This document shows, piece after piece, positions 1-64,000 of a DNA stretch of 64,000 nucleotides. Origin of the DNA: Prostheceraeus crozeri (Eukaryota > Platyhelminthes > Polycladida > Euryleptidae); the NCBI GenBank assembly GCA_907163375.1, contig CAJQUW010007085.1, positions 124,001-188,000 of the forward strand, read 5' to 3'. The notes beneath the pieces are model-generated. The model did not search any database. It had not been told where the DNA came from and saw only the letters and a list, made by a program, of their open reading frames with translations. Each line of letters starts with the position of its first letter. The stretch's first letter is position 1. The translations under genes were made by a program, and so were the position numbers.

Positions 1-3000
1 ACTGAACGAGGAATAGATAAGATTGTCTACATAAATCTTATAATACAGTAGTTCTAATTCCTACCTCGAAAAATCTAAATAATTGCATAATTCAATAAAA
101 CAGTGCGTGAATAAATTGCTGGAACAATGAGGACTTGATGATTTGACTGATGGACTATACAAATGATTCTGAACAATGATACTGAACAACTGAAGTTTCA
201 TTTGAACTTACTCCATTGGTGTGATGATTGAGACAAACCGGATAAGATGATTAATTCAGCAAACGACGGATTTTCATAAAAATACGAGACACTGAGACAC
301 GACCAAAGGATGTGATTAACAATGACTGTTGCACATGCCAAAGGCATCTGAAATTATACTGAACATGCAAATGTTGCAATATCATTGGACAAAGTCAGAT
401 TACGGAGTCAAAACTGTCGCTGCGCGTTTGCTTCTTTTGGATAGCTTCTATGGCACTCATATTTTCCCACTTCCAGTGCAATAGGATCCAATTGACTTCG
501 ATTGAATGGTGAGGTGTGCTATGGCACTCCCATTGCGTGTCATAGAATACCATAGAGTGCCATTGAATTTGGTTAATCGGGATGGGTTATTAATAATTAT
601 GGGTTATTCCCAAACGTTTTCAAATTTGTCCAAAAGCCGTAGAAATGAATCAATCGTCACAAAACTTTAAACACACGTAGGTGAGGATATCTCTAGCCAC
701 ATACCAAATTGGATATGTTCTTTTTGAATTAGAAGCGATGACTTGAAGTGCAGCTTCATCTGAGTTGTCAGTGACCTCAACGTCTGACCGGAAGGCTCTT
801 GAGGTCAACAAAGTAATTTCTCGACAACTCGTGAAGCGATGATGACCGCACCACATTCCTCAAATGGCAGTGAATGAGACGAAGAAGTAGAGAGAATAAT
901 GCATACACGAGTAGCAATAATACGTCGAACAGACGAAGTTAGATCAAGCTGTTGACATCGCTACACTTTACGTTATCGTCTCTAATGCAAGAAGTACTTG
1001 CCGATCTGCATAGAATTTTGCATGTAGGTAGAAAATATGCTTAAGTACGTGTATTCGAAGTTTGGTGACGATTCTTGCAGATTCTAGATAAATTTGGGAG
1101 AGATAACCCATAAGTACCAAAGAAACTTATGTATTGCATCAGATTATAGGAAACGATCCATTTAGATTAGTGAGTTAACTTTACATTTTGATGATTTGTA
1201 GGCACCATAATGAAGAATTTAAAATAGTATTTTAAGGCTTCATATTTTTCACTTGCTATTTTTCTGCTTTATGAGAGATCTTTGTTTCATCCTAGCACAC
1301 ACGCATGCTTTATTCTATGAATGTATACTGTACACAAAATAGGATGTATGGTGGTTATTTTGTAAACTTGCAGTTCATATAGTATATTTTTTGGTTGAAG
1401 GAAGGCCTTTTCGAAATTGATAATAAGTTGATTATTAAGCTTCGGCTATAAGCTTAGATAAAAAATAAAATAACAAGCAATAGTGAACAACGTCAATACA
1501 AGTAGGTGTTAGATTCGCTGTGATAGGTGGACGATTAACTTGACGATCGATATAGTACAATACATTATGATGAAGTCAACTGGATATGTAAGTCTGTAAT
1601 TTTTTTGGTGTGTTCTGGAACTTTACGTTGTCTATGTGTAGGCCTACATTAATACCCACTAGCCTATGATACAAGTGCATATACATATGCATAGACCTAC
1701 ATTAATAATCACTGACATAAATCATCATGTTGCAGTGCCCATCATTGAGCAGATAAATAGATTTCGCACCATCAGTGTCTGATTTGTTCTATTTTACCTG
1801 ATGTCAAAGACCATCACCCGAACTACGAAGCAAGGTAATCAATGCCCGCTTGAAATTTTTGAATATGACTACTTACAGAGATTATATAAGGTCATCAATT
1901 TGTATCTTCTGATATGCCAAAAAAATGTTCTCAAACATACCAATTTTATTTAAAATTGAAAGCTGTATAATTGCTAAAGAGACAGATTCAGCAGATAATG
2001 ATGTGCAAAATACATAACTCTGAAATTTCCGGTAATTCGATTAGGGCAAGCTGTACTATATGAATAAGATGGCCCTACTGTGAATGAATCATGGGTAACT
2101 TGTTCAACAGATAGCCACTTCTAAGAAGTAAGTGCTCCTAGCGATCATTGCTAAAAAATATTTTGCAGAATATTTGGCAGTAATCATGATGTCATACAAA
2201 ACTTTAACCGTTCAAAATAATTCGTATTTCGACGAATTGACTCGTCTAAATAACCTCACTACATAGTTTCAGCTGTTGGTACACACTTTCACGGGGGAAT
2301 AACTGGGTCTCAGTTATCCGGTTATTTACACGCAACATTGCGTGCGAATAATACGTCATTTAGTGTCTGATCAGTCATCATCAAATCAGGTCATGAGTTG
2401 GTAATACAAAATCAACTTTATATTAGCTGATTGAATTAGGCTGCAGAACCGCTTATTTTCTTAAAATGAAAGTACTAACTCCCATAATGCACCACCTTTC
2501 GTCAGCTGCCATTCCGTTTTCTTAAATAGGCCTACTGAAAGTGTTCTAAAAGAACGCTCACTATTCAACGTCGCAACATGGAAGAAGCTATTCTGATGAC
2601 ATTCATGTGGTAAACTGGGTTGAACCGGATCATTTTTGCGAAATTTATTTAGTTGCTCATGTATAGTTCACGTGGTGAAAATTAACGCACTGTCTGCATT
2701 TATGGTGATTGCTTTTAGTTTCATTATATGCCAAAAATTTGACCGACTTACTGATCCAGTTGAATGCGTCATAATTTTTTATACTAGATCAACCACTAGA
2801 TGAATGGGATGTACGTCAACAATGAACCTTGTCATAAATGAGTTTTAGTGGACTATGTAGTTGAACATAAATGAGTTGGCACTAAAAAGTTATACTCTTG
2901 CTAACTGAGATGTAGAACCGTGTTCATGAGACAACTGTATTATATGTAGTGACCTTTCACTAGGTGTTGCGCAAATTTGGCGATTTAAGTTGAATGAACC

Positions 3001-6000
3001 TACTATCATTAACAACAACTTACCAGACGCCATTTTACGCGGTCAGAATGATTCTTCCACAGCAAAATGTATAACACCATGCGCCATTCAGCCTGTCGTT
3101 CACACAGTCTCACTGAGTCATTGTCTGTCGCTGTCTGCTATACTCTTTTATAACAACAGTCAGACAACGATTCAGTATGACGTCACAAGTGTAAACGTCG
3201 AGTTATTTGTGTGGGAGCATCTCGTTCAATTCTCATGATGACGGTGGAATTTCCAACAGCTGGTTACTCTGGTTACTCTGGGCACAGTGACTTAAGACAT
3301 CGCTAAAATAGGGGCATGCTGTGTTTTTTTAGGACACACACAAGGGTCACGTGCTTCAACCACGCAGAGTTGACCTTCACTGTGATGGGAAACGTAGCAT
3401 ATCCATCATAGGCAAAAAATGTTACTAAAAAAGCAAGCAAGGATTCCTTTCTTCTCTTTCCAGCAAATATTTGTATTAGATGCAATGTTAATATGTAGAT
3501 AAACAATATCTAAGCGCAAAATGAAGCAATTTCTCCACTGTTTCATCTGTAAAACCACACCATTCAGAAATGACACGTCCATCAGCAAAATTGGCATGAA
3601 ATATGAGAAGCCTGATGAATTTTGGCTAGGAATCAATAGGAAAATTGAGTTGTTGCCAAAAATTTTAGCGACAGTAACTTTTTGAAATTGGTAAATGTGA
3701 ATTTCTGAAAATCATCTTGGCTAAAAAAGATGGCGGAAATGTCGCCAAAAAAAATACATTAGAGCAATGAGTTGATTGCACACTTAACATATTTAAACAC
3801 TTTGATTCAAACATTCACTATGTACTTAACCTCCTGAATTGAATTGTGTAATCTTTGTAGCATATTCCTACTAGAAAGAAGAATTATTGGTCTCTATAAG
3901 GAAATCTAAAACTGCAACATGTACAGCCGGTAAAAGGTATCACTATGTAGTGTCTCACTATACTTATGGAACTGACAAATCTCCATGTGAAGATGATAAG
4001 ATGATTCGATACCACAGTCTGAGAAACTCTCGAGCCAAGTATTCAAACTTAGAGATCACGTCCACCGTCGAAATGAGACATGAGACGATCGGAAGAGAAG
4101 AAAATGGAAGCAGCATGGTCGTCCGATCTATGAGCTTGTAAATGTTGAGAATAGACTGAAGGACCGATAAAGGCCTAACCAACGGGGTCGAGCACCTGCA
4201 AGCTGGAAAACATGAATGCTTTTTTACAGTAGTAGTAGATGAAGTACATATAATAAAGTGCGGGAAATATGGCTTATTTAACGAATTCTTCCTTTGAGAA
4301 ATTCTGTCCTCTGCCTTACAAAAGGAATTCAAACGTTGCTAAAATGAATTCATTTACTATCACTAATATATTGTAGAAATATGAAAGAGTCCAGGAGCTG
4401 ATTGCTATGAAAAGCACTAACACAAGGAGTTACGTCAGATTTCCAATCAGAGGATGCAACCAGGCTTGCAATTTCTGTTGGGGAAATGAAGGAGAGAAAG
4501 TAGCACCGGTCCGCAGTATTTCAAATCATTTTTTAGATCTGTATTTTAAACCTCCGAGCTACGAGTCTCTTGAATGTCCTCGGATTTTCAGTGCGCATTG
4601 CTTTTGAAACGATGTTTCTTACACTTGATCGTTTGATATCCAGTTGATCAGCCAAAACAAGGTAGTCCTCAAGATTCCTGTACGCTCTGGCGAGTCGTCT
4701 CTTGTCTTCCGCGGAGATGCTTCATCGCTGCATTGAGAAAGGTACGCATTGAGATGCGCTGCGCTACTGATTCTTAAAGTACAATTATCGATTGTTAACA
4801 ATAAGCCGACCAGCTGACCCTCTTCCTTATCGTCAGGCGTTCGCTATTCAGCAGTACGAAAACAGCCACTGAAATATCAGTAAACTTCATTCAACGCACG
4901 TATTAAATTCGTCATATCACTCATTCTTAAGATTCACTTAACACTGAAATCCTGTATTCTAGATCAGTGATCATATGAAAACAGTTCAATGTCATCTACA
5001 CTGACAATGTTGTACAGTTATAATGCTTTTCTTCTTGTTCTCTCTGAAGAAATTGAGAGACAGATACTTGAAGCGTTCAAGCCGCAGGTGTGACTGTCAT
5101 TGCTCCACCATGATGTGGAGATAATATGAGACCTGCATAAATCAAAGTGAACACTTAATTAAGTAGGGGAGGGCGGGGCACATTGAGCCACCATCCTTTT
5201 CCGAAACTATTAAGAGTGGAGACTTTGTGCTTTGAGACATTGTTTATTGAAGCAAATGAACATGATTCCTCTGATAATTTCAATTGTTTATTCTCTCCAT
5301 CATTATTTTCACAGGACTTCCCAAAATTTCAATGAAAAAGTAAATTTTCAGAATTTTGTTTGATTGTATAACCATCAACTTGCGCATATCTTCATCAGAC
5401 TGTTAACAGTTTCCTGAAGTATTTTTTATCAATTTCATTAATCTATTGGTTAAAACTGTTTAAGTGCAGTCTTACTTGCATACGAGCACGAAAAGTAAGC
5501 GATGTGGGGCACATTGAACCACCCAAGATGGAGCACTTTGAACATGGTTCATACTACCGCATTTCGATGCTCAAACTTTTTTTTATTGAATGAACGAAGT
5601 GATTTATAAGTTTTGATCATGTGATTATGCTACAAATTGGTCTGCAACGCTATCAAATTGACAATTTAGATATATTTGAACAGTTATGGCATTCGTCTTT
5701 TCTGCGATGCAACTCTTTTCGAAAACAAAGCAGCAGGGCAGCATGTCCAAGAATTAATATTGAAAAATATTGCAGACATTTTACGGATGCGAAGATAAAA
5801 AATCCATGAAATATTTTAAAATTCAACATGCACATGTGCAACAAAATACATGTAAGCTTATAGCAGATACAATATGTGCGACCTCTTAATGCGCAGCATT
5901 GTCAAGCCCAAAATGAAATAGTTAATAACCACGAGTATTTCTTACTTGAAATATTTTGTGAAGTGGGTGGAATTTTGACAAAAATCAGAACTTCAAGCTC

Positions 6001-6522
6001 TTATCATGTAGCTCTCCTAAGATTCAAATCAAAATATCAATTATAATAACTTGATTTGCATATATGCAGCAATAATAGAAAACCCAAGTTTTGTATCGCT
6101 TACCAAAGGTCCAACCTTGCACTGTTGAGATGTCGCCAAACTGTAGGCAGACGTGTCTTTGATGCGATCATAATCTCTGGCAATGAACATGATCGACTAT
6201 GACCGTGGAGGCGGCATATTTTAGGAATACCTCGCTGGCAACCTTCTTTTAGTCTGTGGTGATCACACACGCTCTCGACTATTGTTTCGGTTAATTGAAT
6301 GCTGTCAAATATCTGGATCTGCAGCTGCTTTTCGTGCACAGATATCTCTGTTCTGCACATAACATTTGATGGTTTTCGGGCGCAGCATCAAACATAGATA
6401 AGCGAATACAGGAAAACATTGGACGCACTTTGATAAAAAGCATTTTGTAAGCCCTTGATAATTAATTAGATAAATTTACAATTTGCAAGCACATGTAGGA
6501 CATCGGGTTTGGAACCGGCGAT
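1..6522. other. Flanking DNA, no recognisable gene
   Basis: Only short open frames of 60-122 codons occur, none with a family signature or splice context that I can support. The stretch is AT-rich with scattered GGCCTA-type motifs. A ~20-bp CCTACATTAATA-centred segment is repeated near 1643 and 1690. I see no RNA gene and no promoter that can be tied to a gene. Confidence 0.6.
5175..5523 (+). repeat. Paired 18-bp direct repeat
   Basis: GGGGCACATTGAGCCACC at 5175-5192 recurs with one change at 5506-5523, about 330 bp apart in the same orientation. A related GAGCACTTTGAAC follows the second copy. It may be the remains of a small transposon, but no ends were found. Confidence 0.4.
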
Positions 6523-7100
6523 TAATGGGCAAAAGACCGTTCCAGGACACCATAAAATTCAAAAAAATAGTATCTTTAAAAACGACATAAATTCATGAAT
6601 TTGAACCCTTTTTCAGGTTTTTAAGACCTAAATACATGAATTTAGTCCATTCAAAAAGTACCATTTTTTTGAAAAAATGGTATTTTTAAAAACGACATAA
6701 ATTCATGAATTTGAACCCTTTTTCAGGTTATGAAGAAAAAAACCGTTTTTAAAAATACCCAATTTTTCAAATTTTTCAAAATCTCAAATTTGTGATTATG
6801 ACATTTTTCACCCCCCCTTAAAATCATGACCGTTCAAGAACACCGAAAATCATAAAAGTTAAGAATCTCAAAATTTGAGAATTACAATTTTTACCTTGAA
6901 AATCATGACCGTTCAAGGACACCAAAAATCATAAAAGTTAGTATTTTTAAAAACATCTTTTAAATCCATTTTCAGGTTTTTAAAATATGAGATAACTAAA
7001 CTTATGTGTCTAATAATATTTCTTTAACAGGTAGCGGTTAATGCAAAATGAAAACACATTTCCATCTTTAGAAAATATTTTTATTCACATATATGTGCAA
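6523..7100 (+). repeat. Left terminal inverted repeat of Polinton
   Basis: It matches the reverse complement of 23872-24339 nearly base for base from TAATGGGC to the TGTGCAA end. The left copy is about 110 bp longer because a segment around 6580-6727 is duplicated, giving two copies of the AACGACATAAATTCATG block, whereas the right repeat has one. The two repeats have therefore not been homogenised recently. Confidence 0.95.
6535..6923 (+). promoter_or_regulatory. Three iterated terminal motifs in left TIR
   Basis: GACCGTTCCAGGACACC at 6535-6551, GACCGTTCAAGAACACC at 6828-6844 and GACCGTTCAAGGACACC at 6907-6923. The outermost copy lies 12 bases from the element end. Iterated end motifs are what an integrase or terminal-protein replication origin would use. 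The role is inferred. Confidence 0.55.
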
Positions 7101-7140
7101 GTAGTTTAGATTACAAAGTAAATATATGACAACTAGAAAA

Positions 7141-7475
7141 ATGTTGCATTCATAAACTGGGAATGGCATTCCCATTTTTCTATTGTTACATAAAATGATT
7201 GACAATACACGACACTACGTCAAATAATATGCTAGAAGTCACACAGTATAAGAAAAAATAAATAATGTTACATTTATAACCTGCGAATGCTCATTCCCAT
7301 TCACTTATTCCGTCTCACAAAATAAAATGTTAATGCATGCTACTCACATAATGTAGCAAAGTCTTACAATATAAGAAAAAGCAACCACTGTTTCATTTAT
7401 AAGCTGCGAATAGCATTCCCATTTTTCTATTCTGTTACATAAAATGATTGTCAATACATACTACTCATTTTGTGT
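7141..7475. repeat. Three diverged ~123-bp tandem repeats
   Basis: Units begin near 7141, 7265 and 7387. Each has a TTYATAARCTG block, a palindromic GAATG-CATTC core (perfect GGGAATGgCATTCCC in the first) and an A-rich TATAAGAAAAA end. They lie between the left TIR and the 3' end of the first minus-strand gene, so they could act as a transcript end or subterminal binding array. Confidence 0.65.
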
Positions 7476-8296
7476 TTGGCGCTCCTGTATATGTTGTGTC
7501 TCTAATTCCTGCGTTAGTCCAGTTGACATATCAGATGTCTGATTGGATTCTTGGGAAGAAAATATCCCTGAGCTAATTTGAAGCAACTGTTCCTCTTTTT
7601 CAAATTCAAAATAATCTTCAAAATACTTAAAGTTTTTGAAAACAAAGAATATACTTAAAGTACATGTTTGAAGTTTTGTGTTAACTTGAGAAAGGCGATA
7701 CAATTTTATCAAAAACGTTACATACCTTCTTGAGAATTTAATGTTATATTCACTCTCCAACTTTTGAGTAAAGGCTACCATTGACAAATGTTGCATTGAT
7801 TTTAATTTAGATAACACAAATCCTTGGCAAATAGCAATTGATAAGGAAAAATTATTGTGTACTTTTTCTTGATAAATTAGAGAATGTAGGGTTGTAACAC
7901 AGTTTTGGATAGTGCATGTCGCCTGTGCACTCACGTCGAGCTGTCGTTGGATTAGTTGTCCTGATGAAAATGAGTTTCTTATTTCAGAAAAAATCTCATT
8001 TTTCTTGTCTTCTTTTTCTAGTTTCTTTTCTATCTTCTTTCTATCTTCTTTCTTCTTCTATCTTCTTTCTATCTTCTTTCTATCTAGTTCTTCTTTTCTA
8101 TCTTCTTTTGAAAATAGAATTCATGATTTACAATAAGAGTTTTGAAATAATCTTTCTTCTCATCTTTGATGAGTGGAAGTACTTGATCACAAATTTTGAG
8201 GAATTCGCGATGAATAGAAGCACTCATTTTTGACACAGCTTCGATGTTTAGGTCTCGGATAAATTGTAAACAGTCACAGTCTCGTAGAACGCTCAC
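7461..8296 (-). pseudogene. Unrecognised Polinton gene, split by a purine microsatellite
   Basis: Two compatible minus-strand pieces: 8296-8084, about 70 residues from MSVLRDCDCLQF, and 7934-7461, 157 residues, with open reading upstream of the 7934 start. Between them an AAGAAGATAGA-type repeat (about 8017-8110) introduces stops and frame changes. The upstream piece is helical and charged; the downstream piece has a Cys-rich start and an acidic Gln/Glu-rich tail. I recognise no domain. It is the outermost left gene of the Polinton and is read toward the left TIR. It could be an element-specific accessory protein. Confidence 0.5.
8017..8110 (-). repeat. AAGAAGATAGA microsatellite
   Basis: About eight imperfect copies of AAGAAGATAGA on the minus strand (TCTATCTTCTT on plus). 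It lies within the first minus-strand gene and disrupts its frame. Confidence 0.8.
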
Positions 8297-8866
8297 AGAA
8301 TGAATGCACGCAGTAAGAATGAAATTGTAATACGTGGAATAATGGCAGCAGCTGTTTCTGAGAGAGAGAGAGAATCTTTATGACCTTTGCCCCAGCGAAG
8401 CGACTAAAGCATACCCGCATATGGCGCTATTGTCTGCCACAAGCCGCAGCTGCTACCACTTCAATGTTCAACGTCAAAGCAAGTCAAGCGAAACAAACTA
8501 AGATTAGCGACTTCTTCTGCAGAAACTAATTAAAATGTGCATTAAGATGCATGTCTTCCCAAAAAGGATATTTTTCGTGGAATGAAGAGTAGTTTTTTTA
8601 TCCTTATAACATGTACGATTGCATCGGTATTGGGCAGTAGAGGTATACTGGTGTATTCAAAAAATTCAATTGCTTATCTACGATTCATACTGGCAAACAT
8701 CTGCATTAAAAATGAATGGCGAAAATCTGACTGAGTTATCTCCCAGAGCTTTTGGTCTGACTGAGTTCTTAGAAAATATACGGCAAACAAACAACTACTA
8801 ATTTCGATTTAAATAGAATTTTAGAAGATTGTATTCAAAATATTTATTCAAAATATTTCTTTAAAA
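8297..8866. other. Intergenic, divergent gene start region
   Basis: No supported gene. It holds a short (GA)n tract near 8360 and a locally GC-rich patch (8390-8460) unlike the rest of the element. Genes diverge from here: minus to the left, plus to the right. Confidence 0.5.
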
Positions 8867-9591
8867 ATGGATGAAACAAAAGTGGAAGAAACCTCAACGG
8901 GGACGAAAATGGAAGAAACCTCAAGAATATATCCTTCGTTATCATATGAACGTAGTTCTACTTTAATGGACATTAAAAAAATGAACAAAGAAAAACACAA
9001 AGATAGAGTTAGGTATATGAAAGATAAGGAATCTCAATTATTACTTAGACTAGAACATTATAATAAATTAAGAAAAAGATGGACTAATGTTAAGAATGTA
9101 ACACAAGGAATTGGCATATTCTTAACAATAAGTTTAGGTGCTTTAACAATTGTTATATCTTCAGGTGTTTTATTAATTCCAGTAGTTGCTACAGCTTTAA
9201 CAGGTACGGGTGTTTTTGCAACTTCACTTGTTACAATGTTAGATAAATCTTTAATAACTAAGAAACGAAAATCATTAAAAACTAAGCATTTACATATTAA
9301 AGAAGTCTATGATAAACTACATTACTACTTTCAAAGAGTATGTGATGATAATGTTATTACGTTAGATGAGATTGAAAAATTTGATCAAATAGCTAATGAA
9401 GTAAATCAAATATCATTTCAATTGCAGTCAGAAAAAGTTGATGATAAGAATAAACAGGATGGCAAAATTTCTAGTGATGGAAAACTTTTACTGATGGTAA
9501 AATTTCGAATGAAGAAAATGACAAAATTGTTTTAGAAGAGCTAAAAACTTTAAGCGAAAATTTAAGCAAAACTTTATTAAACAAAACTTAA
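8867..9591 (+). pseudogene. Polinton membrane protein with paired hydrophobic segment
   Basis: The 222-codon frame from 8867 has a charged N-terminus, a helical YNKLRKRW region, a long Gly/Ala/Val-rich hydrophobic stretch at about residues 81-125 that could span a membrane twice, then a basic turn and a C-terminal helical domain with a D-x-V-I-T-x-D-E motif. This layout (hydrophobic hairpin, then an NxISxxE-like helical domain) recurs in Polinton membrane proteins; its role is unknown. The frame shifts near 9481 and a second frame (TDGKISNEEN) continues to a TAA at 9589-9591, so the original protein was about 20 residues longer. The start follows TTTAAAA immediately before ATG. Confidence 0.6.
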
Positions 9592-9712
9592 AACGAGAAA
9601 ACTTTAAACGAAAAGATGTCAGACAACAAAGCAATAAAAAAATAATTTGTTCAGTAAAATGTTTTTGTTGTATTCCAATGTTACCACAAAATTCAAATAT
9701 TATATTTTAAAA

Positions 9713-10546
9713 ATGGATAAAATTAGAGCTGATAATTTTAAAAGAATAAAACAATCAGAAGAGTTAATAAAACAAAGAAATATTATGAAAGAAAATCATC
9801 TTCAACATAGAATGATAAAAGCTGGTATTCAATCTGATATGTTTGAAAAAATGCAGAAAACCGAGCAAGTGAAAACTGATTTTGAGAAAACTATGAAACC
9901 ATTTAAAACTCTTGAAAAAGAACTTACAAATAATGATAAACAAATTGATATAACAGATCCAGAGCACAAAACTATATTAGATGACTATGGATTACTAGAA
10001 TCAAACATTAATAAGAACTTACCAAAATCTATGCAATTCGAACATTCTATTTCATTTATAGATGGAAAAACAATACCTAGATTTTATCTCGGACAAAAAG
10101 AAATATTTCCACAACCTTTTCGAGGTTTAATTTTTTCACCAGATAAATATCCTTTTAATTTAGATAGAAATTTTGTTGATCTTTTAAGAGGAGCAGATTT
10201 AAATAATTATGCTGTAGAAGATCTCATAAAATACAAAGCTATGTTAGATAGAGTTAAAGCAGGAAAAACTCTTAAACGTTATAGAGAATTAGAAAATTTA
10301 TTATCAACGGGAGTTAAAGTAGGAAAAGGTTTTAAAACTGAAACAACAGTTTTCTTACCAGATGATCCACAAGAATTACTAAATAGATTAAATATTTTAA
10401 TATCGGCAATAAAAGAAGGACATAATTCTAGTTTCAATGAAATTCATGCTATATTGAAAAGACTGTTAGAAAAGAAGATTCTAAATGAAGAGGATTATAA
10501 AAGTATAACGGGACATCGGAGATGTCTTCCAGGGCTTCGCCCGTAG
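9713..10546 (+). CDS. Conserved Polinton protein of unknown function
   Basis: A 277-codon frame from ATG 9713, chosen over an upstream in-frame start because it has the element's usual TTTTAAAA-ATG context. Residues 1-80 are Lys/Glu/Gln-rich and helical. The middle has F-Y-L-G and FRGLIFSPDKYPF. The C-terminal part (FLPDDPQELLNRLNIL... GHNSSFNEI) is a helical domain I associate with a protein repeatedly found beside Polinton capsid genes. Its last residues, GHRRCLPGLRP and the stop, are supplied by a double-hairpin element, so the native C-terminus may be lost. It precedes the minor capsid gene in the same direction. Confidence 0.6.
   Translation: MDKIRADNFKRIKQSEELIKQRNIMKENHLQHRMIKAGIQSDMFEKMQKTEQVKTDFEKTMKPFKTLEKELTNNDKQIDITDPEHKTILDDYGLLESNINKNLPKSMQFEHSISFIDGKTIPRFYLGQKEIFPQPFRGLIFSPDKYPFNLDRNFVDLLRGADLNNYAVEDLIKYKAMLDRVKAGKTLKRYRELENLLSTGVKVGKGFKTETTVFLPDDPQELLNRLNILISAIKEGHNSSFNEIHAILKRLLEKKILNEEDYKSITGHRRCLPGLRP
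10508..10544 (+). repeat. Double-hairpin element 1 (37 bp)
   Basis: ACGGG/CCCGT closing arms with two inner hairpins, GACATC-GGA-GATGTC and GGGC-TTC-GCCC. It is the reverse complement of the element at 16366-16402 except in the first loop. It forms the 3' end of the preceding coding frame. Confidence 0.85.
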
Positions 10547-10624
10547 CTGAAATATGTTGTTGTTTTTAATTTTTTATAAAAAAATATTTGATAAAAGATA
10601 TTTATTCAAAATTTTAACTAAAAA

Positions 10625-11413
10625 ATGTGTTCAGCAGATTTAGACAAAATTAATAATCATTTAGAAAATTTGATAGAGATTTTGGGTTCATCAAAATTTA
10701 GTACGACGTTAAAAATTATAACAACTACTTCATCACACACTTGTAATTTAGAACCCATTCTACATTTGGAACAAAATAAAAATTATCAAATTGTATTGAC
10801 TAGTTTCTCCACATTTAACACTATTCAAAACGTTATCAAAGATGTGAATGATCAATTTAGATATTCTACTGATAAAGGCAAAACCTGGAAAATACTAACT
10901 TTTCTTCCTGGTTCTTACGAAGTTGAATCAATATCAAATGAAATTAAGAGACATTTAGGTATACCATTTAAAGATAAGAAACAATTACATTTTGCAGTTG
11001 AACCGGCAGTTAATAAATTTTCTCTTACTTTAGACGAAAATCATCAAGTTGATTTTAATCATGATAGATCATTGTCAAAGCTATTAGGATTTAATAAACA
11101 AACCTATAGTCAAGGTTATCATTTAGGTGAGAAGATTCCAAAAATAACTGAAATAAATTCAATTGTTGTACATTGTGACATTATTGAAGGAGGTTATATA
11201 AATGGTAAATTGTCAAATTTAATATTCAGTTTTCCAGCTTTTACTGTACCCATTGGTTATAGATTAAATGTAATTCCACAAACATTAATATATTTCCCTA
11301 TTACAAGAAAAACTATTAACAACATTAACATAAAAATCACTGATGAGAAAGGACAAGAAATAAATTTTGGAGGTGAAGAGATTATGATAGATCTTTTGGT
11401 TCGAGAGGTATAA
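10625..11413 (+). CDS. Minor capsid (penton-type) protein, single jelly-roll
   Basis: 262 codons, uninterrupted. The composition is beta-rich, with the SLSKLLGF motif around residue 150 that marks Polinton penton-like minor capsid proteins. It has the family's usual length of about 250-300 residues. It would form the vertices of an icosahedral particle. The start follows AACTAAAAA. The stop codon lies inside the first unit of a hairpin array, so the terminal REV residues come from that repeat. It is one of the few intact genes of the element and sits between the conserved ORF and the packaging ATPase. Confidence 0.8.
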   Translation: MCSADLDKINNHLENLIEILGSSKFSTTLKIITTTSSHTCNLEPILHLEQNKNYQIVLTSFSTFNTIQNVIKDVNDQFRYSTDKGKTWKILTFLPGSYEVESISNEIKRHLGIPFKDKKQLHFAVEPAVNKFSLTLDENHQVDFNHDRSLSKLLGFNKQTYSQGYHLGEKIPKITEINSIVVHCDIIEGGYINGKLSNLIFSFPAFTVPIGYRLNVIPQTLIYFPITRKTINNINIKITDEKGQEINFGGEEIMIDLLVREV

Positions 11414-11545
11414 ACTCCCGTTCGGGAGGTATAAACTCCCGTTCGAGAGGTATAAACTCCCGTTCGAGAGGTATAAACTCCCGTTCGAGAGGTATAAACT
11501 CCCGTTCGAGAGGTATAAACTCCCGTTCGAGAGGTATAAACTCCC
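11405..11545. repeat. Tandem 21-bp hairpin array
   Basis: Six full units and one partial unit of 21 bp, almost identical. Each can fold as GGGAG/CTCCC around GTATAAA-type loops, with TTCGA linkers. The array starts at the stop of the minor capsid gene and is followed by a TTCTTC-rich stretch. It may act as a transcript 3' end or stabiliser, or be an amplified hairpin element. Confidence 0.85.
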
Positions 11546-11655
11546 ACGCGAAGATAGAGAAGTTTAATTTTCTTCTTCTTCTTCTTATTATTCTTATTCT
11601 TCTTCTTTAGAAACAAAAAATTAAAAAATTAAAAATAAAATTTTTTTATTAAAAA

Positions 11656-12424
11656 ATGAGTGAAGTACTACCATTAAATAAAAAAAAACTTAAATTTAAT
11701 CATCATCCAAATTTATCTAATAAAGTTTTGTCAGTTATTTGTGGAAGATCAGGATGTGGAAAAACATATCTATTATTTAAAATTTTAACGACTCCAAATT
11801 TTTTGGATTATAACAATCTTATAATTTATACAACAACAGCAGAACAACCCGTCTATCAATTTTTAAAATATGGATTTGAAAATAATCTTAAAAAAACAGC
11901 AATTGCTTCATTATTCAAAGAATATGAAAAATCTGAAGATGAAGAAGAAATAAGTTCGTGGTGTGAAGAAGCAGCAAAAAATAATCAGTTAGTTGAATCC
12001 AATAAAAATAAGCATATAAAGATACAATTAATAGATGATAGTGGTAATATGCAAGATCCTAGTAAACTAGATAAAAGAATGAAACATTGTGTAATTTTTG
12101 ATGATTGTGTTAATGACAGAAATCAGTCAGTTCAGAGAAATTATTTCACAAGAGGTAGACATAATAACTGTAGTGTTTTTTTATTTAACACAAAGTATGT
12201 ATTCATTAGACGGAAGTGTTATTAGAAAGAATGCAAATATATTTATACTATTTGAAATAAATGCAAGAAACTTAAGTGATTTGTTAAGAGATTTATGCGT
12301 AAGAAATAAAGATGAATTCAAACAATCGTGTAACAATGCTTGGTCAAAAGATTATGGCTTCATTACAATTAATATTGATAAAAAAATTCATGATAGAGTT
12401 ATAGAACATTTGTTTACCGAGTGA
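11656..12424 (+). pseudogene. Genome-packaging ATPase (FtsK/HerA-type), frameshifted
   Basis: Walker A GRSGCGKT at residues 30-37 and Walker B with HCVIFDD around residues 145-151 identify the A32-like packaging ATPase that pumps DNA into capsids. The first frame runs 11656-12225. Near 12172-12190, at a run of T, the reading moves to a second frame (about 12170-12424), which holds the conserved YLTQSMYSLDG sensor region and the C-terminus. Combined length of about 255 residues matches Polinton ATPases. The start has the TTTTTATTAAAAA-ATG leader. It follows the minor capsid gene and converges on the polymerase. Confidence 0.85.
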
Positions 12425-13810
12425 TAAATATATACAAATATAGTGATATAATATTTTATTTTTTTATTTTATATATATATCAAATTTGTCTATCTTAGAA
12501 ATTAGAAAATTAAGAAGGTGAAGTAGTTATTCCATCAGGTAAAAGTTTTCTTTTTTCATCAAATGGATCTAATGCTAATTTATGTTCTTCTTTTAAATAC
12601 ATTTTATGTTTCTTTGAATTAAGTCTATAATTACATGCCGTTTTTATTTCTTTATTAAATAATACATTTTTATAATCTTGAAATGTTATTACATTAGCCA
12701 CTGATGCCTTTGAAATTCCTTTTAATGTTTTATGTGTTTTAATATTGTTAGTTGTGTTATAACAATAACATTAAGATTTTAAAAATATAGCTTCTGTTAT
12801 GAAATTTTTCGGATAGTTATAAATAAATAGTTTAGCTAATTCTAATATAGTGAATCCAATAAAATTAAACTTATCATGTTTTACGCTAATTCGACGTAAA
12901 TGTACAGCACATAGTTCATCACTAAATCTAGTAGTTCTTTCATATGTAGGTTTCCTTGTTAAATTTTGAAACCTATCTTTATCATAAACTATTTCAACAT
13001 TTTGTCTATTACGCACATTTTCTAAAGTCTTACCATAAAATGCATTATTCATTAATTTGAAGAACACGTTTCCAAAATCATCTTTATTTCTTTTAGCTAT
13101 TTTACGTTTTGCAATATTGAACTCTATATAATTTTTTAACCATTAAGATTTTTGATAAAATAGTTTTCGATGTATTTTGGTGAGAATCATTCCATGTTCT
13201 AAATACCAATCTAGCATTCTTCCTTCAACAGCATACTTTCCTTTATTACTTTGTGTTAACATAAGTTTTTTGTTGGTCTGTATTTTTTAGGCATTATAGA
13301 CTTTTGATAATCTGAAAAACCTTCTATATTGGGAATTTTGTTTTCGGGACAGAAAGGAAAACATTTTGTTTTATCTTTTATTTCATCAGGATATACTAAA
13401 TCAACTTCATATATAAAACCATGATTATAATTTCCATCATATGTTTTTTGATAATCTAGAATATTACACCATTCCATCTCACCTGTTGGTAATTCTTGTA
13501 TCATGCAAGAAGAATATAAGCTATTAAAATCATAATATAACAAATAGTTTTCTCTCATGATTTTATCAACTGCTGCTTGACTATCTTCATTTGATATAAG
13601 TCCTTCTATATTTTGATTAAACAATTTTATAAATTGATCTTTTTCTTCTGGATTTAAAATTTTTAAATAACCATAATCATCAGGATTTACTTTCTTATTG
13701 TAACACTGTACATAACGATTACCTAAAACTGATGAAACTCCACCTCTAATTCCAGATTCAAAAAATAATAATTTATCATATGTATTTTCTTTATAATGTT
13801 TAAGTTTAAC

Positions 13811-13835
13811 GGACTTTGTCCTAGAGCCATCGGCT
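13811..13835 (-). repeat. Double-hairpin element inside polymerase
   Basis: Hairpins GGAC-TTT-GTCC and AGCC-ATC-GGCT separated by TAG. It encodes about nine extra residues (QADGSRTKS) between the TPGLTWLAGLKHTGV block and the LKHYKEN segment, without breaking the frame. Confidence 0.75.
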
Positions 13836-14532
13836 TGAACACCAGTATGTTTTAATCCTGCTAACCATGTTAAACCTGGTGTAGAATAACAATAATATGG
13901 ATCTATTCCGTAATATTCTAAACACATATCACGAAAGTTTTCGAAAAGATCAGCTAGTATTAATACATCTATCTGTAGATATTTCATTGTATAATCATAC
14001 ATTGTTCTACAATTTAACTCTCTCCAATTTTTTTCAGCTTCTGCATAATCTTCTTCAGATAATTGTGACTGTTTTAATGTTGATTTAAATTTATTTATTG
14101 GAGGAAGTTTTTGTTCTTCCATAATTTTATTCACAGAATTAAAATCTCCAGTTATATATTCATACGGAAATATCCCTTTTAAAGGTTTTAAATTATATTT
14201 ATTTAATATTTTACATTGTTCAGGTTTCAAAGTTTTTCCCATAACATCTAATGAATAAGGAGTAAAAAATCTAAATGCATCTAAAATTCTAATACAACCT
14301 AATTGCATTGAAAAATATTCTTCTTCTGTTTTACATAGTACATTTATTTGTTGTTGTTGTAATTTTTCAGATGAAAATAAATCTTTCATTACTAGATGGA
14401 AATCATATTTAGAACCATTGTAGAAATATAAAGGAACAAAGTTATATTTAAATTTATTAGCATTAAGATTACAAGAATTATGTGCTGCACCTCTATATAA
14501 TCCATTTAGATGATCATGATCTTTTACTTTGT

Positions 14533-14552
14533 CGGCAGAGCCGTCGCTTCGC
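14533..14552 (-). repeat. Double-hairpin-like element inside polymerase
   Basis: CGGC-AGA-GCCG followed by the weaker GC-TTC-GC. It is locally GC-rich in AT-rich DNA and encodes KRSDGSA just before the conserved VKDHDHLNGLYRGAAHNSC block. Confidence 0.55.
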
Positions 14553-16365
14553 TTATCAATATATTTGCCATTTTTATAATTTTTTGTAAATTCTTTTCCA
14601 CAGTAAAACATTTTGTTTCATTAATAAAATTTAATTTTTCTTTTTCTGTTAATGGCATCATTGGTATATTTGTTTCAAGCAATTGTGAAAAATAATTTTG
14701 TAATTCTTCTACTTTCTTTGTAAACATTTCTGAACTATCTTCACCATGGTATTGAAAATATTCTGATTTAAATAATTCAGGATAATTTGAATGAATGTAC
14801 ATTCCCCAACATAATGGTTTTTGTTCAAATAAATATTTTTCTTTACTTTGTTCAGGTGCACTTTTTTCATAATTATCATTTTCAGAATTATCATTTTCAG
14901 AATTTTGTGTCATATTAACATTATATGCTTCAAAATCACAATAAATAGTAAAGGGTACTTTATTTTTAAAATACCATTTATTATATTCTAAATAATCATC
15001 TTTTGGAAATGTGTTTCTGACTGCTTCATTTTGTTGACAATTCTCCAAATGTCTATTCATTTCTTCTAAAGTTCTAAAACTTGTCATACATTGAAGACAA
15101 GGAAAATTTGTATTATCTGAAGTTTTTTTAAATATAGAAACATCTTTACACAATATAAAATGACCCTGATAATATAATATATTCGCTTGTGCTTGTTGCT
15201 TTGTTTGTTTTAATTTTTCAAATTTATCTTGATATATTTCATGTTTTTTATCAATTTCTTTTGTAAGATTATGTGTATTTCGATGGAAATTTTGATTTAA
15301 TATTTGTAGCTGATAAATATATTCTTTATCATATTGTTCTTTATATTGTTGTTGACATTTTTTAAACATTCATTTATTTTTTGATTGGTTTCATTTTCTT
15401 CATTATTTAATTCTTTATTGTCTTTATTTAATTCTTGAATCGTTTCTATCTTATTTTGATATTTATGGTCATTTTCTTGTACTAATGTTTTTGTTTGCTT
15501 TTGCTAATCTGTTTTACAGTTTTGTAAACTTTCATTTAAATTTTGTAATTTTTATGATATTCTAAAGATAAAGATAATAATGGTGATAGTGTTTTTATAA
15601 TTTCAAATTTTTCAGTACATATTATTTTTCCTTGGTAAAAAATATTATGATGCATGTAATTTCCTCTATCATTATATACTATGTCTGATTGACATAAATT
15701 TTTATTATTCAAATAAAATTTTTTTGAATCTGAGTAAAATGGAGTAATATTACCAATAGAAACATAATTCACATTTAATCCAAAAAAATTTACTTCTATT
15801 AAATTTTTATTCTTTTTATGAAACTTTATTAACCTATTATAATCATATGGAAATTCATCTAAACCATCAGAGAGATCAAATTCATTTATGTATTCTTCTT
15901 TATTATAATGACTTAGTCTTTCTTTATGATATTTTGCAGGATGTAAATATGCTATAATACTCCACAGAAAACAATAATCATCTTCATTTTTTTATGTTGA
16001 CTATTTGTGGTGAACTGAAAGGTAAAGGAACATAACTACCACCAGTATTATTTTTATATTTATCAATTACTATTTTCTTAGATAGTATTTTAACAAATCT
16101 CCAACCAGATTCACGTAACTGGGCTTCAATTATACAATTTTCTAATTTAAGTATCATTTGTTCAAATATGGGTTGTACATCATTTACATTATGAATTTCT
16201 TGTGAATTTGTAAAATGTCCTTGTATTATCTCTTCAGGAATTCCATCAGGTCCATTTTTTGCATAAAGTACTTCTACATTCATATAACATTTGAAAGATT
16301 TCTTAAATATTTTGAAAAAGTTTGTTAATACATTATAAAAAGTTTCATCGGTTTCATTATGTTCA

Positions 16366-16402
16366 ACGGGCGAAGCCCTGGAAGACATCTTTGATGTCCC
16401 GT
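16366..16402 (-). repeat. Double-hairpin element 2 (37 bp)
   Basis: ACGGG/CCCGT closing arms, hairpins GGGC-GAA-GCCC and GACATC-TTT-GATGTC. It is the inverted copy of 10508-10544, apart from the loop. It is read in frame within the polymerase N-terminal region as TSKMSSRASPV. Confidence 0.85.
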
Positions 16403-16521
16403 GTACCGATTCATTAAATAAATATTTTATATCTGTTACAGCTTCATCGGTTTTTTTAGTTTCATCAAATTCATCTATTTCGTTAAATTCATCAGTATCG
16501 CTAAATAAATATCTTCCATCT

Positions 16522-16556
16522 CGTACGGGCCAAGCCCTAGAACCTTCGGTTCGTAC
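16522..16556 (-). repeat. Double-hairpin element 3
   Basis: GTAC/GTAC closing arms around GGGC-CAA-GCCC and GAACC-TTC-GGTTC. It is read in frame in the polymerase N-terminal region as RTEGSRAWPV. It lies 120 bp from element 2, in the same acidic low-complexity stretch. Confidence 0.8.
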
Positions 16557-16935
16557 ATGTTCATCTTCACTATTAAAAACTTTTTTATATTCTGAATGTG
16601 AATATTCATCAAACATTTTTTTAACTTTTATATCAGTAGGTAATGTTTCTAGATAGTTTATACAATTATTTAATTTTAATATATTTCCTTCATCAACTCG
16701 ATCTACATTTTGTAAATGCAATTTACTATTTAAATGAGATTGATAACTTCTTTTTGTTTGCAACTGTCTTTTACATAAGACACAATAAAACTTGGTATTT
16801 TCAATTTTTTAATTTTTTAAAGAAAAAATTTGTGTTTTAATTTTAGATATAAACATTCTAATATCAAGGTCTTGAGAGTTATTATATATTATTATATATT
16901 TCACGTTCCTAAGTTATTTTATTTTCTTTATCACA

Positions 16936-18323
16936 TTAAGTTTTATCACATTCAGTTTTATCATATAACGTTTTATCAAAAGATAATTTAAATTTATTTT
17001 CACTAACTATTGATTCTTGATCATCATCAATTGATTCTTGATCATCATCATAAATTGATTCTTCAACATCATAAATTACACTTTTTGGTATAGGATGCCA
17101 TTCCCTGATAGGATACCATTCCCTGATGGGAATATCTAATTCTAAATTATATTTATTATTTGATAATAATATAATGGAAAAAAATACTGTTTTTTGATCT
17201 TTATTAGAAAATTTAATAACACCACCATAATCTGAATTACTTTTAGTTTTTATTAAAGATGATAAAATTTTAAATTGATTAGATGTAAATCCTAATTTAA
17301 ATTTTGTAGACCCGACACATAGTTGTCTAACAGTATCTTCAACTATACCATCATTATTATTTTCAATTGTAAGAAAATGAAATTTAGACAAATTTTGATT
17401 ATATGTAGTATTAATATCATGTTGAGATATAAATTTTTCTTCACTTAAATTTTTATAATTACTAATATTTTTATAATCTTTGTTACCATTCACACCTTTT
17501 TCAGATGTTTCAGAATCATCATCATTTATATTATTATCATTATCATTATTTTAAGATTCTTTAAAATTATTATTATTGGATTCTTTAAAAATATTATGAT
17601 TATGATTATGGTCATTGTTAATAGTATAAGGTGTTGTCCACATATAAATTTTCTCTTGTTGAGCCAAGCCATTTATGTAAGATTTTAATAAATTAATATT
17701 TAAGTTTGAATATATACCTATATATGTATCATCATCATATCTTTGCGGCATTTTTATGTTTCTTGTTTATAAATTGTGTCTCTATAATAAATTTGACATA
17801 ATAATTCTTCATTATGTTTTTTACTCTCTATGTGAATATTATATTGGTTTTGTTCAACAACAAATAATCTAATTTTTTCCTTTGAAAACGATTTTAATTT
17901 TTTAACCAATTCTTTAATATTGATATAATTAATAATTTTAGTTTCTATCCAATCAGTATTACTAATTGGTAACACCGCTCTAATAAAACCATAAACATTA
18001 TTATGACCAATTATAACCATATTTTCTTTATTTAATTCTACATAAGCCACATCATTATACTTACTTACAATATCCATAAATTTAATAAATGAATCACCTG
18101 GAAATATGCAATAGTTAGTTTCTATAGAAGGTAAACCTTTTGTTTGTTCTCTAAATATTTCGGCTTGTAATTCGAATAAAATATTTACATCTATACATGG
18201 ATTATTATTATCATTATTATTATTATTATCAAAACATTTATTTTCAAATCCCGTTGATCTCGTCGAATAAGAAGAACAGGATGATGCGGACGAATATAAT
18301 TTTTTTAAATTTGCTTTATCCAT
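16936..18323 (-). pseudogene. Unrecognised gene beside polymerase, possible sliding-clamp-like protein
   Basis: Three consecutive pieces. 18323-17754 is 189 residues, with a Ser/Asn-rich start then alternating beta-type segments such as VAYVELNKENMVIIG and KIRLFVVEQNQYNIHIES. 17751-17551 ends NNNNFKES at a TAA. 17550-16936 continues the same frame, with FKLGFTSNQFKILSSL and FFSIILLSNNKYNLEL, then acidic DDDQESI repeats. The two beta-rich halves, each with a helix-like LVKKLKSF or QFKILSSL segment, resemble the arrangement of a DNA sliding clamp, and the neighbour is a polymerase. The resemblance is by eye only. It may instead be two adjacent genes. Start context is AATAAAAAA-ATG. Confidence 0.4.
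17089..17133 (-). repeat. Duplicated hairpin element inside the clamp-like gene
   Basis: GGTAT-AGG-ATGCC is followed by two copies of CCATTCCCTGAT, the second forming ATTCCC-TGAT-GGGAAT. In protein it appears as tandem PIREWY and PIREWH, showing that hairpin units can duplicate in frame. Confidence 0.65.
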
Positions 18324-18369
18324 TTTTTTATTTTTATTAGAAAAAATTTTATTTTTTTATTGTTAAAAA

Positions 18370-19257
18370 ATGATGTTGCCAAACGTTGGTGGAGGTGCAT
18401 ATATCTCGAATAATCGTGAATGAGAAATAGAAATAGAAAATTATATCATGAAAACTGGAGACGTTTTTTCTGGTCCATTGCATCTTTCTATTCTTCCGCA
18501 ACAAAATACAGAGTTAACAAATAAACAACATGTTGATGCACAAATCAATGACTTAAAAGAATAATATATAAACGATGTTTTGGTTCCACTGATGAACGAA
18601 TTAAAGTTGCTTAAACTTAATGACAAATCATTAAACGAAAAATTATTAAAACTTGATAAAAAGGATAGAGAGCTAGAAGTAGATATAGCAAAACTTTTTA
18701 AAAAGATTTCAGAACAATCAAAAATTTTAATATTACTTTCTATAAATTTAAAATCTGCAGTCATTAAAAATAAACATCAGATAAAAATGTTAAAAGAACA
18801 ATTAGAAGATGAAATAGAAAATATACCTGAAAGAATTAAAAAAAATTTAAAGCAGTTACAAACTACATTCCAAAAAAGTGTTGATGAATTGAGTTCTAAA
18901 ATTACTCAACAAATGAAAAAGATGAATAGAATAATAAATGAAGTAAACTCACTTAATCAAAAAGTTGATAAAATGAAAACTCTTAAAATCAATTTAGAAA
19001 ATGAATTAAAGAAAAATTTACAAGAAAACTCTAAAGAAAATAAAGAACAGTTAGATTCTGTTAAAAGACAATTAGATGTTCTTAAAATTAAGTTAAATGC
19101 TCTTAAAACGGCGTTGAAGATGAATCAGGAGAAAATGCAAGTTAATAGAAAAGAAATTAAAGTACATCACACGCTGCTTGACGCGATAGATAAAGTGGAA
19201 CGGAAAATTAATAAAGTTATCACGAAGTTGTTGGACATTCACACACGTAAATTCTAA
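18370..19257 (+). pseudogene. Tail-fibre-like coiled-coil protein with two in-frame stops
   Basis: One frame of 296 codons from ATG 18370 (leader TTATTGTTAAAAA) to TAA 19255-19257, interrupted by TGA at 18421-18423 and TAA at 18562-18564. The N-terminal block has MKTGDVFSGPLHLSILP followed by LTNKQHVDAQI, the pattern of phage tail-fibre repeats (M-x-G-x-x-x-G-x-L, then A-V-T-K-x-Y-V-D). The rest is an almost continuous Lys/Glu/Leu heptad coiled coil. It suggests a trimeric spike or fibre on the particle. It diverges from the clamp-like gene and precedes the virion genes. Confidence 0.6.
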
Positions 19258-19259
19258 TC

Positions 19260-19286
19260 GGACAAAAGGTCCTCAGGTTACTAACT
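19260..19286 (+). repeat. Double-hairpin element after the fibre-like gene
   Basis: GGAC-AAAAG-GTCC and GGTT-ACT-AACT, beginning two bases after the stop codon at 19255-19257. Its position at a gene end fits a transcript-end role as well as insertion. Confidence 0.55.
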
Positions 19287-19329
19287 AATCGTAAATATTT
19301 TTCCCAAAAGTCAAATTTAATCTTAAAAA

Positions 19330-19764
19330 ATGCCTATAATTTATGAACACAATCTTAAACATTTTGCTTCAAATAATAAAATAGCACATGAACCATCCAT
19401 GAAATCTGTTTACCATTATAACAATGTAGAAACAGTTCAAAAAGAAGGGGCTGGCATCTTTTCTGGCATAGGAAGTATCGTTAACTTAATTAAAAATAAT
19501 AAAGATTTGATTACATCTGCTGCAAAAGGAGCAGCTGCTATAGGTAGTACAGCTAGTGCAATATCAAATGCTGTTAAGTCTCAAAACGAATTAAAACAAC
19601 TAGAAGCTATTCATAAACTTAGGAATGATTCTGAAAAACTAAAAAAATTAAAAAAACTTTCAGAGGAAACAAAAAACAAAATTGCTAACATAGCTGTGGG
19701 GGGTGAAACCTTGAGGAGCGGAGCTCCGTTTGATAGTAAACATAATGAAAATAAAAATAATTAA
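19330..19764 (+). CDS. Small virion-type protein (pVI/pX-like), upstream of major capsid
   Basis: 144 codons. It has an amphipathic Gly/Ile segment, EGAGIFSGIGSIVNLI, at about residues 38-53, an Ala/Gly-rich helix (SAAKGAAAIGSTASAISNA) and a Lys-rich coiled coil. Small proteins of this kind directly before the major capsid gene in Polintons are compared with adenovirus core and membrane-lytic proteins; that is inference here. A hairpin element sits in the last codons, and translation past the stop reads KTIEEIRGNGLANFFSKIF, so the original protein may have been longer. The leader is AATCTTAAAAA-ATG. Confidence 0.5.
   Translation: MPIIYEHNLKHFASNNKIAHEPSMKSVYHYNNVETVQKEGAGIFSGIGSIVNLIKNNKDLITSAAKGAAAIGSTASAISNAVKSQNELKQLEAIHKLRNDSEKLKKLKKLSEETKNKIANIAVGGETLRSGAPFDSKHNENKNN
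19709..19726 (+). repeat. Double-hairpin-like element near C-terminus
   Basis: CCT-TG-AGG overlaps GGAGC-GGA-GCTCC. It is read in frame as ETLRSGAP near the end of the small virion-type protein. Confidence 0.5.
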
Positions 19765-19865
19765 AAAACAATTGAAGAAATAAGAGGTAATGGTCTAGCA
19801 AATTTTTTTAGTAAAATTTTTTCTGTGTGTGAGAAAAACAAAAAGTCAAATTATTTTTTATAAAA

Positions 19866-21199
19866 ATGTCTTCGCTTATCGAAAATAAATTTAGATTAGA
19901 CGATCCTCCGTTCGTCAGTTTCAATCAAAAAAAGAATGACTATATAAGAATTGCTATGAATCCCGGATCTTCCAGTAGAGTAAATACTGGAGGTGATTTA
20001 GTTTTTGAAGTTGATAATCAGCAGAGTTATTTATATTTACCTGATTCATTTTTACACTGTGAATATTCTTTATATGGTGATGCCAATTTTACAACACCAT
20101 TACCAGATACCGATAATATTGCATTAGAGAATAATTTTTTTCCAAAATTATTTACACAAATGCGTTTAGATGTTGCAACTCAAAATATAGAAACAATAAG
20201 TGATTCTCCAGGTGTAATTGATACAATGCTTAGATTTGTAACAATTGGTGAAAATAATAAAAAGTATGTAATCGAAGGTTGGTTTCCTGATACTAATGAT
20301 GGTATAATTGTTGATGATTTAACTCACGCTGGAACAGATGCCGCAGGAATTGCGAAAGATGTAGAAAATGTTGCAAAACATTTAAATAAAACAAATAATG
20401 ATGCATATAAAGAAAAACGTGAATTTAACAAGAAAAGTAAACAGACAGTAAATTGGTCATTGTCTCCATTATTCGGATATTTAGATTATGACAAAATATC
20501 ATATCAATTAAAATTTAAATTAATAATTCATCGCACAGCAAATAATGAATTAATCTTTTTTGGTAAGACTGGAAAAAAGCATATTTAAAAATTGATAGAC
20601 TTGAATGGTGGATTAAGCATATTACTCCTAGTTTAGAGGTTGAAACAGCTATTGCAAAAAGATTAAATACTAACAAACCAATTCCAGTAAATTTTCTAAA
20701 GCGTACTGCTAGTTCAGTAACTTTTTCCGAACAAAGATTTAACTGGCATTTTACTAGAACTGCGAATACTCCAAGATATTTATTACTAACTTTTCAAAGA
20801 AATAATTCTCCAAGTTTTGATAGGAACAACAATCTTTTTCATATTAATACAATTCGAAGTTTACAAGTTTAATTAAATCAAACCCGATATCCAATTGATC
20901 CATTAAGATTCGATGATACCAATAATCAATTTATGGAAGGATATGATTCTTATCGAAATCTTTGTATAGAATTTGGAGTTGAACCACAATTAACTCCTGG
21001 AGATTGGAGACATTTATATCCTGTTTTCTGTTTCGATTTAAGTGCACAATCTGAAGATATTATCAAGACTGGTTGTGATGTAACAATTAATATTGAAAAG
21101 AAAGATTCCACAACTTCATTGATGGCTTATGGTTTATTGCTAGAAGATTTAAAATATTCTATTGAAATTCTTAATGGAAAGATGGCTAGGATAAGTTAA
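19866..21199 (+). pseudogene. Major capsid protein, double jelly-roll, one frameshift and one stop
   Basis: The first frame (19866-20588) carries the N-terminal jelly roll, with DLVFEVDNQQSYLYLPDS and NFFPKLFTQMRLD, typical of Polinton hexon-like capsids. Near 20571-20580, at an A run, reading moves to another frame that continues with the WWIKHITPSLE block. TAA at 20870-20872 interrupts that frame before YPIDPLRFD. The last part (20933-21199) has NLCIEFG, PGDWRHLYPVFCFDLS and a DVTINIEK strand. Total length of about 444 residues suits the family. It follows the pVI-like gene. The leader is TTTTATAAAA-ATG. It would form the main shell of the particle. Confidence 0.88.
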
Positions 21200-21306
21200 T
21201 TAAAATTTTTGATAACTAGAATAGATCAAAAATTTTTGATAACTTAAAACTTTTTCATAACTGGAACAGATTAAAAATTCTTAACTTAAAATTTTTTTTA
21301 TTAAAA

Positions 21307-21789
21307 ATGTCGCAAGCGAAAAGTAATAATAATAAAACTGTTGAATTAAAACTACGTAACATCATTGACAAAAATACCCCTAAAACTATTACTATTAATA
21401 AAAGAAAGTATTACATAAGTAAACCAATGATAGAGAATATTCAATTACAAGAAGAATTAATGGCGGAATTCTCCCATTAATTCCACTAATAATAGGTGGC
21501 ATAGCAGCTGCAGGAAGTGTTGCAGGTGGGACAGCTGGTATTGTCCAAGCAGTAAATAAAAATAAATCAGAGAAGGCAGCATTAGAAGAACAAAAACGAC
21601 ATAATAGAGAGTTAGAAAAAGTTGCGAGGGGTGAAGGAGTAGTAGATAATTTTATTAGTAAATTAAAATTAGTTGATGAAGGAAAACGAGTTCTTAAAAA
21701 TATTCTCCAGAATGTTGATGATTTAATTGAAATTAAGGAAACTAAAGATGGTTCTGGAATATATCTAAGTCCTAGTATGATAAGGTCAT
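21307..21789 (+). pseudogene. Second small virion-type protein with hydrophobic Gly/Ile segment
   Basis: The first frame from ATG 21307 (TTATTAAAA leader) has a basic ITINKRKYYISKP stretch and stops at 21478. An overlapping frame from about 21468 carries a hydrophobic GGILPLIPLIIGGIAAAG segment, a Gly/Ala run, and a charged helical tail to TAA 21787-21789. The Gly-Gly-hydrophobic start of that segment resembles sites cut by adenain-type proteases in viral core proteins, which would suit maturation by the element's own protease. It lies downstream of the major capsid gene and ends in a double-hairpin element. Confidence 0.5.
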
Positions 21790-21809
21790 AACCTCAGGGC
21801 CTTTGGTTC
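21783..21809 (+). repeat. Double-hairpin element at gene end
   Basis: AGGT-CATA-ACCT, spacer CA, then GGGCC-TTT-GGTTC (two G-T pairs). The TAA of the preceding frame lies in the first hairpin. Confidence 0.5.
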
Positions 21810-21841
21810 TATTCGGTAAAACTTTTATTTTATCTTTTAAA

Positions 21842-22300
21842 ATGAATTCTACAAATTCCGAAAATTTAATTAAATTAAAAATTGCTAATTTAGATTTATT
21901 AAATTATCAATAAAACAAAAATAAAAACTCAAGTTGCAAAATTTATGAAGGTAACGACATACAAAAACATTAGAAAACTTTCCTGGATTTATTTGGAGTA
22001 AATATTCGAAAGAAAAACATCTTCCTGGTCATTCATATACCGGTCCAGGAACTCGATTAGATATAAGACTAGATGAGAATAATAATCCAAAACCAGGAGA
22101 AGAACCAATAAATAGAGTAGATGCCGCCGCTTATAGACATGATTTAGCTTATCGAAATCATGATCTAATCTCGACATGCAGCTGATAAGAAGATGACTCA
22201 AGAATTAGATAGTATTCAAAATCCTACATTTAGAGAAAGAATTGAAAGAATGTTTGTTAAGAAAGCTTTACAAGCAAAAATATTATTCGGTCAGGGTTTA
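21842..22300 (+). pseudogene. Phospholipase A2-like domain protein, frameshifted
   Basis: A frame at about 21955-22180 contains HSYTGPGTRLD, a YxGxG-type calcium-binding loop, then P-I-N-R-V-D-A-A-A-Y and HDLAY, the catalytic His-Asp pair of the parvovirus-type viral PLA2 fold. Such domains open endosomal membranes during entry; the function here is inferred from the motifs. The frame breaks at about 22170, and the rest (AADKK, then TQELDSIQNPTFRERI) runs in the frame that begins the integrase ORF. A short start at 21842 (MNSTNSENL) belongs to yet another frame, so the N-terminus is also damaged. Confidence 0.6.
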
Positions 22301-23131
22301 AATGAAACGACAGCAAAGCTGTCTGACAGCAACGCTCGAACCTACGCGTCCGAAATCCACAAGGAATACAGAAGGCCTAAATATTTATTGAAAGTAAAAT
22401 TATTTAATAAAGATGATATTTGGAGTGCTGATCTTATTCATATGCCGAATGAAAAAGATTATAAATACGCATTGACCGTTATAGATTTATATACACGATA
22501 CACTTGGGTAAAGCCTTTAAAATACAAAAGTGGTCTGTCAGTTAAATATGCGTTTGAAGAAATCTTTCAAGAAACTAAGAGAAAGCCAAGGAAATTGTTT
22601 GTTGATAAAGGGTCGGAATTTTATAACCGAAACGTTCAGCCACTATTTGAAACTGTTTATTCAACTGAAAATGCAGGAAAAGCTATAGTGATAGAAAGAT
22701 TCAATCGGACGTTAAAAAATAAATTATTCAAGAAATTTACTGAGCAAAGAAATCAGAAATGGTTGAAGATATTGCCAGGAATTGTAGAGCAGTACAATAA
22801 TAAAGTTCATTCAGGTATTGAAGAAACCCCAAAGAATGCTTCTGACGATCCAGATTTGATAAGAAAAAAAATATTCGAAAATAATTATTCGAATGAGAGT
22901 AATCCGAATTTGCAGAAACTTAAGCCGAAATTTAAAATTGGAGATAGGGTTAGAATATTTAAGTATAAGAATAAATTTGAAAAAGGCTTCGTTGGCTATT
23001 GGACTAAAGAAATATTTGAAGTTTCTAAAATAAGTCAAACTTTTCCGATTACTTATGAAATTAAAGATTTAGATGATGAAGATTGCAGAGGCCGATTTTA
23101 TCAAAATGAATTACAACGAAGTGATTTTTAA
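22193..23131 (+). pseudogene. Polinton DDE integrase, N-terminally replaced
   Basis: A 312-codon frame. Residues 1-37 look like the end of the PLA2-type protein, residues 38-50 cover a double-hairpin element, and integrase homology starts near IHKEYRRPKY. Catalytic residues are D80 (IWSADLIHM), D138 (FVDKGSEFY) and E168 (VIERFNRTLK). D138-E168 spacing is about 29 residues, shorter than the usual ~33-35, suggesting a small in-frame loss. The C-terminal FKIGDRVRIFKYKNKFEKG is the SH3-like DNA-binding part. The HHCC zinc domain normally in front is missing. Classed as a pseudogene because of the foreign N-terminus. Confidence 0.8.
22309..22336 (+). repeat. Double-hairpin element at the PLA2/integrase junction
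   Basis: GACAGC-AAA-GCTGTC, then AGC-AAC-GCT. It lies in a GC-rich patch (22308-22377) whose codon use differs from both sides and marks the point where PLA2-type and integrase sequences meet. Confidence 0.65.
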
Positions 23132-23148
23132 TTATCATTATTATTATT

Positions 23149-23177
23149 GGAACTAACGTTTCGGGAATGAAATTCCC
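23149..23177 (-). repeat. Double-hairpin element at protease 3' end
   Basis: GGAAC-TAAC-GTTTC followed directly by GGGAAT-GAA-ATTCCC. The minus-strand protease frame ends inside it (GISFPKR, then TAG at 23153-23155). Confidence 0.7.
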
Positions 23178-23627
23178 TTGTTCAATTCTAACATAATATC
23201 AAGAAATGGTACTCCTTTTTGTAATTTATACAAAACATAAAGACATAATTGACCACAGTAAGTTGTTCCTGGTTTTTGAATTTGAAATGTATTATAAGTT
23301 CCATTGCCAAGTAATTTTTTAACTTCGTTTGTAGGTGGAAGTCAATAAGAGTCAAAATAGTAATTATCTCCATTTTTATTAGACATACATGCAGACCAAT
23401 GTACACCTTTTTGATCTGACGTATGAAGATTTGTTATGAAATTTATAGTTGGAACTTTGTTCCGGGAACTGAAGGTTCCTGATTGGCTTATTTTTTAGGA
23501 ATTGTAATTCGTCTCTCATCAATATGTGAAAATTCTTTATTCCCAATTGATTTGCGATTTTCTTTAGATCAAAATTCGTTGTTGTTTGTGTTCCATATAA
23601 TTTTAAAAACTCATTTATGTTGCTCAT
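23153..23627 (-). pseudogene. Adenain-like cysteine protease (maturation protease), broken
   Basis: Start at 23627 (TTTTATTATAAA leader). The N-terminal block has LGIKNFHILMRDEL, matching the conserved G-I-x-N-F/M-R-D-E-L of Polinton C5-family proteases. After a double-hairpin element (23451-23479) the reading is in another frame, which carries the catalytic His in GVHWSACM. A TGA at 23342-23344 follows YYFDSY. Further on, TYCGQLCLYVLY holds the catalytic Cys. The enzyme would cleave capsid precursors. Hairpin insertion coincides with the frame change, so it probably inactivated the gene. It converges on the integrase. Confidence 0.8.
23451..23479 (-). repeat. Double-hairpin element inside protease
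   Basis: Two near-perfect adjacent hairpins, GGAAC-TTT-GTTCC and GGAAC-TGAAG-GTTCC, between the MRDEL block and the catalytic-His block of the protease. The reading frame differs on its two sides. Confidence 0.8.
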
Positions 23628-23837
23628 TTTATAATAAAAAAAATTCTTATAGGGACCCCTAGAAGTCAGAAGGGGTGGTATTGATTTAAAACTGTTCTCT
23701 AATGATGACTTTCCTTACTACTTTTCGATTTTGAAATGATTTAATTTAATCTAAATTAAAACGTTACATTTGTAGGGAATCGGTTTATTAGCAGAGTTAG
23801 TGTTTCGTACATCTTTAATCAACTGCAATCCATTTCT

Positions 23838-23876
23838 CATCAATAGGTGAAAATTCTTTATTCCCAATTGATTGCA
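23838..23876 (-). pseudogene. Duplicated protease fragment next to the right TIR
   Basis: About 37 bp (TCATCAATAGGTGAAAATTC onward) nearly repeats 23515-23553, the part of the protease encoding GIKNFH and MRDE. It abuts the inner edge of the right TIR, suggesting that the TIR end was once joined to a protease gene and then duplicated or recombined. Confidence 0.55.
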
Positions 23877-24339
23877 CATGTATGTGAATAAAAATATTTT
23901 CTAAAGATGGAAATGTGTTTTCATTTTGCATTAACCGCTACCTGTTAAAGAAATATTATTAGACACATAAGTTTAGTTATCTCATATTTTAAAAACCTGA
24001 AAATGGATTTAAAAGACGTTTTTTAAAAATACTAACTTTTATGATTTTCGGTGTCCTTGAACGGTCATGATTTTCAAGGTAAAAATTGTAATTCTCAAAT
24101 TTTGAGATTCTTAACTTTTATGATTTTCGGTGTCCTTGAACGGTCATGATTTTAAGGGGGGGTGAAAGTGTCATAATCACAAATTTGAGATTTTGAAAAA
24201 TTTGAAAAATTGGGTATTTTTAAAAACGGTTTTTTTCTTCATAACCTGAAAAAGGGTTCAAATTCATGAATTTATGTCGTTTTTAAAGATACTATTTTTT
24301 TGAATTTTATGGTGTCCTGGAACGGTCTTTTGCCCATTA
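23872..24339 (-). repeat. Right terminal inverted repeat of Polinton
   Basis: It is the inverted copy of 6523-7100, 468 bp long, ending GCCCATTA. It differs from the left copy by scattered substitutions and by lacking the 110-bp internal duplication. Its inner edge abuts a protease-gene fragment. Confidence 0.95.
24050..24327 (-). promoter_or_regulatory. Three iterated terminal motifs in right TIR
   Basis: Mirror copies of the left set, at 24050-24066, 24129-24145 and 24311-24327, all reading GACCGTTC(A/C)AGGACACC on the minus strand. Spacing to the end is shorter than on the left because the right TIR lacks the 110-bp duplication. Confidence 0.55.
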
Positions 24340-25470
24340 CTCTGGCGTACCCCTCATTACACTGGCCGGCCTGTTATTCAAATTATTGGATTATGTCGAT
24401 GATTGCCGACGTTCATTCTAGAATTGATGATCCTATAGTCAGTTAAAATAGAACTGCAACATTGTATAAGTATGATGGCATAATTTTTTGACGCAAACAT
24501 TGGAACCGCTTCTTGAAAGACTTATTACCGCACTTAGAATGACCGCTACAACTTACAACGAATGAGGAATGTTCATTAATTTTGGTGTTTTTCTGCCTTT
24601 TAAGGAATTATATTTAAAAACACAGCTATTTGGAAGTACATTAATACGTACAGGTAACAAGTCTAGTCATTGAATTCACAGCTGTTTCTGGTAGAGGATT
24701 CTGATTGTGGTTTAAGTTTTGTTCTTCGTAATGATTACTGCGAAATTTTCGTAGCTGGCTCGACGGCGGCAGTGAGGACACGTCGATGCTGATTAACTAC
24801 TGATCCATTATCTACTTATACATCTACTTTAAGGCCGTATTCCTACTCGATCTCAAATAGAGTCTCCGGAATCGCACAAACCAAAGCACAAATGAATTTC
24901 GTAAAAATCATGTGTTCGCTCCTATATTGTGAAATTGTTCCATGTCTTCAATAAGTTACTACACGTATTGCTGTTCAATCTTTCTCATACGCGTGCATCA
25001 TATACAATCAAAGTATATAGGCCTGTAACTATAATCCTGTAGGACCTAATTCAAATCCATTAAAATGTTCATCAAAGAAGCTTTCAATTTTCGAGATAAT
25101 ATGAAAGCGGCATGAAGAAAAGGCAATTGCATTTCATGTGAAGCATTACAACCAGTTACAGCTTAATGCCCAATGAATAGTGGCAGCTCACATTACAACA
25201 TGCGTGAATAGACATCAAATCGTGATTTAATCCGTATCGCAGAGAGCAACAGAAAATTGAATGTGAAGATTTCATTGGTGATGAGTGTATGTGAAAATAT
25301 TTTCATTATTTGACTCTGTTTCAACTCAACCGATTTTTGTATGTGAAGACTAATTGTGTGCATCTGTGTTTTGCAATTTTCACGGTACTGAACAATGTAG
25401 AAATATACGTGTACAAAGTTCTAACCAGTCGAGGCGTTTTGATTCCACCAGCAATAAATCGTGCGTAGCC
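24340..25470. other. Flanking DNA, nothing recognised
   Basis: GC content rises again at the Polinton border. CATTAC..CTGG occurs twice within 30 bp of the junction. No gene supported. Confidence 0.5.
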
Positions 25471-25479
25471 GCTATAATG

Positions 25480-26680
25480 ATAGTACAATGCAGAAGGAAA
25501 TGATATTATTTTACACATCGTCCGTGTCATGACAGCCTTGGAGTGGTTATGTCTGCTAAATTAGCAACTTGATGGGCTGCTATTGCTTTCATGCTCAACC
25601 TCAAGAGAATCTTTTTAAGCGTGATCATATCACCGGCAATAACCTGCTACTGGCAGAGCAAAATCACATAATCTAAGACAATGATATCAATTAACTTTGA
25701 AAGATGTAAATAGGTCCACATCAGTATTAAAGTTCAAGAAATGATATATGAATTTAGTGAACCATAACACCATGCCGGTGAAAATTGAATAAAAAACTTG
25801 TAACTTCAGGCAAGAAAGAACGAATAATATCGTGACTTTTTCATGAAGAATTCCATTATAATACAATTCATGAAATTCCCTTGATAATCATCTTGGTTTA
25901 CGCTTAGTTAGGATGCTTTTAAGCAAATATTCATTCCTTTTGATATCCAACTTGCTTCATGCTACTGAAATAGGAGAGTCATCTCGGTAGTATATAAATT
26001 GTGAAATTTTGACTTTTTTCAAAAATGCTCAAATACTTTTTTGGACCACGGGAACGCAATCTCCGCAAAAAACTGAATCTTTTCATATATACATTTTCAC
26101 GGTATACAGATGCTTATTTGACTCGACACTCTACCTATATATACCCTTACTCTATGGGTGATACCAATATTTAAGAACCTCTCCTGAAGTGTAAGGATTC
26201 AGTGTAAAAAGTTCTCCTTTGGTATGTACGTAGTTTAGAACATTTGCACGTACACATGCTAAGTCTTCTTTTTTTCGAAATGGCATATAACACAAAAATA
26301 ATCATCTTTCCTCAAAGGCATATTTGAAAGCGAACCAAAATTTGATGCACCAGTTTCTCTTCGATATTTAAATGAAACAAATCTAAAGTTCATTCAATAT
26401 ATTCTGAAAATATATTGACTACCAAATCGCTAGCAACGGTCAGGTGCAAAAAAGTCGAAAATTCATCGTCTTTGGATGGACATTTCTGCCCTTGAAAATC
26501 ATCACTTTCATGGTCCCCATGGGGCCTTCCGGGGTTAAGAAAATACTCTAATTAATAAGGCTCAGCATTAAGGTAATAGTAGCCCATCGAATTGCTTATT
26601 ACTAGAAATTACCTCTCCAAGGTTGTCATGACACGGAGGGTCTGTAAAGTACTATTATTCCTTCTGTATTGCCATCATGA
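25480..26680. repeat. Dispersed repeat with imperfect inverted ends, copy 1
   Basis: About 25527-26155 matches 45915-46530 at high similarity in the same orientation, starting GTCATGACAGCCTTGGAG. About 50 bp at the left edge (CAATGCAGAAGGA ... CCGTGTCATGAC, 25485-25532) recur inverted at about 26629-26678, so this may be a ~1.2-kb non-autonomous DNA transposon. No coding capacity. Confidence 0.55.
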
Positions 26681-26684
26681 TCAG

Positions 26685-28891
26685 TAAAATCCGTGAAGTT
26701 TTGTCCAAAAGTGTATGAATTTGTATATCTCACACGTGGTCCTCTGTATCAACTCGAGCTCATTTAATAAAATCGAAACTGTATACACATTGGGATATAA
26801 TTAATGCTAAGTTGCTACTTATGAGTTTCATGCTGTAAAGTTTCATCACTCTAAGCTTGTACTTGCCTTAGGACGGGTGAAGCCATCAACCGAAAGCTTG
26901 CCAAATAAACTGTAAAGAAAGAAAACAAGACTTGTGAAGAAATTACTTCAGCTGAATTGTTGTGACTCTCTGAGAAGAGGATTATGAGTGAAATTGGTCA
27001 TATTGTTAGTGTAAATGGTAATTTAGAATTTGAATTTCCCTTGAATTAAACAATCTGTTTTGTTCAGCTGTCAAATGAAAGCGTCTTCAGACAAATTGAT
27101 CGCATTGGGATAGTAAAGAAATTCAAACTCAATTCAACAAAATGTAATGCAACTCCAAGGGTGATTTCATAAAATATACATACATCTAGAATTCGCGGAT
27201 CTCAGTTGAATATTGAGCAGAGAAAATGTAGTAACTGCACATCTACAGAAAGAACTGTGTCAAAAATATTGTGAGGCATAATTGGCTGCAAACTTTTGTC
27301 TTTGTGAGTAGCGTTGATGTTGTTATTTTCCATCCAATATTATATGCATGCATTTGTTGGTGAATGAGCATGTAGATCAGGGCTTCATACGCACTTTGTC
27401 AGTGATCTACATGAAATCAATGGATTATAATGCTGAATATTGCAAGAAATTGACAAAAATTCGTGACGTTCCCATCCGCAAAAGAATCAGTCTCCGGTAT
27501 TATAACATGTATATTATTGAGAGATATCAAGAAGTTAATGGGGGCTCGAGGGGCTCAACAGGCAAATTACGTGTAGGAATGAGAAGGTTCGCATTTATCA
27601 TGTACATCATCTTATATCATCATGTACACGCTTTCTTTATCCGCAACACATTTAGTAGCAGTTCTCTAGAAAACATTGTTCATCGATGTTTGAAGAGAGT
27701 AGATAGATTCTAGGCAATTCATCAGATTTCATTGAGAAGCGCGCGCTATGATTGCTGAGAATAGTAGCTTGTCAAAGTTGAGGCAATTGATCAATGATTG
27801 TCAGAAAATTCATGGCAGTTTGTGTTCCAGCTGTGACAACGACACGCGAAAGAAAATGATGAGTTTCGTCGGTTTTGTAGCAGCAAATTTAAAGAATAGG
27901 AATCGGAAATATCTGACAATCAATTTCTAAATAGTGCAAAGCAATTCTTTGGTGTGATTCAGCAAGTGCAACCTCTGCTCATGATAAGGCCATTACACAG
28001 AGTAGGTATATTCCCGAGAAATAAAAACTAGATTAATCTACTAAGTCGTCGGAAGTCAACAGACTAAAAACTTGCTGAGTACTTACTAGTTTAATGACGA
28101 CCAACTGAGACACTTATTAAGTGTCACCTGCACATTCACGTCGACTTACTAGATTTTCTCCTGCTAGTTCCGTAGATTATGAAGTTTCTTCAGTATATCC
28201 TGGTCGACTTACTAAGTTAACCATGATTAAGGTAGTATCTTAATCGGTTATTGATGGATATAATTGTATCTTACTTATTTCCGCTGAGGGACACTAAGGT
28301 TAGTCTTCTTCCCTTTAGCTTCGATTGAAAAACGCCTGAATCATAAGAGATTTATATTTTTGATTCAAGAAATCAGGACACACCGTATCAATAATATTCC
28401 AAAAGTTGAACAAAATCGACGAAAAAAATTATCAGTTCGGACGCTGTAATACTTCAACTTCGGCCTCAACTGAGCATGTATGAGTTCGACCTCCTAAACG
28501 TTAACATATCGTTCGACATTTGCGAACCAAAGACACTGGAAATTGTTAAGACTGCAAAAAGGGATCGCAATTAGATATCATCAAAAACCGAAAAAGCCGT
28601 AATATCTCAGCTTTGAATGCATGAATTTTCCATATTTGTATTAGAATAGTTTCAATAAAAGAACGGAAAAGCCGGAAAATTGCGATCCCTGACTGCAAAA
28701 TACATCAAAAGTAGGACATCAAACATTTCTATGATGACAAAAAATATCCAAGGTATCTTCAATCACACAGTGCATAAATATGGTTTGATATCTTCATTAA
28801 GGAAAAATGAATTGTATCCTATCTTCCACCATGTATAGATAGGAAGGTTTTCCGTCTTTTAAAAATATGTAGTTTTGAGTAGAACAAAGGG
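26685..28891. other. Non-coding stretch, nothing firm
   Basis: Open frames at 27348-27713 and 27748-27930 have no recognisable features. 27995-28270 is rich in TTACTAAGTT-like words, as is 45540-45715 in the opposite orientation (CCCGAGAAA..AACTA edge), so an old shared repeat is possible. Confidence 0.35.
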
Positions 28892-29357
28892 TTAACACCA
28901 GAACTCCCAAGCCGGTCAATTCACCGGTGGATTGGTTTATATTTTCTGCTTTGTGAAATATGAGATATTTTCAACATCATTTTTTCATGAAATAATATCA
29001 AAGTAAATCTCAATTGTTTGCTTAATCAGGAAAAATTGAATCTTTAACGTCACTACTCCCCCTACTGGGAGCTTAGACGGTGCTGACATAGTCAGGCTTC
29101 AAGGGCAATGTGATACTTTTTACCCTGGATGCACTTCCTAATCGTTCTTGTTTAACATTCAGCACTTAAGAACGGTAGTGGAAGCTAAACAGAAGACTTT
29201 ACCAGTAGATTACCTACCTGCTGAAATGCTCACTGCTTTGCAGTCGTCTGGCTCGAATGAAATAGAAACGGAGATGAGAGCTGCCCTATACAGTGAAAGT
29301 GCGAGGACTTTGACTTGTAGTTATAAGTAAACTTTTTTCTGTGAGTTCTGGTGTTAA
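28892..29357. mobile_element. piggyBac-like non-autonomous element
   Basis: TTAA at 28892-28895 and 29354-29357 are followed by perfect inverted ends CACCAGAACTC / GAGTTCTGGTG. TTAA target duplication plus C-start ends is the piggyBac pattern. The internal 450 bp has a short open frame (29148-29330) but no transposase domain. Confidence 0.7.
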
Positions 29358-29378
29358 TTTCCAAATAGGACATGTCGT

Positions 29379-32300
29379 TCATTCATGCTCATATGAGTTC
29401 ACAATTTTCACGCCATACATAGAATAGGAATGCCTAAAAACAATTGAATGATGCTGAAATTCTGCAGGTGGAACTTTTATTATGTCACTTTTCCTGAGTC
29501 GAAAGAACGGCGAGTTTCTTAGAAGCACGTTCCTTACATCAGGTGTGAAATACGTCAGACGGGCAATTCTTGCAACGATGGGATCAGCTGCATATGATCG
29601 GCACGTTACAGAGAAGCTGTCATCATAGTTTAAATCAATAGCTTTAATTTTTACGAAGAGGCGCCGATCAGATAAAAAAGCGTAACAGGAGGAAGATTTT
29701 AGATTTTTTGCGTGATCAGCTGTGTGAAAGACATTATTGTTAACCATGAATCGTTTGCAAGGAAGGAACTTACCCAGGATGGTCAAAGTAGGGCAGGGAG
29801 TCCTCGGTGATTTACTTGACTGTGCAGTTAAATAGCGATATACCATTTGGGCAGCACTTCCCCGAGTTCCAGTGACACATTTCTTCAACTGCCTATTCAA
29901 ATTTTCGAAAGGCATCGCAGAAACTGAATGTAACGGACCATACTTGCGGACCTGATCAGGCAAATGCTTCAGTGAGTGCAATGTTAGTGTTTTGACAGAT
30001 TCACCAAATAGCTCAATGAGGCCAGATTGGAAAGCAGTTATACAAATACCAGCATCCTGTATGTCCTGATCCTTGATTTCCTCTTTGTACATTAGATATA
30101 TACCTGATGACAGAATAAGGTACAAAATAAAGACCGTTTCTGAATGTTCATATGAAGAATCGAGGCAACTGAGAAAAATGCATGGAGCATAGTACAATAC
30201 AAACATCCGGTGTTCCTGAGCTTTCCATAACTTCAATTCAGTATTTAGTCTCCTCGGCTGTCTCCGGAAGTAATGAGGAACTTTGACACCATCTACAAGA
30301 GTGGATAATTTTTCGACGTCGACCAGCTTATATTTCAGAATTGCTGATAGAAATGACTTATTTACTCCAAGGTAAATGAGATGCATCGGATCGAAAGGGA
30401 TATCCTCAGGAATACACAAAATTTTGCTCATATGACTGTAGCCTTTAACACCATTAGATGGAACACCAGTTTGTTCAGCAGCCATAACATCACGACTATG
30501 AGTAGAAGAAGAACTGGGAGGATTATGTTCTAAGCAAGGAAACACAACTTTTCTGTAGGTCTGATTGTACGTTCCTTCCACAAGGCAGATAGGGCAACCA
30601 AATCTGAAAGATTCACGAGATACATTAGATGTCAAAATGTCATTACACTGTATGATTAGTTAGTTCGTTATTTACCATGCTGCATAATATGCAGGGGAAG
30701 TACAGTATTATCCAAGTAATAATTGCCTCACTGACAACTCAATTACGTTTCATTATTCATGTAGGATGTAGGAAGTTAGGAACTTGTCTTCCATAAATCC
30801 ATCAACCACTTGCAGCAGGGATTTTAATCTCACCAAAAGGTAAGTTCTGAAATTCTTAATCCTAGTTCTTCTACTATATAGATCAACCGCCTTTTTCAGA
30901 ACACTTTATCGCTCACAATAACAAGTTAATAATTAGTTAATCACTTTCTCTCGAAAGTGCACAAATAGTCACATGACAAGATGTATATATCTTATATAAG
31001 ATAAGCTTCTTAACTGCCACAAAAAGTTGCTTAAGATAAATTATAAATGGAAGTGTCAAGTATTAAACAGTATTTGATGTAGATTTTAAGCGTAACTATA
31101 TTTCGGCTATATCCATATCCATATAGCCGAAATAAATTTACGCTTAAAATCTACCTCAAATACTGTTTAATACTAGACACATCCATTTATAATTTATTTA
31201 ATAAACAGTGAAGGCATCTTGCCAAAAAAGTAGCTTAAGATCTCACCGAGGATATATGTAAGTCTTCAATACTTGTGGAACAAATCTCCTAATCTCCTAA
31301 TTTAATGGCTATACACTATTCCATGCAATGAAATTATTCAAGATAGTGGAATAAATTAACAATAGAAGTACACAAGAATACACAATTCTTGAAAAATTCT
31401 TTAAGGCTAGAATGTCCGATTCAAAAAACTATATTTTAGATAAAGCAGAGTTTGAAATTTTTCATTCCATGCAGACGTTAATAAAGTTAGTAGCTTTAGG
31501 CATGAAAGGGATGATTCGCAATTTTTTGTATCGCACAACATAAGGAAATTATTACATTAAGTAACGTTTATACACTCTCAAAATGTTGTAATTCTTATGA
31601 TTTACCACACACAAAATCTTTTATTCTAGAATGAATGTCTTCAACAGTATAAATAGGCCTAAATAATATAACCGTTTAGCCGGCCGATCTTTAAAACTTA
31701 GAGCCGCAACCGGGCCGGTTCTTGGATTCCAACCATCATTTGCGCATGTACATGTACACTGTGAGGAGCTAGTTGACGAATGAAAGTAAACGAATGTTTC
31801 AACGTACAACAGTGGAATTGAAAACTCACTTTGCGTTGTGACTTTGAATGTTAATGATGCTGCTTTTGGCCGGCATATCAGCTATAAGGCAGATAACCTT
31901 ACAATCGTAATGCTCGCCTTCTATATCTACACCAGCCTCAAGTTGTGTAATAATATGCGGCAATATCTCGGACCATTGTGGCTTAGAAGGTCCAACAAAC
32001 AAGGATACCATTACCAAATTGCACATCTCCCTCCTGATCTTTGTTTCCAAGTTGATAAGCGAGAGAATAACCGGCCATACATGAAGATCCCTTGAATTAA
32101 TCGGATAGATTCCATCCGTATTGATTGCAAAATACAAAGTTCTATCCTCCAGGCAAGGTAGTCGTTCTCCACCTATGATATCAACTAAACTGCTGCTTTG
32201 AGGAGGTTTGACAGTTATATTAGGATTTCTGGAAACGATGTTCTGCAACATGTTTGCAAATGGTAAAATGTAACACACACCTGTACTGACTTCTATCGCT

Positions 32301-33765
32301 ACAGGCTCATTACACGGTTTTGTAGCAATCTTGAAATGATGGTAGGAAGGACACCTATTTGGTAGTGGTAGTATTGACGCAATGAACGAGAGGAAGTCTT
32401 TCACTGTGGCATCAGATAAACGATGTCTTGACTGAAGTGAAGCTATTTCACTTTTGAAAGCAGATACTGAAATGTTCCCACCACTATACAATTCGTCTGA
32501 CGATGATTCAAAACTATCATCGATATCAACTGATGCCTCACTTGATTCGCTTTCATCGAAAGGTATGGGCGAAGAGGTACGAATTGGTCGAAATATGATT
32601 GGTTGATCTCCATCTTTTGCTGACTACAAAGTAAAAAAAGAAACATAAAACCATCAGACAGAAACACGCAGCCTTAACCATTTTGGTAGGTTATCAAAGT
32701 CATTTTCTAAATAGTTATACAATTTCAATGACTTCAATAATGCTGCATTTAACTCAACGAGATTTTTTTAATTGGCTATGATAATATGGTCATTAACACT
32801 TAAAAATCACGGTTATGGGGTAACACAGAACATATAACATGTGTCATCAACATAGATGCATGTTATTGCAAGGTCTTGGATATAAATGAAAGATAATTTT
32901 TATTTTCATTTTTTTAACAACCCCATGGTCCCTTGCAAAGGGGTAGGGGGAACACATGTCGAACAATACAGTTTCACAAATTCCATATTGCAACATGAAC
33001 GCCACAACTAACACTCTTGAAGACAGACACACAACATATCAGTCACAACTACACACAAGGTTGTACAGCTTGTCCAGTAATTGAACGTCGTGAATTATAC
33101 AAGTAACATCCTACCAATACCGTTCCCTAAAAATCAAAAGTTAATTTTTTATGCTTAATTTAGCTTTGTCTACTACTGGTTCTTATACTGCGTATTGAAC
33201 TATTGAAAAAAGCACCGGTATTAGACGTTCTCAGATTGCTTTAATATTTAGTAACATCTACATAGCTGATTTAATAAAAAAATCCACCCTGAGCGATGGC
33301 TAGAAATAAATGAGAGCATTATTTACCTATATTTTCATAATTCAACAAATATTTGAAAAACCATCAAACCCATGGGTTTTCAATTTCCATGAGACGCCAA
33401 CCTTGAACGTGAATGACCGAAAAGAACAATGAGATAATGCTGTGAGCGCATATATAATTTTTCAAATTTCGTTGTATTTCTTAAATCAATTACCGGGTAC
33501 TTCATAAAGTGACATGTTAAAATGAAGATATCGTATTAACTCAGTTCTAATAGGCCAGTAAAGAGTATCAGTCACGTTGAACTTTGAAATTATGCTGATC
33601 CAGTCTAAGTTTACCAACAGGAGAACTTACCGTACTTAGTTTGGCATTTCCGAATTCCACGAGGCTATCTTCGGAAGACAGGTCGTCGGAGGAATCATGT
33701 AGATCCTGTAACTGAATCATCATTTTGCGCCGTTTAGGGTTATCGTACTTCTTACGCCTTGACAT
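29379..33765 (-). CDS. Three-exon CACTA/EnSpm-type (TNP2-like) transposase, apparently intact
   Basis: Exon 1 33765-33631 (45 codons, basic MSRRKKYDNPKRRK start), exon 2 32623-31830, exon 3 30603-29379. Donors are GTAAGT (33630) and GTGAGT (31829); acceptors are TTTGTAG (32624) and CTTTCAG (30604). All junctions keep the frame, giving 717 residues without a stop. Exon 2 has INTDGIYPINSRDLHVWPVI and LFVGPSKP, then ICLIADMPAKSSI. Across intron 2 comes the HN..FGCPICLVEG metal-binding motif. Exon 3 has FDPMHLIYLGVNKSFL and FENLNRQLKK. These are landmarks of the animal TNP2-like family. A foldback element lies in intron 2. Terminal repeats were not identified. Function is cut-and-paste transposition in the nucleus, by family inference. 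Confidence 0.8.
31036..31197. repeat. Foldback (hairpin) element in transposase intron 2
   Basis: Two ~77-bp arms, inverted and about 92% identical by eye, are separated by about 8 bp (CCATATCC). An imperfect 21-bp direct repeat (TGCCACAAAAAGTTGCTTAAG at 31015-31035 and a near copy at 31219-31239) flanks it. A MITE-type insertion is likely. Confidence 0.75.
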
Positions 33766-34111
33766 CTAGCTGAAAAATGGAATACTGCTTAATACATCAT
33801 GTAGGCCTATATATCAAAATGATCATCTATGCAAGTAGAAAAATAGGGAGATCGAAACGAGGTATATCAGTTTAAAGCATTCAACAATCACCAAAAGGAG
33901 AAAATTGCCGTTGGCTTTCCAAGATAAATGATTTGATGTTCATTTATGTGCATTACCGCCGATGGTGGCCGACCACTTGGAAGACTTGGCAAGCCTGTAT
34001 CAAAGAAGATCTGGAGCCTCTAGAGGTGTCGAAAGACATTGCTCTAGATCGTTCGAGACGGAAACACAGACCTGCCAACCTTGGAACATGAAAATCCGGG
34101 ACAAATTTTAT
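33766..34111. other. Upstream region of the transposase gene
   Basis: No gene seen. It would hold the promoter and 5' UTR of the minus-strand transposase. No TATA box placed with confidence. Confidence 0.4.
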
Positions 34112-34518
34112 TACCTTAACTACCCGCGTATAGGACGATACCATGCATTGGACGCAGTGGATATTTGACCCCAAAAGCGATGGAAAGACTGTGTGCTACG
34201 TATAGGACGCATCCTAATTAAAATCCTTAATTTCCATTATTTTTTATAGAAACGGTGTCATTAATTTAAGTCATCTCCATTCAATTGCTACGATCGCAGT
34301 GTGTGCTGATTCATGACTCACTCATCCTGTCAGTCAAAAATATTGATATGTTGATGAATAGTGACAAATATTGCAAGTATGAAATGTTTATAGGAAATTT
34401 TTGATTTTTGATAAATGCATTATTTTTATAATAAATGTGTCTATGGATAAGACGCACCTGGCCTTTTAGGTCAACTTCTGAAGAAAAAAGTGCGTCCTAT
34501 ATGCGGGTATTTACGGTA
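34112..34518. mobile_element. Mariner-type MITE
   Basis: TA at 34112-34113 and 34517-34518 flank inverted ends CC(T/G)TAA(C/A)TACCCGC(G/A)TATAGGACG (27 bp, about 4 mismatches). TA target duplication and about 400 bp without coding capacity fit a Tc1/mariner-pogo non-autonomous element. Confidence 0.7.
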
Positions 34519-36225
34519 TTACCAAAATGGTCGAGCAGCAATCCCATTTCATCAGCTTTTCAACTCCATTTATGATTTGGAATCAAAAGTAGAATAAATA
34601 TCACTTATAAATGATAAATACGTCTATTTCATAACAGCAAGGCAACTGTGGACCATAAAAATGTTAAACTAAAGGTCTACAAGACTTGGCGAGTTTTGTC
34701 GATTATGATGGCAAATGATCGAATGAATAAACATTTCGATATAGAGCAACTCCTGAAATCCTAACAGTTAAATCTCTGTCGTTGGTTAAATTCAGAAAAT
34801 GTACAAATATTGCAAGAATGATTATGCATAATTGACGTTTACAAGTCAACAGTATGGTCTCAAGTCTCTTCAACAGAAAGATCAGTCTGAAAGCAAGATC
34901 ATAAGATACATCCCACCTTATTAACAGCATTCGTCGCAAAAAATGGAATGCAAATTTGGAAAATACTTACTACCTTTTTAAACTCAATAGAAGGAAATAC
35001 ATCCGGGCTACATAATGATTAATAAAAGACATCAGCGTGAAAAGACAATGCCACTAAGAAATCCACGTAAACTTCATGATTATGCATGTTTCCTGTTATT
35101 TTCGCAGCGGTAAGATCACTGGTCAAACAGTTACATCTAGTGATCATTCTGGTCATTCAATGAAAACATGAACTTCATCCCATTTTCAGTGCAATTGTAA
35201 TAGCACTATCAAAGATCAATTTCTGACTTTCAACGTCACGTGCGAGTGGATTACTCACATAGTCCATGCACCATACCGCCTTATGTTAACACGGACCTTC
35301 AAACGGACATGTTTCTTCTTATGATGGACGGATCCAACATTTAAATTGCAATTACCAGATAAGAGTAAATTAAACGCGTATAGAAAAGTATGCCCACCCT
35401 ATCCATGGGTACATGTCGACAGGGAAAGTGAAAACAAGTGCTGTTACTACTCTATCTTCTGTATGATATAGCAGACTTAATCTGAAAACTCGTAAAAATC
35501 ACTTTAAAACACCAATTCAATTACTTCGCATGCAAGGACTTTACATGATTTACATAAATATGATTAATAGAAAATGAAGATATTCCCAGATTTGAGATAA
35601 AAATTGATTGGTTTAACAAAGTAGAAAAGAATAACAGTATAGAAAAACTTAGCTAAAGAATGTGGTGGAATAACAATAAAGGCCTATGTGAGAAAACAGG
35701 TATAAACATATGATAGATATATAAACATACGAAACATATGATAGATGATTTTCAAAATTACTCGTTGCTGCAGAGTACGTCGCCTGTATTTACTATTTCC
35801 TTTTTCCTATATTCATTTTCACTATACTTATAATGACGAAGGAAGCAGTAAAATAGAGTTAAACCAAGTATTTCTGCTTCTATTGTAGATCCAAATTACT
35901 TAAAATATTCAAATTATCGCCTTCTTCCTAATTACTGTCCCGTATAGTTTTACTGTTACAAACATTACTATTAAGTTTATTAGTCTGTCAAGAAAGTAGC
36001 CTCCCCTTAAATATTGAGCTCCAGAAAAACGTGAAAATCAATTTTGGCCTCCGGCGATAATAAGAGCATTTTAAGAAATCAACATTAATGCTAAGATAAG
36101 ACAAGCAGCATCCAATGCACAGAATTGGTCAACAACATCTGAAACAATTAAATTAATATAGGCCTATTCTCCAGCTCCGCTGGTTTAGATTACTGTTTTG
36201 TATACATCAATTACGAATTGAATAA
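34519..36225. other. Non-coding stretch
   Basis: No supported gene, RNA or repeat structure. It may contain introns or terminal sequence of the transposon that owns the genes on either side. Confidence 0.4.
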
Positions 36226-37140
36226 TTATTCAAAATGATCTAAAGAACGCTTTCTTTTACCACGCTTTAAATCGTTTCCTAAGCAATTTAGAGCCCGCAT
36301 GGCTTCAGCTGATGCTTCATCACAGTCGAATCGACTGGTGACAGCTTCGGAGAAGAGTTGTGAGCGCACTGGTGACAACGGGGGCCGACTAGAACAACGT
36401 TTGGGAAACAACATTTTGGTCTCAATTTCAGTGTCAGTAAACAATTGACGTCCCAGTAAGACACCATACTGGCTGGGATCCAAATTACGATTGCCTAGAG
36501 ATGCCAAATTATTTCCTCTGTACATAACCGGCTTAATGTTCTCCTTCGGTCTTATTGTGCTGCTCCCTTTCACATGTCTCTTAACTGATTTCAGTTCTTT
36601 CAAAATTTCCCTCTGAATGGCCAATTGATCCCGTAACAACCTCTCTAAGGAATCCGTGGATGATTTGTCGTCGTTCCTCTCATTATTGGCGTTATCATCG
36701 TTGTCCAGTTCTTCAGCATTTACTTCCTCCGCCTCCTCCCCTTCAGATATCAGCACGGTGGCATCACTAGATTGACTGTGCAAGTTGTTAATCGAGGGTT
36801 GACTGTTGCTTGTTTGAGGCTCTGAATAAGAACTACTCAGAAACCTGAACGAGTCATCCAATGTGGGTTTCGGTTTGTTCATATCCAATCTTGTTGTCAA
36901 TCTACTAGAATGTAATTCAAGATCAGATCGTCTTTCAGCTTTGCTTAAGACAATTGCATCAAAACCAGGTTTCATTTTAATTGTCTCCTTCAATTGTACC
37001 GAGTCGAAATCAAAATTGGAAGGTAACAAACCGTGATTACTGTGTACTATTTCGAAGCCACCATCATCGAAGTATAGTAGCAAGTATCCGTTGGTCTTAG
37101 ATTTAAATTTTTCGACTTGTATCTTTTGTCGTTTGTCCAT
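36226..37140 (-). CDS. BEN-domain protein
   Basis: 304 codons. The N-terminus (GYLLLYFDDGGFEIVHSNHG) resembles the small beta domain preceding BEN domains. The middle is Ser/Asp/Glu-rich. A coiled coil lies near residue 170 (LERLLRDQLAIQREILKEL). Residues ~225-280 (YGVLLGRQLFTDTEIETKM ... PLSPVRSQLFSEAVTSRF) match the helical BEN pattern used for DNA or chromatin binding. It ends with a basic GKRKRS nuclear-localisation-like motif. An acceptor TTATTGCAG lies 2 bases before ATG, so a 5' non-coding exon is likely. It is on the same strand as the transposase 2.5 kb away, and such proteins often accompany transposases; shared membership is inference. Confidence 0.6.
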   Translation of the reverse strand: MDKRQKIQVEKFKSKTNGYLLLYFDDGGFEIVHSNHGLLPSNFDFDSVQLKETIKMKPGFDAIVLSKAERRSDLELHSSRLTTRLDMNKPKPTLDDSFRFLSSSYSEPQTSNSQPSINNLHSQSSDATVLISEGEEAEEVNAEELDNDDNANNERNDDKSSTDSLERLLRDQLAIQREILKELKSVKRHVKGSSTIRPKENIKPVMYRGNNLASLGNRNLDPSQYGVLLGRQLFTDTEIETKMLFPKRCSSRPPLSPVRSQLFSEAVTSRFDCDEASAEAMRALNCLGNDLKRGKRKRSLDHFE

Positions 37141-37198
37141 TTCTGCAATAAAAAAACGTTTGGTGAGTCTCCAAGTTATAAGAGAAAGGAAAGCATCT

Positions 37199-37690
37199 AG
37201 TGAACGCCAAGTTTCAACTAGCCAATATAAGAGTATTTAGTAAAAATGACGATATTTTTAGATACTAGGACATCCATCAGTCATCAAGTAGACAGGAATT
37301 TTATCTTAAACAATGTCAACGTGCTAAAACTATACAGAAATAATAAGAAAACATTTTTAAGTACTATATACATGAATATCTTAAAGTTCTATTTGCATAA
37401 CGTCAAGTTTCAACTAGCCAACATAAGAGCATTTAGTGAGAATGACGATATTTTTAGATATTGGGGACATCCATCAGTCATCAAGTAGAGAGGAATTTTA
37501 TCTTAAACGATGTCAACTTGCTAAAATTATACATAAATAGTAAGAACACATCTCTAAGTACTATAAACATGAATATCTTAAGGTTCTATTTGCATAACGC
37601 CAAGTTTCAACTAGCCAATATAAGAGTATTTAGTGAGAATGACGCTATTTTTAGATACTAGGACATCCATCAGTCATCATAATTGACCAG
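37199..37690. repeat. ~196-bp satellite, left part
   Basis: About 2.5 units with landmarks CAAGTTTCAACTAGCC near 37208, 37404 and 37600. Units carry diverged open frames but no conserved stop pattern. The same units resume at 38701. Confidence 0.8.
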
Positions 37691-37710
37691 ACGACGGGAG
37701 ATCATAATGA

Positions 37711-38700
37711 TTTTTACCGAAACGATAGCAGCAAAAACTCCCCGAGTAGTTTTAGGTCGAAATAATATTCCAAAAGTAAAATGCTTGAACAGACTGATCT
37801 TCGGCGTCCAGCGCCTTCGTTGGTCGATCTTACAATAGCGTTACGGGCCAAGCAAGCCGTGTGAAGATATATGAAGAGTGAGTTATATTAAGAATTGTGA
37901 TGTCTGTATGAATGCATGTCTAATTGTGAAGTCAGATTGTAGTGTGGCAGTTCATATTTCCTGTTTATTGTAGGTTTCAAGTATGTGATTGCTTCGGCTT
38001 CTGTTATTGTTGTGTCTCGTGTGTTGAACAGTTTGCTAATGAGACCGACCTGAAAATTTCCAATGCTGCCCTCTCCATTGTGTTTATCTTGCAGATGTTC
38101 GTATAAGGCACTGGTGATGCTTTTATTTTCTATAGCTCTTTTGTGTTCTTGATGTCTTGTTTTTAGCATCCTCGCTGTTTTGCCGATGTAAAATTCTCCG
38201 CAATGTACACATATGTACTGATGCACTACAAAGCGGTCTCTACAAGTATATTTACTGTTTACTAAGTCCTTACAAATACTAGTCGCAGGATTTATTATTA
38301 TTACTATTTTTTAGAAAAGACGCTGAATTACAGCCATACTCATTTGTCAAAAGTTTGACAGGTCGGTCTCATTAGCAAACTGTTCAACACACGAGACACA
38401 ACAATAACAGAAGCCGAAGCAATCACATACTTGAAACCTACAATAAACAGGAAATATGAACTGCCACACTACAATCTGACTTCACAATTAGACATGCATT
38501 CATACAGACATCACAATTCTTAATATAACTCACTCTTCATATATCTTCACACGGCTTGCTTGGCCCGTAACGCTATTGTAAGATCGACCAACGAAGGCGC
38601 TGGACGCCGAAGATCAGTCTGTTCAAGCATTTTACTTTTGGAATATTATTTCGACCTAAAACTACTCGGGGAGTTTTTGCTGCTATCGTTTCGGTAAAAA
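37711..38700. mobile_element. Penelope-like element fragment with 342-bp inverted arms
   Basis: 37711-38052 and 38359-38700 are inverted copies of exactly 342 bp that look identical. The 306-bp centre continues the coding sequence of the left arm. The element sits inside the satellite array. 5' truncation plus an inverted partial copy is characteristic of Penelope-like insertions. Confidence 0.8.
37888..38296 (-). pseudogene. GIY-YIG endonuclease domain of Penelope-like element
   Basis: The open frame extends from about 38296 to 37888. CRDRFVVHQYICVHCGEFYIGKT carries the GIY-YIG core with the paired Cys of the Penelope endonuclease. It is followed by an RxxEH helix (TRHQEHKRAIE), DKHNG, and the usual C-terminal AEAITYLKPTINR. 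The reverse transcriptase that should precede it is missing, so this is a 5'-truncated copy. Its last ~55 codons are repeated in the right arm on the plus strand. The enzyme nicks target DNA for target-primed reverse transcription (family knowledge). Confidence 0.85.
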
Positions 38701-39010
38701 ACATCAGACAAGAATTTTATCTTAAACGATGTCAACTTGCCAAAACTATACAGAAATAGTAAGAACACATCTAATTTCTTAAGGTTCCATTTACATAACG
38801 CTGTTTCAGCTAGCCAATATTCGAGTATTTAGCAACAATGTCGCCATTTTCAGATATTGGGGACATCCATCAGTTCATCAAGTTGACAGGAATTTTATCT
38901 TAAACGATGTCAACATGCTAAACCTATACATAAATAATAGGAAAACGATTGTAAGAACTATAAACATGAATATGCGAAGGTTCTATTTACATAACGCCAT
39001 TTATCTGCTA
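38701..39010. repeat. ~180-196-bp satellite, right part
   Basis: Two further, more diverged units (AATTTTATCTTAAACGATGTC at 38711 and near 38891) continue the array interrupted by the Penelope-like insert. Confidence 0.75.
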
Positions 39011-39510
39011 GCGTGCTTCATATTAATCAAAAGATCAATTAACTATGACATTTGTGACAGCGATTTTGAACCGTGCAGCACCTATATTTATAGTTTTGAC
39101 ACCGTTAACGGGAAAACCGAGATTTCGGCAAAATCGTCGCTTATTTTCTACACGAATTTGTATAATGCCTTTTTTAAACAAAACATTTTCTCAATTTTTG
39201 GCCGAAAAACAATCATGTTGTTTTGGCTCTTCGTAATGGTTATGCCCAAGGGAAAAGCAATGCTTTGTCATATGATATACAAACCTCGACGAGATTGGAT
39301 CTCTTAATTACAGTGTACAGATTTGAAAGGTGCAGTCTAATAGTTTTGGTGCAGCCAGACTGACGAAATACGAAGCTCTGGACCAGCAGGTTTTTAACAT
39401 TGATGGTGTATTATTTTACAAAATTCTGTTGCCTTTGCACACAAATCGCAAGGAATGTATCTTGAACGTGTTTAGTTTTCTGCTATGAAAAGAATCTCCT
39501 TTTGGAAGAC
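39011..39510. other. Unassigned stretch before the LTR element
   Basis: A 130-codon open frame (38915-39307) starts in satellite DNA and has no recognisable domain. I do not call it a gene. Confidence 0.4.
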
Positions 39511-39515
39511 ATCTG

Positions 39516-39677
39516 TGTCATGTATTTGTAAATTAATAGAGCAGTTACATGAGAGCATAAGTGAAAACTCAAATCGTGCGCAATTTGTTATATATTCAAA
39601 TTCATGCACATATAAACAATTAAGCTAATTGGAGGTTAGCTGAAATTAATAAAACTCAGGGAAGGAAATACGGCACA
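39516..39677 (-). repeat. 3' LTR
   Basis: 162 bp, TG...CA ends, paired with 43968-44129. The purine-rich TTGGTGGGGAGA immediately internal to it on the minus strand is the likely polypurine tract. Confidence 0.95.
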
Positions 39678-39694
39678 TCTCCCCACCAACTTCA

Positions 39695-42600
39695 TTAGTT
39701 CATGATTTGTCGCGGCTTTTTCACACGAGAAGACCGACGCAAATTTTCAAAGTTCGTATTCCTTGCGGCGACCACTCCAGGGAAATGCGACTTCTCCGAT
39801 CCAGGGGATTCCGTCTTTTCGAGATCGATAGGACGAGGTAACGGCCTGTTCTCCATTTCCACGGTATCAGGAACTTGAAACTCCACACCAACGGTACGAG
39901 AGAGCGGAGTCTTCTCCACTGCGACAGAGCTAGTTGAATTGGCACCATGTGCCCCTATTCCTGAGCTATCCACATGAAGTGGCCTATAGGTGATTCTGCG
40001 GTTGAAGAAACGCTACTCAAAGGCACAGGAGTGTGAACTTCAGACTCAAAACGCTTACGCAATTGATCAATATGTCTTCTGACATACCCACTAGGGACTT
40101 CAACCAAGAACACGTTAGAACTCAAAACTTGGACTATCGAACCATGAATCCAAACATTGCTGCTTCGTAGTTTCTAACGAAAACCTTGTCACCAAAAACT
40201 GAACTTGCGACGGACAGCGTGTCGATCATGGAAATATTTCTGGTTATTCATTGCCTTCTGAACATGAGAATATAGTTCTGGTTTTACTAAGCTCAAAGGT
40301 GTTTTAACATCACGATTGAAGAGTAAACTAGATGGGGTACGACCGGTAGTAGATTGTGGTGTATTTCTGTAATGGAAAAGAAATCTCGAAATTTATACAC
40401 TCAAAGATCCTTCCGAAACACGAGAGATACCCAACTTCACCAAACCGACAGCCTTCTCAGCTAAACCATTCGAAGATGGATGGTGAGGTGAAACCTTAAC
40501 GTGGTGGATCTGTAATCGGTTGACGAACTCAGCAAATTCATTACTCACAAAACAAGGTCCGTTGTCAGAGACAATTGTGTCGCACAAACCATGAGCGGAA
40601 AAACTCACCATCAACTTCTCAATAACAGTCTTAGCGTTACAAGAAGAACAAGGAAATGCTTCAATGTACTTGCTGTGGGCATCGATCATTACCAATATGT
40701 ATGAATTTTCTTTTAAGGAACCTGCGAAATCTATATGAATTCTACTCCACGCCCTCTCCGGATATGGCCAAGGAGACAACTCAGACTTAGGTGGCGAAGA
40801 TCGGGATTCTTGACAAGCTTCGCACTCATGAACAGAACGTTCAATATCATGATCAATTTTAGGCCAATAAGCGAAACTGCGAGCAAGCTGTTTCATCTTG
40901 ACAATACCAGGGTGGTTGTTGTGCAAGACTTCCAGCATCCTAGGTCTCAATTCTGTAGGAATAATCACACGTGATCCCCACATGACAACTCCAGACTCAA
41001 TACTTAGTTCATTTCTGCGATGAAAATATGGAACCAACTCTTTTGACAAATTACGTGGCCAGCTTCCCTGTAAAACGTAAGACATGACCAAACTTAAAAT
41101 TTGATCCCTTTCTGTATGAGCTTGAACTTCTGACGAATCAATCAAAGAAACAAAATTCAATGAGTGAACATTCTCAACATGTACTGGAAAGGATGGTTCG
41201 GTGATCTTAAGGGGTAATCTACTTAAGGCATCAGCATGAGGAATGGAAGATCCAGACTTGAACTTGAAAGTATAATCATACGCACCCAAGATGAGCGCCC
41301 AGCGCTTCACTCGGCCAGAAACAGTAGTAGGAATGGCCTTCTTCTCGCTCAAAAGAGATTCCAAAGGCTTATGATCATTAATTATAGTAAAATGACGTCC
41401 ATAAATGTACTGGTGAAATCTTTTCACTGCGAAGATGACAGACAACGACTCCTTCTCTAATTGTGAGTATTTTTTTCAGATTCAGATAAAGTGCGCGAAA
41501 CACAAGCAATCGGATGCTCACGTCCATCAACAGTATGTGAGAGAATGGCTCCTATCCCATAGGCTGAAGAATCACAACATATCGATAAAGGCTTGGAAGG
41601 ATCAAAATGCATCAGAACTGCTGAAGAACAAATCAAAGATTTAGCTTCCTCAAAAGTAATCTGCTGTTTCTTACGCCAAACAAACGCAACTTCTTTCTTC
41701 AACAATTCATAAAGTGGATTCAAAACAGTTGACAAATTCTTCAAGAATTTTCCATAATAACTCACCAACCCCAAAAAAGCCTTCAATTCTGTGACATTTG
41801 TAGGAGGAGGAGCATCCTTAATAGCTGTGACCTTGGATGGACTTGGGTGAATACCTTTCGAGTCAATGAGATGTCCTAAGTATTCAACTTCAGTCAACAT
41901 GTACTTGCACTTGCCACGATTCAAACGTAAGCCTGTATCACAAAGTCTCCTAAGAACTTCTTGCAAATTCATCAAATGTTCTGCATCATCTCTACCTGTG
42001 ACCAAAATGTCATCCTGATATGCACAAACGTACTTCATATCACGCAAGAGATCATCAATTATGCGTTGGAACACTGAAGGAGAAGATGAAACTCCAAATG
42101 GCAATCGTGTGAACCTGTACAGACCAGTGGGTGTATTGATAGCAGTGAAATCTCTGCACGACTCCTCTAAAGGAATCTGCAAGTAAGCAGTACGCAAATC
42201 AAGTTTCGAAAACCTTTCACCTCCAGCCAGCGTAGCATACAAATCATCTATGTTAGGAAGCGGGTAACGATCAGGAACAAGACACTGATTTATGGTGACT
42301 TTGTAATCACCACAAAGCCTGATCTTTCCATCATTTTTTTCAATCGGAACTATAGGCGCTGCCCAGTCGTAATTAGTGATCCGTTCCAGAACACCTAATT
42401 TCAACAGTCGTTGAATCTCGCCATCAACTTTCTCACGAAGTGAATATGGAATAGGTCGAGGTCTACAAAACTTGGGAACTGCATTTTCTTTCAGATCGAT
42501 CCTACAAGTTGCCTTGACAGCACCAATATCATCTTTGAAAACGGAAGTGTACTTGGTCAAAATGGAATCAATGGAATCTATGTGAGAAACAGGAAAGTCT

Positions 42601-43811
42601 GGGGTCAATCCGAAAGCCTTGATCCAATCTCTACCACATAGATAAGGTCCTTCATTCTTGACAACTGCACACTGTAGATACAACTTTTGAGAGTTGTAGA
42701 AAACTGTGGACTTAAATACCCCGACTACATGCAAACTATGACCCGTGTAAGCTCTCAATCCTGAATTGGAAGTTTCCAACTTAACTCCCTCGAATTTTTC
42801 ACGGAACGTTTTCTCAGTCAAAATGGTGGCCGGAGTACCAGTGTCTATCTCAAACTTGATAGGAACTTCATTCAGTAAGATAGTAGCCTCATAAGGTGCA
42901 ACGTGATTCACTTGATCTTCTGGAGTAACTGAGTATAAATCATAGAAAATTGGGTCAGACTGACTTGTGGACCGGTCAGGTGTATCTGTGTTAACACTGT
43001 CAACTGCATTAACAGAACTCTTGGAATTTGCATTAACAGAATTCTTGGAATTTGTATTTTGAGAACTTTTGCAGACTGAACTAATATGACCCTTCTTATT
43101 GCACTTGAAACACGTACTGTTAATGGCTGGACATGTCTTACAGTTATGCTTTTTTCCGCACCTGTAACACGGACTCCACTTCGTATCCTGAGGCTGCTTC
43201 TTCTGAAAATTGTTGTTAGATTTGTCCTTTTTGTAGAATTTGGAGTTGTGAACTTTATTGACACTGGTTCCAGTGACACCTGACTTCAAAATCTCAGCAT
43301 CACGAGTGGCAGTTTCAATCGCTAAACAAATCTCAAGAGCATTATTAAAATCCAAAGTTGTATATTCAGTGGTCAACAACCTTCTCTGCATGTGCTCATT
43401 ATTTATGCCTGATACCAAACGATCTCTCAGCATAGAATCCAAAGTACTACCATACTCGCAATGCTCACTTACTTCCCTCAAAAGAGCAATGTATTCAGAA
43501 ACCGTTTGGTTAGACTGCCTAACACAAGTACTGAATTTCCACCTTTGTACAATGGGTGACGGTTTCGGAGAAAAATGCTTGGACAAAGCAACAAGAATAT
43601 CAGCCAAAGCAACATCAGCAGGCTTATTAGGGGTCAGAAGACTTCTCAACAACCCGCAAGTCTTCGGTCCAACACAACTAAGAAAGTCGGCTCTCTTAAT
43701 AGATTCATCCGTGATACCGCTAGCCAATATGTATTGAATAAATCGCTCAGAGTACTGCTCCCAATTTTCTTTTTCAATCAAGAACTCACTAGACTGGTAT
43801 GTAACCGACAT
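39695..43811 (-). pseudogene. Gag-Pol of the Ty3-type element, interrupted
   Basis: The first frame 43811-41457 (784 codons) is a gag-pro-pol fusion. Gag covers residues 1-215. Two zinc knuckles lie at about 215-247 (CYRCGKKHNC and CFKCNKKGHISSVC). The protease DTG is at 323-325, the reverse transcriptase with YQDD at 598-601, and RNase H starts near 735. At 41450, in an A run, the frame changes and RNase H continues in 41445-40393, followed by the integrase HHCC finger and catalytic D (IHIDFAG), D (VSDNGPCF) and E (GLAEKA). A TAA at 40393 interrupts before FLFHYRNTPQSTTG. The C-terminal tail, with two further stops or shifts, ends at RRSSRVKKPRQIMN (39695). No separate envelope gene. Confidence 0.92.
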
Positions 43812-43967
43812 TATCCAAAAAAACGTAGAAGCACCACGTTGTACTGAGACAAAGTTCAGAAATTGCTTTCACTTAATGGTTAATATGGTAAATAAGTTGA
43901 ATTATTATTGGAAAGCAACTCTTGGATACGTATTGCGTGAGATTCAATGCTCAACGTCGCCAATTAA

Positions 43968-44129
43968 TGTCATGTATTTGTAAATTAATAGAGCAGTTAC
44001 ATGAGAGCATAAGTGAAAACTCAAATCGTGCGCAATTTGTTATGTATTCAAATTCTTGCACATACAAACAATTAAGCTAATTGGAGGTTAGCTGAAATTA
44101 ATAAAACTCAGGGAAGGAAATACGGCACA
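43968..44129 (-). repeat. 5' LTR with adjacent primer-binding site
   Basis: 162 bp. Just inside it on the minus strand, after about five bases, TGGCGACGTTGAGCATTGAA is the candidate tRNA primer-binding site. The primer tRNA was not identified. Confidence 0.9.
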
Positions 44130-44134
44130 ATCTG

Positions 44135-45914
44135 ATACTTACTTTATCATTTTCTATACAGATATATACTAAGAATTATTTAAGCATAAAACATATAAAG
44201 CTATTAAGTTGTACGCAATGACATCGGACATCAACAATATAAACCAACAATATCGGCCACAGTGTGGATATCCTATGTCTATGATTGAGCAAAATTCTCA
44301 AAATCAGATATCAGTCTAATTGGACCCATAATCAAGTTATTGGTGTCATGAGCTGATAAACAATACTTTAATAGCTATGTATTAATAACTGTATGTGTTC
44401 ATCAGCTTAATTGTATGGTTCATAACAGTGTCTGGGTTGAAATCAAAGATGATTGTAATACTTAGAGCAAAATTGCTTGATATAACTTGCATTACATGCA
44501 GACTGTATGTACCTAAGCTCACTTTGGCAACGTATCAGGCCTCGTAGCTGCACATCATCATGGGGTAAAATAATTTAGTTTCAACCGTTTTGTTTTTTGA
44601 AAGCACTTTTATATAATTTTAAAGATTTCCTAAAAAAATTATCTATCTTTTTGTCCACTAATATAAACTACAAAATAAAAAATTCTTGACGGATGGGTGA
44701 ATGAATTAACACACAAATTAGTTTTGTTCTATCTCCTATTTCCATTGCATCATAGCGGTATGCTACATTACTCTTTGATTAAGTGTTGTCTCTTACCTTG
44801 CGTTTAAATGCTTAAATTTTTTTACACAGCAAAATTATAATAAAAATTTGAAACCAAAATGTAGCATCTGGTGGACGATATGTACTCAAAAACCACTTTG
44901 GTTTATATTCATTTTTATCATTTATTCTGAATGCAGGGAGCACGAAGTACTGATTGAGTATGGTATGCAGTCCTAACAACTGGAGACAGTGAATAATTCA
45001 TACCCTACGGAAACGACAATTTCTTTGACTTTGCCCCACGTGCATTTCCCTCTCAATCTCTCTCTCAAGCTCCTCATTTTCGTCGACGGGGAAGTTTGAA
45101 GATGCTTTATGCAGAATTAAAAAACATATGTGGACTCTGCATTATATCCTATACATTCATCTTAGTCAATACATGATCATATCACACGAATTATTTTTAC
45201 TAAATACCACTAATATTGGAACAATGAAAGTAGCATACAAAAGTGGAATATAAAGGAGCACATGGTACTTATATAAGTTATAGCGTTAGATTCGTCTACT
45301 CTTGTATGCTCAATGGCCGGGCGCGATACTTAGATGATATATGCAACAAGGTCACACACTTTATGATATAATCCAAAGACTTAATAAGCGTTGGGTCTAG
45401 ATAGACGGTCATAAATTTATTATTTATAGTACGATTTCTCTGTCATGGCAATCATGAGCAATACGCATAACACACTATCTAATCTTTATTTTATGGGATA
45501 ATTTAGTTGAAAATGTTTAGACTTGGTAAGTTATCTGGTATTATCTTCAGGCTTCAGCCACTAAAACCTAGTAAGTTACATGACAAACATGATAAGTATG
45601 ATGCGATTTTGCAGTACTTAACAAATTAAATCAGCTATCAGCTAGACTAGTAAGTTAGATATGTTTAATTCCAATGCTTATTAAGTTAATTTAGTTTTTT
45701 TTCTCGGGTTAGGTAGAGTGGTAACTCCGCATTTATTAAATCCACAATGTGTATACGCTTTCGATTTTATTAAATGAACTCGAGGGGAATACAGTTGGTA
45801 ATTGTCACCAAATGTGAAATATGCAAATTTTTGCAGTTTTGAAGAAATTGCCTCAGAATTGAGTGATTATGATTGCAATGTAGAAGGAATGATGGTGCTT
45901 ACAGATTATCAGTG
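44135..45914. other. Non-coding stretch
   Basis: No gene supported. 45540-45715 shares TTACTAAGTT-rich character and a CTCGGG edge with 27995-28270. Confidence 0.4.
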
Positions 45915-46530
45915 TCATGACAGCCTTGGAGATTTAATGTTTGCTAAATTAGCAACTGGATGGTTTCCTATTACTTTCATGCTCAACCTCAAGAGCATTT
46001 TCTTAAGCGTGATCATATCACCGGCAATAACCTGCTATACTGGAAGAGAAAAATCACATAATCAAAAACAATGATTTCAATTAAATTTGAAAGATGTAGG
46101 TCCACATCACTATTCAGATTCAAGAAATGAGACATGAATTTAGTGAATCATAAAATCATGCCGGTGAAAGTTGAATTAAAAACTTGAGACTTCAGCCAAG
46201 AAAGAACGAATAATATCGCGATTTTATCATGAAGACTTTCATTATAATACAATTCATGAAATTCCCTTGTTAATCAGCTTAACTTCCGCTTAGTTAGGAT
46301 GGTCATTAGCAAATATTCATTCCTTTTGATATCCAACTTCTTTCATACTACTGAAATAGGAGAGTCATCTCGATAATAAAATGGCAAATTTTAACTTTTT
46401 TCAAAAGTGCTAAAATAATGTTTTGGACCACGATAACGCAAAAAACTGAATATTTTCATGTAAAAATTTTCACTGTATACAGATGCTTATTTGAGTCGAC
46501 ACTCTACCTGTATATCCCTACTCAATGGAC
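45915..46530. repeat. Dispersed repeat, copy 2
   Basis: Matches 25527-26155 in the same orientation (GTCATGACAGCCTTGGAG start, CTCTACCT end), about 20 kb away. The copies differ by many small indels, so the duplication is old. No coding capacity. Confidence 0.65.
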
Positions 46531-47629
46531 CATTATCATTTATGCGTCTTTCGCCCCCCCCCTTGACAAATTAAATTAATCGCTCTAGGGGGTTAAATGA
46601 CATGTCAAAAATATAGCTTATAATTGCATTTTGCTTTATACATTTCCAGAACAAGTTTTTAAACCTTAGTCACTCTCTATCAACATAAGTGTTATCGTCT
46701 ACAATCTAAAGCGTAGCAGCTGAGCCTTTAACTGGCCATATAGCCACATAATGTGGACATATTGAACATGGGCACAAATCTTAATAAGGTTCACTTTAGA
46801 AAGGTTTAACAGGCGCTTCCCAACCAATAAGTCATTGAAGAGTTTCAACCAGTCATACGCAGAAGAACGAGTTGCTGATTGCATTCAGTGAATTTTGTGT
46901 TTATTGTTATTAGAATAAGCACACAACACACTTTTCAGAAATGTCAAAATCAATTGTTGTCTTTCCTTGGAATGCTTTTGCTATTTTATGATCCATCAAA
47001 AAGTCCATCGACTGGAAATGAAAGATATTCAAAGTCATTAAAGTGTCGATGAATGGTAAAAATGCATTTGAATAGAGCTGCTTTGATTTTGCTTAAACGT
47101 GGAAATTGTGAATAAAATACTGTGATAGTTGAAAATTCAGTGGGTGGAGCCCACATGTATCATATATTATTATACTACTATTCTAGAAAAAAGAGTAGCA
47201 TTGGATTAATCCAAAATATGCATGAAATATCAAAAGGTTTCATTGGGATGGCGTGCACACCGAGATAAATGGCTTTGTCTGTGGGTATGGGTATAGAGAT
47301 GACATTTTCTAATACTGATGGTCACGCTCAGAACTAGTCCATAGGGTCAAAAGGATCAATTTTCTATTGAGCGTAATCCAAATTTGAGCTTGAATTCTGA
47401 CAACGACAGCTCATGTGTTCCCTAATGCAACTTTCAGTAAGCACTGCGCGCTTGGCCAATCATGTGAGCCAAAGGGAGTCGAATTTCTCCACTTCTCTCT
47501 AACACTGCATGCAATGGCTGATATAGAATAACTAGGGCAACAGCGACAGACGATTCCACCTCTGTGGGCGCACAACACTATTAAAATGACCCAGAATCAC
47601 TTAAGAAATGCATAATTCATGAAACTTAC
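46531..47629. other. Downstream of the micro-exon array
   Basis: Around 47297-47345 a segment (ATACTGATGGTCACGCT) resembles 51790-51830 in the duplicated module, so the repeat-built locus may extend this far. No further exon seen. Confidence 0.4.
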
Positions 47630-47674
47630 ATGGAAGCGACTTCTATTTTCTTTTGTCAGCCGCAATAGGAACAT
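47630..47674 (-). CDS. Micro-exon with stop (likely terminal exon)
   Basis: A 45-nt phase-1 exon between GATTTCAG and GTAAGTTTC. It reads VPIAADKRK then TAG (47643-47645). It is the only exon of the series with a stop in the shared frame, so it probably ends the protein, although a donor follows. Confidence 0.5.
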
Positions 47675-47937
47675 CTGAAATCACAACGATCATCTTCACA
47701 TAAAATCAACCAATAAATTCAATTTTGACGAAGTCAATCCTATGATTGAAAGGCAATTTTTCCGTACACACATGAACATGTCCACCGACGTCACTGTAAT
47801 CCTCTACTTGAAAAGACAGAATTAATGCAATCAGCGAATTACAGAGAAAAGGGAAAAAACAGAAAGCCCTTCGGAATATTTTTGAGAGTTAATGAGAGTC
47901 TGCATTTATATCTAAAATATGCGTTTGTGGAACTTAC

Positions 47938-47979
47938 TTATTGTACCCTTCACACTTCTTCTGCGTCTCTTTCTGGTAA
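47938..47979 (-). CDS. Micro-exon, basic RKRRRR peptide
   Basis: A 42-nt phase-1 exon between TTTTCTAG and GTAAGT. It encodes TRKRRRRSVKGTI, a strongly basic stretch that could be a proprotein-convertase site or a nuclear signal. No other exon in the array is similar. Confidence 0.5.
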
Positions 47980-48284
47980 CTAGAAAATAGAAGAATAATA
48001 GGGAAATTGATTTTGTGAACGGCGATTGCCAGTGCACGATCCTAGATGATCACACTAAAACATCAATTTGAATTTTATGAATTAGAAGGATATTCTACAG
48101 ATAAGTTTTTGAATTCATTGTATGAATATTTCTAGATTTCTCGAATTAAATCTTGTCACTATTTAGATGATCGACTTGATGAAAAATATGACAGGGTTAC
48201 ATAATTAACTTCTCACGTATCAAGCCGCACAAGATATAGAATTGTAGTCAGATTGTAGTCATGACAGAATTGCTTCAAACTTAC

Positions 48285-48332
48285 CGCTAGATGCATCTAC
48301 GCCTGGTACAGGGTATTGTACTTCCGCGTCAC
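48285..48332 (-). CDS. Micro-exon, DAEVQYPVPGVDASS
   Basis: A 48-nt phase-1 exon, acceptor AATTTCAG, donor GTAAGTTTG. The adjoining intron (ATAGAATTGTAGTCAGATTG ... CAAACTTAC) recurs beside most other exons, showing duplication of an exon-intron module. Confidence 0.6.
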
Positions 48333-48427
48333 CTGAAATTGAAATAATTGACTTTTCACGTATCAAGCCGCACAAGATATAGAATTGTAGTCAGATTGTA
48401 GTCATGACAGAATTGCATCAAACTTAC

Positions 48428-48466
48428 CGCGACTTCTTAAGCTAGCTGGGCCTAAAACCGGAGCAC
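48428..48466 (-). CDS. Micro-exon, APVLGPASLRSR
   Basis: A 39-nt phase-1 exon, acceptor AATTGCAG, donor GTAAGTTTG. Same size class and APV start as the exon at 49613. Confidence 0.6.
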
Positions 48467-48571
48467 CTGCAATTGCAATAATGTAATATAAATATTAAAA
48501 AATAATGTGCTTTATTTTAGAATGACAGACGCATACCAATCACAAATAGTCAAGGGAGAAGATAAGAACGC

Positions 48572-49081
48572 GAACACGTGGACGTGCACTTAAAGGACAT
48601 CCAGCTGTCAGGGTAGTAGAGGGACATCGTGGTAGAACTCAACCGTTTCTCTTGCCACATCCCCAACACATGACCTTGCTCATTTAAGCATGATTGGATG
48701 CGGAATGACGACTGACAGTCATTTCTGCGACTATTTGTCTGATGTCAGCAAACTTCTTTTTGAACAGGAATTTACCCTTCTAATAGGCAGTACATCATCG
48801 CATTCTGAAGATGAGCTTCGACATCATACCCCAAGCATCCGACGCTTACCATGAAATAGTCCATTCCTAAATGTCACAGAATACGCGAATTCAGCGCTGA
48901 AATCCGATGTCAAGTGGGATCTTACAAATCCTGATGTCCAAAGACAGATAAGTGACAATCAAATGGCAAGAGACGCTGGGAAGACACTCCACATTGCAGA
49001 CACAGAATGGACATTTTGAAATCGTTCATTCAACAGAACATCAGAGTTATAACATCCCAAAAGGTTCAGAAGTGGTTTTGA
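48572..49081 (+). pseudogene. IS630/Tc1-mariner transposase relic, C-terminal part
   Basis: Resembles the last half of 54742-55753, starting ARTRGRALKGHPAVRVVEG and ending at the same QKW-F-stop. Stops and shifts throughout. It is the older copy, lying between two groups of micro-exons on the opposite strand. Confidence 0.65.
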
Positions 49082-49469
49082 CACGTGCTTGGCTACACAA
49101 ACTGATACTTTGCGAATCTGACATTTTTCACTCAGCTTTCCTTGTCTGATAGACTTTTATCCTACTTTCAGTGTTCTCATGTTCAAATATAATGCCTTTG
49201 AACAACACAGATATTTTCTTAGATGAAAAATCGGAAATTGGTATAACGAAAATGAATGCACTGAAATCTATGAAATTTGCATTTATCGTAGACATAGGCA
49301 TTTTGATGGAAAATGTCAAAAGAAACTAAATTCACTTATTCAATAATAGAATACAAAAAGGCATATCAATATATATTGGGACTATATTTCTAAATTTCTC
49401 TATTTAAATTTGTTCACCATTTAGATGATCGACTTGATGAAACGCATGACAGGGTTACATAAAGCTTAC

Positions 49470-49517
49470 CGGTAATTATATCTACGTCTGGTCCCGGGGG
49501 TAGTAGTTTCATATCAG
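49470..49517 (-). CDS. Micro-exon, DMKLLPPGPDVDIIT
   Basis: A 48-nt phase-1 exon, acceptor CATTTCAG, donor GTAAGC. Diverged duplicates at 56143 and 61154 have lost the donor. Confidence 0.6.
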
Positions 49518-49612
49518 CTGAAATGACAATAATTTACTTCTCACGTATCAAACAGCTCAAGTTATAGAATTGTAGTCAGATTGTAGGCATGACAGAATTG
49601 CACCAAACTTAC

Positions 49613-49651
49613 CGCTACTGATTATTTCACCTGGTCTTGCAACTGGAGCAC
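49613..49651 (-). CDS. Micro-exon, APVARPGEIISS
   Basis: A 39-nt phase-1 exon, acceptor GTTTTCAG, donor GTAAGTTTG. Its duplicate at 61603 differs at six positions, changing five amino acids with no silent change. Confidence 0.65.
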
Positions 49652-49746
49652 CTGAAAACGCAATAGAAATGTTTAATAATAATATGCTTTATTTTAGAAT
49701 GACAGACGCATAACGATTACAAATAGTCAAGGGAGAAGATAAGAAG

Positions 49747-51230
49747 TCAATGGGAGGTAATATCACTATGAGTCATTCGATGGATAAAGTTCTTTCCGTT
49801 GACCGCATTGATGGTCGTTCTCAGCAGTCGATGCAGCCTATGTCTGAGGTTCCTGCGATCTGTTGTTTGCGGTGGCAGAAGTCGATGAAAGCATGTGTCC
49901 CCGGTGCTGTAACAGTTTGTAAAACAGCCTTTTTTCACTTTTCTCAACTATTAACCTTGTGTCCGTCATTTGGGTGTAGCCGTGCCTCACTCCTCGCTTC
50001 AAATGTTGTTCTATCCTCCTCCTTTCGTTGGCGTTCGTGAATCCCCACCAGCTGGGAACAGCAGACTTAATCTTGATGGTAATCACTGTTGTTAGACTTT
50101 CCTTTTCCTTTTCTTTTATCTTCTTTTCTGTTATAATTATGTTGCCATGTAAAAGTACTGTATCATAGATTAGTCACATGCACGCTACGTGTCGTGAATA
50201 AATATATCATTGAAATATATACGAGTATAATTGTTGAGTACAGCTGATGGAGCATACGGTATGTTGCTTTGCTCCTCGACTTTTCATTATCTTCATTGCG
50301 TATATGCCCTTGTTGCATTTTTTCCAGATCCTACTCACGTGGGCATCCATATGTAGTTTTTGTGTGAAGAAGACACCGAGGATTATGATCTCTGAAGTAC
50401 TTCTGATGTTAGGAAGATGTGGCGACTCCGCGTTGGCTCTGGATCTTTGAAAGATTATTTCTAGAGATTTTGTATCGTTGAGGTTGAGGTTCTTGTTTAA
50501 TGCCCACTCCTTTATATGTTGCAACTCGACTGTTGTTGTATCGAAATTGTCCGGCGGTACAATCAGATATCTATCATCAGCATATTTGATTATGATGTTG
50601 CCTACGATGGTTGGTTTCAGGTCCCATACAATCGTGGAGAATGCATTTGGTCCAACTGTCGATCCTTGAACCACGCCTGCATTGATGTCTGTTGCATGCG
50701 ACATTTACCCAAACATTTTAGTTGCCTGCTTACGTGACGTACGTATAACAGTCAGCAATCCAATTGCAGATTTGGTCGGGAATTTTCAAATTGTTAAGCT
50801 TTTCATGCAACTTATACCTTCTCGCTGTGTCGAAAACTTTCGAGAAGTCTATAGTGACCATTAGAGCAGAGGTGCGATTTTCTAAAATAGCCATTACTTC
50901 AATTAGAATTGCTATCAAGGCTTCTGCGGTGCCTCCTGTTGGTTGGAAAGCGTATTGATCATTGTACATTTGTTCCTCGTCATTGCTTGATTTATGATTT
51001 TTCTAGCAACAATTTTTTCGGAAATTCGTGACAAAATTGGTGTTAGCACTGTTTAGCACTGATTAACTTTGTGATTGGTTCGCATATGTAATCAGCTGCT
51101 AGGCGAAGGAACCATTATGCTATTATATGATCACTGACAGAGATGTTTACTTCACTTTCATTGGAGCCATGTATGTTTCAGATGCGCCGATGTATTCAGT
51201 GATGTTTACTGGTCCTTCACGCAAAATTTC
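49747..51230 (-). pseudogene. Non-LTR retrotransposon reverse transcriptase, truncated copy 1
   Basis: Read right to left. PILSRISEKIVARKIINQ is followed by a finger-palm block (QYAFQPTGGTAEALIAIL, TIDFSKVFDTARR), then GVVQGSTVGPNAFS and the catalytic KYADDRYLIVP (about 50590), then thumb and a C-terminal HxLLPP-type tail near 49850. Several frames are needed. The 5' part, with endonuclease and ORF1, is missing. Jockey/CR1-like by eye; clade not resolved. It sits inside an intron of the micro-exon gene and was duplicated with it. Confidence 0.8.
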
Positions 51231-51431
51231 TTCGTATGATTTATCGGTTGACACTTGAGTGTAATTCATGATGTCATTCTTCGCACTCTTCACAATATTC
51301 TCTTAAACTTTTGTCTAAACACATTGGTATGTGAATCAAATTCAAATGAGGTTTGCGACAATTGCACTGGAAAATGCATATACAAATGCTACCTGAAAAA
51401 TGGCATAATTTAAAATTAGAAATAAACTTGC

Positions 51432-51473
51432 CTGTTTCTGCTGCAGGGTCAAATGGAGGGTCAATCATTTTAC
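51432..51473 (-). CDS. Micro-exon, KMIDPPFDPAAET
   Basis: A 42-nt phase-1 exon, acceptor CATTTCAG, donor GCAAGT (a GC-AG intron). Identical in unit B (56440); diverged copy at 63246. Confidence 0.65.
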
Positions 51474-51568
51474 CTGAAATGACAATGATTAACTCCTTAC
51501 ACATCAAGCAGCTCAAGTTATAGAATTGCAGTCATATTGTAGGCATGACAGAATTGCATCAAACTTAC

Positions 51569-51601
51569 TGTAAAAGTCATATGGTACTTCATCAGAAGCA
51601 C
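51569..51601 (-). CDS. Micro-exon, ASDEVPYDFY
   Basis: A 33-nt phase-1 exon, acceptor AATTTCAG, donor GTAAGTTTG. Three identical copies in the window (also 56577, 63383). Confidence 0.65.
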
Positions 51602-51860
51602 CTGAAATTGCAATAATGAAGTCAGAGCTTTGACATCAATCTCTATGTCATCACTTGCTGAAGACTTCTGACAGATCGAAGAGATCGATAAACAATAAAA
51701 AAAATCATTCATGTTGCAAAAAGTCATGCAGCTGTGCTCACCACAGAGATAATTTGCTTAGTCTGCGTTGTTTGGTCTAGAGACATTTTATAATACTGAT
51801 GGTCACGCTTTGAGCGTACATAGGGTCTACAAGTGAATACATAAATTACATAAAGCTTAC

Positions 51861-51911
51861 CTGCACAGCAAGATGTTTCGCGACTCTTGAAGTCGAATTA
51901 CCCGTTTGATT
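51861..51911 (-). other. Possible exon, not phase-compatible
   Basis: Bounded by CATGTAG and GTAAGC, but its phase-1 reading hits TAA. The related copy near 63672 could use an internal AG yet then ends in another phase. It may be a decayed exon, a 5' non-coding exon or chance. Confidence 0.25.
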
Positions 51912-52055
51912 CTACATGAACAAGTAAACGCATGCTTTGAAGCAAGATCTGCAATCCGTGATATTATGGTGCATGGAGAGCAGTGGCGCGGTCTCCGTGC
52001 CTGCGAGGTCTTCACCACATACCCAAAAATAATCATCAACATTCATGAAAGAAAA

Positions 52056-52885
52056 AAGTTCAATTTCCATTGCATAGAATTGCAATTGATTATAATTACT
52101 AATTACATCTTTATCAATGTAATTGACTACGCTTACAAATTTCTACGTCTTTTTTCAATTGCATTTCAATTACTTTGCAATTAATTACTCTAGATAACTT
52201 CCGGCATTGCATTACCTGTTTTCCCAACTTTTATCTTTCATGGCGTATATACAAGGTCAATCATTAGTTGCCACTGCTTGAAATACAGACCACGCTTATA
52301 GCATTGATACAAAATTGTCACATTTTCATCTCCCATCCCCACCAAGTGCTTTCGCGTTACATCTGTGCTACGATTCAAACTGGAGATGCATCATTCTGTG
52401 AAAGCGACACTTGTGACTCCTTACGATTGCAATTACAACTCCGTTAAGGTCAAAATTGATTGAAAGATTCAAATTGTGGCTTCTTGAAGAGTTTATGTGC
52501 ATCTCATTCAACGAAGGGAAATTAATAGCGCTAGTCTTCTGATTTCTGTTTTCCGATCAGCAATTAGAGGGGAAGGAATATCACATTATATCACATCATT
52601 ATCACATTAAGGAATTTAGATTTTGACAATCCACTTCGTAGTACATTTCTTCGACAATTTTATGGCAGTTGTGCACCTGATGCATATCTAAGCATTTTAC
52701 CGCATTATCGACGAGGAGGTGCGGCTATTTAAAATGTGCGCTAATGAACAGAGTTGACCGTAGAGTAATTGCAATTACATCTCAATTACATGGCTAAAAA
52801 TGTTGCTGATTACAATTACAAATTACTCGTCAGAAAATGTAATTGGCTACAATTACTAACTACAGCAATTGTAATCACAAATTCA
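52056..52885. repeat. AATTAC-rich inverted arrays, unit A
   Basis: 52056-52196 and 52762-52885 are dense in AATTGCAATTACA-type words in inverted arrangement, enclosing about 560 bp without coding capacity. They may be the subterminal arrays of a small DNA transposon. Repeated at 57064-57893 and from 63868 to the window end. Confidence 0.55.
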
Positions 52886-54549
52886 ATTTCAACGCAAGTC
52901 TGATGAAAATAAACGCATAAACCAGAAGATCTATAAATCGCAAGCTTTGCGTCCTTGCATCTTGCTGTAGATATCGTTGTATCGTTTTATTTGACGTGTA
53001 AAGCAGATTATTGCCCACGCGGCAGATAATATTTAGGCTACTCCAATGCACTGGAAGGAGCGTAATTATGAGTGCTCTTGTCCTGCTTTAGACTAGATCT
53101 GTGATTTTCACGATTGATCAGGTTAAATTTCTATTCAAATACTCTTGATAATCATAGACATTTCAGTCACAATCTGCCCTTGATCATCATAGCACGTCGG
53201 CAAATAAAATTCTCTACACAACTCATGCATGAGATTGCTTCATCATAGCATTCGAACTCGTTGGATATAAGTGGCCATCACCTTGCGTGCTCGGGCATTT
53301 AAGATATCTAACTCGTGGAATACTATAAAGAAGCAATCATGCACGAGTTGCGAAAATAACTATACCTTTTTGCATTCTATTTCTAAATAAGTGAAATCGA
53401 TTTCCGCTGAGCAGAATATTCATTTATTTATCATGTCATATTTCCAGATATTCCTTCTCAGTCAGCTCATAGAAATCATTCATGCAATAGAGATGTATTC
53501 ATAGTGCATTCGATATCGTCATTCTGAAATTCAAATTCTGGCAGATTACGTGTACAGTTGCTGGATATCATCACTTTGAATGTCACTTTTTTGTCTAATC
53601 GGCAGCATGTCTGACGTACATGTAGAAAGCATCATGTTGTCTTATGTTAATACATAAAGTCAGAGAAATTAACAATACGATAGAAAGTCCTAGAATGGAA
53701 ATTGCATGAAAATTATGGCACACTCCAGGGGAACTTAGTTGGGGCAAAATGCAAATTCTACGATCTGGCGTCCATGTTTTCTGATTGGCATTTATGATTA
53801 TCAAGCCAATTAGTGATCTGGATTGTTGCCCAGTGTCCAAAGATCATATAAACAAAAGTAATAATGAATTTACAAAATACTGCGCTGACAGGATGACAAA
53901 GAAGGAAATCCTATAAATCGTTCTCTACGTCTATCATTTTGAAATATCGCTCCTATAATCTATCAAGAGTATAATCAGACACATATGCAGCTTGTCATGT
54001 CGATTTACAGAACATATATTATACTCCAGCTTGAAATCAGAGGCCAAGAAATATTTTGCTTTATTCATTTTACTTTAAATGGCTTCCCCATTCATTATAT
54101 TTCAACAACTTTCAAAATCTTTGCATGCTTTCAAATATCAGCTTCCAAAATATCATCACACTATATCACACAAGTCACTCAATAATTAATTGAAGATTTC
54201 CAGCGACATTCTATTTACCTGAGTGATGATTGTAGGCAAAGAAGCCTTCAGTGTGCTTATTCCAGAATAGCTCTAGGTATCTATATCGCTTGAAGGAGAA
54301 ATTATCCAATAGTTAGATTTTTTATCTGTGAATTCTTGATATGCTCTTACAACCGGTACACCGACCACTTTCAATTATGATTATGTGAGTCAATTTTTAT
54401 TTCGTTTTCCAGCATTGAAAAAATTGGATGATAGTTGTAAATGACTGCTACAAATAGACACAGTATAATAATCCATGGAATAGTAGCCTATTTCAGATGA
54501 AACAATGCCACCATCTCACTTAAAATTCTCTGCATGATAATCCTGTAAT
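52886..54549. other. Non-coding part of unit A
   Basis: No gene supported. Open frames such as 53595-53840 have no recognisable features. No phase-1 micro-exon found here. Confidence 0.4.
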
Positions 54550-54741
54550 TTGCTGTCAACAACTTCCACAACTAATTTGGCAAATATCTTGACTATGATG
54601 CAATGTTTTAGATCGAATCTGATCTATGTACAAACCATAGATTTTCCATGTACCATCATTGTACATAAGCAAGATATCAAACTTCCATTCTTTCATAGTG
54701 TACCATTATCTACTTCTATGCATAAAGTGAAGATGTACGTA

Positions 54742-55753
54742 ATGACACCAGACGAAGAAAATATAATGAGTATAGCGAAAATTGATCGAGACCGTCTGAT
54801 AGCAGCCTGGCAATCCGATTCAGACTACTTACAGTTAACAGATCAGCTAGGCATTCATTGGTATTCACTGCTAGAAGCACAACAGCCAAATTCTTGAAAG
54901 ACGGAAAGCGAACAACTGATAAGAAGAGCGGAAGAACTTATACAATGGCAAATGAATCGATGGTAGACGCAATGGTGAGATGCATTGAGGAGAAGTCCAC
55001 CATCACCCTGACTGAAATCAAAAAGAAAGTCCAGTAGGAGCTTCCATCAAGTCCTACTGTTTGCGTCCAAACCAAAAGTCGGTGTGTGGACGGAAGACTG
55101 ATCACCATGAAGCAGTTAAGATCCTCGCCTGTCCCATGGAACGAACCCAGTATCAAACTAGAAAGAAAGGCTTTCATGCAATGGCTGGTCGACAGTGGCA
55201 TGCAGACATCAGTCTTTCAAGATGAAACTGGCTTCAATCTGTGAATTGCGAGAACACGTGGACGTGCACTTAAAGAACATCCAACTGTCAGGGTAGTAGA
55301 GGGACAGCGTGGTAGAACTCAACCGTTTCTTTGGCCGTATCCCCAACACATGGCCTTGTTCATTTCAGCATGATTGGATACGGAATGACTACCAGTCATT
55401 TCTGCGACTTTTTGTCTGAAGTCAGCGAACTTCTTTCTAAAGAAGAATTTAACCTTCTTATAGGCAGTACATCATCGCATTCTGAAGATGAGCTTCGACA
55501 TCATACCCCAAGCATCCGACGCTTACCATGATATAGTCCATTCCTAAATGTCACAGAATACGCGAATTCAGCGCTGAAATCCGATGTCAAGAGAGATCTT
55601 GCAAATCCTGATGTCCAAAGACAGATAAGTGACAATCAAATGGCAAGAGACGCTGGGAAGACACTCCACAGACACAGAATGGACATTTTGAAATCGCTCA
55701 TTCAACAGAACATCAGCGTTATAACGGCCCAAAAAGTTCAGAAGTGGTTTTGA
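54742..55753 (+). pseudogene. IS630/Tc1-mariner superfamily transposase relic (unit A)
   Basis: Starts MTPDEENIMSIAKIDRDR with a helix-turn-helix-like N-terminus, then VFQDETGFNL (first catalytic D), RTRGRALKEHPTVRVVEGQRG, YGMTTSHFCDFL, LLIGSTSSHSED, where the second catalytic Asp is not present, and PFLNVTEYANSALK with the third (E) residue. A frame change after about residue 50, and stops near 55036 and 55241, show decay. Family members are about 340 residues and cut at TA. It lies opposite to the micro-exon gene. Confidence 0.75.
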
Positions 55754-56142
55754 CACGTGCTTGGCTACGCAAACAGATACTTTGCCGAATCTGACATTTT
55801 TCACTGAACTTTCCTTGCCTTATAGGCTTTTATCCTACTTTCAGTGCTCTCATGTTCAAATAAAATGCCTTTGAACAGCATAGATATTTTCTTAGATGAA
55901 AAATCGGAAATTAGAATGACGAAAATTAATGCACTGAAATCTATGAAATTTGCCATATCGTAGACATAGGCATTTTGATAGGAAAAGTCAAAAGAAACTG
56001 AATTCACTTATTCAATAATAGAATACAAAAAGGTATATTAATATATATTAGGAATATATTTCTAAATTTCTCTATTCAAAATTTTTTCACTATTTAGATG
56101 ATCGACTTGATGAAACGCATGACAGGATTACATAAAGCTTTC

Positions 56143-56190
56143 CGGTAAATAGATCCACGTCTGGTCCCGGGGGTAGTAGTTTCATATCAG
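56143..56190 (-). pseudogene. Micro-exon with destroyed donor
   Basis: Copy of 49470-49517 reading DMKLLPPGPDVDLFT. The donor GT is now GA, so it should be skipped or retained with its intron. Confidence 0.6.
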
Positions 56191-56439
56191 CTGAAGTGAC
56201 AGTAATTAACTTCTCACGTGTCAAACAGCTCAAGTTTCTTCGTATGATTTATCGGTTGACACTTGAGTGTAATTCATGATGTCATTCTTCGCACTCTTCA
56301 CAATATTCTCTTAAACTTTTGTCTAAACACATTGGTATGTGAATCAAATTCAAATGAGGTTTGCGACAATTGCACTGGAAAATGCATATACAAATGCTAC
56401 CTGAAAAATGGCATAATTTAAAATTAGAAATAAACTTGC

Positions 56440-56481
56440 CTGTTTCTGCTGCAGGGTCAAATGGAGGGTCAATCATTTTAC
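56440..56481 (-). CDS. Micro-exon, KMIDPPFDPAAET (unit B)
   Basis: Identical to 51432-51473, with the same GC donor and acceptor. Confidence 0.6.
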
Positions 56482-56576
56482 CTGAAATGACAATGATTAA
56501 CTCCTTACACATCAAGCAGCTCAAGTTATAGAATTGCAGTCATATTGTAGGCATGACAGAATTGCATCAAACTTAC

Positions 56577-56609
56577 TGTAAAAGTCATATGGTACTTCAT
56601 CAGAAGCAC
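56577..56609 (-). CDS. Micro-exon, ASDEVPYDFY (unit B)
   Basis: Identical to 51569-51601, with the same splice sites. Confidence 0.6.
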
Positions 56610-57063
56610 CTGAAATTGCAATAATGAAGTCAGAGCTTTGACATCAATCTCTATGTCATCACTTGCTGAAGACTTCTGACAGATCGAAGAGATCGATAAA
56701 CAATAAAAAAAATCATTCATGTTGCAAAAAGTCATGCAGCTGTGCTCACCACAGAGATAATTTGCTTAGTCTGCGTTGTTTGGTCTAGAGACATTTTATA
56801 ATACTGATGGTCACGCTTTGAGCGTACATAGGGTCTACAAGTGAATACATAAATTACATAAAGCTTACCTGCACAGCAAGATGTTTCGCGACTCTTGAAG
56901 TCGAATTACCCGTTTGATTCTACATGAACAAGTAAACGCATGCTTTGAAGCAAGATCTGCAATCCGTGATATTATGGTGCATGGAGAGCAGTGGCGCGGT
57001 CTCCGTGCCTGCGAGGTCTTCACCACATACCCAAAAATAATCATCAACATTCATGAAAGAAAA

Positions 57064-57893
57064 AAGTTCAATTTCCATTGCATAGAATTGCAATTGATTA
57101 TAATTACTAATTACATCTTTATCAATGTAATTGACTACGCTTACAAATTTCTACGTCTTTTTTCAATTGCATTTCAATTACTTTGCAATTAATTACTCTA
57201 GATAACTTCCGGCATTGCATTACCTGTTTTCCCAACTTTTATCTTTCATGGCGTATATACAAGGTCAATCATTAGTTGCCACTGCTTGAAATACAGACCA
57301 CGCTTATAGCATTGATACAAAATTGTCACATTTTCATCTCCCATCCCCACCAAGTGCTTTCGCGTTACATCTGTGCTACGATTCAAACTGGAGATGCATC
57401 ATTCTGTGAAAGCGACACTTGTGACTCCTTACGATTGCAATTACAACTCCGTTAAGGTCAAAATTGATTGAAAGATTCAAATTGTGGCTTCTTGAAGAGT
57501 TTATGTGCATCTCATTCAACGAAGGGAAATTAATAGCGCTAGTCTTCTGATTTCTGTTTTCCGATCAGCAATTAGAGGGGAAGGAATATCACATTATATC
57601 ACATCATTATCACATTAAGGAATTTAGATTTTGACAATCCACTTCGTAGTACATTTCTTCGACAATTTTATGGCAGTTGTGCACCTGATGCATATCTAAG
57701 CATTTTACCGCATTATCGACGAGGAGGTGCGGCTATTTAAAATGTGCGCTAATGAACAGAGTTGACCGTAAGAGTAATTGCAATTACATCTCAATTACAT
57801 GGCTAAAAATGTTGCTGATTACAATTACAAATTACTCGTCAGAAAATGTAATTGGCTACAATTACTAACTACAGCAATTGTAATCACAAATTC
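57064..57893. repeat. AATTAC-rich inverted arrays, unit B
   Basis: Same structure as 52056-52885, with a one-base insertion near 57772. Confidence 0.55.
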
Positions 57894-59752
57894 AATTTCA
57901 ACGCAAGTCTGATGAAAATAAACGCATAAACCAGAAGATCTATAAAATCGCAAGCTTTGCGTCCTTGCATCTTGCTGTAGATATCGTTGTATCGTTTTAT
58001 TTGACGTGTAAAGCAGATTATTGCCCACGCGGCAGATAATATTTAGGCTACTCCAATGCACTGGAAGGAGCGTAATTATGAGTGCTCTTGTCCTGCTTTA
58101 GACTAGATCTGTGATTTTCACGATTGATCAGGTTAAATTTCTATTCAAATACTCTTGATAATCATAGACATTTCAGTCACAATCTGCCCTTGATCATCAT
58201 AGCACGTCGGCAAATAAAATTCTCTACACAACTCATGCATGAGATTGCTTCATCATAGCATTCGAACTCGTTGGATATAAGTGGCCATCACCTTGCGTGC
58301 TCGGGCATTTAAGATATCTAACTCGTGGAATACTATAAAGAAGCAATCATGCACGAGTTGCGAAAATAACTATACCTTTTTGCATTCTATTTCTAAATAA
58401 GTGAAATCGATTTCCGCTGAGCAGAATATTCATTTATTTATCATGTCATATTTCCAGATATTCCTTCTCAGTCAGCTCATAGAAATCATTCATGCAATAG
58501 AGATGTATTCATAGTGCATTCGATATCGTCATTCTGAAATTCAAATTCTGGCAGATTACGTGTACAGTTGCTGGATATCATCACTTTGAATGTCACTTTT
58601 TTGTCTAATCGGCAGCATGTCTGACGTACATGTAGAAAGCATCATGTTGTCTTATGTTAATACATAAAGTCAGAGAAATTAACAATACGATAGAAAGTCC
58701 TAGAATGGAAATTGCATGAAAATTATGGCATACTCCAGGGGAACTTAGTTGGGGCAAAATGCAAATTCTACGATCTGGCGTCCATGTTTTCTGATTGGCA
58801 TTTATGATTATCAAGCCAATTAGTGATCTGGATTGTTGCCCAGTGTCCAAAGATCATATAAACAAAAGTAATAATGAATTTACAAAATACTGCGCTGACA
58901 GGATGACAAAGAAGGAAATCCTATAAATCGTTCTCTACGTCTATCATTTTGAAATATCGCTCCTATAATCTATCAAGAGTATAATCAGACACATATGCAG
59001 CTTGTCATGTCGATTTACAGAACATATATTATACTCCAGCTTGAAATCAGAGGCCAAGAAATATTTTGCTTTATTCATTTTACTTTAAATGGCTTCCCCA
59101 TTCATTATATTTCAACAACTTTCAAAATCTTTGCATGCTTTCAAATATCAGCTTCCAAAATATCATCACACTATATCACACAAGTCACTCAATAATTAAT
59201 TGAAGATTTCCAGCGACATTCTATTTACCTGAGTGATGATTGTAGGCAAAGAAGCCTTCAGTGTGCTTATTCCAGAATAGCTCTAGGTATCTATATCGCT
59301 TGAAGGAGAAATTATCCAATAGTTAGATTTTTTATCTGTGAATTCTTGATATGCTCTTACAACCGGTACACCGACCACTTTCAATTATGATTATGTGAGT
59401 CAATTTTTATTTCGTTTTCCAGCATTGAAAAAATTGGATGATAGTTGTAAATGACTGCTACAAATAGACACAGTATAATAATCCATGGAATAGTAGCCTA
59501 TTTCAGATGAAACAATGCCACCATCTCACTTAAAATTCTCTGCATGATAATCCTGTAATTTGCTGTCAACAACTTCCACAACTAATTTGGCAAATATCTT
59601 GACTATGATGCAATGTTTTTAGATCGAATCTGATCTATGTACAAACCATAGATTTTCCATGTACCATCATTGTACATAAGCAAGATATCAAACTTCCATT
59701 CTTTCATAGTGTACCATTATCTACTTCTATGCATAAAGTGAAGATGTACGTA

Positions 59753-60764
59753 ATGACACCAGACGAAGAAAATATAATGAGTATAGCGAAAATTGATCGA
59801 GACCGTCTGATAGCAGCCTGGCAATCCGATTCAGACTACTTACAGTTAACAGATCAGCTAGGCATTCATTGGTATTCACTGCTAGAAGCACAACAGCCAA
59901 ATTCTTGAAAGACGGAAAGCGAACAACTGATAAGAAGAGCGGAAGAACTTATACAATGGCAAATGAATCGATGGTAGACGCAATGGTGAGATGCATTGAG
60001 GAGAAGTCCACCATCACCCTGACTGAAATCAAAAAGAAAGTCCAGTAGGAGCTTCCATCAAGTCCTACTGTTTGCGTCCAAACCATAAGTCGGTGTGTGG
60101 ACGGAAGACTGATCACCATGAAGCAGTTAAGATCCTCGCCTGTCCCATGGAACGAACCCAGTATCAAACTAGAAAGAAAGGCTTTCATGCAATGGCTGGT
60201 CGACAGTGGCATGCAGACATCAGTCTTTCAAGATGAAACTGGCTTCAATCTGTGAATTGCGAGAACACGTGGACGTGCACTTAAAGAACATCCAACTGTC
60301 AGGGTAGTAGAGGGACAGCGTGGTAGAACTCAACCGTTTCTTTGGCCGTATCCCCAACACATGGCCTTGTTCATTTCAGCATGATTGGATACGGAATGAC
60401 TACCAGTCATTTCTGCGACTTTTTGTCTGAAGTCAGCGAACTTCTTTCTAAAGAAGAATTTAACCTTCTTATAGGCAGTACATCATCGCATTCTGAAGAT
60501 GAGCTTCGACATCATACCCCACGCATCCGACGCTTACCATGATATAGTCCATTCCTAAATGTCACAGAATACGCGAATTCAGCGCTGAAATCCGATGTCA
60601 AGAGAGATCTTGCAAATCCTGATGTCCAAAGACAGATAAGTGACAATCAAATGGCAAGAGACGCTGGGAAGACACTCCACAGACACAGAATGGACATTTT
60701 GAAATCGCTCATTCAACAGAACATCAGCGTTATAACAGCCCAAAAAGTTCAGAAGTGGTTTTGA
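59753..60764 (+). pseudogene. IS630/Tc1-mariner transposase relic (unit B)
   Basis: Near-identical to 54742-55753, with the same stops and frame change, so it was already dead when the segment was duplicated. Changes such as Lys to Met-type codons near 60086 are private to this copy. Confidence 0.75.
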
Positions 60765-61153
60765 CACGTGCTTGGCTACGCAAACAGATACTTTGCCGAA
60801 TCTGACATTTTTCACTGAACTTTCCTTGCCTTATAGGCTTTTATCCTACTTTCAGTGCTCTCATGTTCAAATAAAATGCCTTTGAACAGCATAGATATTT
60901 TCTTAGATGAAAAATCGGAAATTAGAATGACGAAAATTAATGCACTGAAATCTATGAAATTTGCCATATCGTAGACATAGGCATTTTGATAGGAAAAGTC
61001 AAAAGAAACTGAATTCACTTATTCAATAATAGAATACAAAAAGGTATATTAATATATATTAGGAATATATTTCTAAATTTCTCTATTCAAAATTTTTTCA
61101 CTATTTAGATGATCGACTTGATGAAACGCATGACAGGATTACATAAAGCTTTC

Positions 61154-61201
61154 CGGTAAATAGATCCACGTCTGGTCCCGGGGGTAGTAGTTTCATATCA
61201 G
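61154..61201 (-). pseudogene. Micro-exon with destroyed donor (unit B)
   Basis: Same as 56143-56190: DMKLLPPGPDVDLFT with GA in place of the donor GT. The defect predates the A/B duplication. Confidence 0.6.
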
Positions 61202-61468
61202 CTGAAGTGACAGTAATTAACTTCTCACGTGTCAAACAGCTCAAGTTTCTTCGTATGATTTATCGGTTGACACTTGAGTGTAATTCATGATGTCATTCTT
61301 CGCACTCTTCACAGTATTCTCCTAAACTTTTGTCTAAACACATTGGTATGTGAATCAAATTCAAGTTGAGGTTTGCGACAGTTGCACTGGAAAATGCATA
61401 TACAAATGCTACCTGAAAAATGGCATAATTTAAAATTAGAAATATAAGCAGAATTGCATAAAACTTGC

Positions 61469-61507
61469 CTGTTTCTCCTTCAAGGTAAAATGGTGATCTC
61501 ATTGCAC
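61469..61507 (-). CDS. Micro-exon, AMRSPFYLEGET
   Basis: A 39-nt phase-1 exon, acceptor CATTTCAG, GC donor GCAAGT. It occupies the place of the KMIDPPFDPAAET exon. The flanking intron is recognisably the same, but the exon is strongly diverged and one codon shorter. Confidence 0.65.
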
Positions 61508-61602
61508 CTGAAATGAGTATAATTAACTCCTTACATATCAAACCGCTCAAGTTATGGAATTGTAGTCAGATTGTAGGCATGACAGAATTGCATCAAACTT
61601 AC

Positions 61603-61641
61603 CGCTACTGATTATGTCACCTGGTATTGTAACTGTACTAC
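61603..61641 (-). CDS. Micro-exon, STVTIPGDIISS
   Basis: A 39-nt phase-1 exon, acceptor AATTTCAG, donor GTAAGTTTG. Duplicate of 49613-49651 with five amino-acid replacements. Confidence 0.65.
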
Positions 61642-61727
61642 CTGAAATTGCAATAAAAATAATAAATAATAATCAAAATACAAAATAAAATCAAATAATA
61701 CAAATAGTCAAGGGAGAAGATAAGAAG

Positions 61728-63040
61728 TCAATGAGAGGTAATATCACTATCAATCATTCGATGGATAAAGTTCTTTCCGTTGAGCAGTCGATGCAGCCTA
61801 TGTCTGAGGTTCCTGCGATCTGTTGTTTCCGGTGGTAAAAGTCGATGAAAGCATGTGTCCCCGGTGCTGTAATATTTTGTAGAACAGCCATTTTTTTTCA
61901 CTTTTCTCAACTATTATCCTTGCGTCCGTCATTTGGGTGTAGCCGTGCCTCACTCCTCGCTTCAGATATTGTTCTATTCTCCTCCTTTCGTTGGTGCTCG
62001 TGAATCCCCACCAGCTGGCAGTAGCAGACTTAACCTTGTTGGTAATCATTGTTGAGCACAGCTGATGGAGCATACGGTATGTTGCTTTGCTCCTCGACTT
62101 TTCATTATCTTCATTGCGTATATGCCCTTGTTGCATTTTTTCCAGATCCTACTCACGTGGGCATCCATATGTAGTTTTTGTGTGAAGAAGACACCGAGGA
62201 TTATGATCTCTGAAGTACTTCTGATGTTAGGAAGATGTGGCGACTCCGCGTTGGCTCTGGATCTTTGAAAGATTATTTCTAGAGATTTTGTATCGTTGAG
62301 GTTGAGGTTCTTGTTTAATGCCCACTCCTTTATATGTTGCAACTCGACTGTTGTTGTATCGAAATTGTCCGGCGGTACAATCAGATATCTATCATCTGCA
62401 TATTTGATTATGATGTTGCCTACGATGGTTGGTTTCAGGTCCCATACAATCGTGGAGAATGCATTTGGTCCAACTGTCGATCCTTGAACCACGCCTGCAT
62501 TGATGTCTGTTGCATGCGACATTTACCCAAACATTTTAGTTGCCTGCTTACGTGACGTACGTATAACAGTCAGCAATCCAATTGCAGATTTGGTCGGGAA
62601 TTTTCAAATTGTTAAGCTTTTCATGCAACTTATACCTTCTCGCTGTGTCGAAAACTTTCGAGAAGTCTATAGTGACCATTAGAGCAGAGGTGTGATTTTC
62701 TAAAATAGCCATTACTTCAATTAGAATTGCTATCAAGGCTTCTGCGGTGCCTCCTGTTGGTTTGAAAGCGTATTGATCATTGTACATTTGTTCCTCGTCA
62801 TTGCTTGATCTATGATTTTTCTAGCAACAATTTTTCGCAAATTCGTGACAAAATTGGTGTTAGCACTGTTTAGCACTGATTAACTTTGTGATTGGTTCGT
62901 ATATGTAATCAGCTGCTATGCGAAGGAACCATGCTATTATATGATCACTGACAGAGATGTTTACTTCACTTTCATTGGAGCCATGTATGTTTCAGATGCG
63001 CCGATGTATTCAGTGATGTTTGCTGGTCCTTCACGCAAAA
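61728..63040 (-). pseudogene. Non-LTR retrotransposon reverse transcriptase, truncated copy 2
   Basis: Duplicate of 49747-51230 with the same KYADDRYLIVP and DFSKVFDTARR blocks and the same truncation. Internal deletions are near 61780 and 62045. It is part of the second segmental duplication, not an independent insertion. Confidence 0.8.
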
Positions 63041-63245
63041 TTTCTTCGTATGATTTATCGGTTGACACTTGAGTGTAATTCATGATGTCATTCTTCGCAC
63101 TCTTCACAATATTCTCCTAAACTTTTGTCTAAACACATTGGTATATGAATCAAATTCAAATGAGGTTTGCGACAATTGCACTGGAAAATGCATATACAAA
63201 TGCTACCTGAAAAATGGCATAATTTAAAATTAGAGATAAACTTGC

Positions 63246-63287
63246 CTGATTCTCCTGGAAGGTCAAATAGAGGGTCAATCATTTTAC
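63246..63287 (-). CDS. Micro-exon, KMIDPLFDLPGES
   Basis: A 42-nt phase-1 exon, GC donor. Versus 51432 it has five substitutions, all changing the amino acid, while about 275 bp of flanking intron differ at three positions. Confidence 0.7.
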
Positions 63288-63382
63288 CTGAAATGACAAT
63301 GATTAACTCCTTACACATCAAGCAGCTCAAGTTATAGAATTGCAGTCATATTGTAGGCATGACAGAATTGCATCAAACTTAC

Positions 63383-63415
63383 TGTAAAAGTCATATGGTA
63401 CTTCATCAGAAGCAC
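63383..63415 (-). CDS. Micro-exon, ASDEVPYDFY (third copy)
   Basis: Identical to 51569-51601 and 56577-56609, with the same splice sites. The gene continues beyond the window on its 5' side. Confidence 0.6.
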
Positions 63416-63867
63416 CTGAAATTGCAATAATGTAGTCAGAGCTTTGACATCAATCTCTATGTCATCACTTGCTGAAGACTTCTGACAGATCGAAGAGATC
63501 GATAAACAATAAAAAAAATCATTCATGTTGCAAAAAGTCATGCAGCTGTGCTCACCACAGAGATAATTTGCTTAGTCTGCGTTGTTTGGTCTAGAGACAT
63601 TTTATAATACTGATGGTCACGCTTTGAGCATACATAGGGTCTACAAGTGAATACATAAATTACATAAAGCTTACCTGCGCAGCAAGATATTTCGCTACTC
63701 TTGGAGTCGAATTACCTGTTTGATTCCTAATGCACATGTAAACGCATGCTTTGAAGCAAGATCTGCAATCCGTGATACTATGGTGCATGCAGAGCAGTGG
63801 CGCGGTCTCCGTGCCTGCGAGGTCTTCACCACATACCCAAAAATAATCATCAACATTCATGAAAGAA

Positions 63868-64000
63868 AAAAGTTCAATTTCCATTGCATAGAATTGCAAT
63901 TGATTATAATTACTAATTACATCTTCATCAATGTAATTGACTACGCTTACAAATTTCTCCGTCTTTTTTCAATTGCATTTCAATTACTTTGCAATTAATT
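63868..64000. repeat. AATTAC-rich array, third copy, cut by window end
   Basis: Matches the left array of units A and B. Shows that at least a third unit begins here. Confidence 0.55.

What the first reader, a model, noticed from the sequence alone, without database searches (positions are those of the whole stretch)
47630..63415. Array of 33-48 nt phase-1 micro-exons built by repeated duplication
On the minus strand, at least 13 short segments sit between consensus acceptors (TTTCAG) and donors (GTAAGT or GCAAGT). Every length is a multiple of three (33, 39, 42, 45, 48), and every exon starts and ends in phase 1. None except the presumed last one contains a stop in that phase. Any exon could be skipped or added without changing frame. 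Adjoining introns are recognisable copies of one another. I do not recognise the peptides. The organisation recalls the micro-exon genes of schistosomes, but no homology is claimed.
Basis: partly seen in the sequence, partly recalled or inferred. Interest (0 to 1): 0.88.

Follow-up and report, generated by a model that had tools for sequence, protein, structure and literature searches.

The report
Micro-exon secreted-protein genes in polyclad flatworm
A marine polyclad flatworm appears to carry a cluster of genes for secreted proteins chopped into dozens of tiny interchangeable pieces, a layout known from schistosomes and tapeworms and proposed to be a gain of parasitic flatworms.

Summary
In detail: 13 open phase-1 cassettes plus a terminal exon lie on minus 47630-63415. 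A scan gives 15 open acceptor-donor pairs (two nested) against 0.38 in shuffles. The window lies in a 2.05-Gb genome whose COX1 is polyclad-like; Prostheceraeus crozieri is the inferred species. The genome has 8 near-full signal-exon and 7 terminal-exon matches. Phase 1 is the coding frame: 0 stops in 344 codons, against 23/371 and 57/344. Cassettes differ more than the intron between them, and non-synonymous change exceeds neutral simulation. The predicted protein has no homolog or domain. Against: many cassettes elsewhere have decayed, including 43-nt copies with stops, and no RNA could be examined. Verdict: a gene family that works like micro-exon genes of parasitic flatworms; membership is not shown.

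The parts
63383..63415 (-). C-type micro-exon, 33 nt, phase 1-1, ASDEVPYDFY; donor GTAAGT
63246..63287 (-). D-type micro-exon, 42 nt, KMIDPLFDLPGES; donor GCAAGT
61603..61641 (-). C-type micro-exon, 39 nt, STVTIPGDIISS; donor GTAAGT
61469..61507 (-). D-type micro-exon, 39 nt, AMRSPFYLEGET; donor GCAAGT
61154..61201 (-). D-type 48-nt copy, open in phase 1 but donor mutated to GAAAGC; probably skipped (inference)
56577..56609 (-). C-type micro-exon, 33 nt, identical to 63415-63383
56440..56481 (-). D-type micro-exon, 42 nt, KMIDPPFDPAAET; donor GCAAGT
56143..56190 (-). D-type 48-nt copy with donor GAAAGC; probably skipped (inference)
51569..51601 (-). C-type micro-exon, 33 nt, identical to 63415-63383
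51432..51473 (-). D-type micro-exon, 42 nt, identical to 56481-56440
49613..49651 (-). C-type micro-exon, 39 nt, APVARPGEIISS
49470..49517 (-). D-type micro-exon, 48 nt, DMKLLPPGPDVDIIT; donor GTAAGC
48428..48466 (-). C-type micro-exon, 39 nt, APVLGPASLRSR
48285..48332 (-). D-type micro-exon, 48 nt, DAEVQYPVPGVDASS
47938..47979 (-). candidate penultimate exon, 42 nt, polybasic TRKRRRRSVKGTI; open here and in the C748 203-kb gene, TGA in phase 1 in the C748 minus-strand gene
47630..47674 (-). terminal coding exon, VPIAADKRK then TAG; AADKRK-stop and a GTAAGT donor 13 nt after the stop in 5 of 5 paralogous 3' ends read
46900..47011 (-). inferred 3' UTR exon: acceptor TTTCCAG before 47011, AATAAA at 46905-46900 (ATTAAA in one of three paralogs aligned); end not fixed, not coding (1-nt indels between paralogs)
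51224..61656 (-). two successive tandem units of about 5 kb (98.7% alike) carrying C and D exons with their introns

Best explanation
The window holds the 3' part of one gene of a small clustered family of secreted-protein genes in a polyclad flatworm. SHOWN from sequence: paralogs begin with a conserved exon for a signal peptide. In two of the three read this is followed by a 9-nt exon. Then come repeated pairs of short exons (C, 33/39 nt; D, 39-48 nt), each beginning at codon position 2 and ending after position 1. They end with a conserved terminal coding exon (AADKRK-stop), followed by an inferred 3' UTR exon. Phase 1 is the selected frame. Cassettes multiply by duplication of units from 1.2 kb to 6.8 kb, and they diverge more than the intron between paired exons, with an excess of amino-acid-changing substitutions. 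INFERRED: because all intact cassettes share one phase class, any cassette can be duplicated, lost or skipped without a frameshift, so each locus can yield many isoforms of a Cys-free, Pro/Gly/Asp-rich secreted protein with a basic tail. Diversifying selection suggests a role at a contested interface, perhaps gland or epidermal secretions facing prey, predators or microbes. That role is a guess.
For: Array beyond chance. Signal exon MKLSTSLLLACFMLYIYNVE ending at a phase-1 GTAAGT in three loci; 8 near-full genomic matches at 92-100%. A 9-nt phase-1 exon TTATGCAAG. Terminal exon kept in 5 of 5 paralogous 3' ends read; 7 genomic matches. Frame control on 27 distinct exons: 0/344 stops and pN/pS 1.74 in phase 1, against 23/371 and 57/344 stops and ratios 0.78 and 0.76 in the other frames. 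In 12 disjoint pairs there were 82 non-synonymous and 14 synonymous differences; 0 of 1000 neutral simulations reached 82 at each of three transition settings. C exons differ by 27% and D exons by 34%, against 11% for the intron between them; in 8 disjoint unit pairs the D exon exceeds that intron in 8 of 8 and the C exon in 6 of 8. A chain of intact cassettes in the C748 203-kb gene reads to 197 aa without an internal stop. No homolog or domain. Flatworm COX1.
Against: No transcript data, so neither splicing nor exon skipping is observed. Decay is common. Of 31 C-type sites in the fetched loci, 6 are 43 nt with stops, 1 is 38 nt and 3 have lost the acceptor. Of 34 D-type sites, 4 have a dead donor, 1 is 38 nt, 1 is a fragment that I dropped and 1 more has a weak donor. 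The outer flanks (40 nt before C, 50 nt after D) differ by 22% and 25%, not far below the exons. In 2 of 8 disjoint pairs the C exon is more alike than its intron. The penultimate exon has a stop in one paralog. The window's own contig ends before a signal exon is reached. One of the three signal-exon loci read lacks the 9-nt exon, and one further signal-exon copy (C6788) is a relic. The substitution tests rest on short, related exons.
Confidence: 0.72

Rival explanations
1. A real secreted repeat protein, but spliced constitutively: the micro-exons are only the repeat units of an ordinary fast-evolving structural or mucus-like protein, and isoform diversity plays no part.
For: Near-identical repeated units such as the C748 1.18-kb array (97.9-99.75% alike among the five units compared). 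Intact cassettes carry usable splice sites. No skipping has been observed.
Against: Dead splice sites and out-of-frame copies lie between intact cassettes, so some skipping must occur if those genes make a full-length protein (inference).
Confidence: 0.2
2. A dying or non-functional tandem repeat: the splice-flanked segments are remnants of a former gene.
For: Decayed cassettes and a relic 5' end; transposon fragments in the introns.
Against: 0 stops in 344 phase-1 codons in 27 distinct exons and excess amino-acid-changing substitutions. Signal and terminal exon regions are kept at 91-100% in the genome.
Confidence: 0.05
3. A peptide-precursor gene: a short peptide (for example SVKGTINVPIAAD) is cut out between RKRRRR and the final KRK, and the cassettes form a variable spacer.
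For: Polybasic TRKRRRRSVKGTI exon followed by ...AADKRK-stop.
Against: The polybasic exon has a stop in one paralog and an exact-pattern search did not find it in two others. Selection acts on the cassettes.
Confidence: 0.06
4. Chance splice-like motifs inside a satellite or transposon.
For: The array is a tandem repeat with transposon-like fragments in its introns.
Against: 15 open pairs against 0.38 in shuffles; frame-specific selection; a full gene outline in paralogs.
Confidence: 0.02

Closest known systems
Micro-exon genes (MEGs) of schistosomes and tapeworms (Berriman 2009 and DeMarco 2010 known to me only as cited; passages or sections of PMC7653826, PMC5825161, PMC4350168, PMC4413821 seen)
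   Same: 5' signal-peptide exon; most of the coding sequence in short symmetric exons; no domain; tandem gene clusters; transposons in and around the genes; raised non-synonymous divergence; same phylum.
   Different: A polyclad, not a parasitic class. Most cassettes are 39-48 nt, above the 6-36 bp usually quoted. No sequence similarity found. Cassettes come as repeated pairs. Alternative splicing not shown.
Bicycle genes of aphids (passages of PMC9168663 seen)
   Same: Many small internal exons that start at codon position 2; N-terminal signal; extreme sequence divergence.
   Different: No cysteine in the predicted mature chain, hence no CYC motif. Different phylum; in my view a convergent plan.
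Venom-type multigene families with introns more conserved than exons (recalled, from no call)
   Same: Exons diverge faster than introns, with an excess of amino-acid-changing substitutions.
   Different: Here the variable unit is a 33-48-nt cassette, and the predicted protein is Cys-free.

Membership tests
Micro-exon genes (MEGs) of parasitic flatworms | Operational rule of PMC7653826: micro-exon = under 70 nt and divisible by 3; at least 7 exons, at least half micro-exons, a run of at least 4 | tested here: met
   On predicted exons only: the C748 203-kb model has 13 internal exons of 9-48 nt, all divisible by 3. The model passes over non-intact cassettes that lie between them.
Micro-exon genes (MEGs) of parasitic flatworms | About 80% of coding region in symmetric exons of 6 to 36 bp (PMC5825161) | tested here: not met
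   In that model the internal micro-exons make up 501 of 594 coding nt, but only 42 nt lie in exons of 36 nt or less (9 and 33 nt).
Micro-exon genes (MEGs) of parasitic flatworms | Signal peptide in the first exon | tested here: met
   MKLSTSLLLACFMLYIYNVE, judged by hydropathy only; 8 near-full genomic matches of the exon region.
Micro-exon genes (MEGs) of parasitic flatworms | No known protein domain | tested here: met
   One model tested: 0 Pfam families at E up to 1.
Micro-exon genes (MEGs) of parasitic flatworms | Transcripts that differ by skipped micro-exons | not testable with these tools
   No RNA data at hand.
Micro-exon genes (MEGs) of parasitic flatworms | Sequence relation to a described MEG family | tested here: not met
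   One model: 4410 candidates sharing words, none at E <= 1 in a 5.8-billion-protein database. MEGs diverge fast, so absence is weak evidence.
Micro-exon genes (MEGs) of parasitic flatworms | Raised dN/dS and clustered duplicates (PMC4350168) | tested here: met
   pN/pS 1.74 over all same-length pairs; 82 vs 14 differences in disjoint pairs, about 1.78; all 47 listed cassette matches on three contigs. These are cassette paralogs within one genome, not orthologs between species.
Aphid bicycle genes | Internal exons starting at codon position 2 | tested here: met
   All intact cassettes.
Aphid bicycle genes | CYC motif | tested here: not met
   No cysteine in the mature part of the two chains examined.

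The most novel reading that the evidence does not exclude
Micro-exon-gene organisation is not an invention of parasitic flatworms. It was present, or easily evolved, in free-living flatworms such as polyclads, so schistosome and tapeworm MEGs were recruited from an older system for making variable secreted proteins.
Probability: 0.35. Interest if true: 0.85.

Novelty: new variant of a known kind. Interest (0 to 1): 0.72.

Why it matters
Micro-exon gene organisation has been listed among proposed gains of the parasitic flatworms. Laumer et al. [quoted passage not shown] A family with this plan in a polyclad makes the question testable: is the plan shared by descent, or repeatedly evolved wherever a secreted protein is pushed to diversify? 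The five searches that paired the phrase with free-living flatworms or their groups listed no report in a free-living flatworm that I could see from titles and abstract starts. Of the papers they listed I saw passages of four (PMC4413821, PMC4398949, PMC7653826, PMC12998952). One search listed 12 of 13 papers. The library holds open-licence papers only.

Tried and rejected
Exon-like segment near 47802 ('TAGAGGATTACAGTG...'): rejected as coding because two paralogs have TAA in phase 1 and a 1-nt indel. The last exon (acceptor before 47011) as coding: rejected, frameshift between paralogs; kept as 3' UTR. Other scan hits inside the tandem units (47, 38, 35, 85 and 89 nt) were set aside because none is a multiple of three. 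Rfam (gathering threshold) and tRNA scans of the window found nothing. A search with the window's Ty3-type polymerase to name the organism gave 2309 hits among 7989 scored candidates; the named rows among the 120 listed are fish, a sea star and a sponge, so it was not diagnostic. The genome paper was opened by a DOI that I recalled for another polyclad species; it is for Prostheceraeus crozieri. The species name is inferred from size and order: 2,048,925,868 bases in 14,165 contigs here against 2,065,465,794 in 17,074 scaffolds in PMC9469890 (abstract and part 1 of 3 of the main section seen). The best named COX1 relatives are acotyleans while P. crozieri is a cotylean, so COX1 supports the order only.

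Rows dropped before counts. C hits under 80 bits (2 of 33) and D hits under 36.5 bits were not used. One hit labelled D was in truth a C site and was relabelled; one 26-nt D fragment was dropped; the lengths of 4 D copies (dead donor) and 3 C copies (lost acceptor) were set to the homologous boundaries by hand. The frame and pN/pS tests use 27 distinct exons of lengths with partners (33, 39 C; 39, 42, 48 D); they leave out 3 distinct C exons (38, 43, 43 nt), one 38-nt D and one 45-nt D, and they include copies with dead splice sites. The 197-aa model chains only intact cassettes of that locus. The terminal-exon count was by a pattern that demands the AADKRK codons, but the number found equals the five 3' ends that the flank profile found independently.


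Full report
What is there. A strict scan of minus 47,001-64,000 finds 21 acceptor-donor pairs of 24-60 nt, of which 16 are multiples of three and 15 are open in phase 1. Those 15 are 13 exons plus two nested shorter readings, and the 16th is the terminal exon. The plus strand gives 2, 0 and 0; the other 47 kb gives 15, 5, 4 and 6, 3, 2 on its two strands; and 300 dinucleotide shuffles average 2.45, 0.90 and 0.38 (maximum 4 open). The exons are not independent: the 13 have 10 distinct sequences and lie in tandem units, two of which are 98.7% alike over 5.4 kb.

Two exon kinds alternate. C-type exons (33 or 39 nt) mostly follow TTGCAATTTCAG or TTGCAATTGCAG. D-type exons (39, 42, 45 or 48 nt) follow after an intron of roughly 95 nt, mostly ending TTGTCATTTCAG. 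In the window all 6 C-type sites are intact. Of 8 D-type sites 6 are intact, and 2 have the donor changed to GAAAGC, as do the two other copies of that exon read on the contig.

Where it comes from. The window is G000:C5893:124001-188000 of a 2.05-Gb genome of 14,165 contigs. The genome's COX1 reads sensibly with AAA as Asn (the DRNFNTTFF stretch). Of the 120 rows listed, the closest named relatives are Pseudostylochus intermedius (76%) and Stylochus stellae (75%), both polyclads; unnamed records reach 97%. Prostheceraeus crozieri, described as a free-living polyclad, has a published 2.07-Gb assembly (PMC9469890: abstract and part 1 of 3 of the main section seen). I take it as the likely source; that is inference. 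A listing also calls the coral-eating polyclad Prosthiostomum acroporae parasitic (listing only), so 'free-living' depends on the species being right.

The rest of the gene. The contig ends at 207,597 without a signal exon, but paralogs on contig C748 have one. Upstream of their arrays lies a 61-nt exon, MKLSTSLLLACFMLYIYNVE, ending one base into a codon at GTAAGT (three loci). In two of the three it is followed by a 9-nt exon TTATGCAAG, phase 1 at both ends; in the third the likeness breaks off inside it. An ATAAAT motif, TATAAAT in one locus, sits 53 nt upstream of the ATG in all three. Downstream, the exon at 47674-47630 is kept in 5 of 5 paralogous 3' ends read, always ending AADKRK-stop, with GTAAGT 13 nt after the stop. 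The next acceptor (before 47011) is followed by AATAAA, or ATTAAA in one of three paralogs aligned, but the sequence is frameshifted between paralogs, so I read it as 3' UTR. A chain of the intact cassettes of the C748 203-kb gene, from ATG to stop, gives 197 aa: an acidic, Cys-free mature chain with a basic tail.

How many. The C-D unit has 47 matches (a lower bound, 40 of 49 candidates scored), all on C5893, C748 and C7533. The signal-exon region has 8 near-full matches (C748 four, C7533 three, C6788 one) plus a short partial one. The terminal-exon region has 7. Six loci have both in the right order, going by coordinates. C6788 is a relic: its 9-nt exon has lost its donor and carries a stop, and no C or D exon was found in the 9.2 kb read after it.

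The frame is real and under selection. In 27 distinct same-length exons, phase 1 has 0 stops in 344 codons and pN/pS 1.74; the other two frames have 23 of 371 and 57 of 344 stops and ratios 0.78 and 0.76. In 12 disjoint pairs there are 82 non-synonymous and 14 synonymous differences. Neutral simulations with the same number of changes average 72.3, 72.1 and 68.7 non-synonymous at three transition settings, and 0 of 1000 reached 82 at any of them. Among 16 representative units the intron between C and D differs by 11%, C exons by 27%, D exons by 34%; the 40 nt before C and the 50 nt after D differ by 22% and 25%. So the clear contrast is with the C-D intron, less so with the outer flanks. In 8 disjoint unit pairs the D exon exceeds that intron in 8 and the C exon in 6; in the other two the C exon is identical and it is the dead 43-nt form. 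In those two pairs the flanks differ by 2-5% and the D exons by 31-39%. Five strongly diverged D exons still align better than shuffles (z 2.4 to 8.6 over 10 pairs), so they diverged rather than being replaced.

Against it. Outside the window the pattern often fails. Of 31 C sites read in all, 6 are 43 nt with stops, 1 is 38 nt and 3 have lost the acceptor AG. Of 34 D sites, 4 have the dead donor, 1 is 38 nt and 1 is a fragment; one more has a weak donor GTAATC. The penultimate polybasic exon has a stop in one paralog. No RNA could be examined. That reading is inference.

Mechanism. With one phase class throughout the intact exons, cassettes can be duplicated, lost or skipped without a frameshift. 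Shown: duplication, loss and diversification of cassettes. Inferred: skipping in mRNA, and a role of the resulting protein mixture at a contested interface. The predicted protein has no relative found (4410 word-sharing candidates, none at E <= 1), no Pfam domain and no PDB match.

Known relatives of the plan. It meets the operational MEG rule of PMC7653826 (passages seen) on predicted exons. It does not meet the narrower 6-36 bp size range of PMC5825161 (passages seen), and no sequence kinship was found. I therefore say it works like a MEG and do not file it as one. Aphid bicycle genes share exons that start at codon position 2 (PMC9168663, passages seen) but have a CYC motif that is absent here. 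PMC4350168 (abstract, introduction and part 1 of 3 of the results seen) reports, for schistosome MEGs, species-specific duplication, transposon enrichment and high dN/dS; the cluster, the transposon-like fragments and the excess of amino-acid changes here are parallels, though I made no enrichment test.

Noticed in passing
window 6672-24300: Polinton/Maverick-like element: terminal inverted repeats of about 430 bp (97.9% alike), type-B DNA polymerase and integrase matches, GC 23-30% in 8-24 kb against 32-41% elsewhere in the window. Described only.
   Followed up: partly
window 40393-43868: Ty3-type retroelement polyprotein in two overlapping frames (reverse transcriptase, RNase H, integrase); best-scoring relatives 50% identical over 66% and 51% over 99% of the query.
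   Followed up: partly
window 29379-32623: Two ORFs of what looks like a DNA transposon, one matching DUF1258.
   Followed up: no
window 50207-50704 and 62046-62522, minus strand: Near-identical reverse-transcriptase-like ORFs inside introns of the micro-exon gene, within a stretch 98% alike; the first matches Pfam RVT_1 at 25.4 bits, below the cut-off of 29.6.
   Followed up: partly
L011-L013 (C748:312873-318727 and 324668-336004): Two micro-exon genes stand head to head as an inverted duplication, in pieces 92-96% alike, including both signal exons.
   Followed up: partly
L010-L011 (C748:306458-312720): Six C-D pairs in a regular 1.18-kb tandem array; the five units compared are 97.9-99.75% alike.
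   Followed up: yes
L026:1501-2847 (C6227:15936-17282): Mitochondrial COX1 whose open frame extends well upstream of the matched part; the 97% relative is 594 aa long against 516 and 518 in the two named polyclads.
   Followed up: no
contig C748, 132336-132378, 143129-143171, 223644-223686, 224804-224846, 227308-227350, 232405-232447: Six C-type copies share one 43-nt out-of-frame version (five identical, one with two changes), while D exons beside them differ by up to 39%. Why the dead exon is the conserved one is unexplained; recent spread by duplication is the simplest reading.
   Followed up: partly
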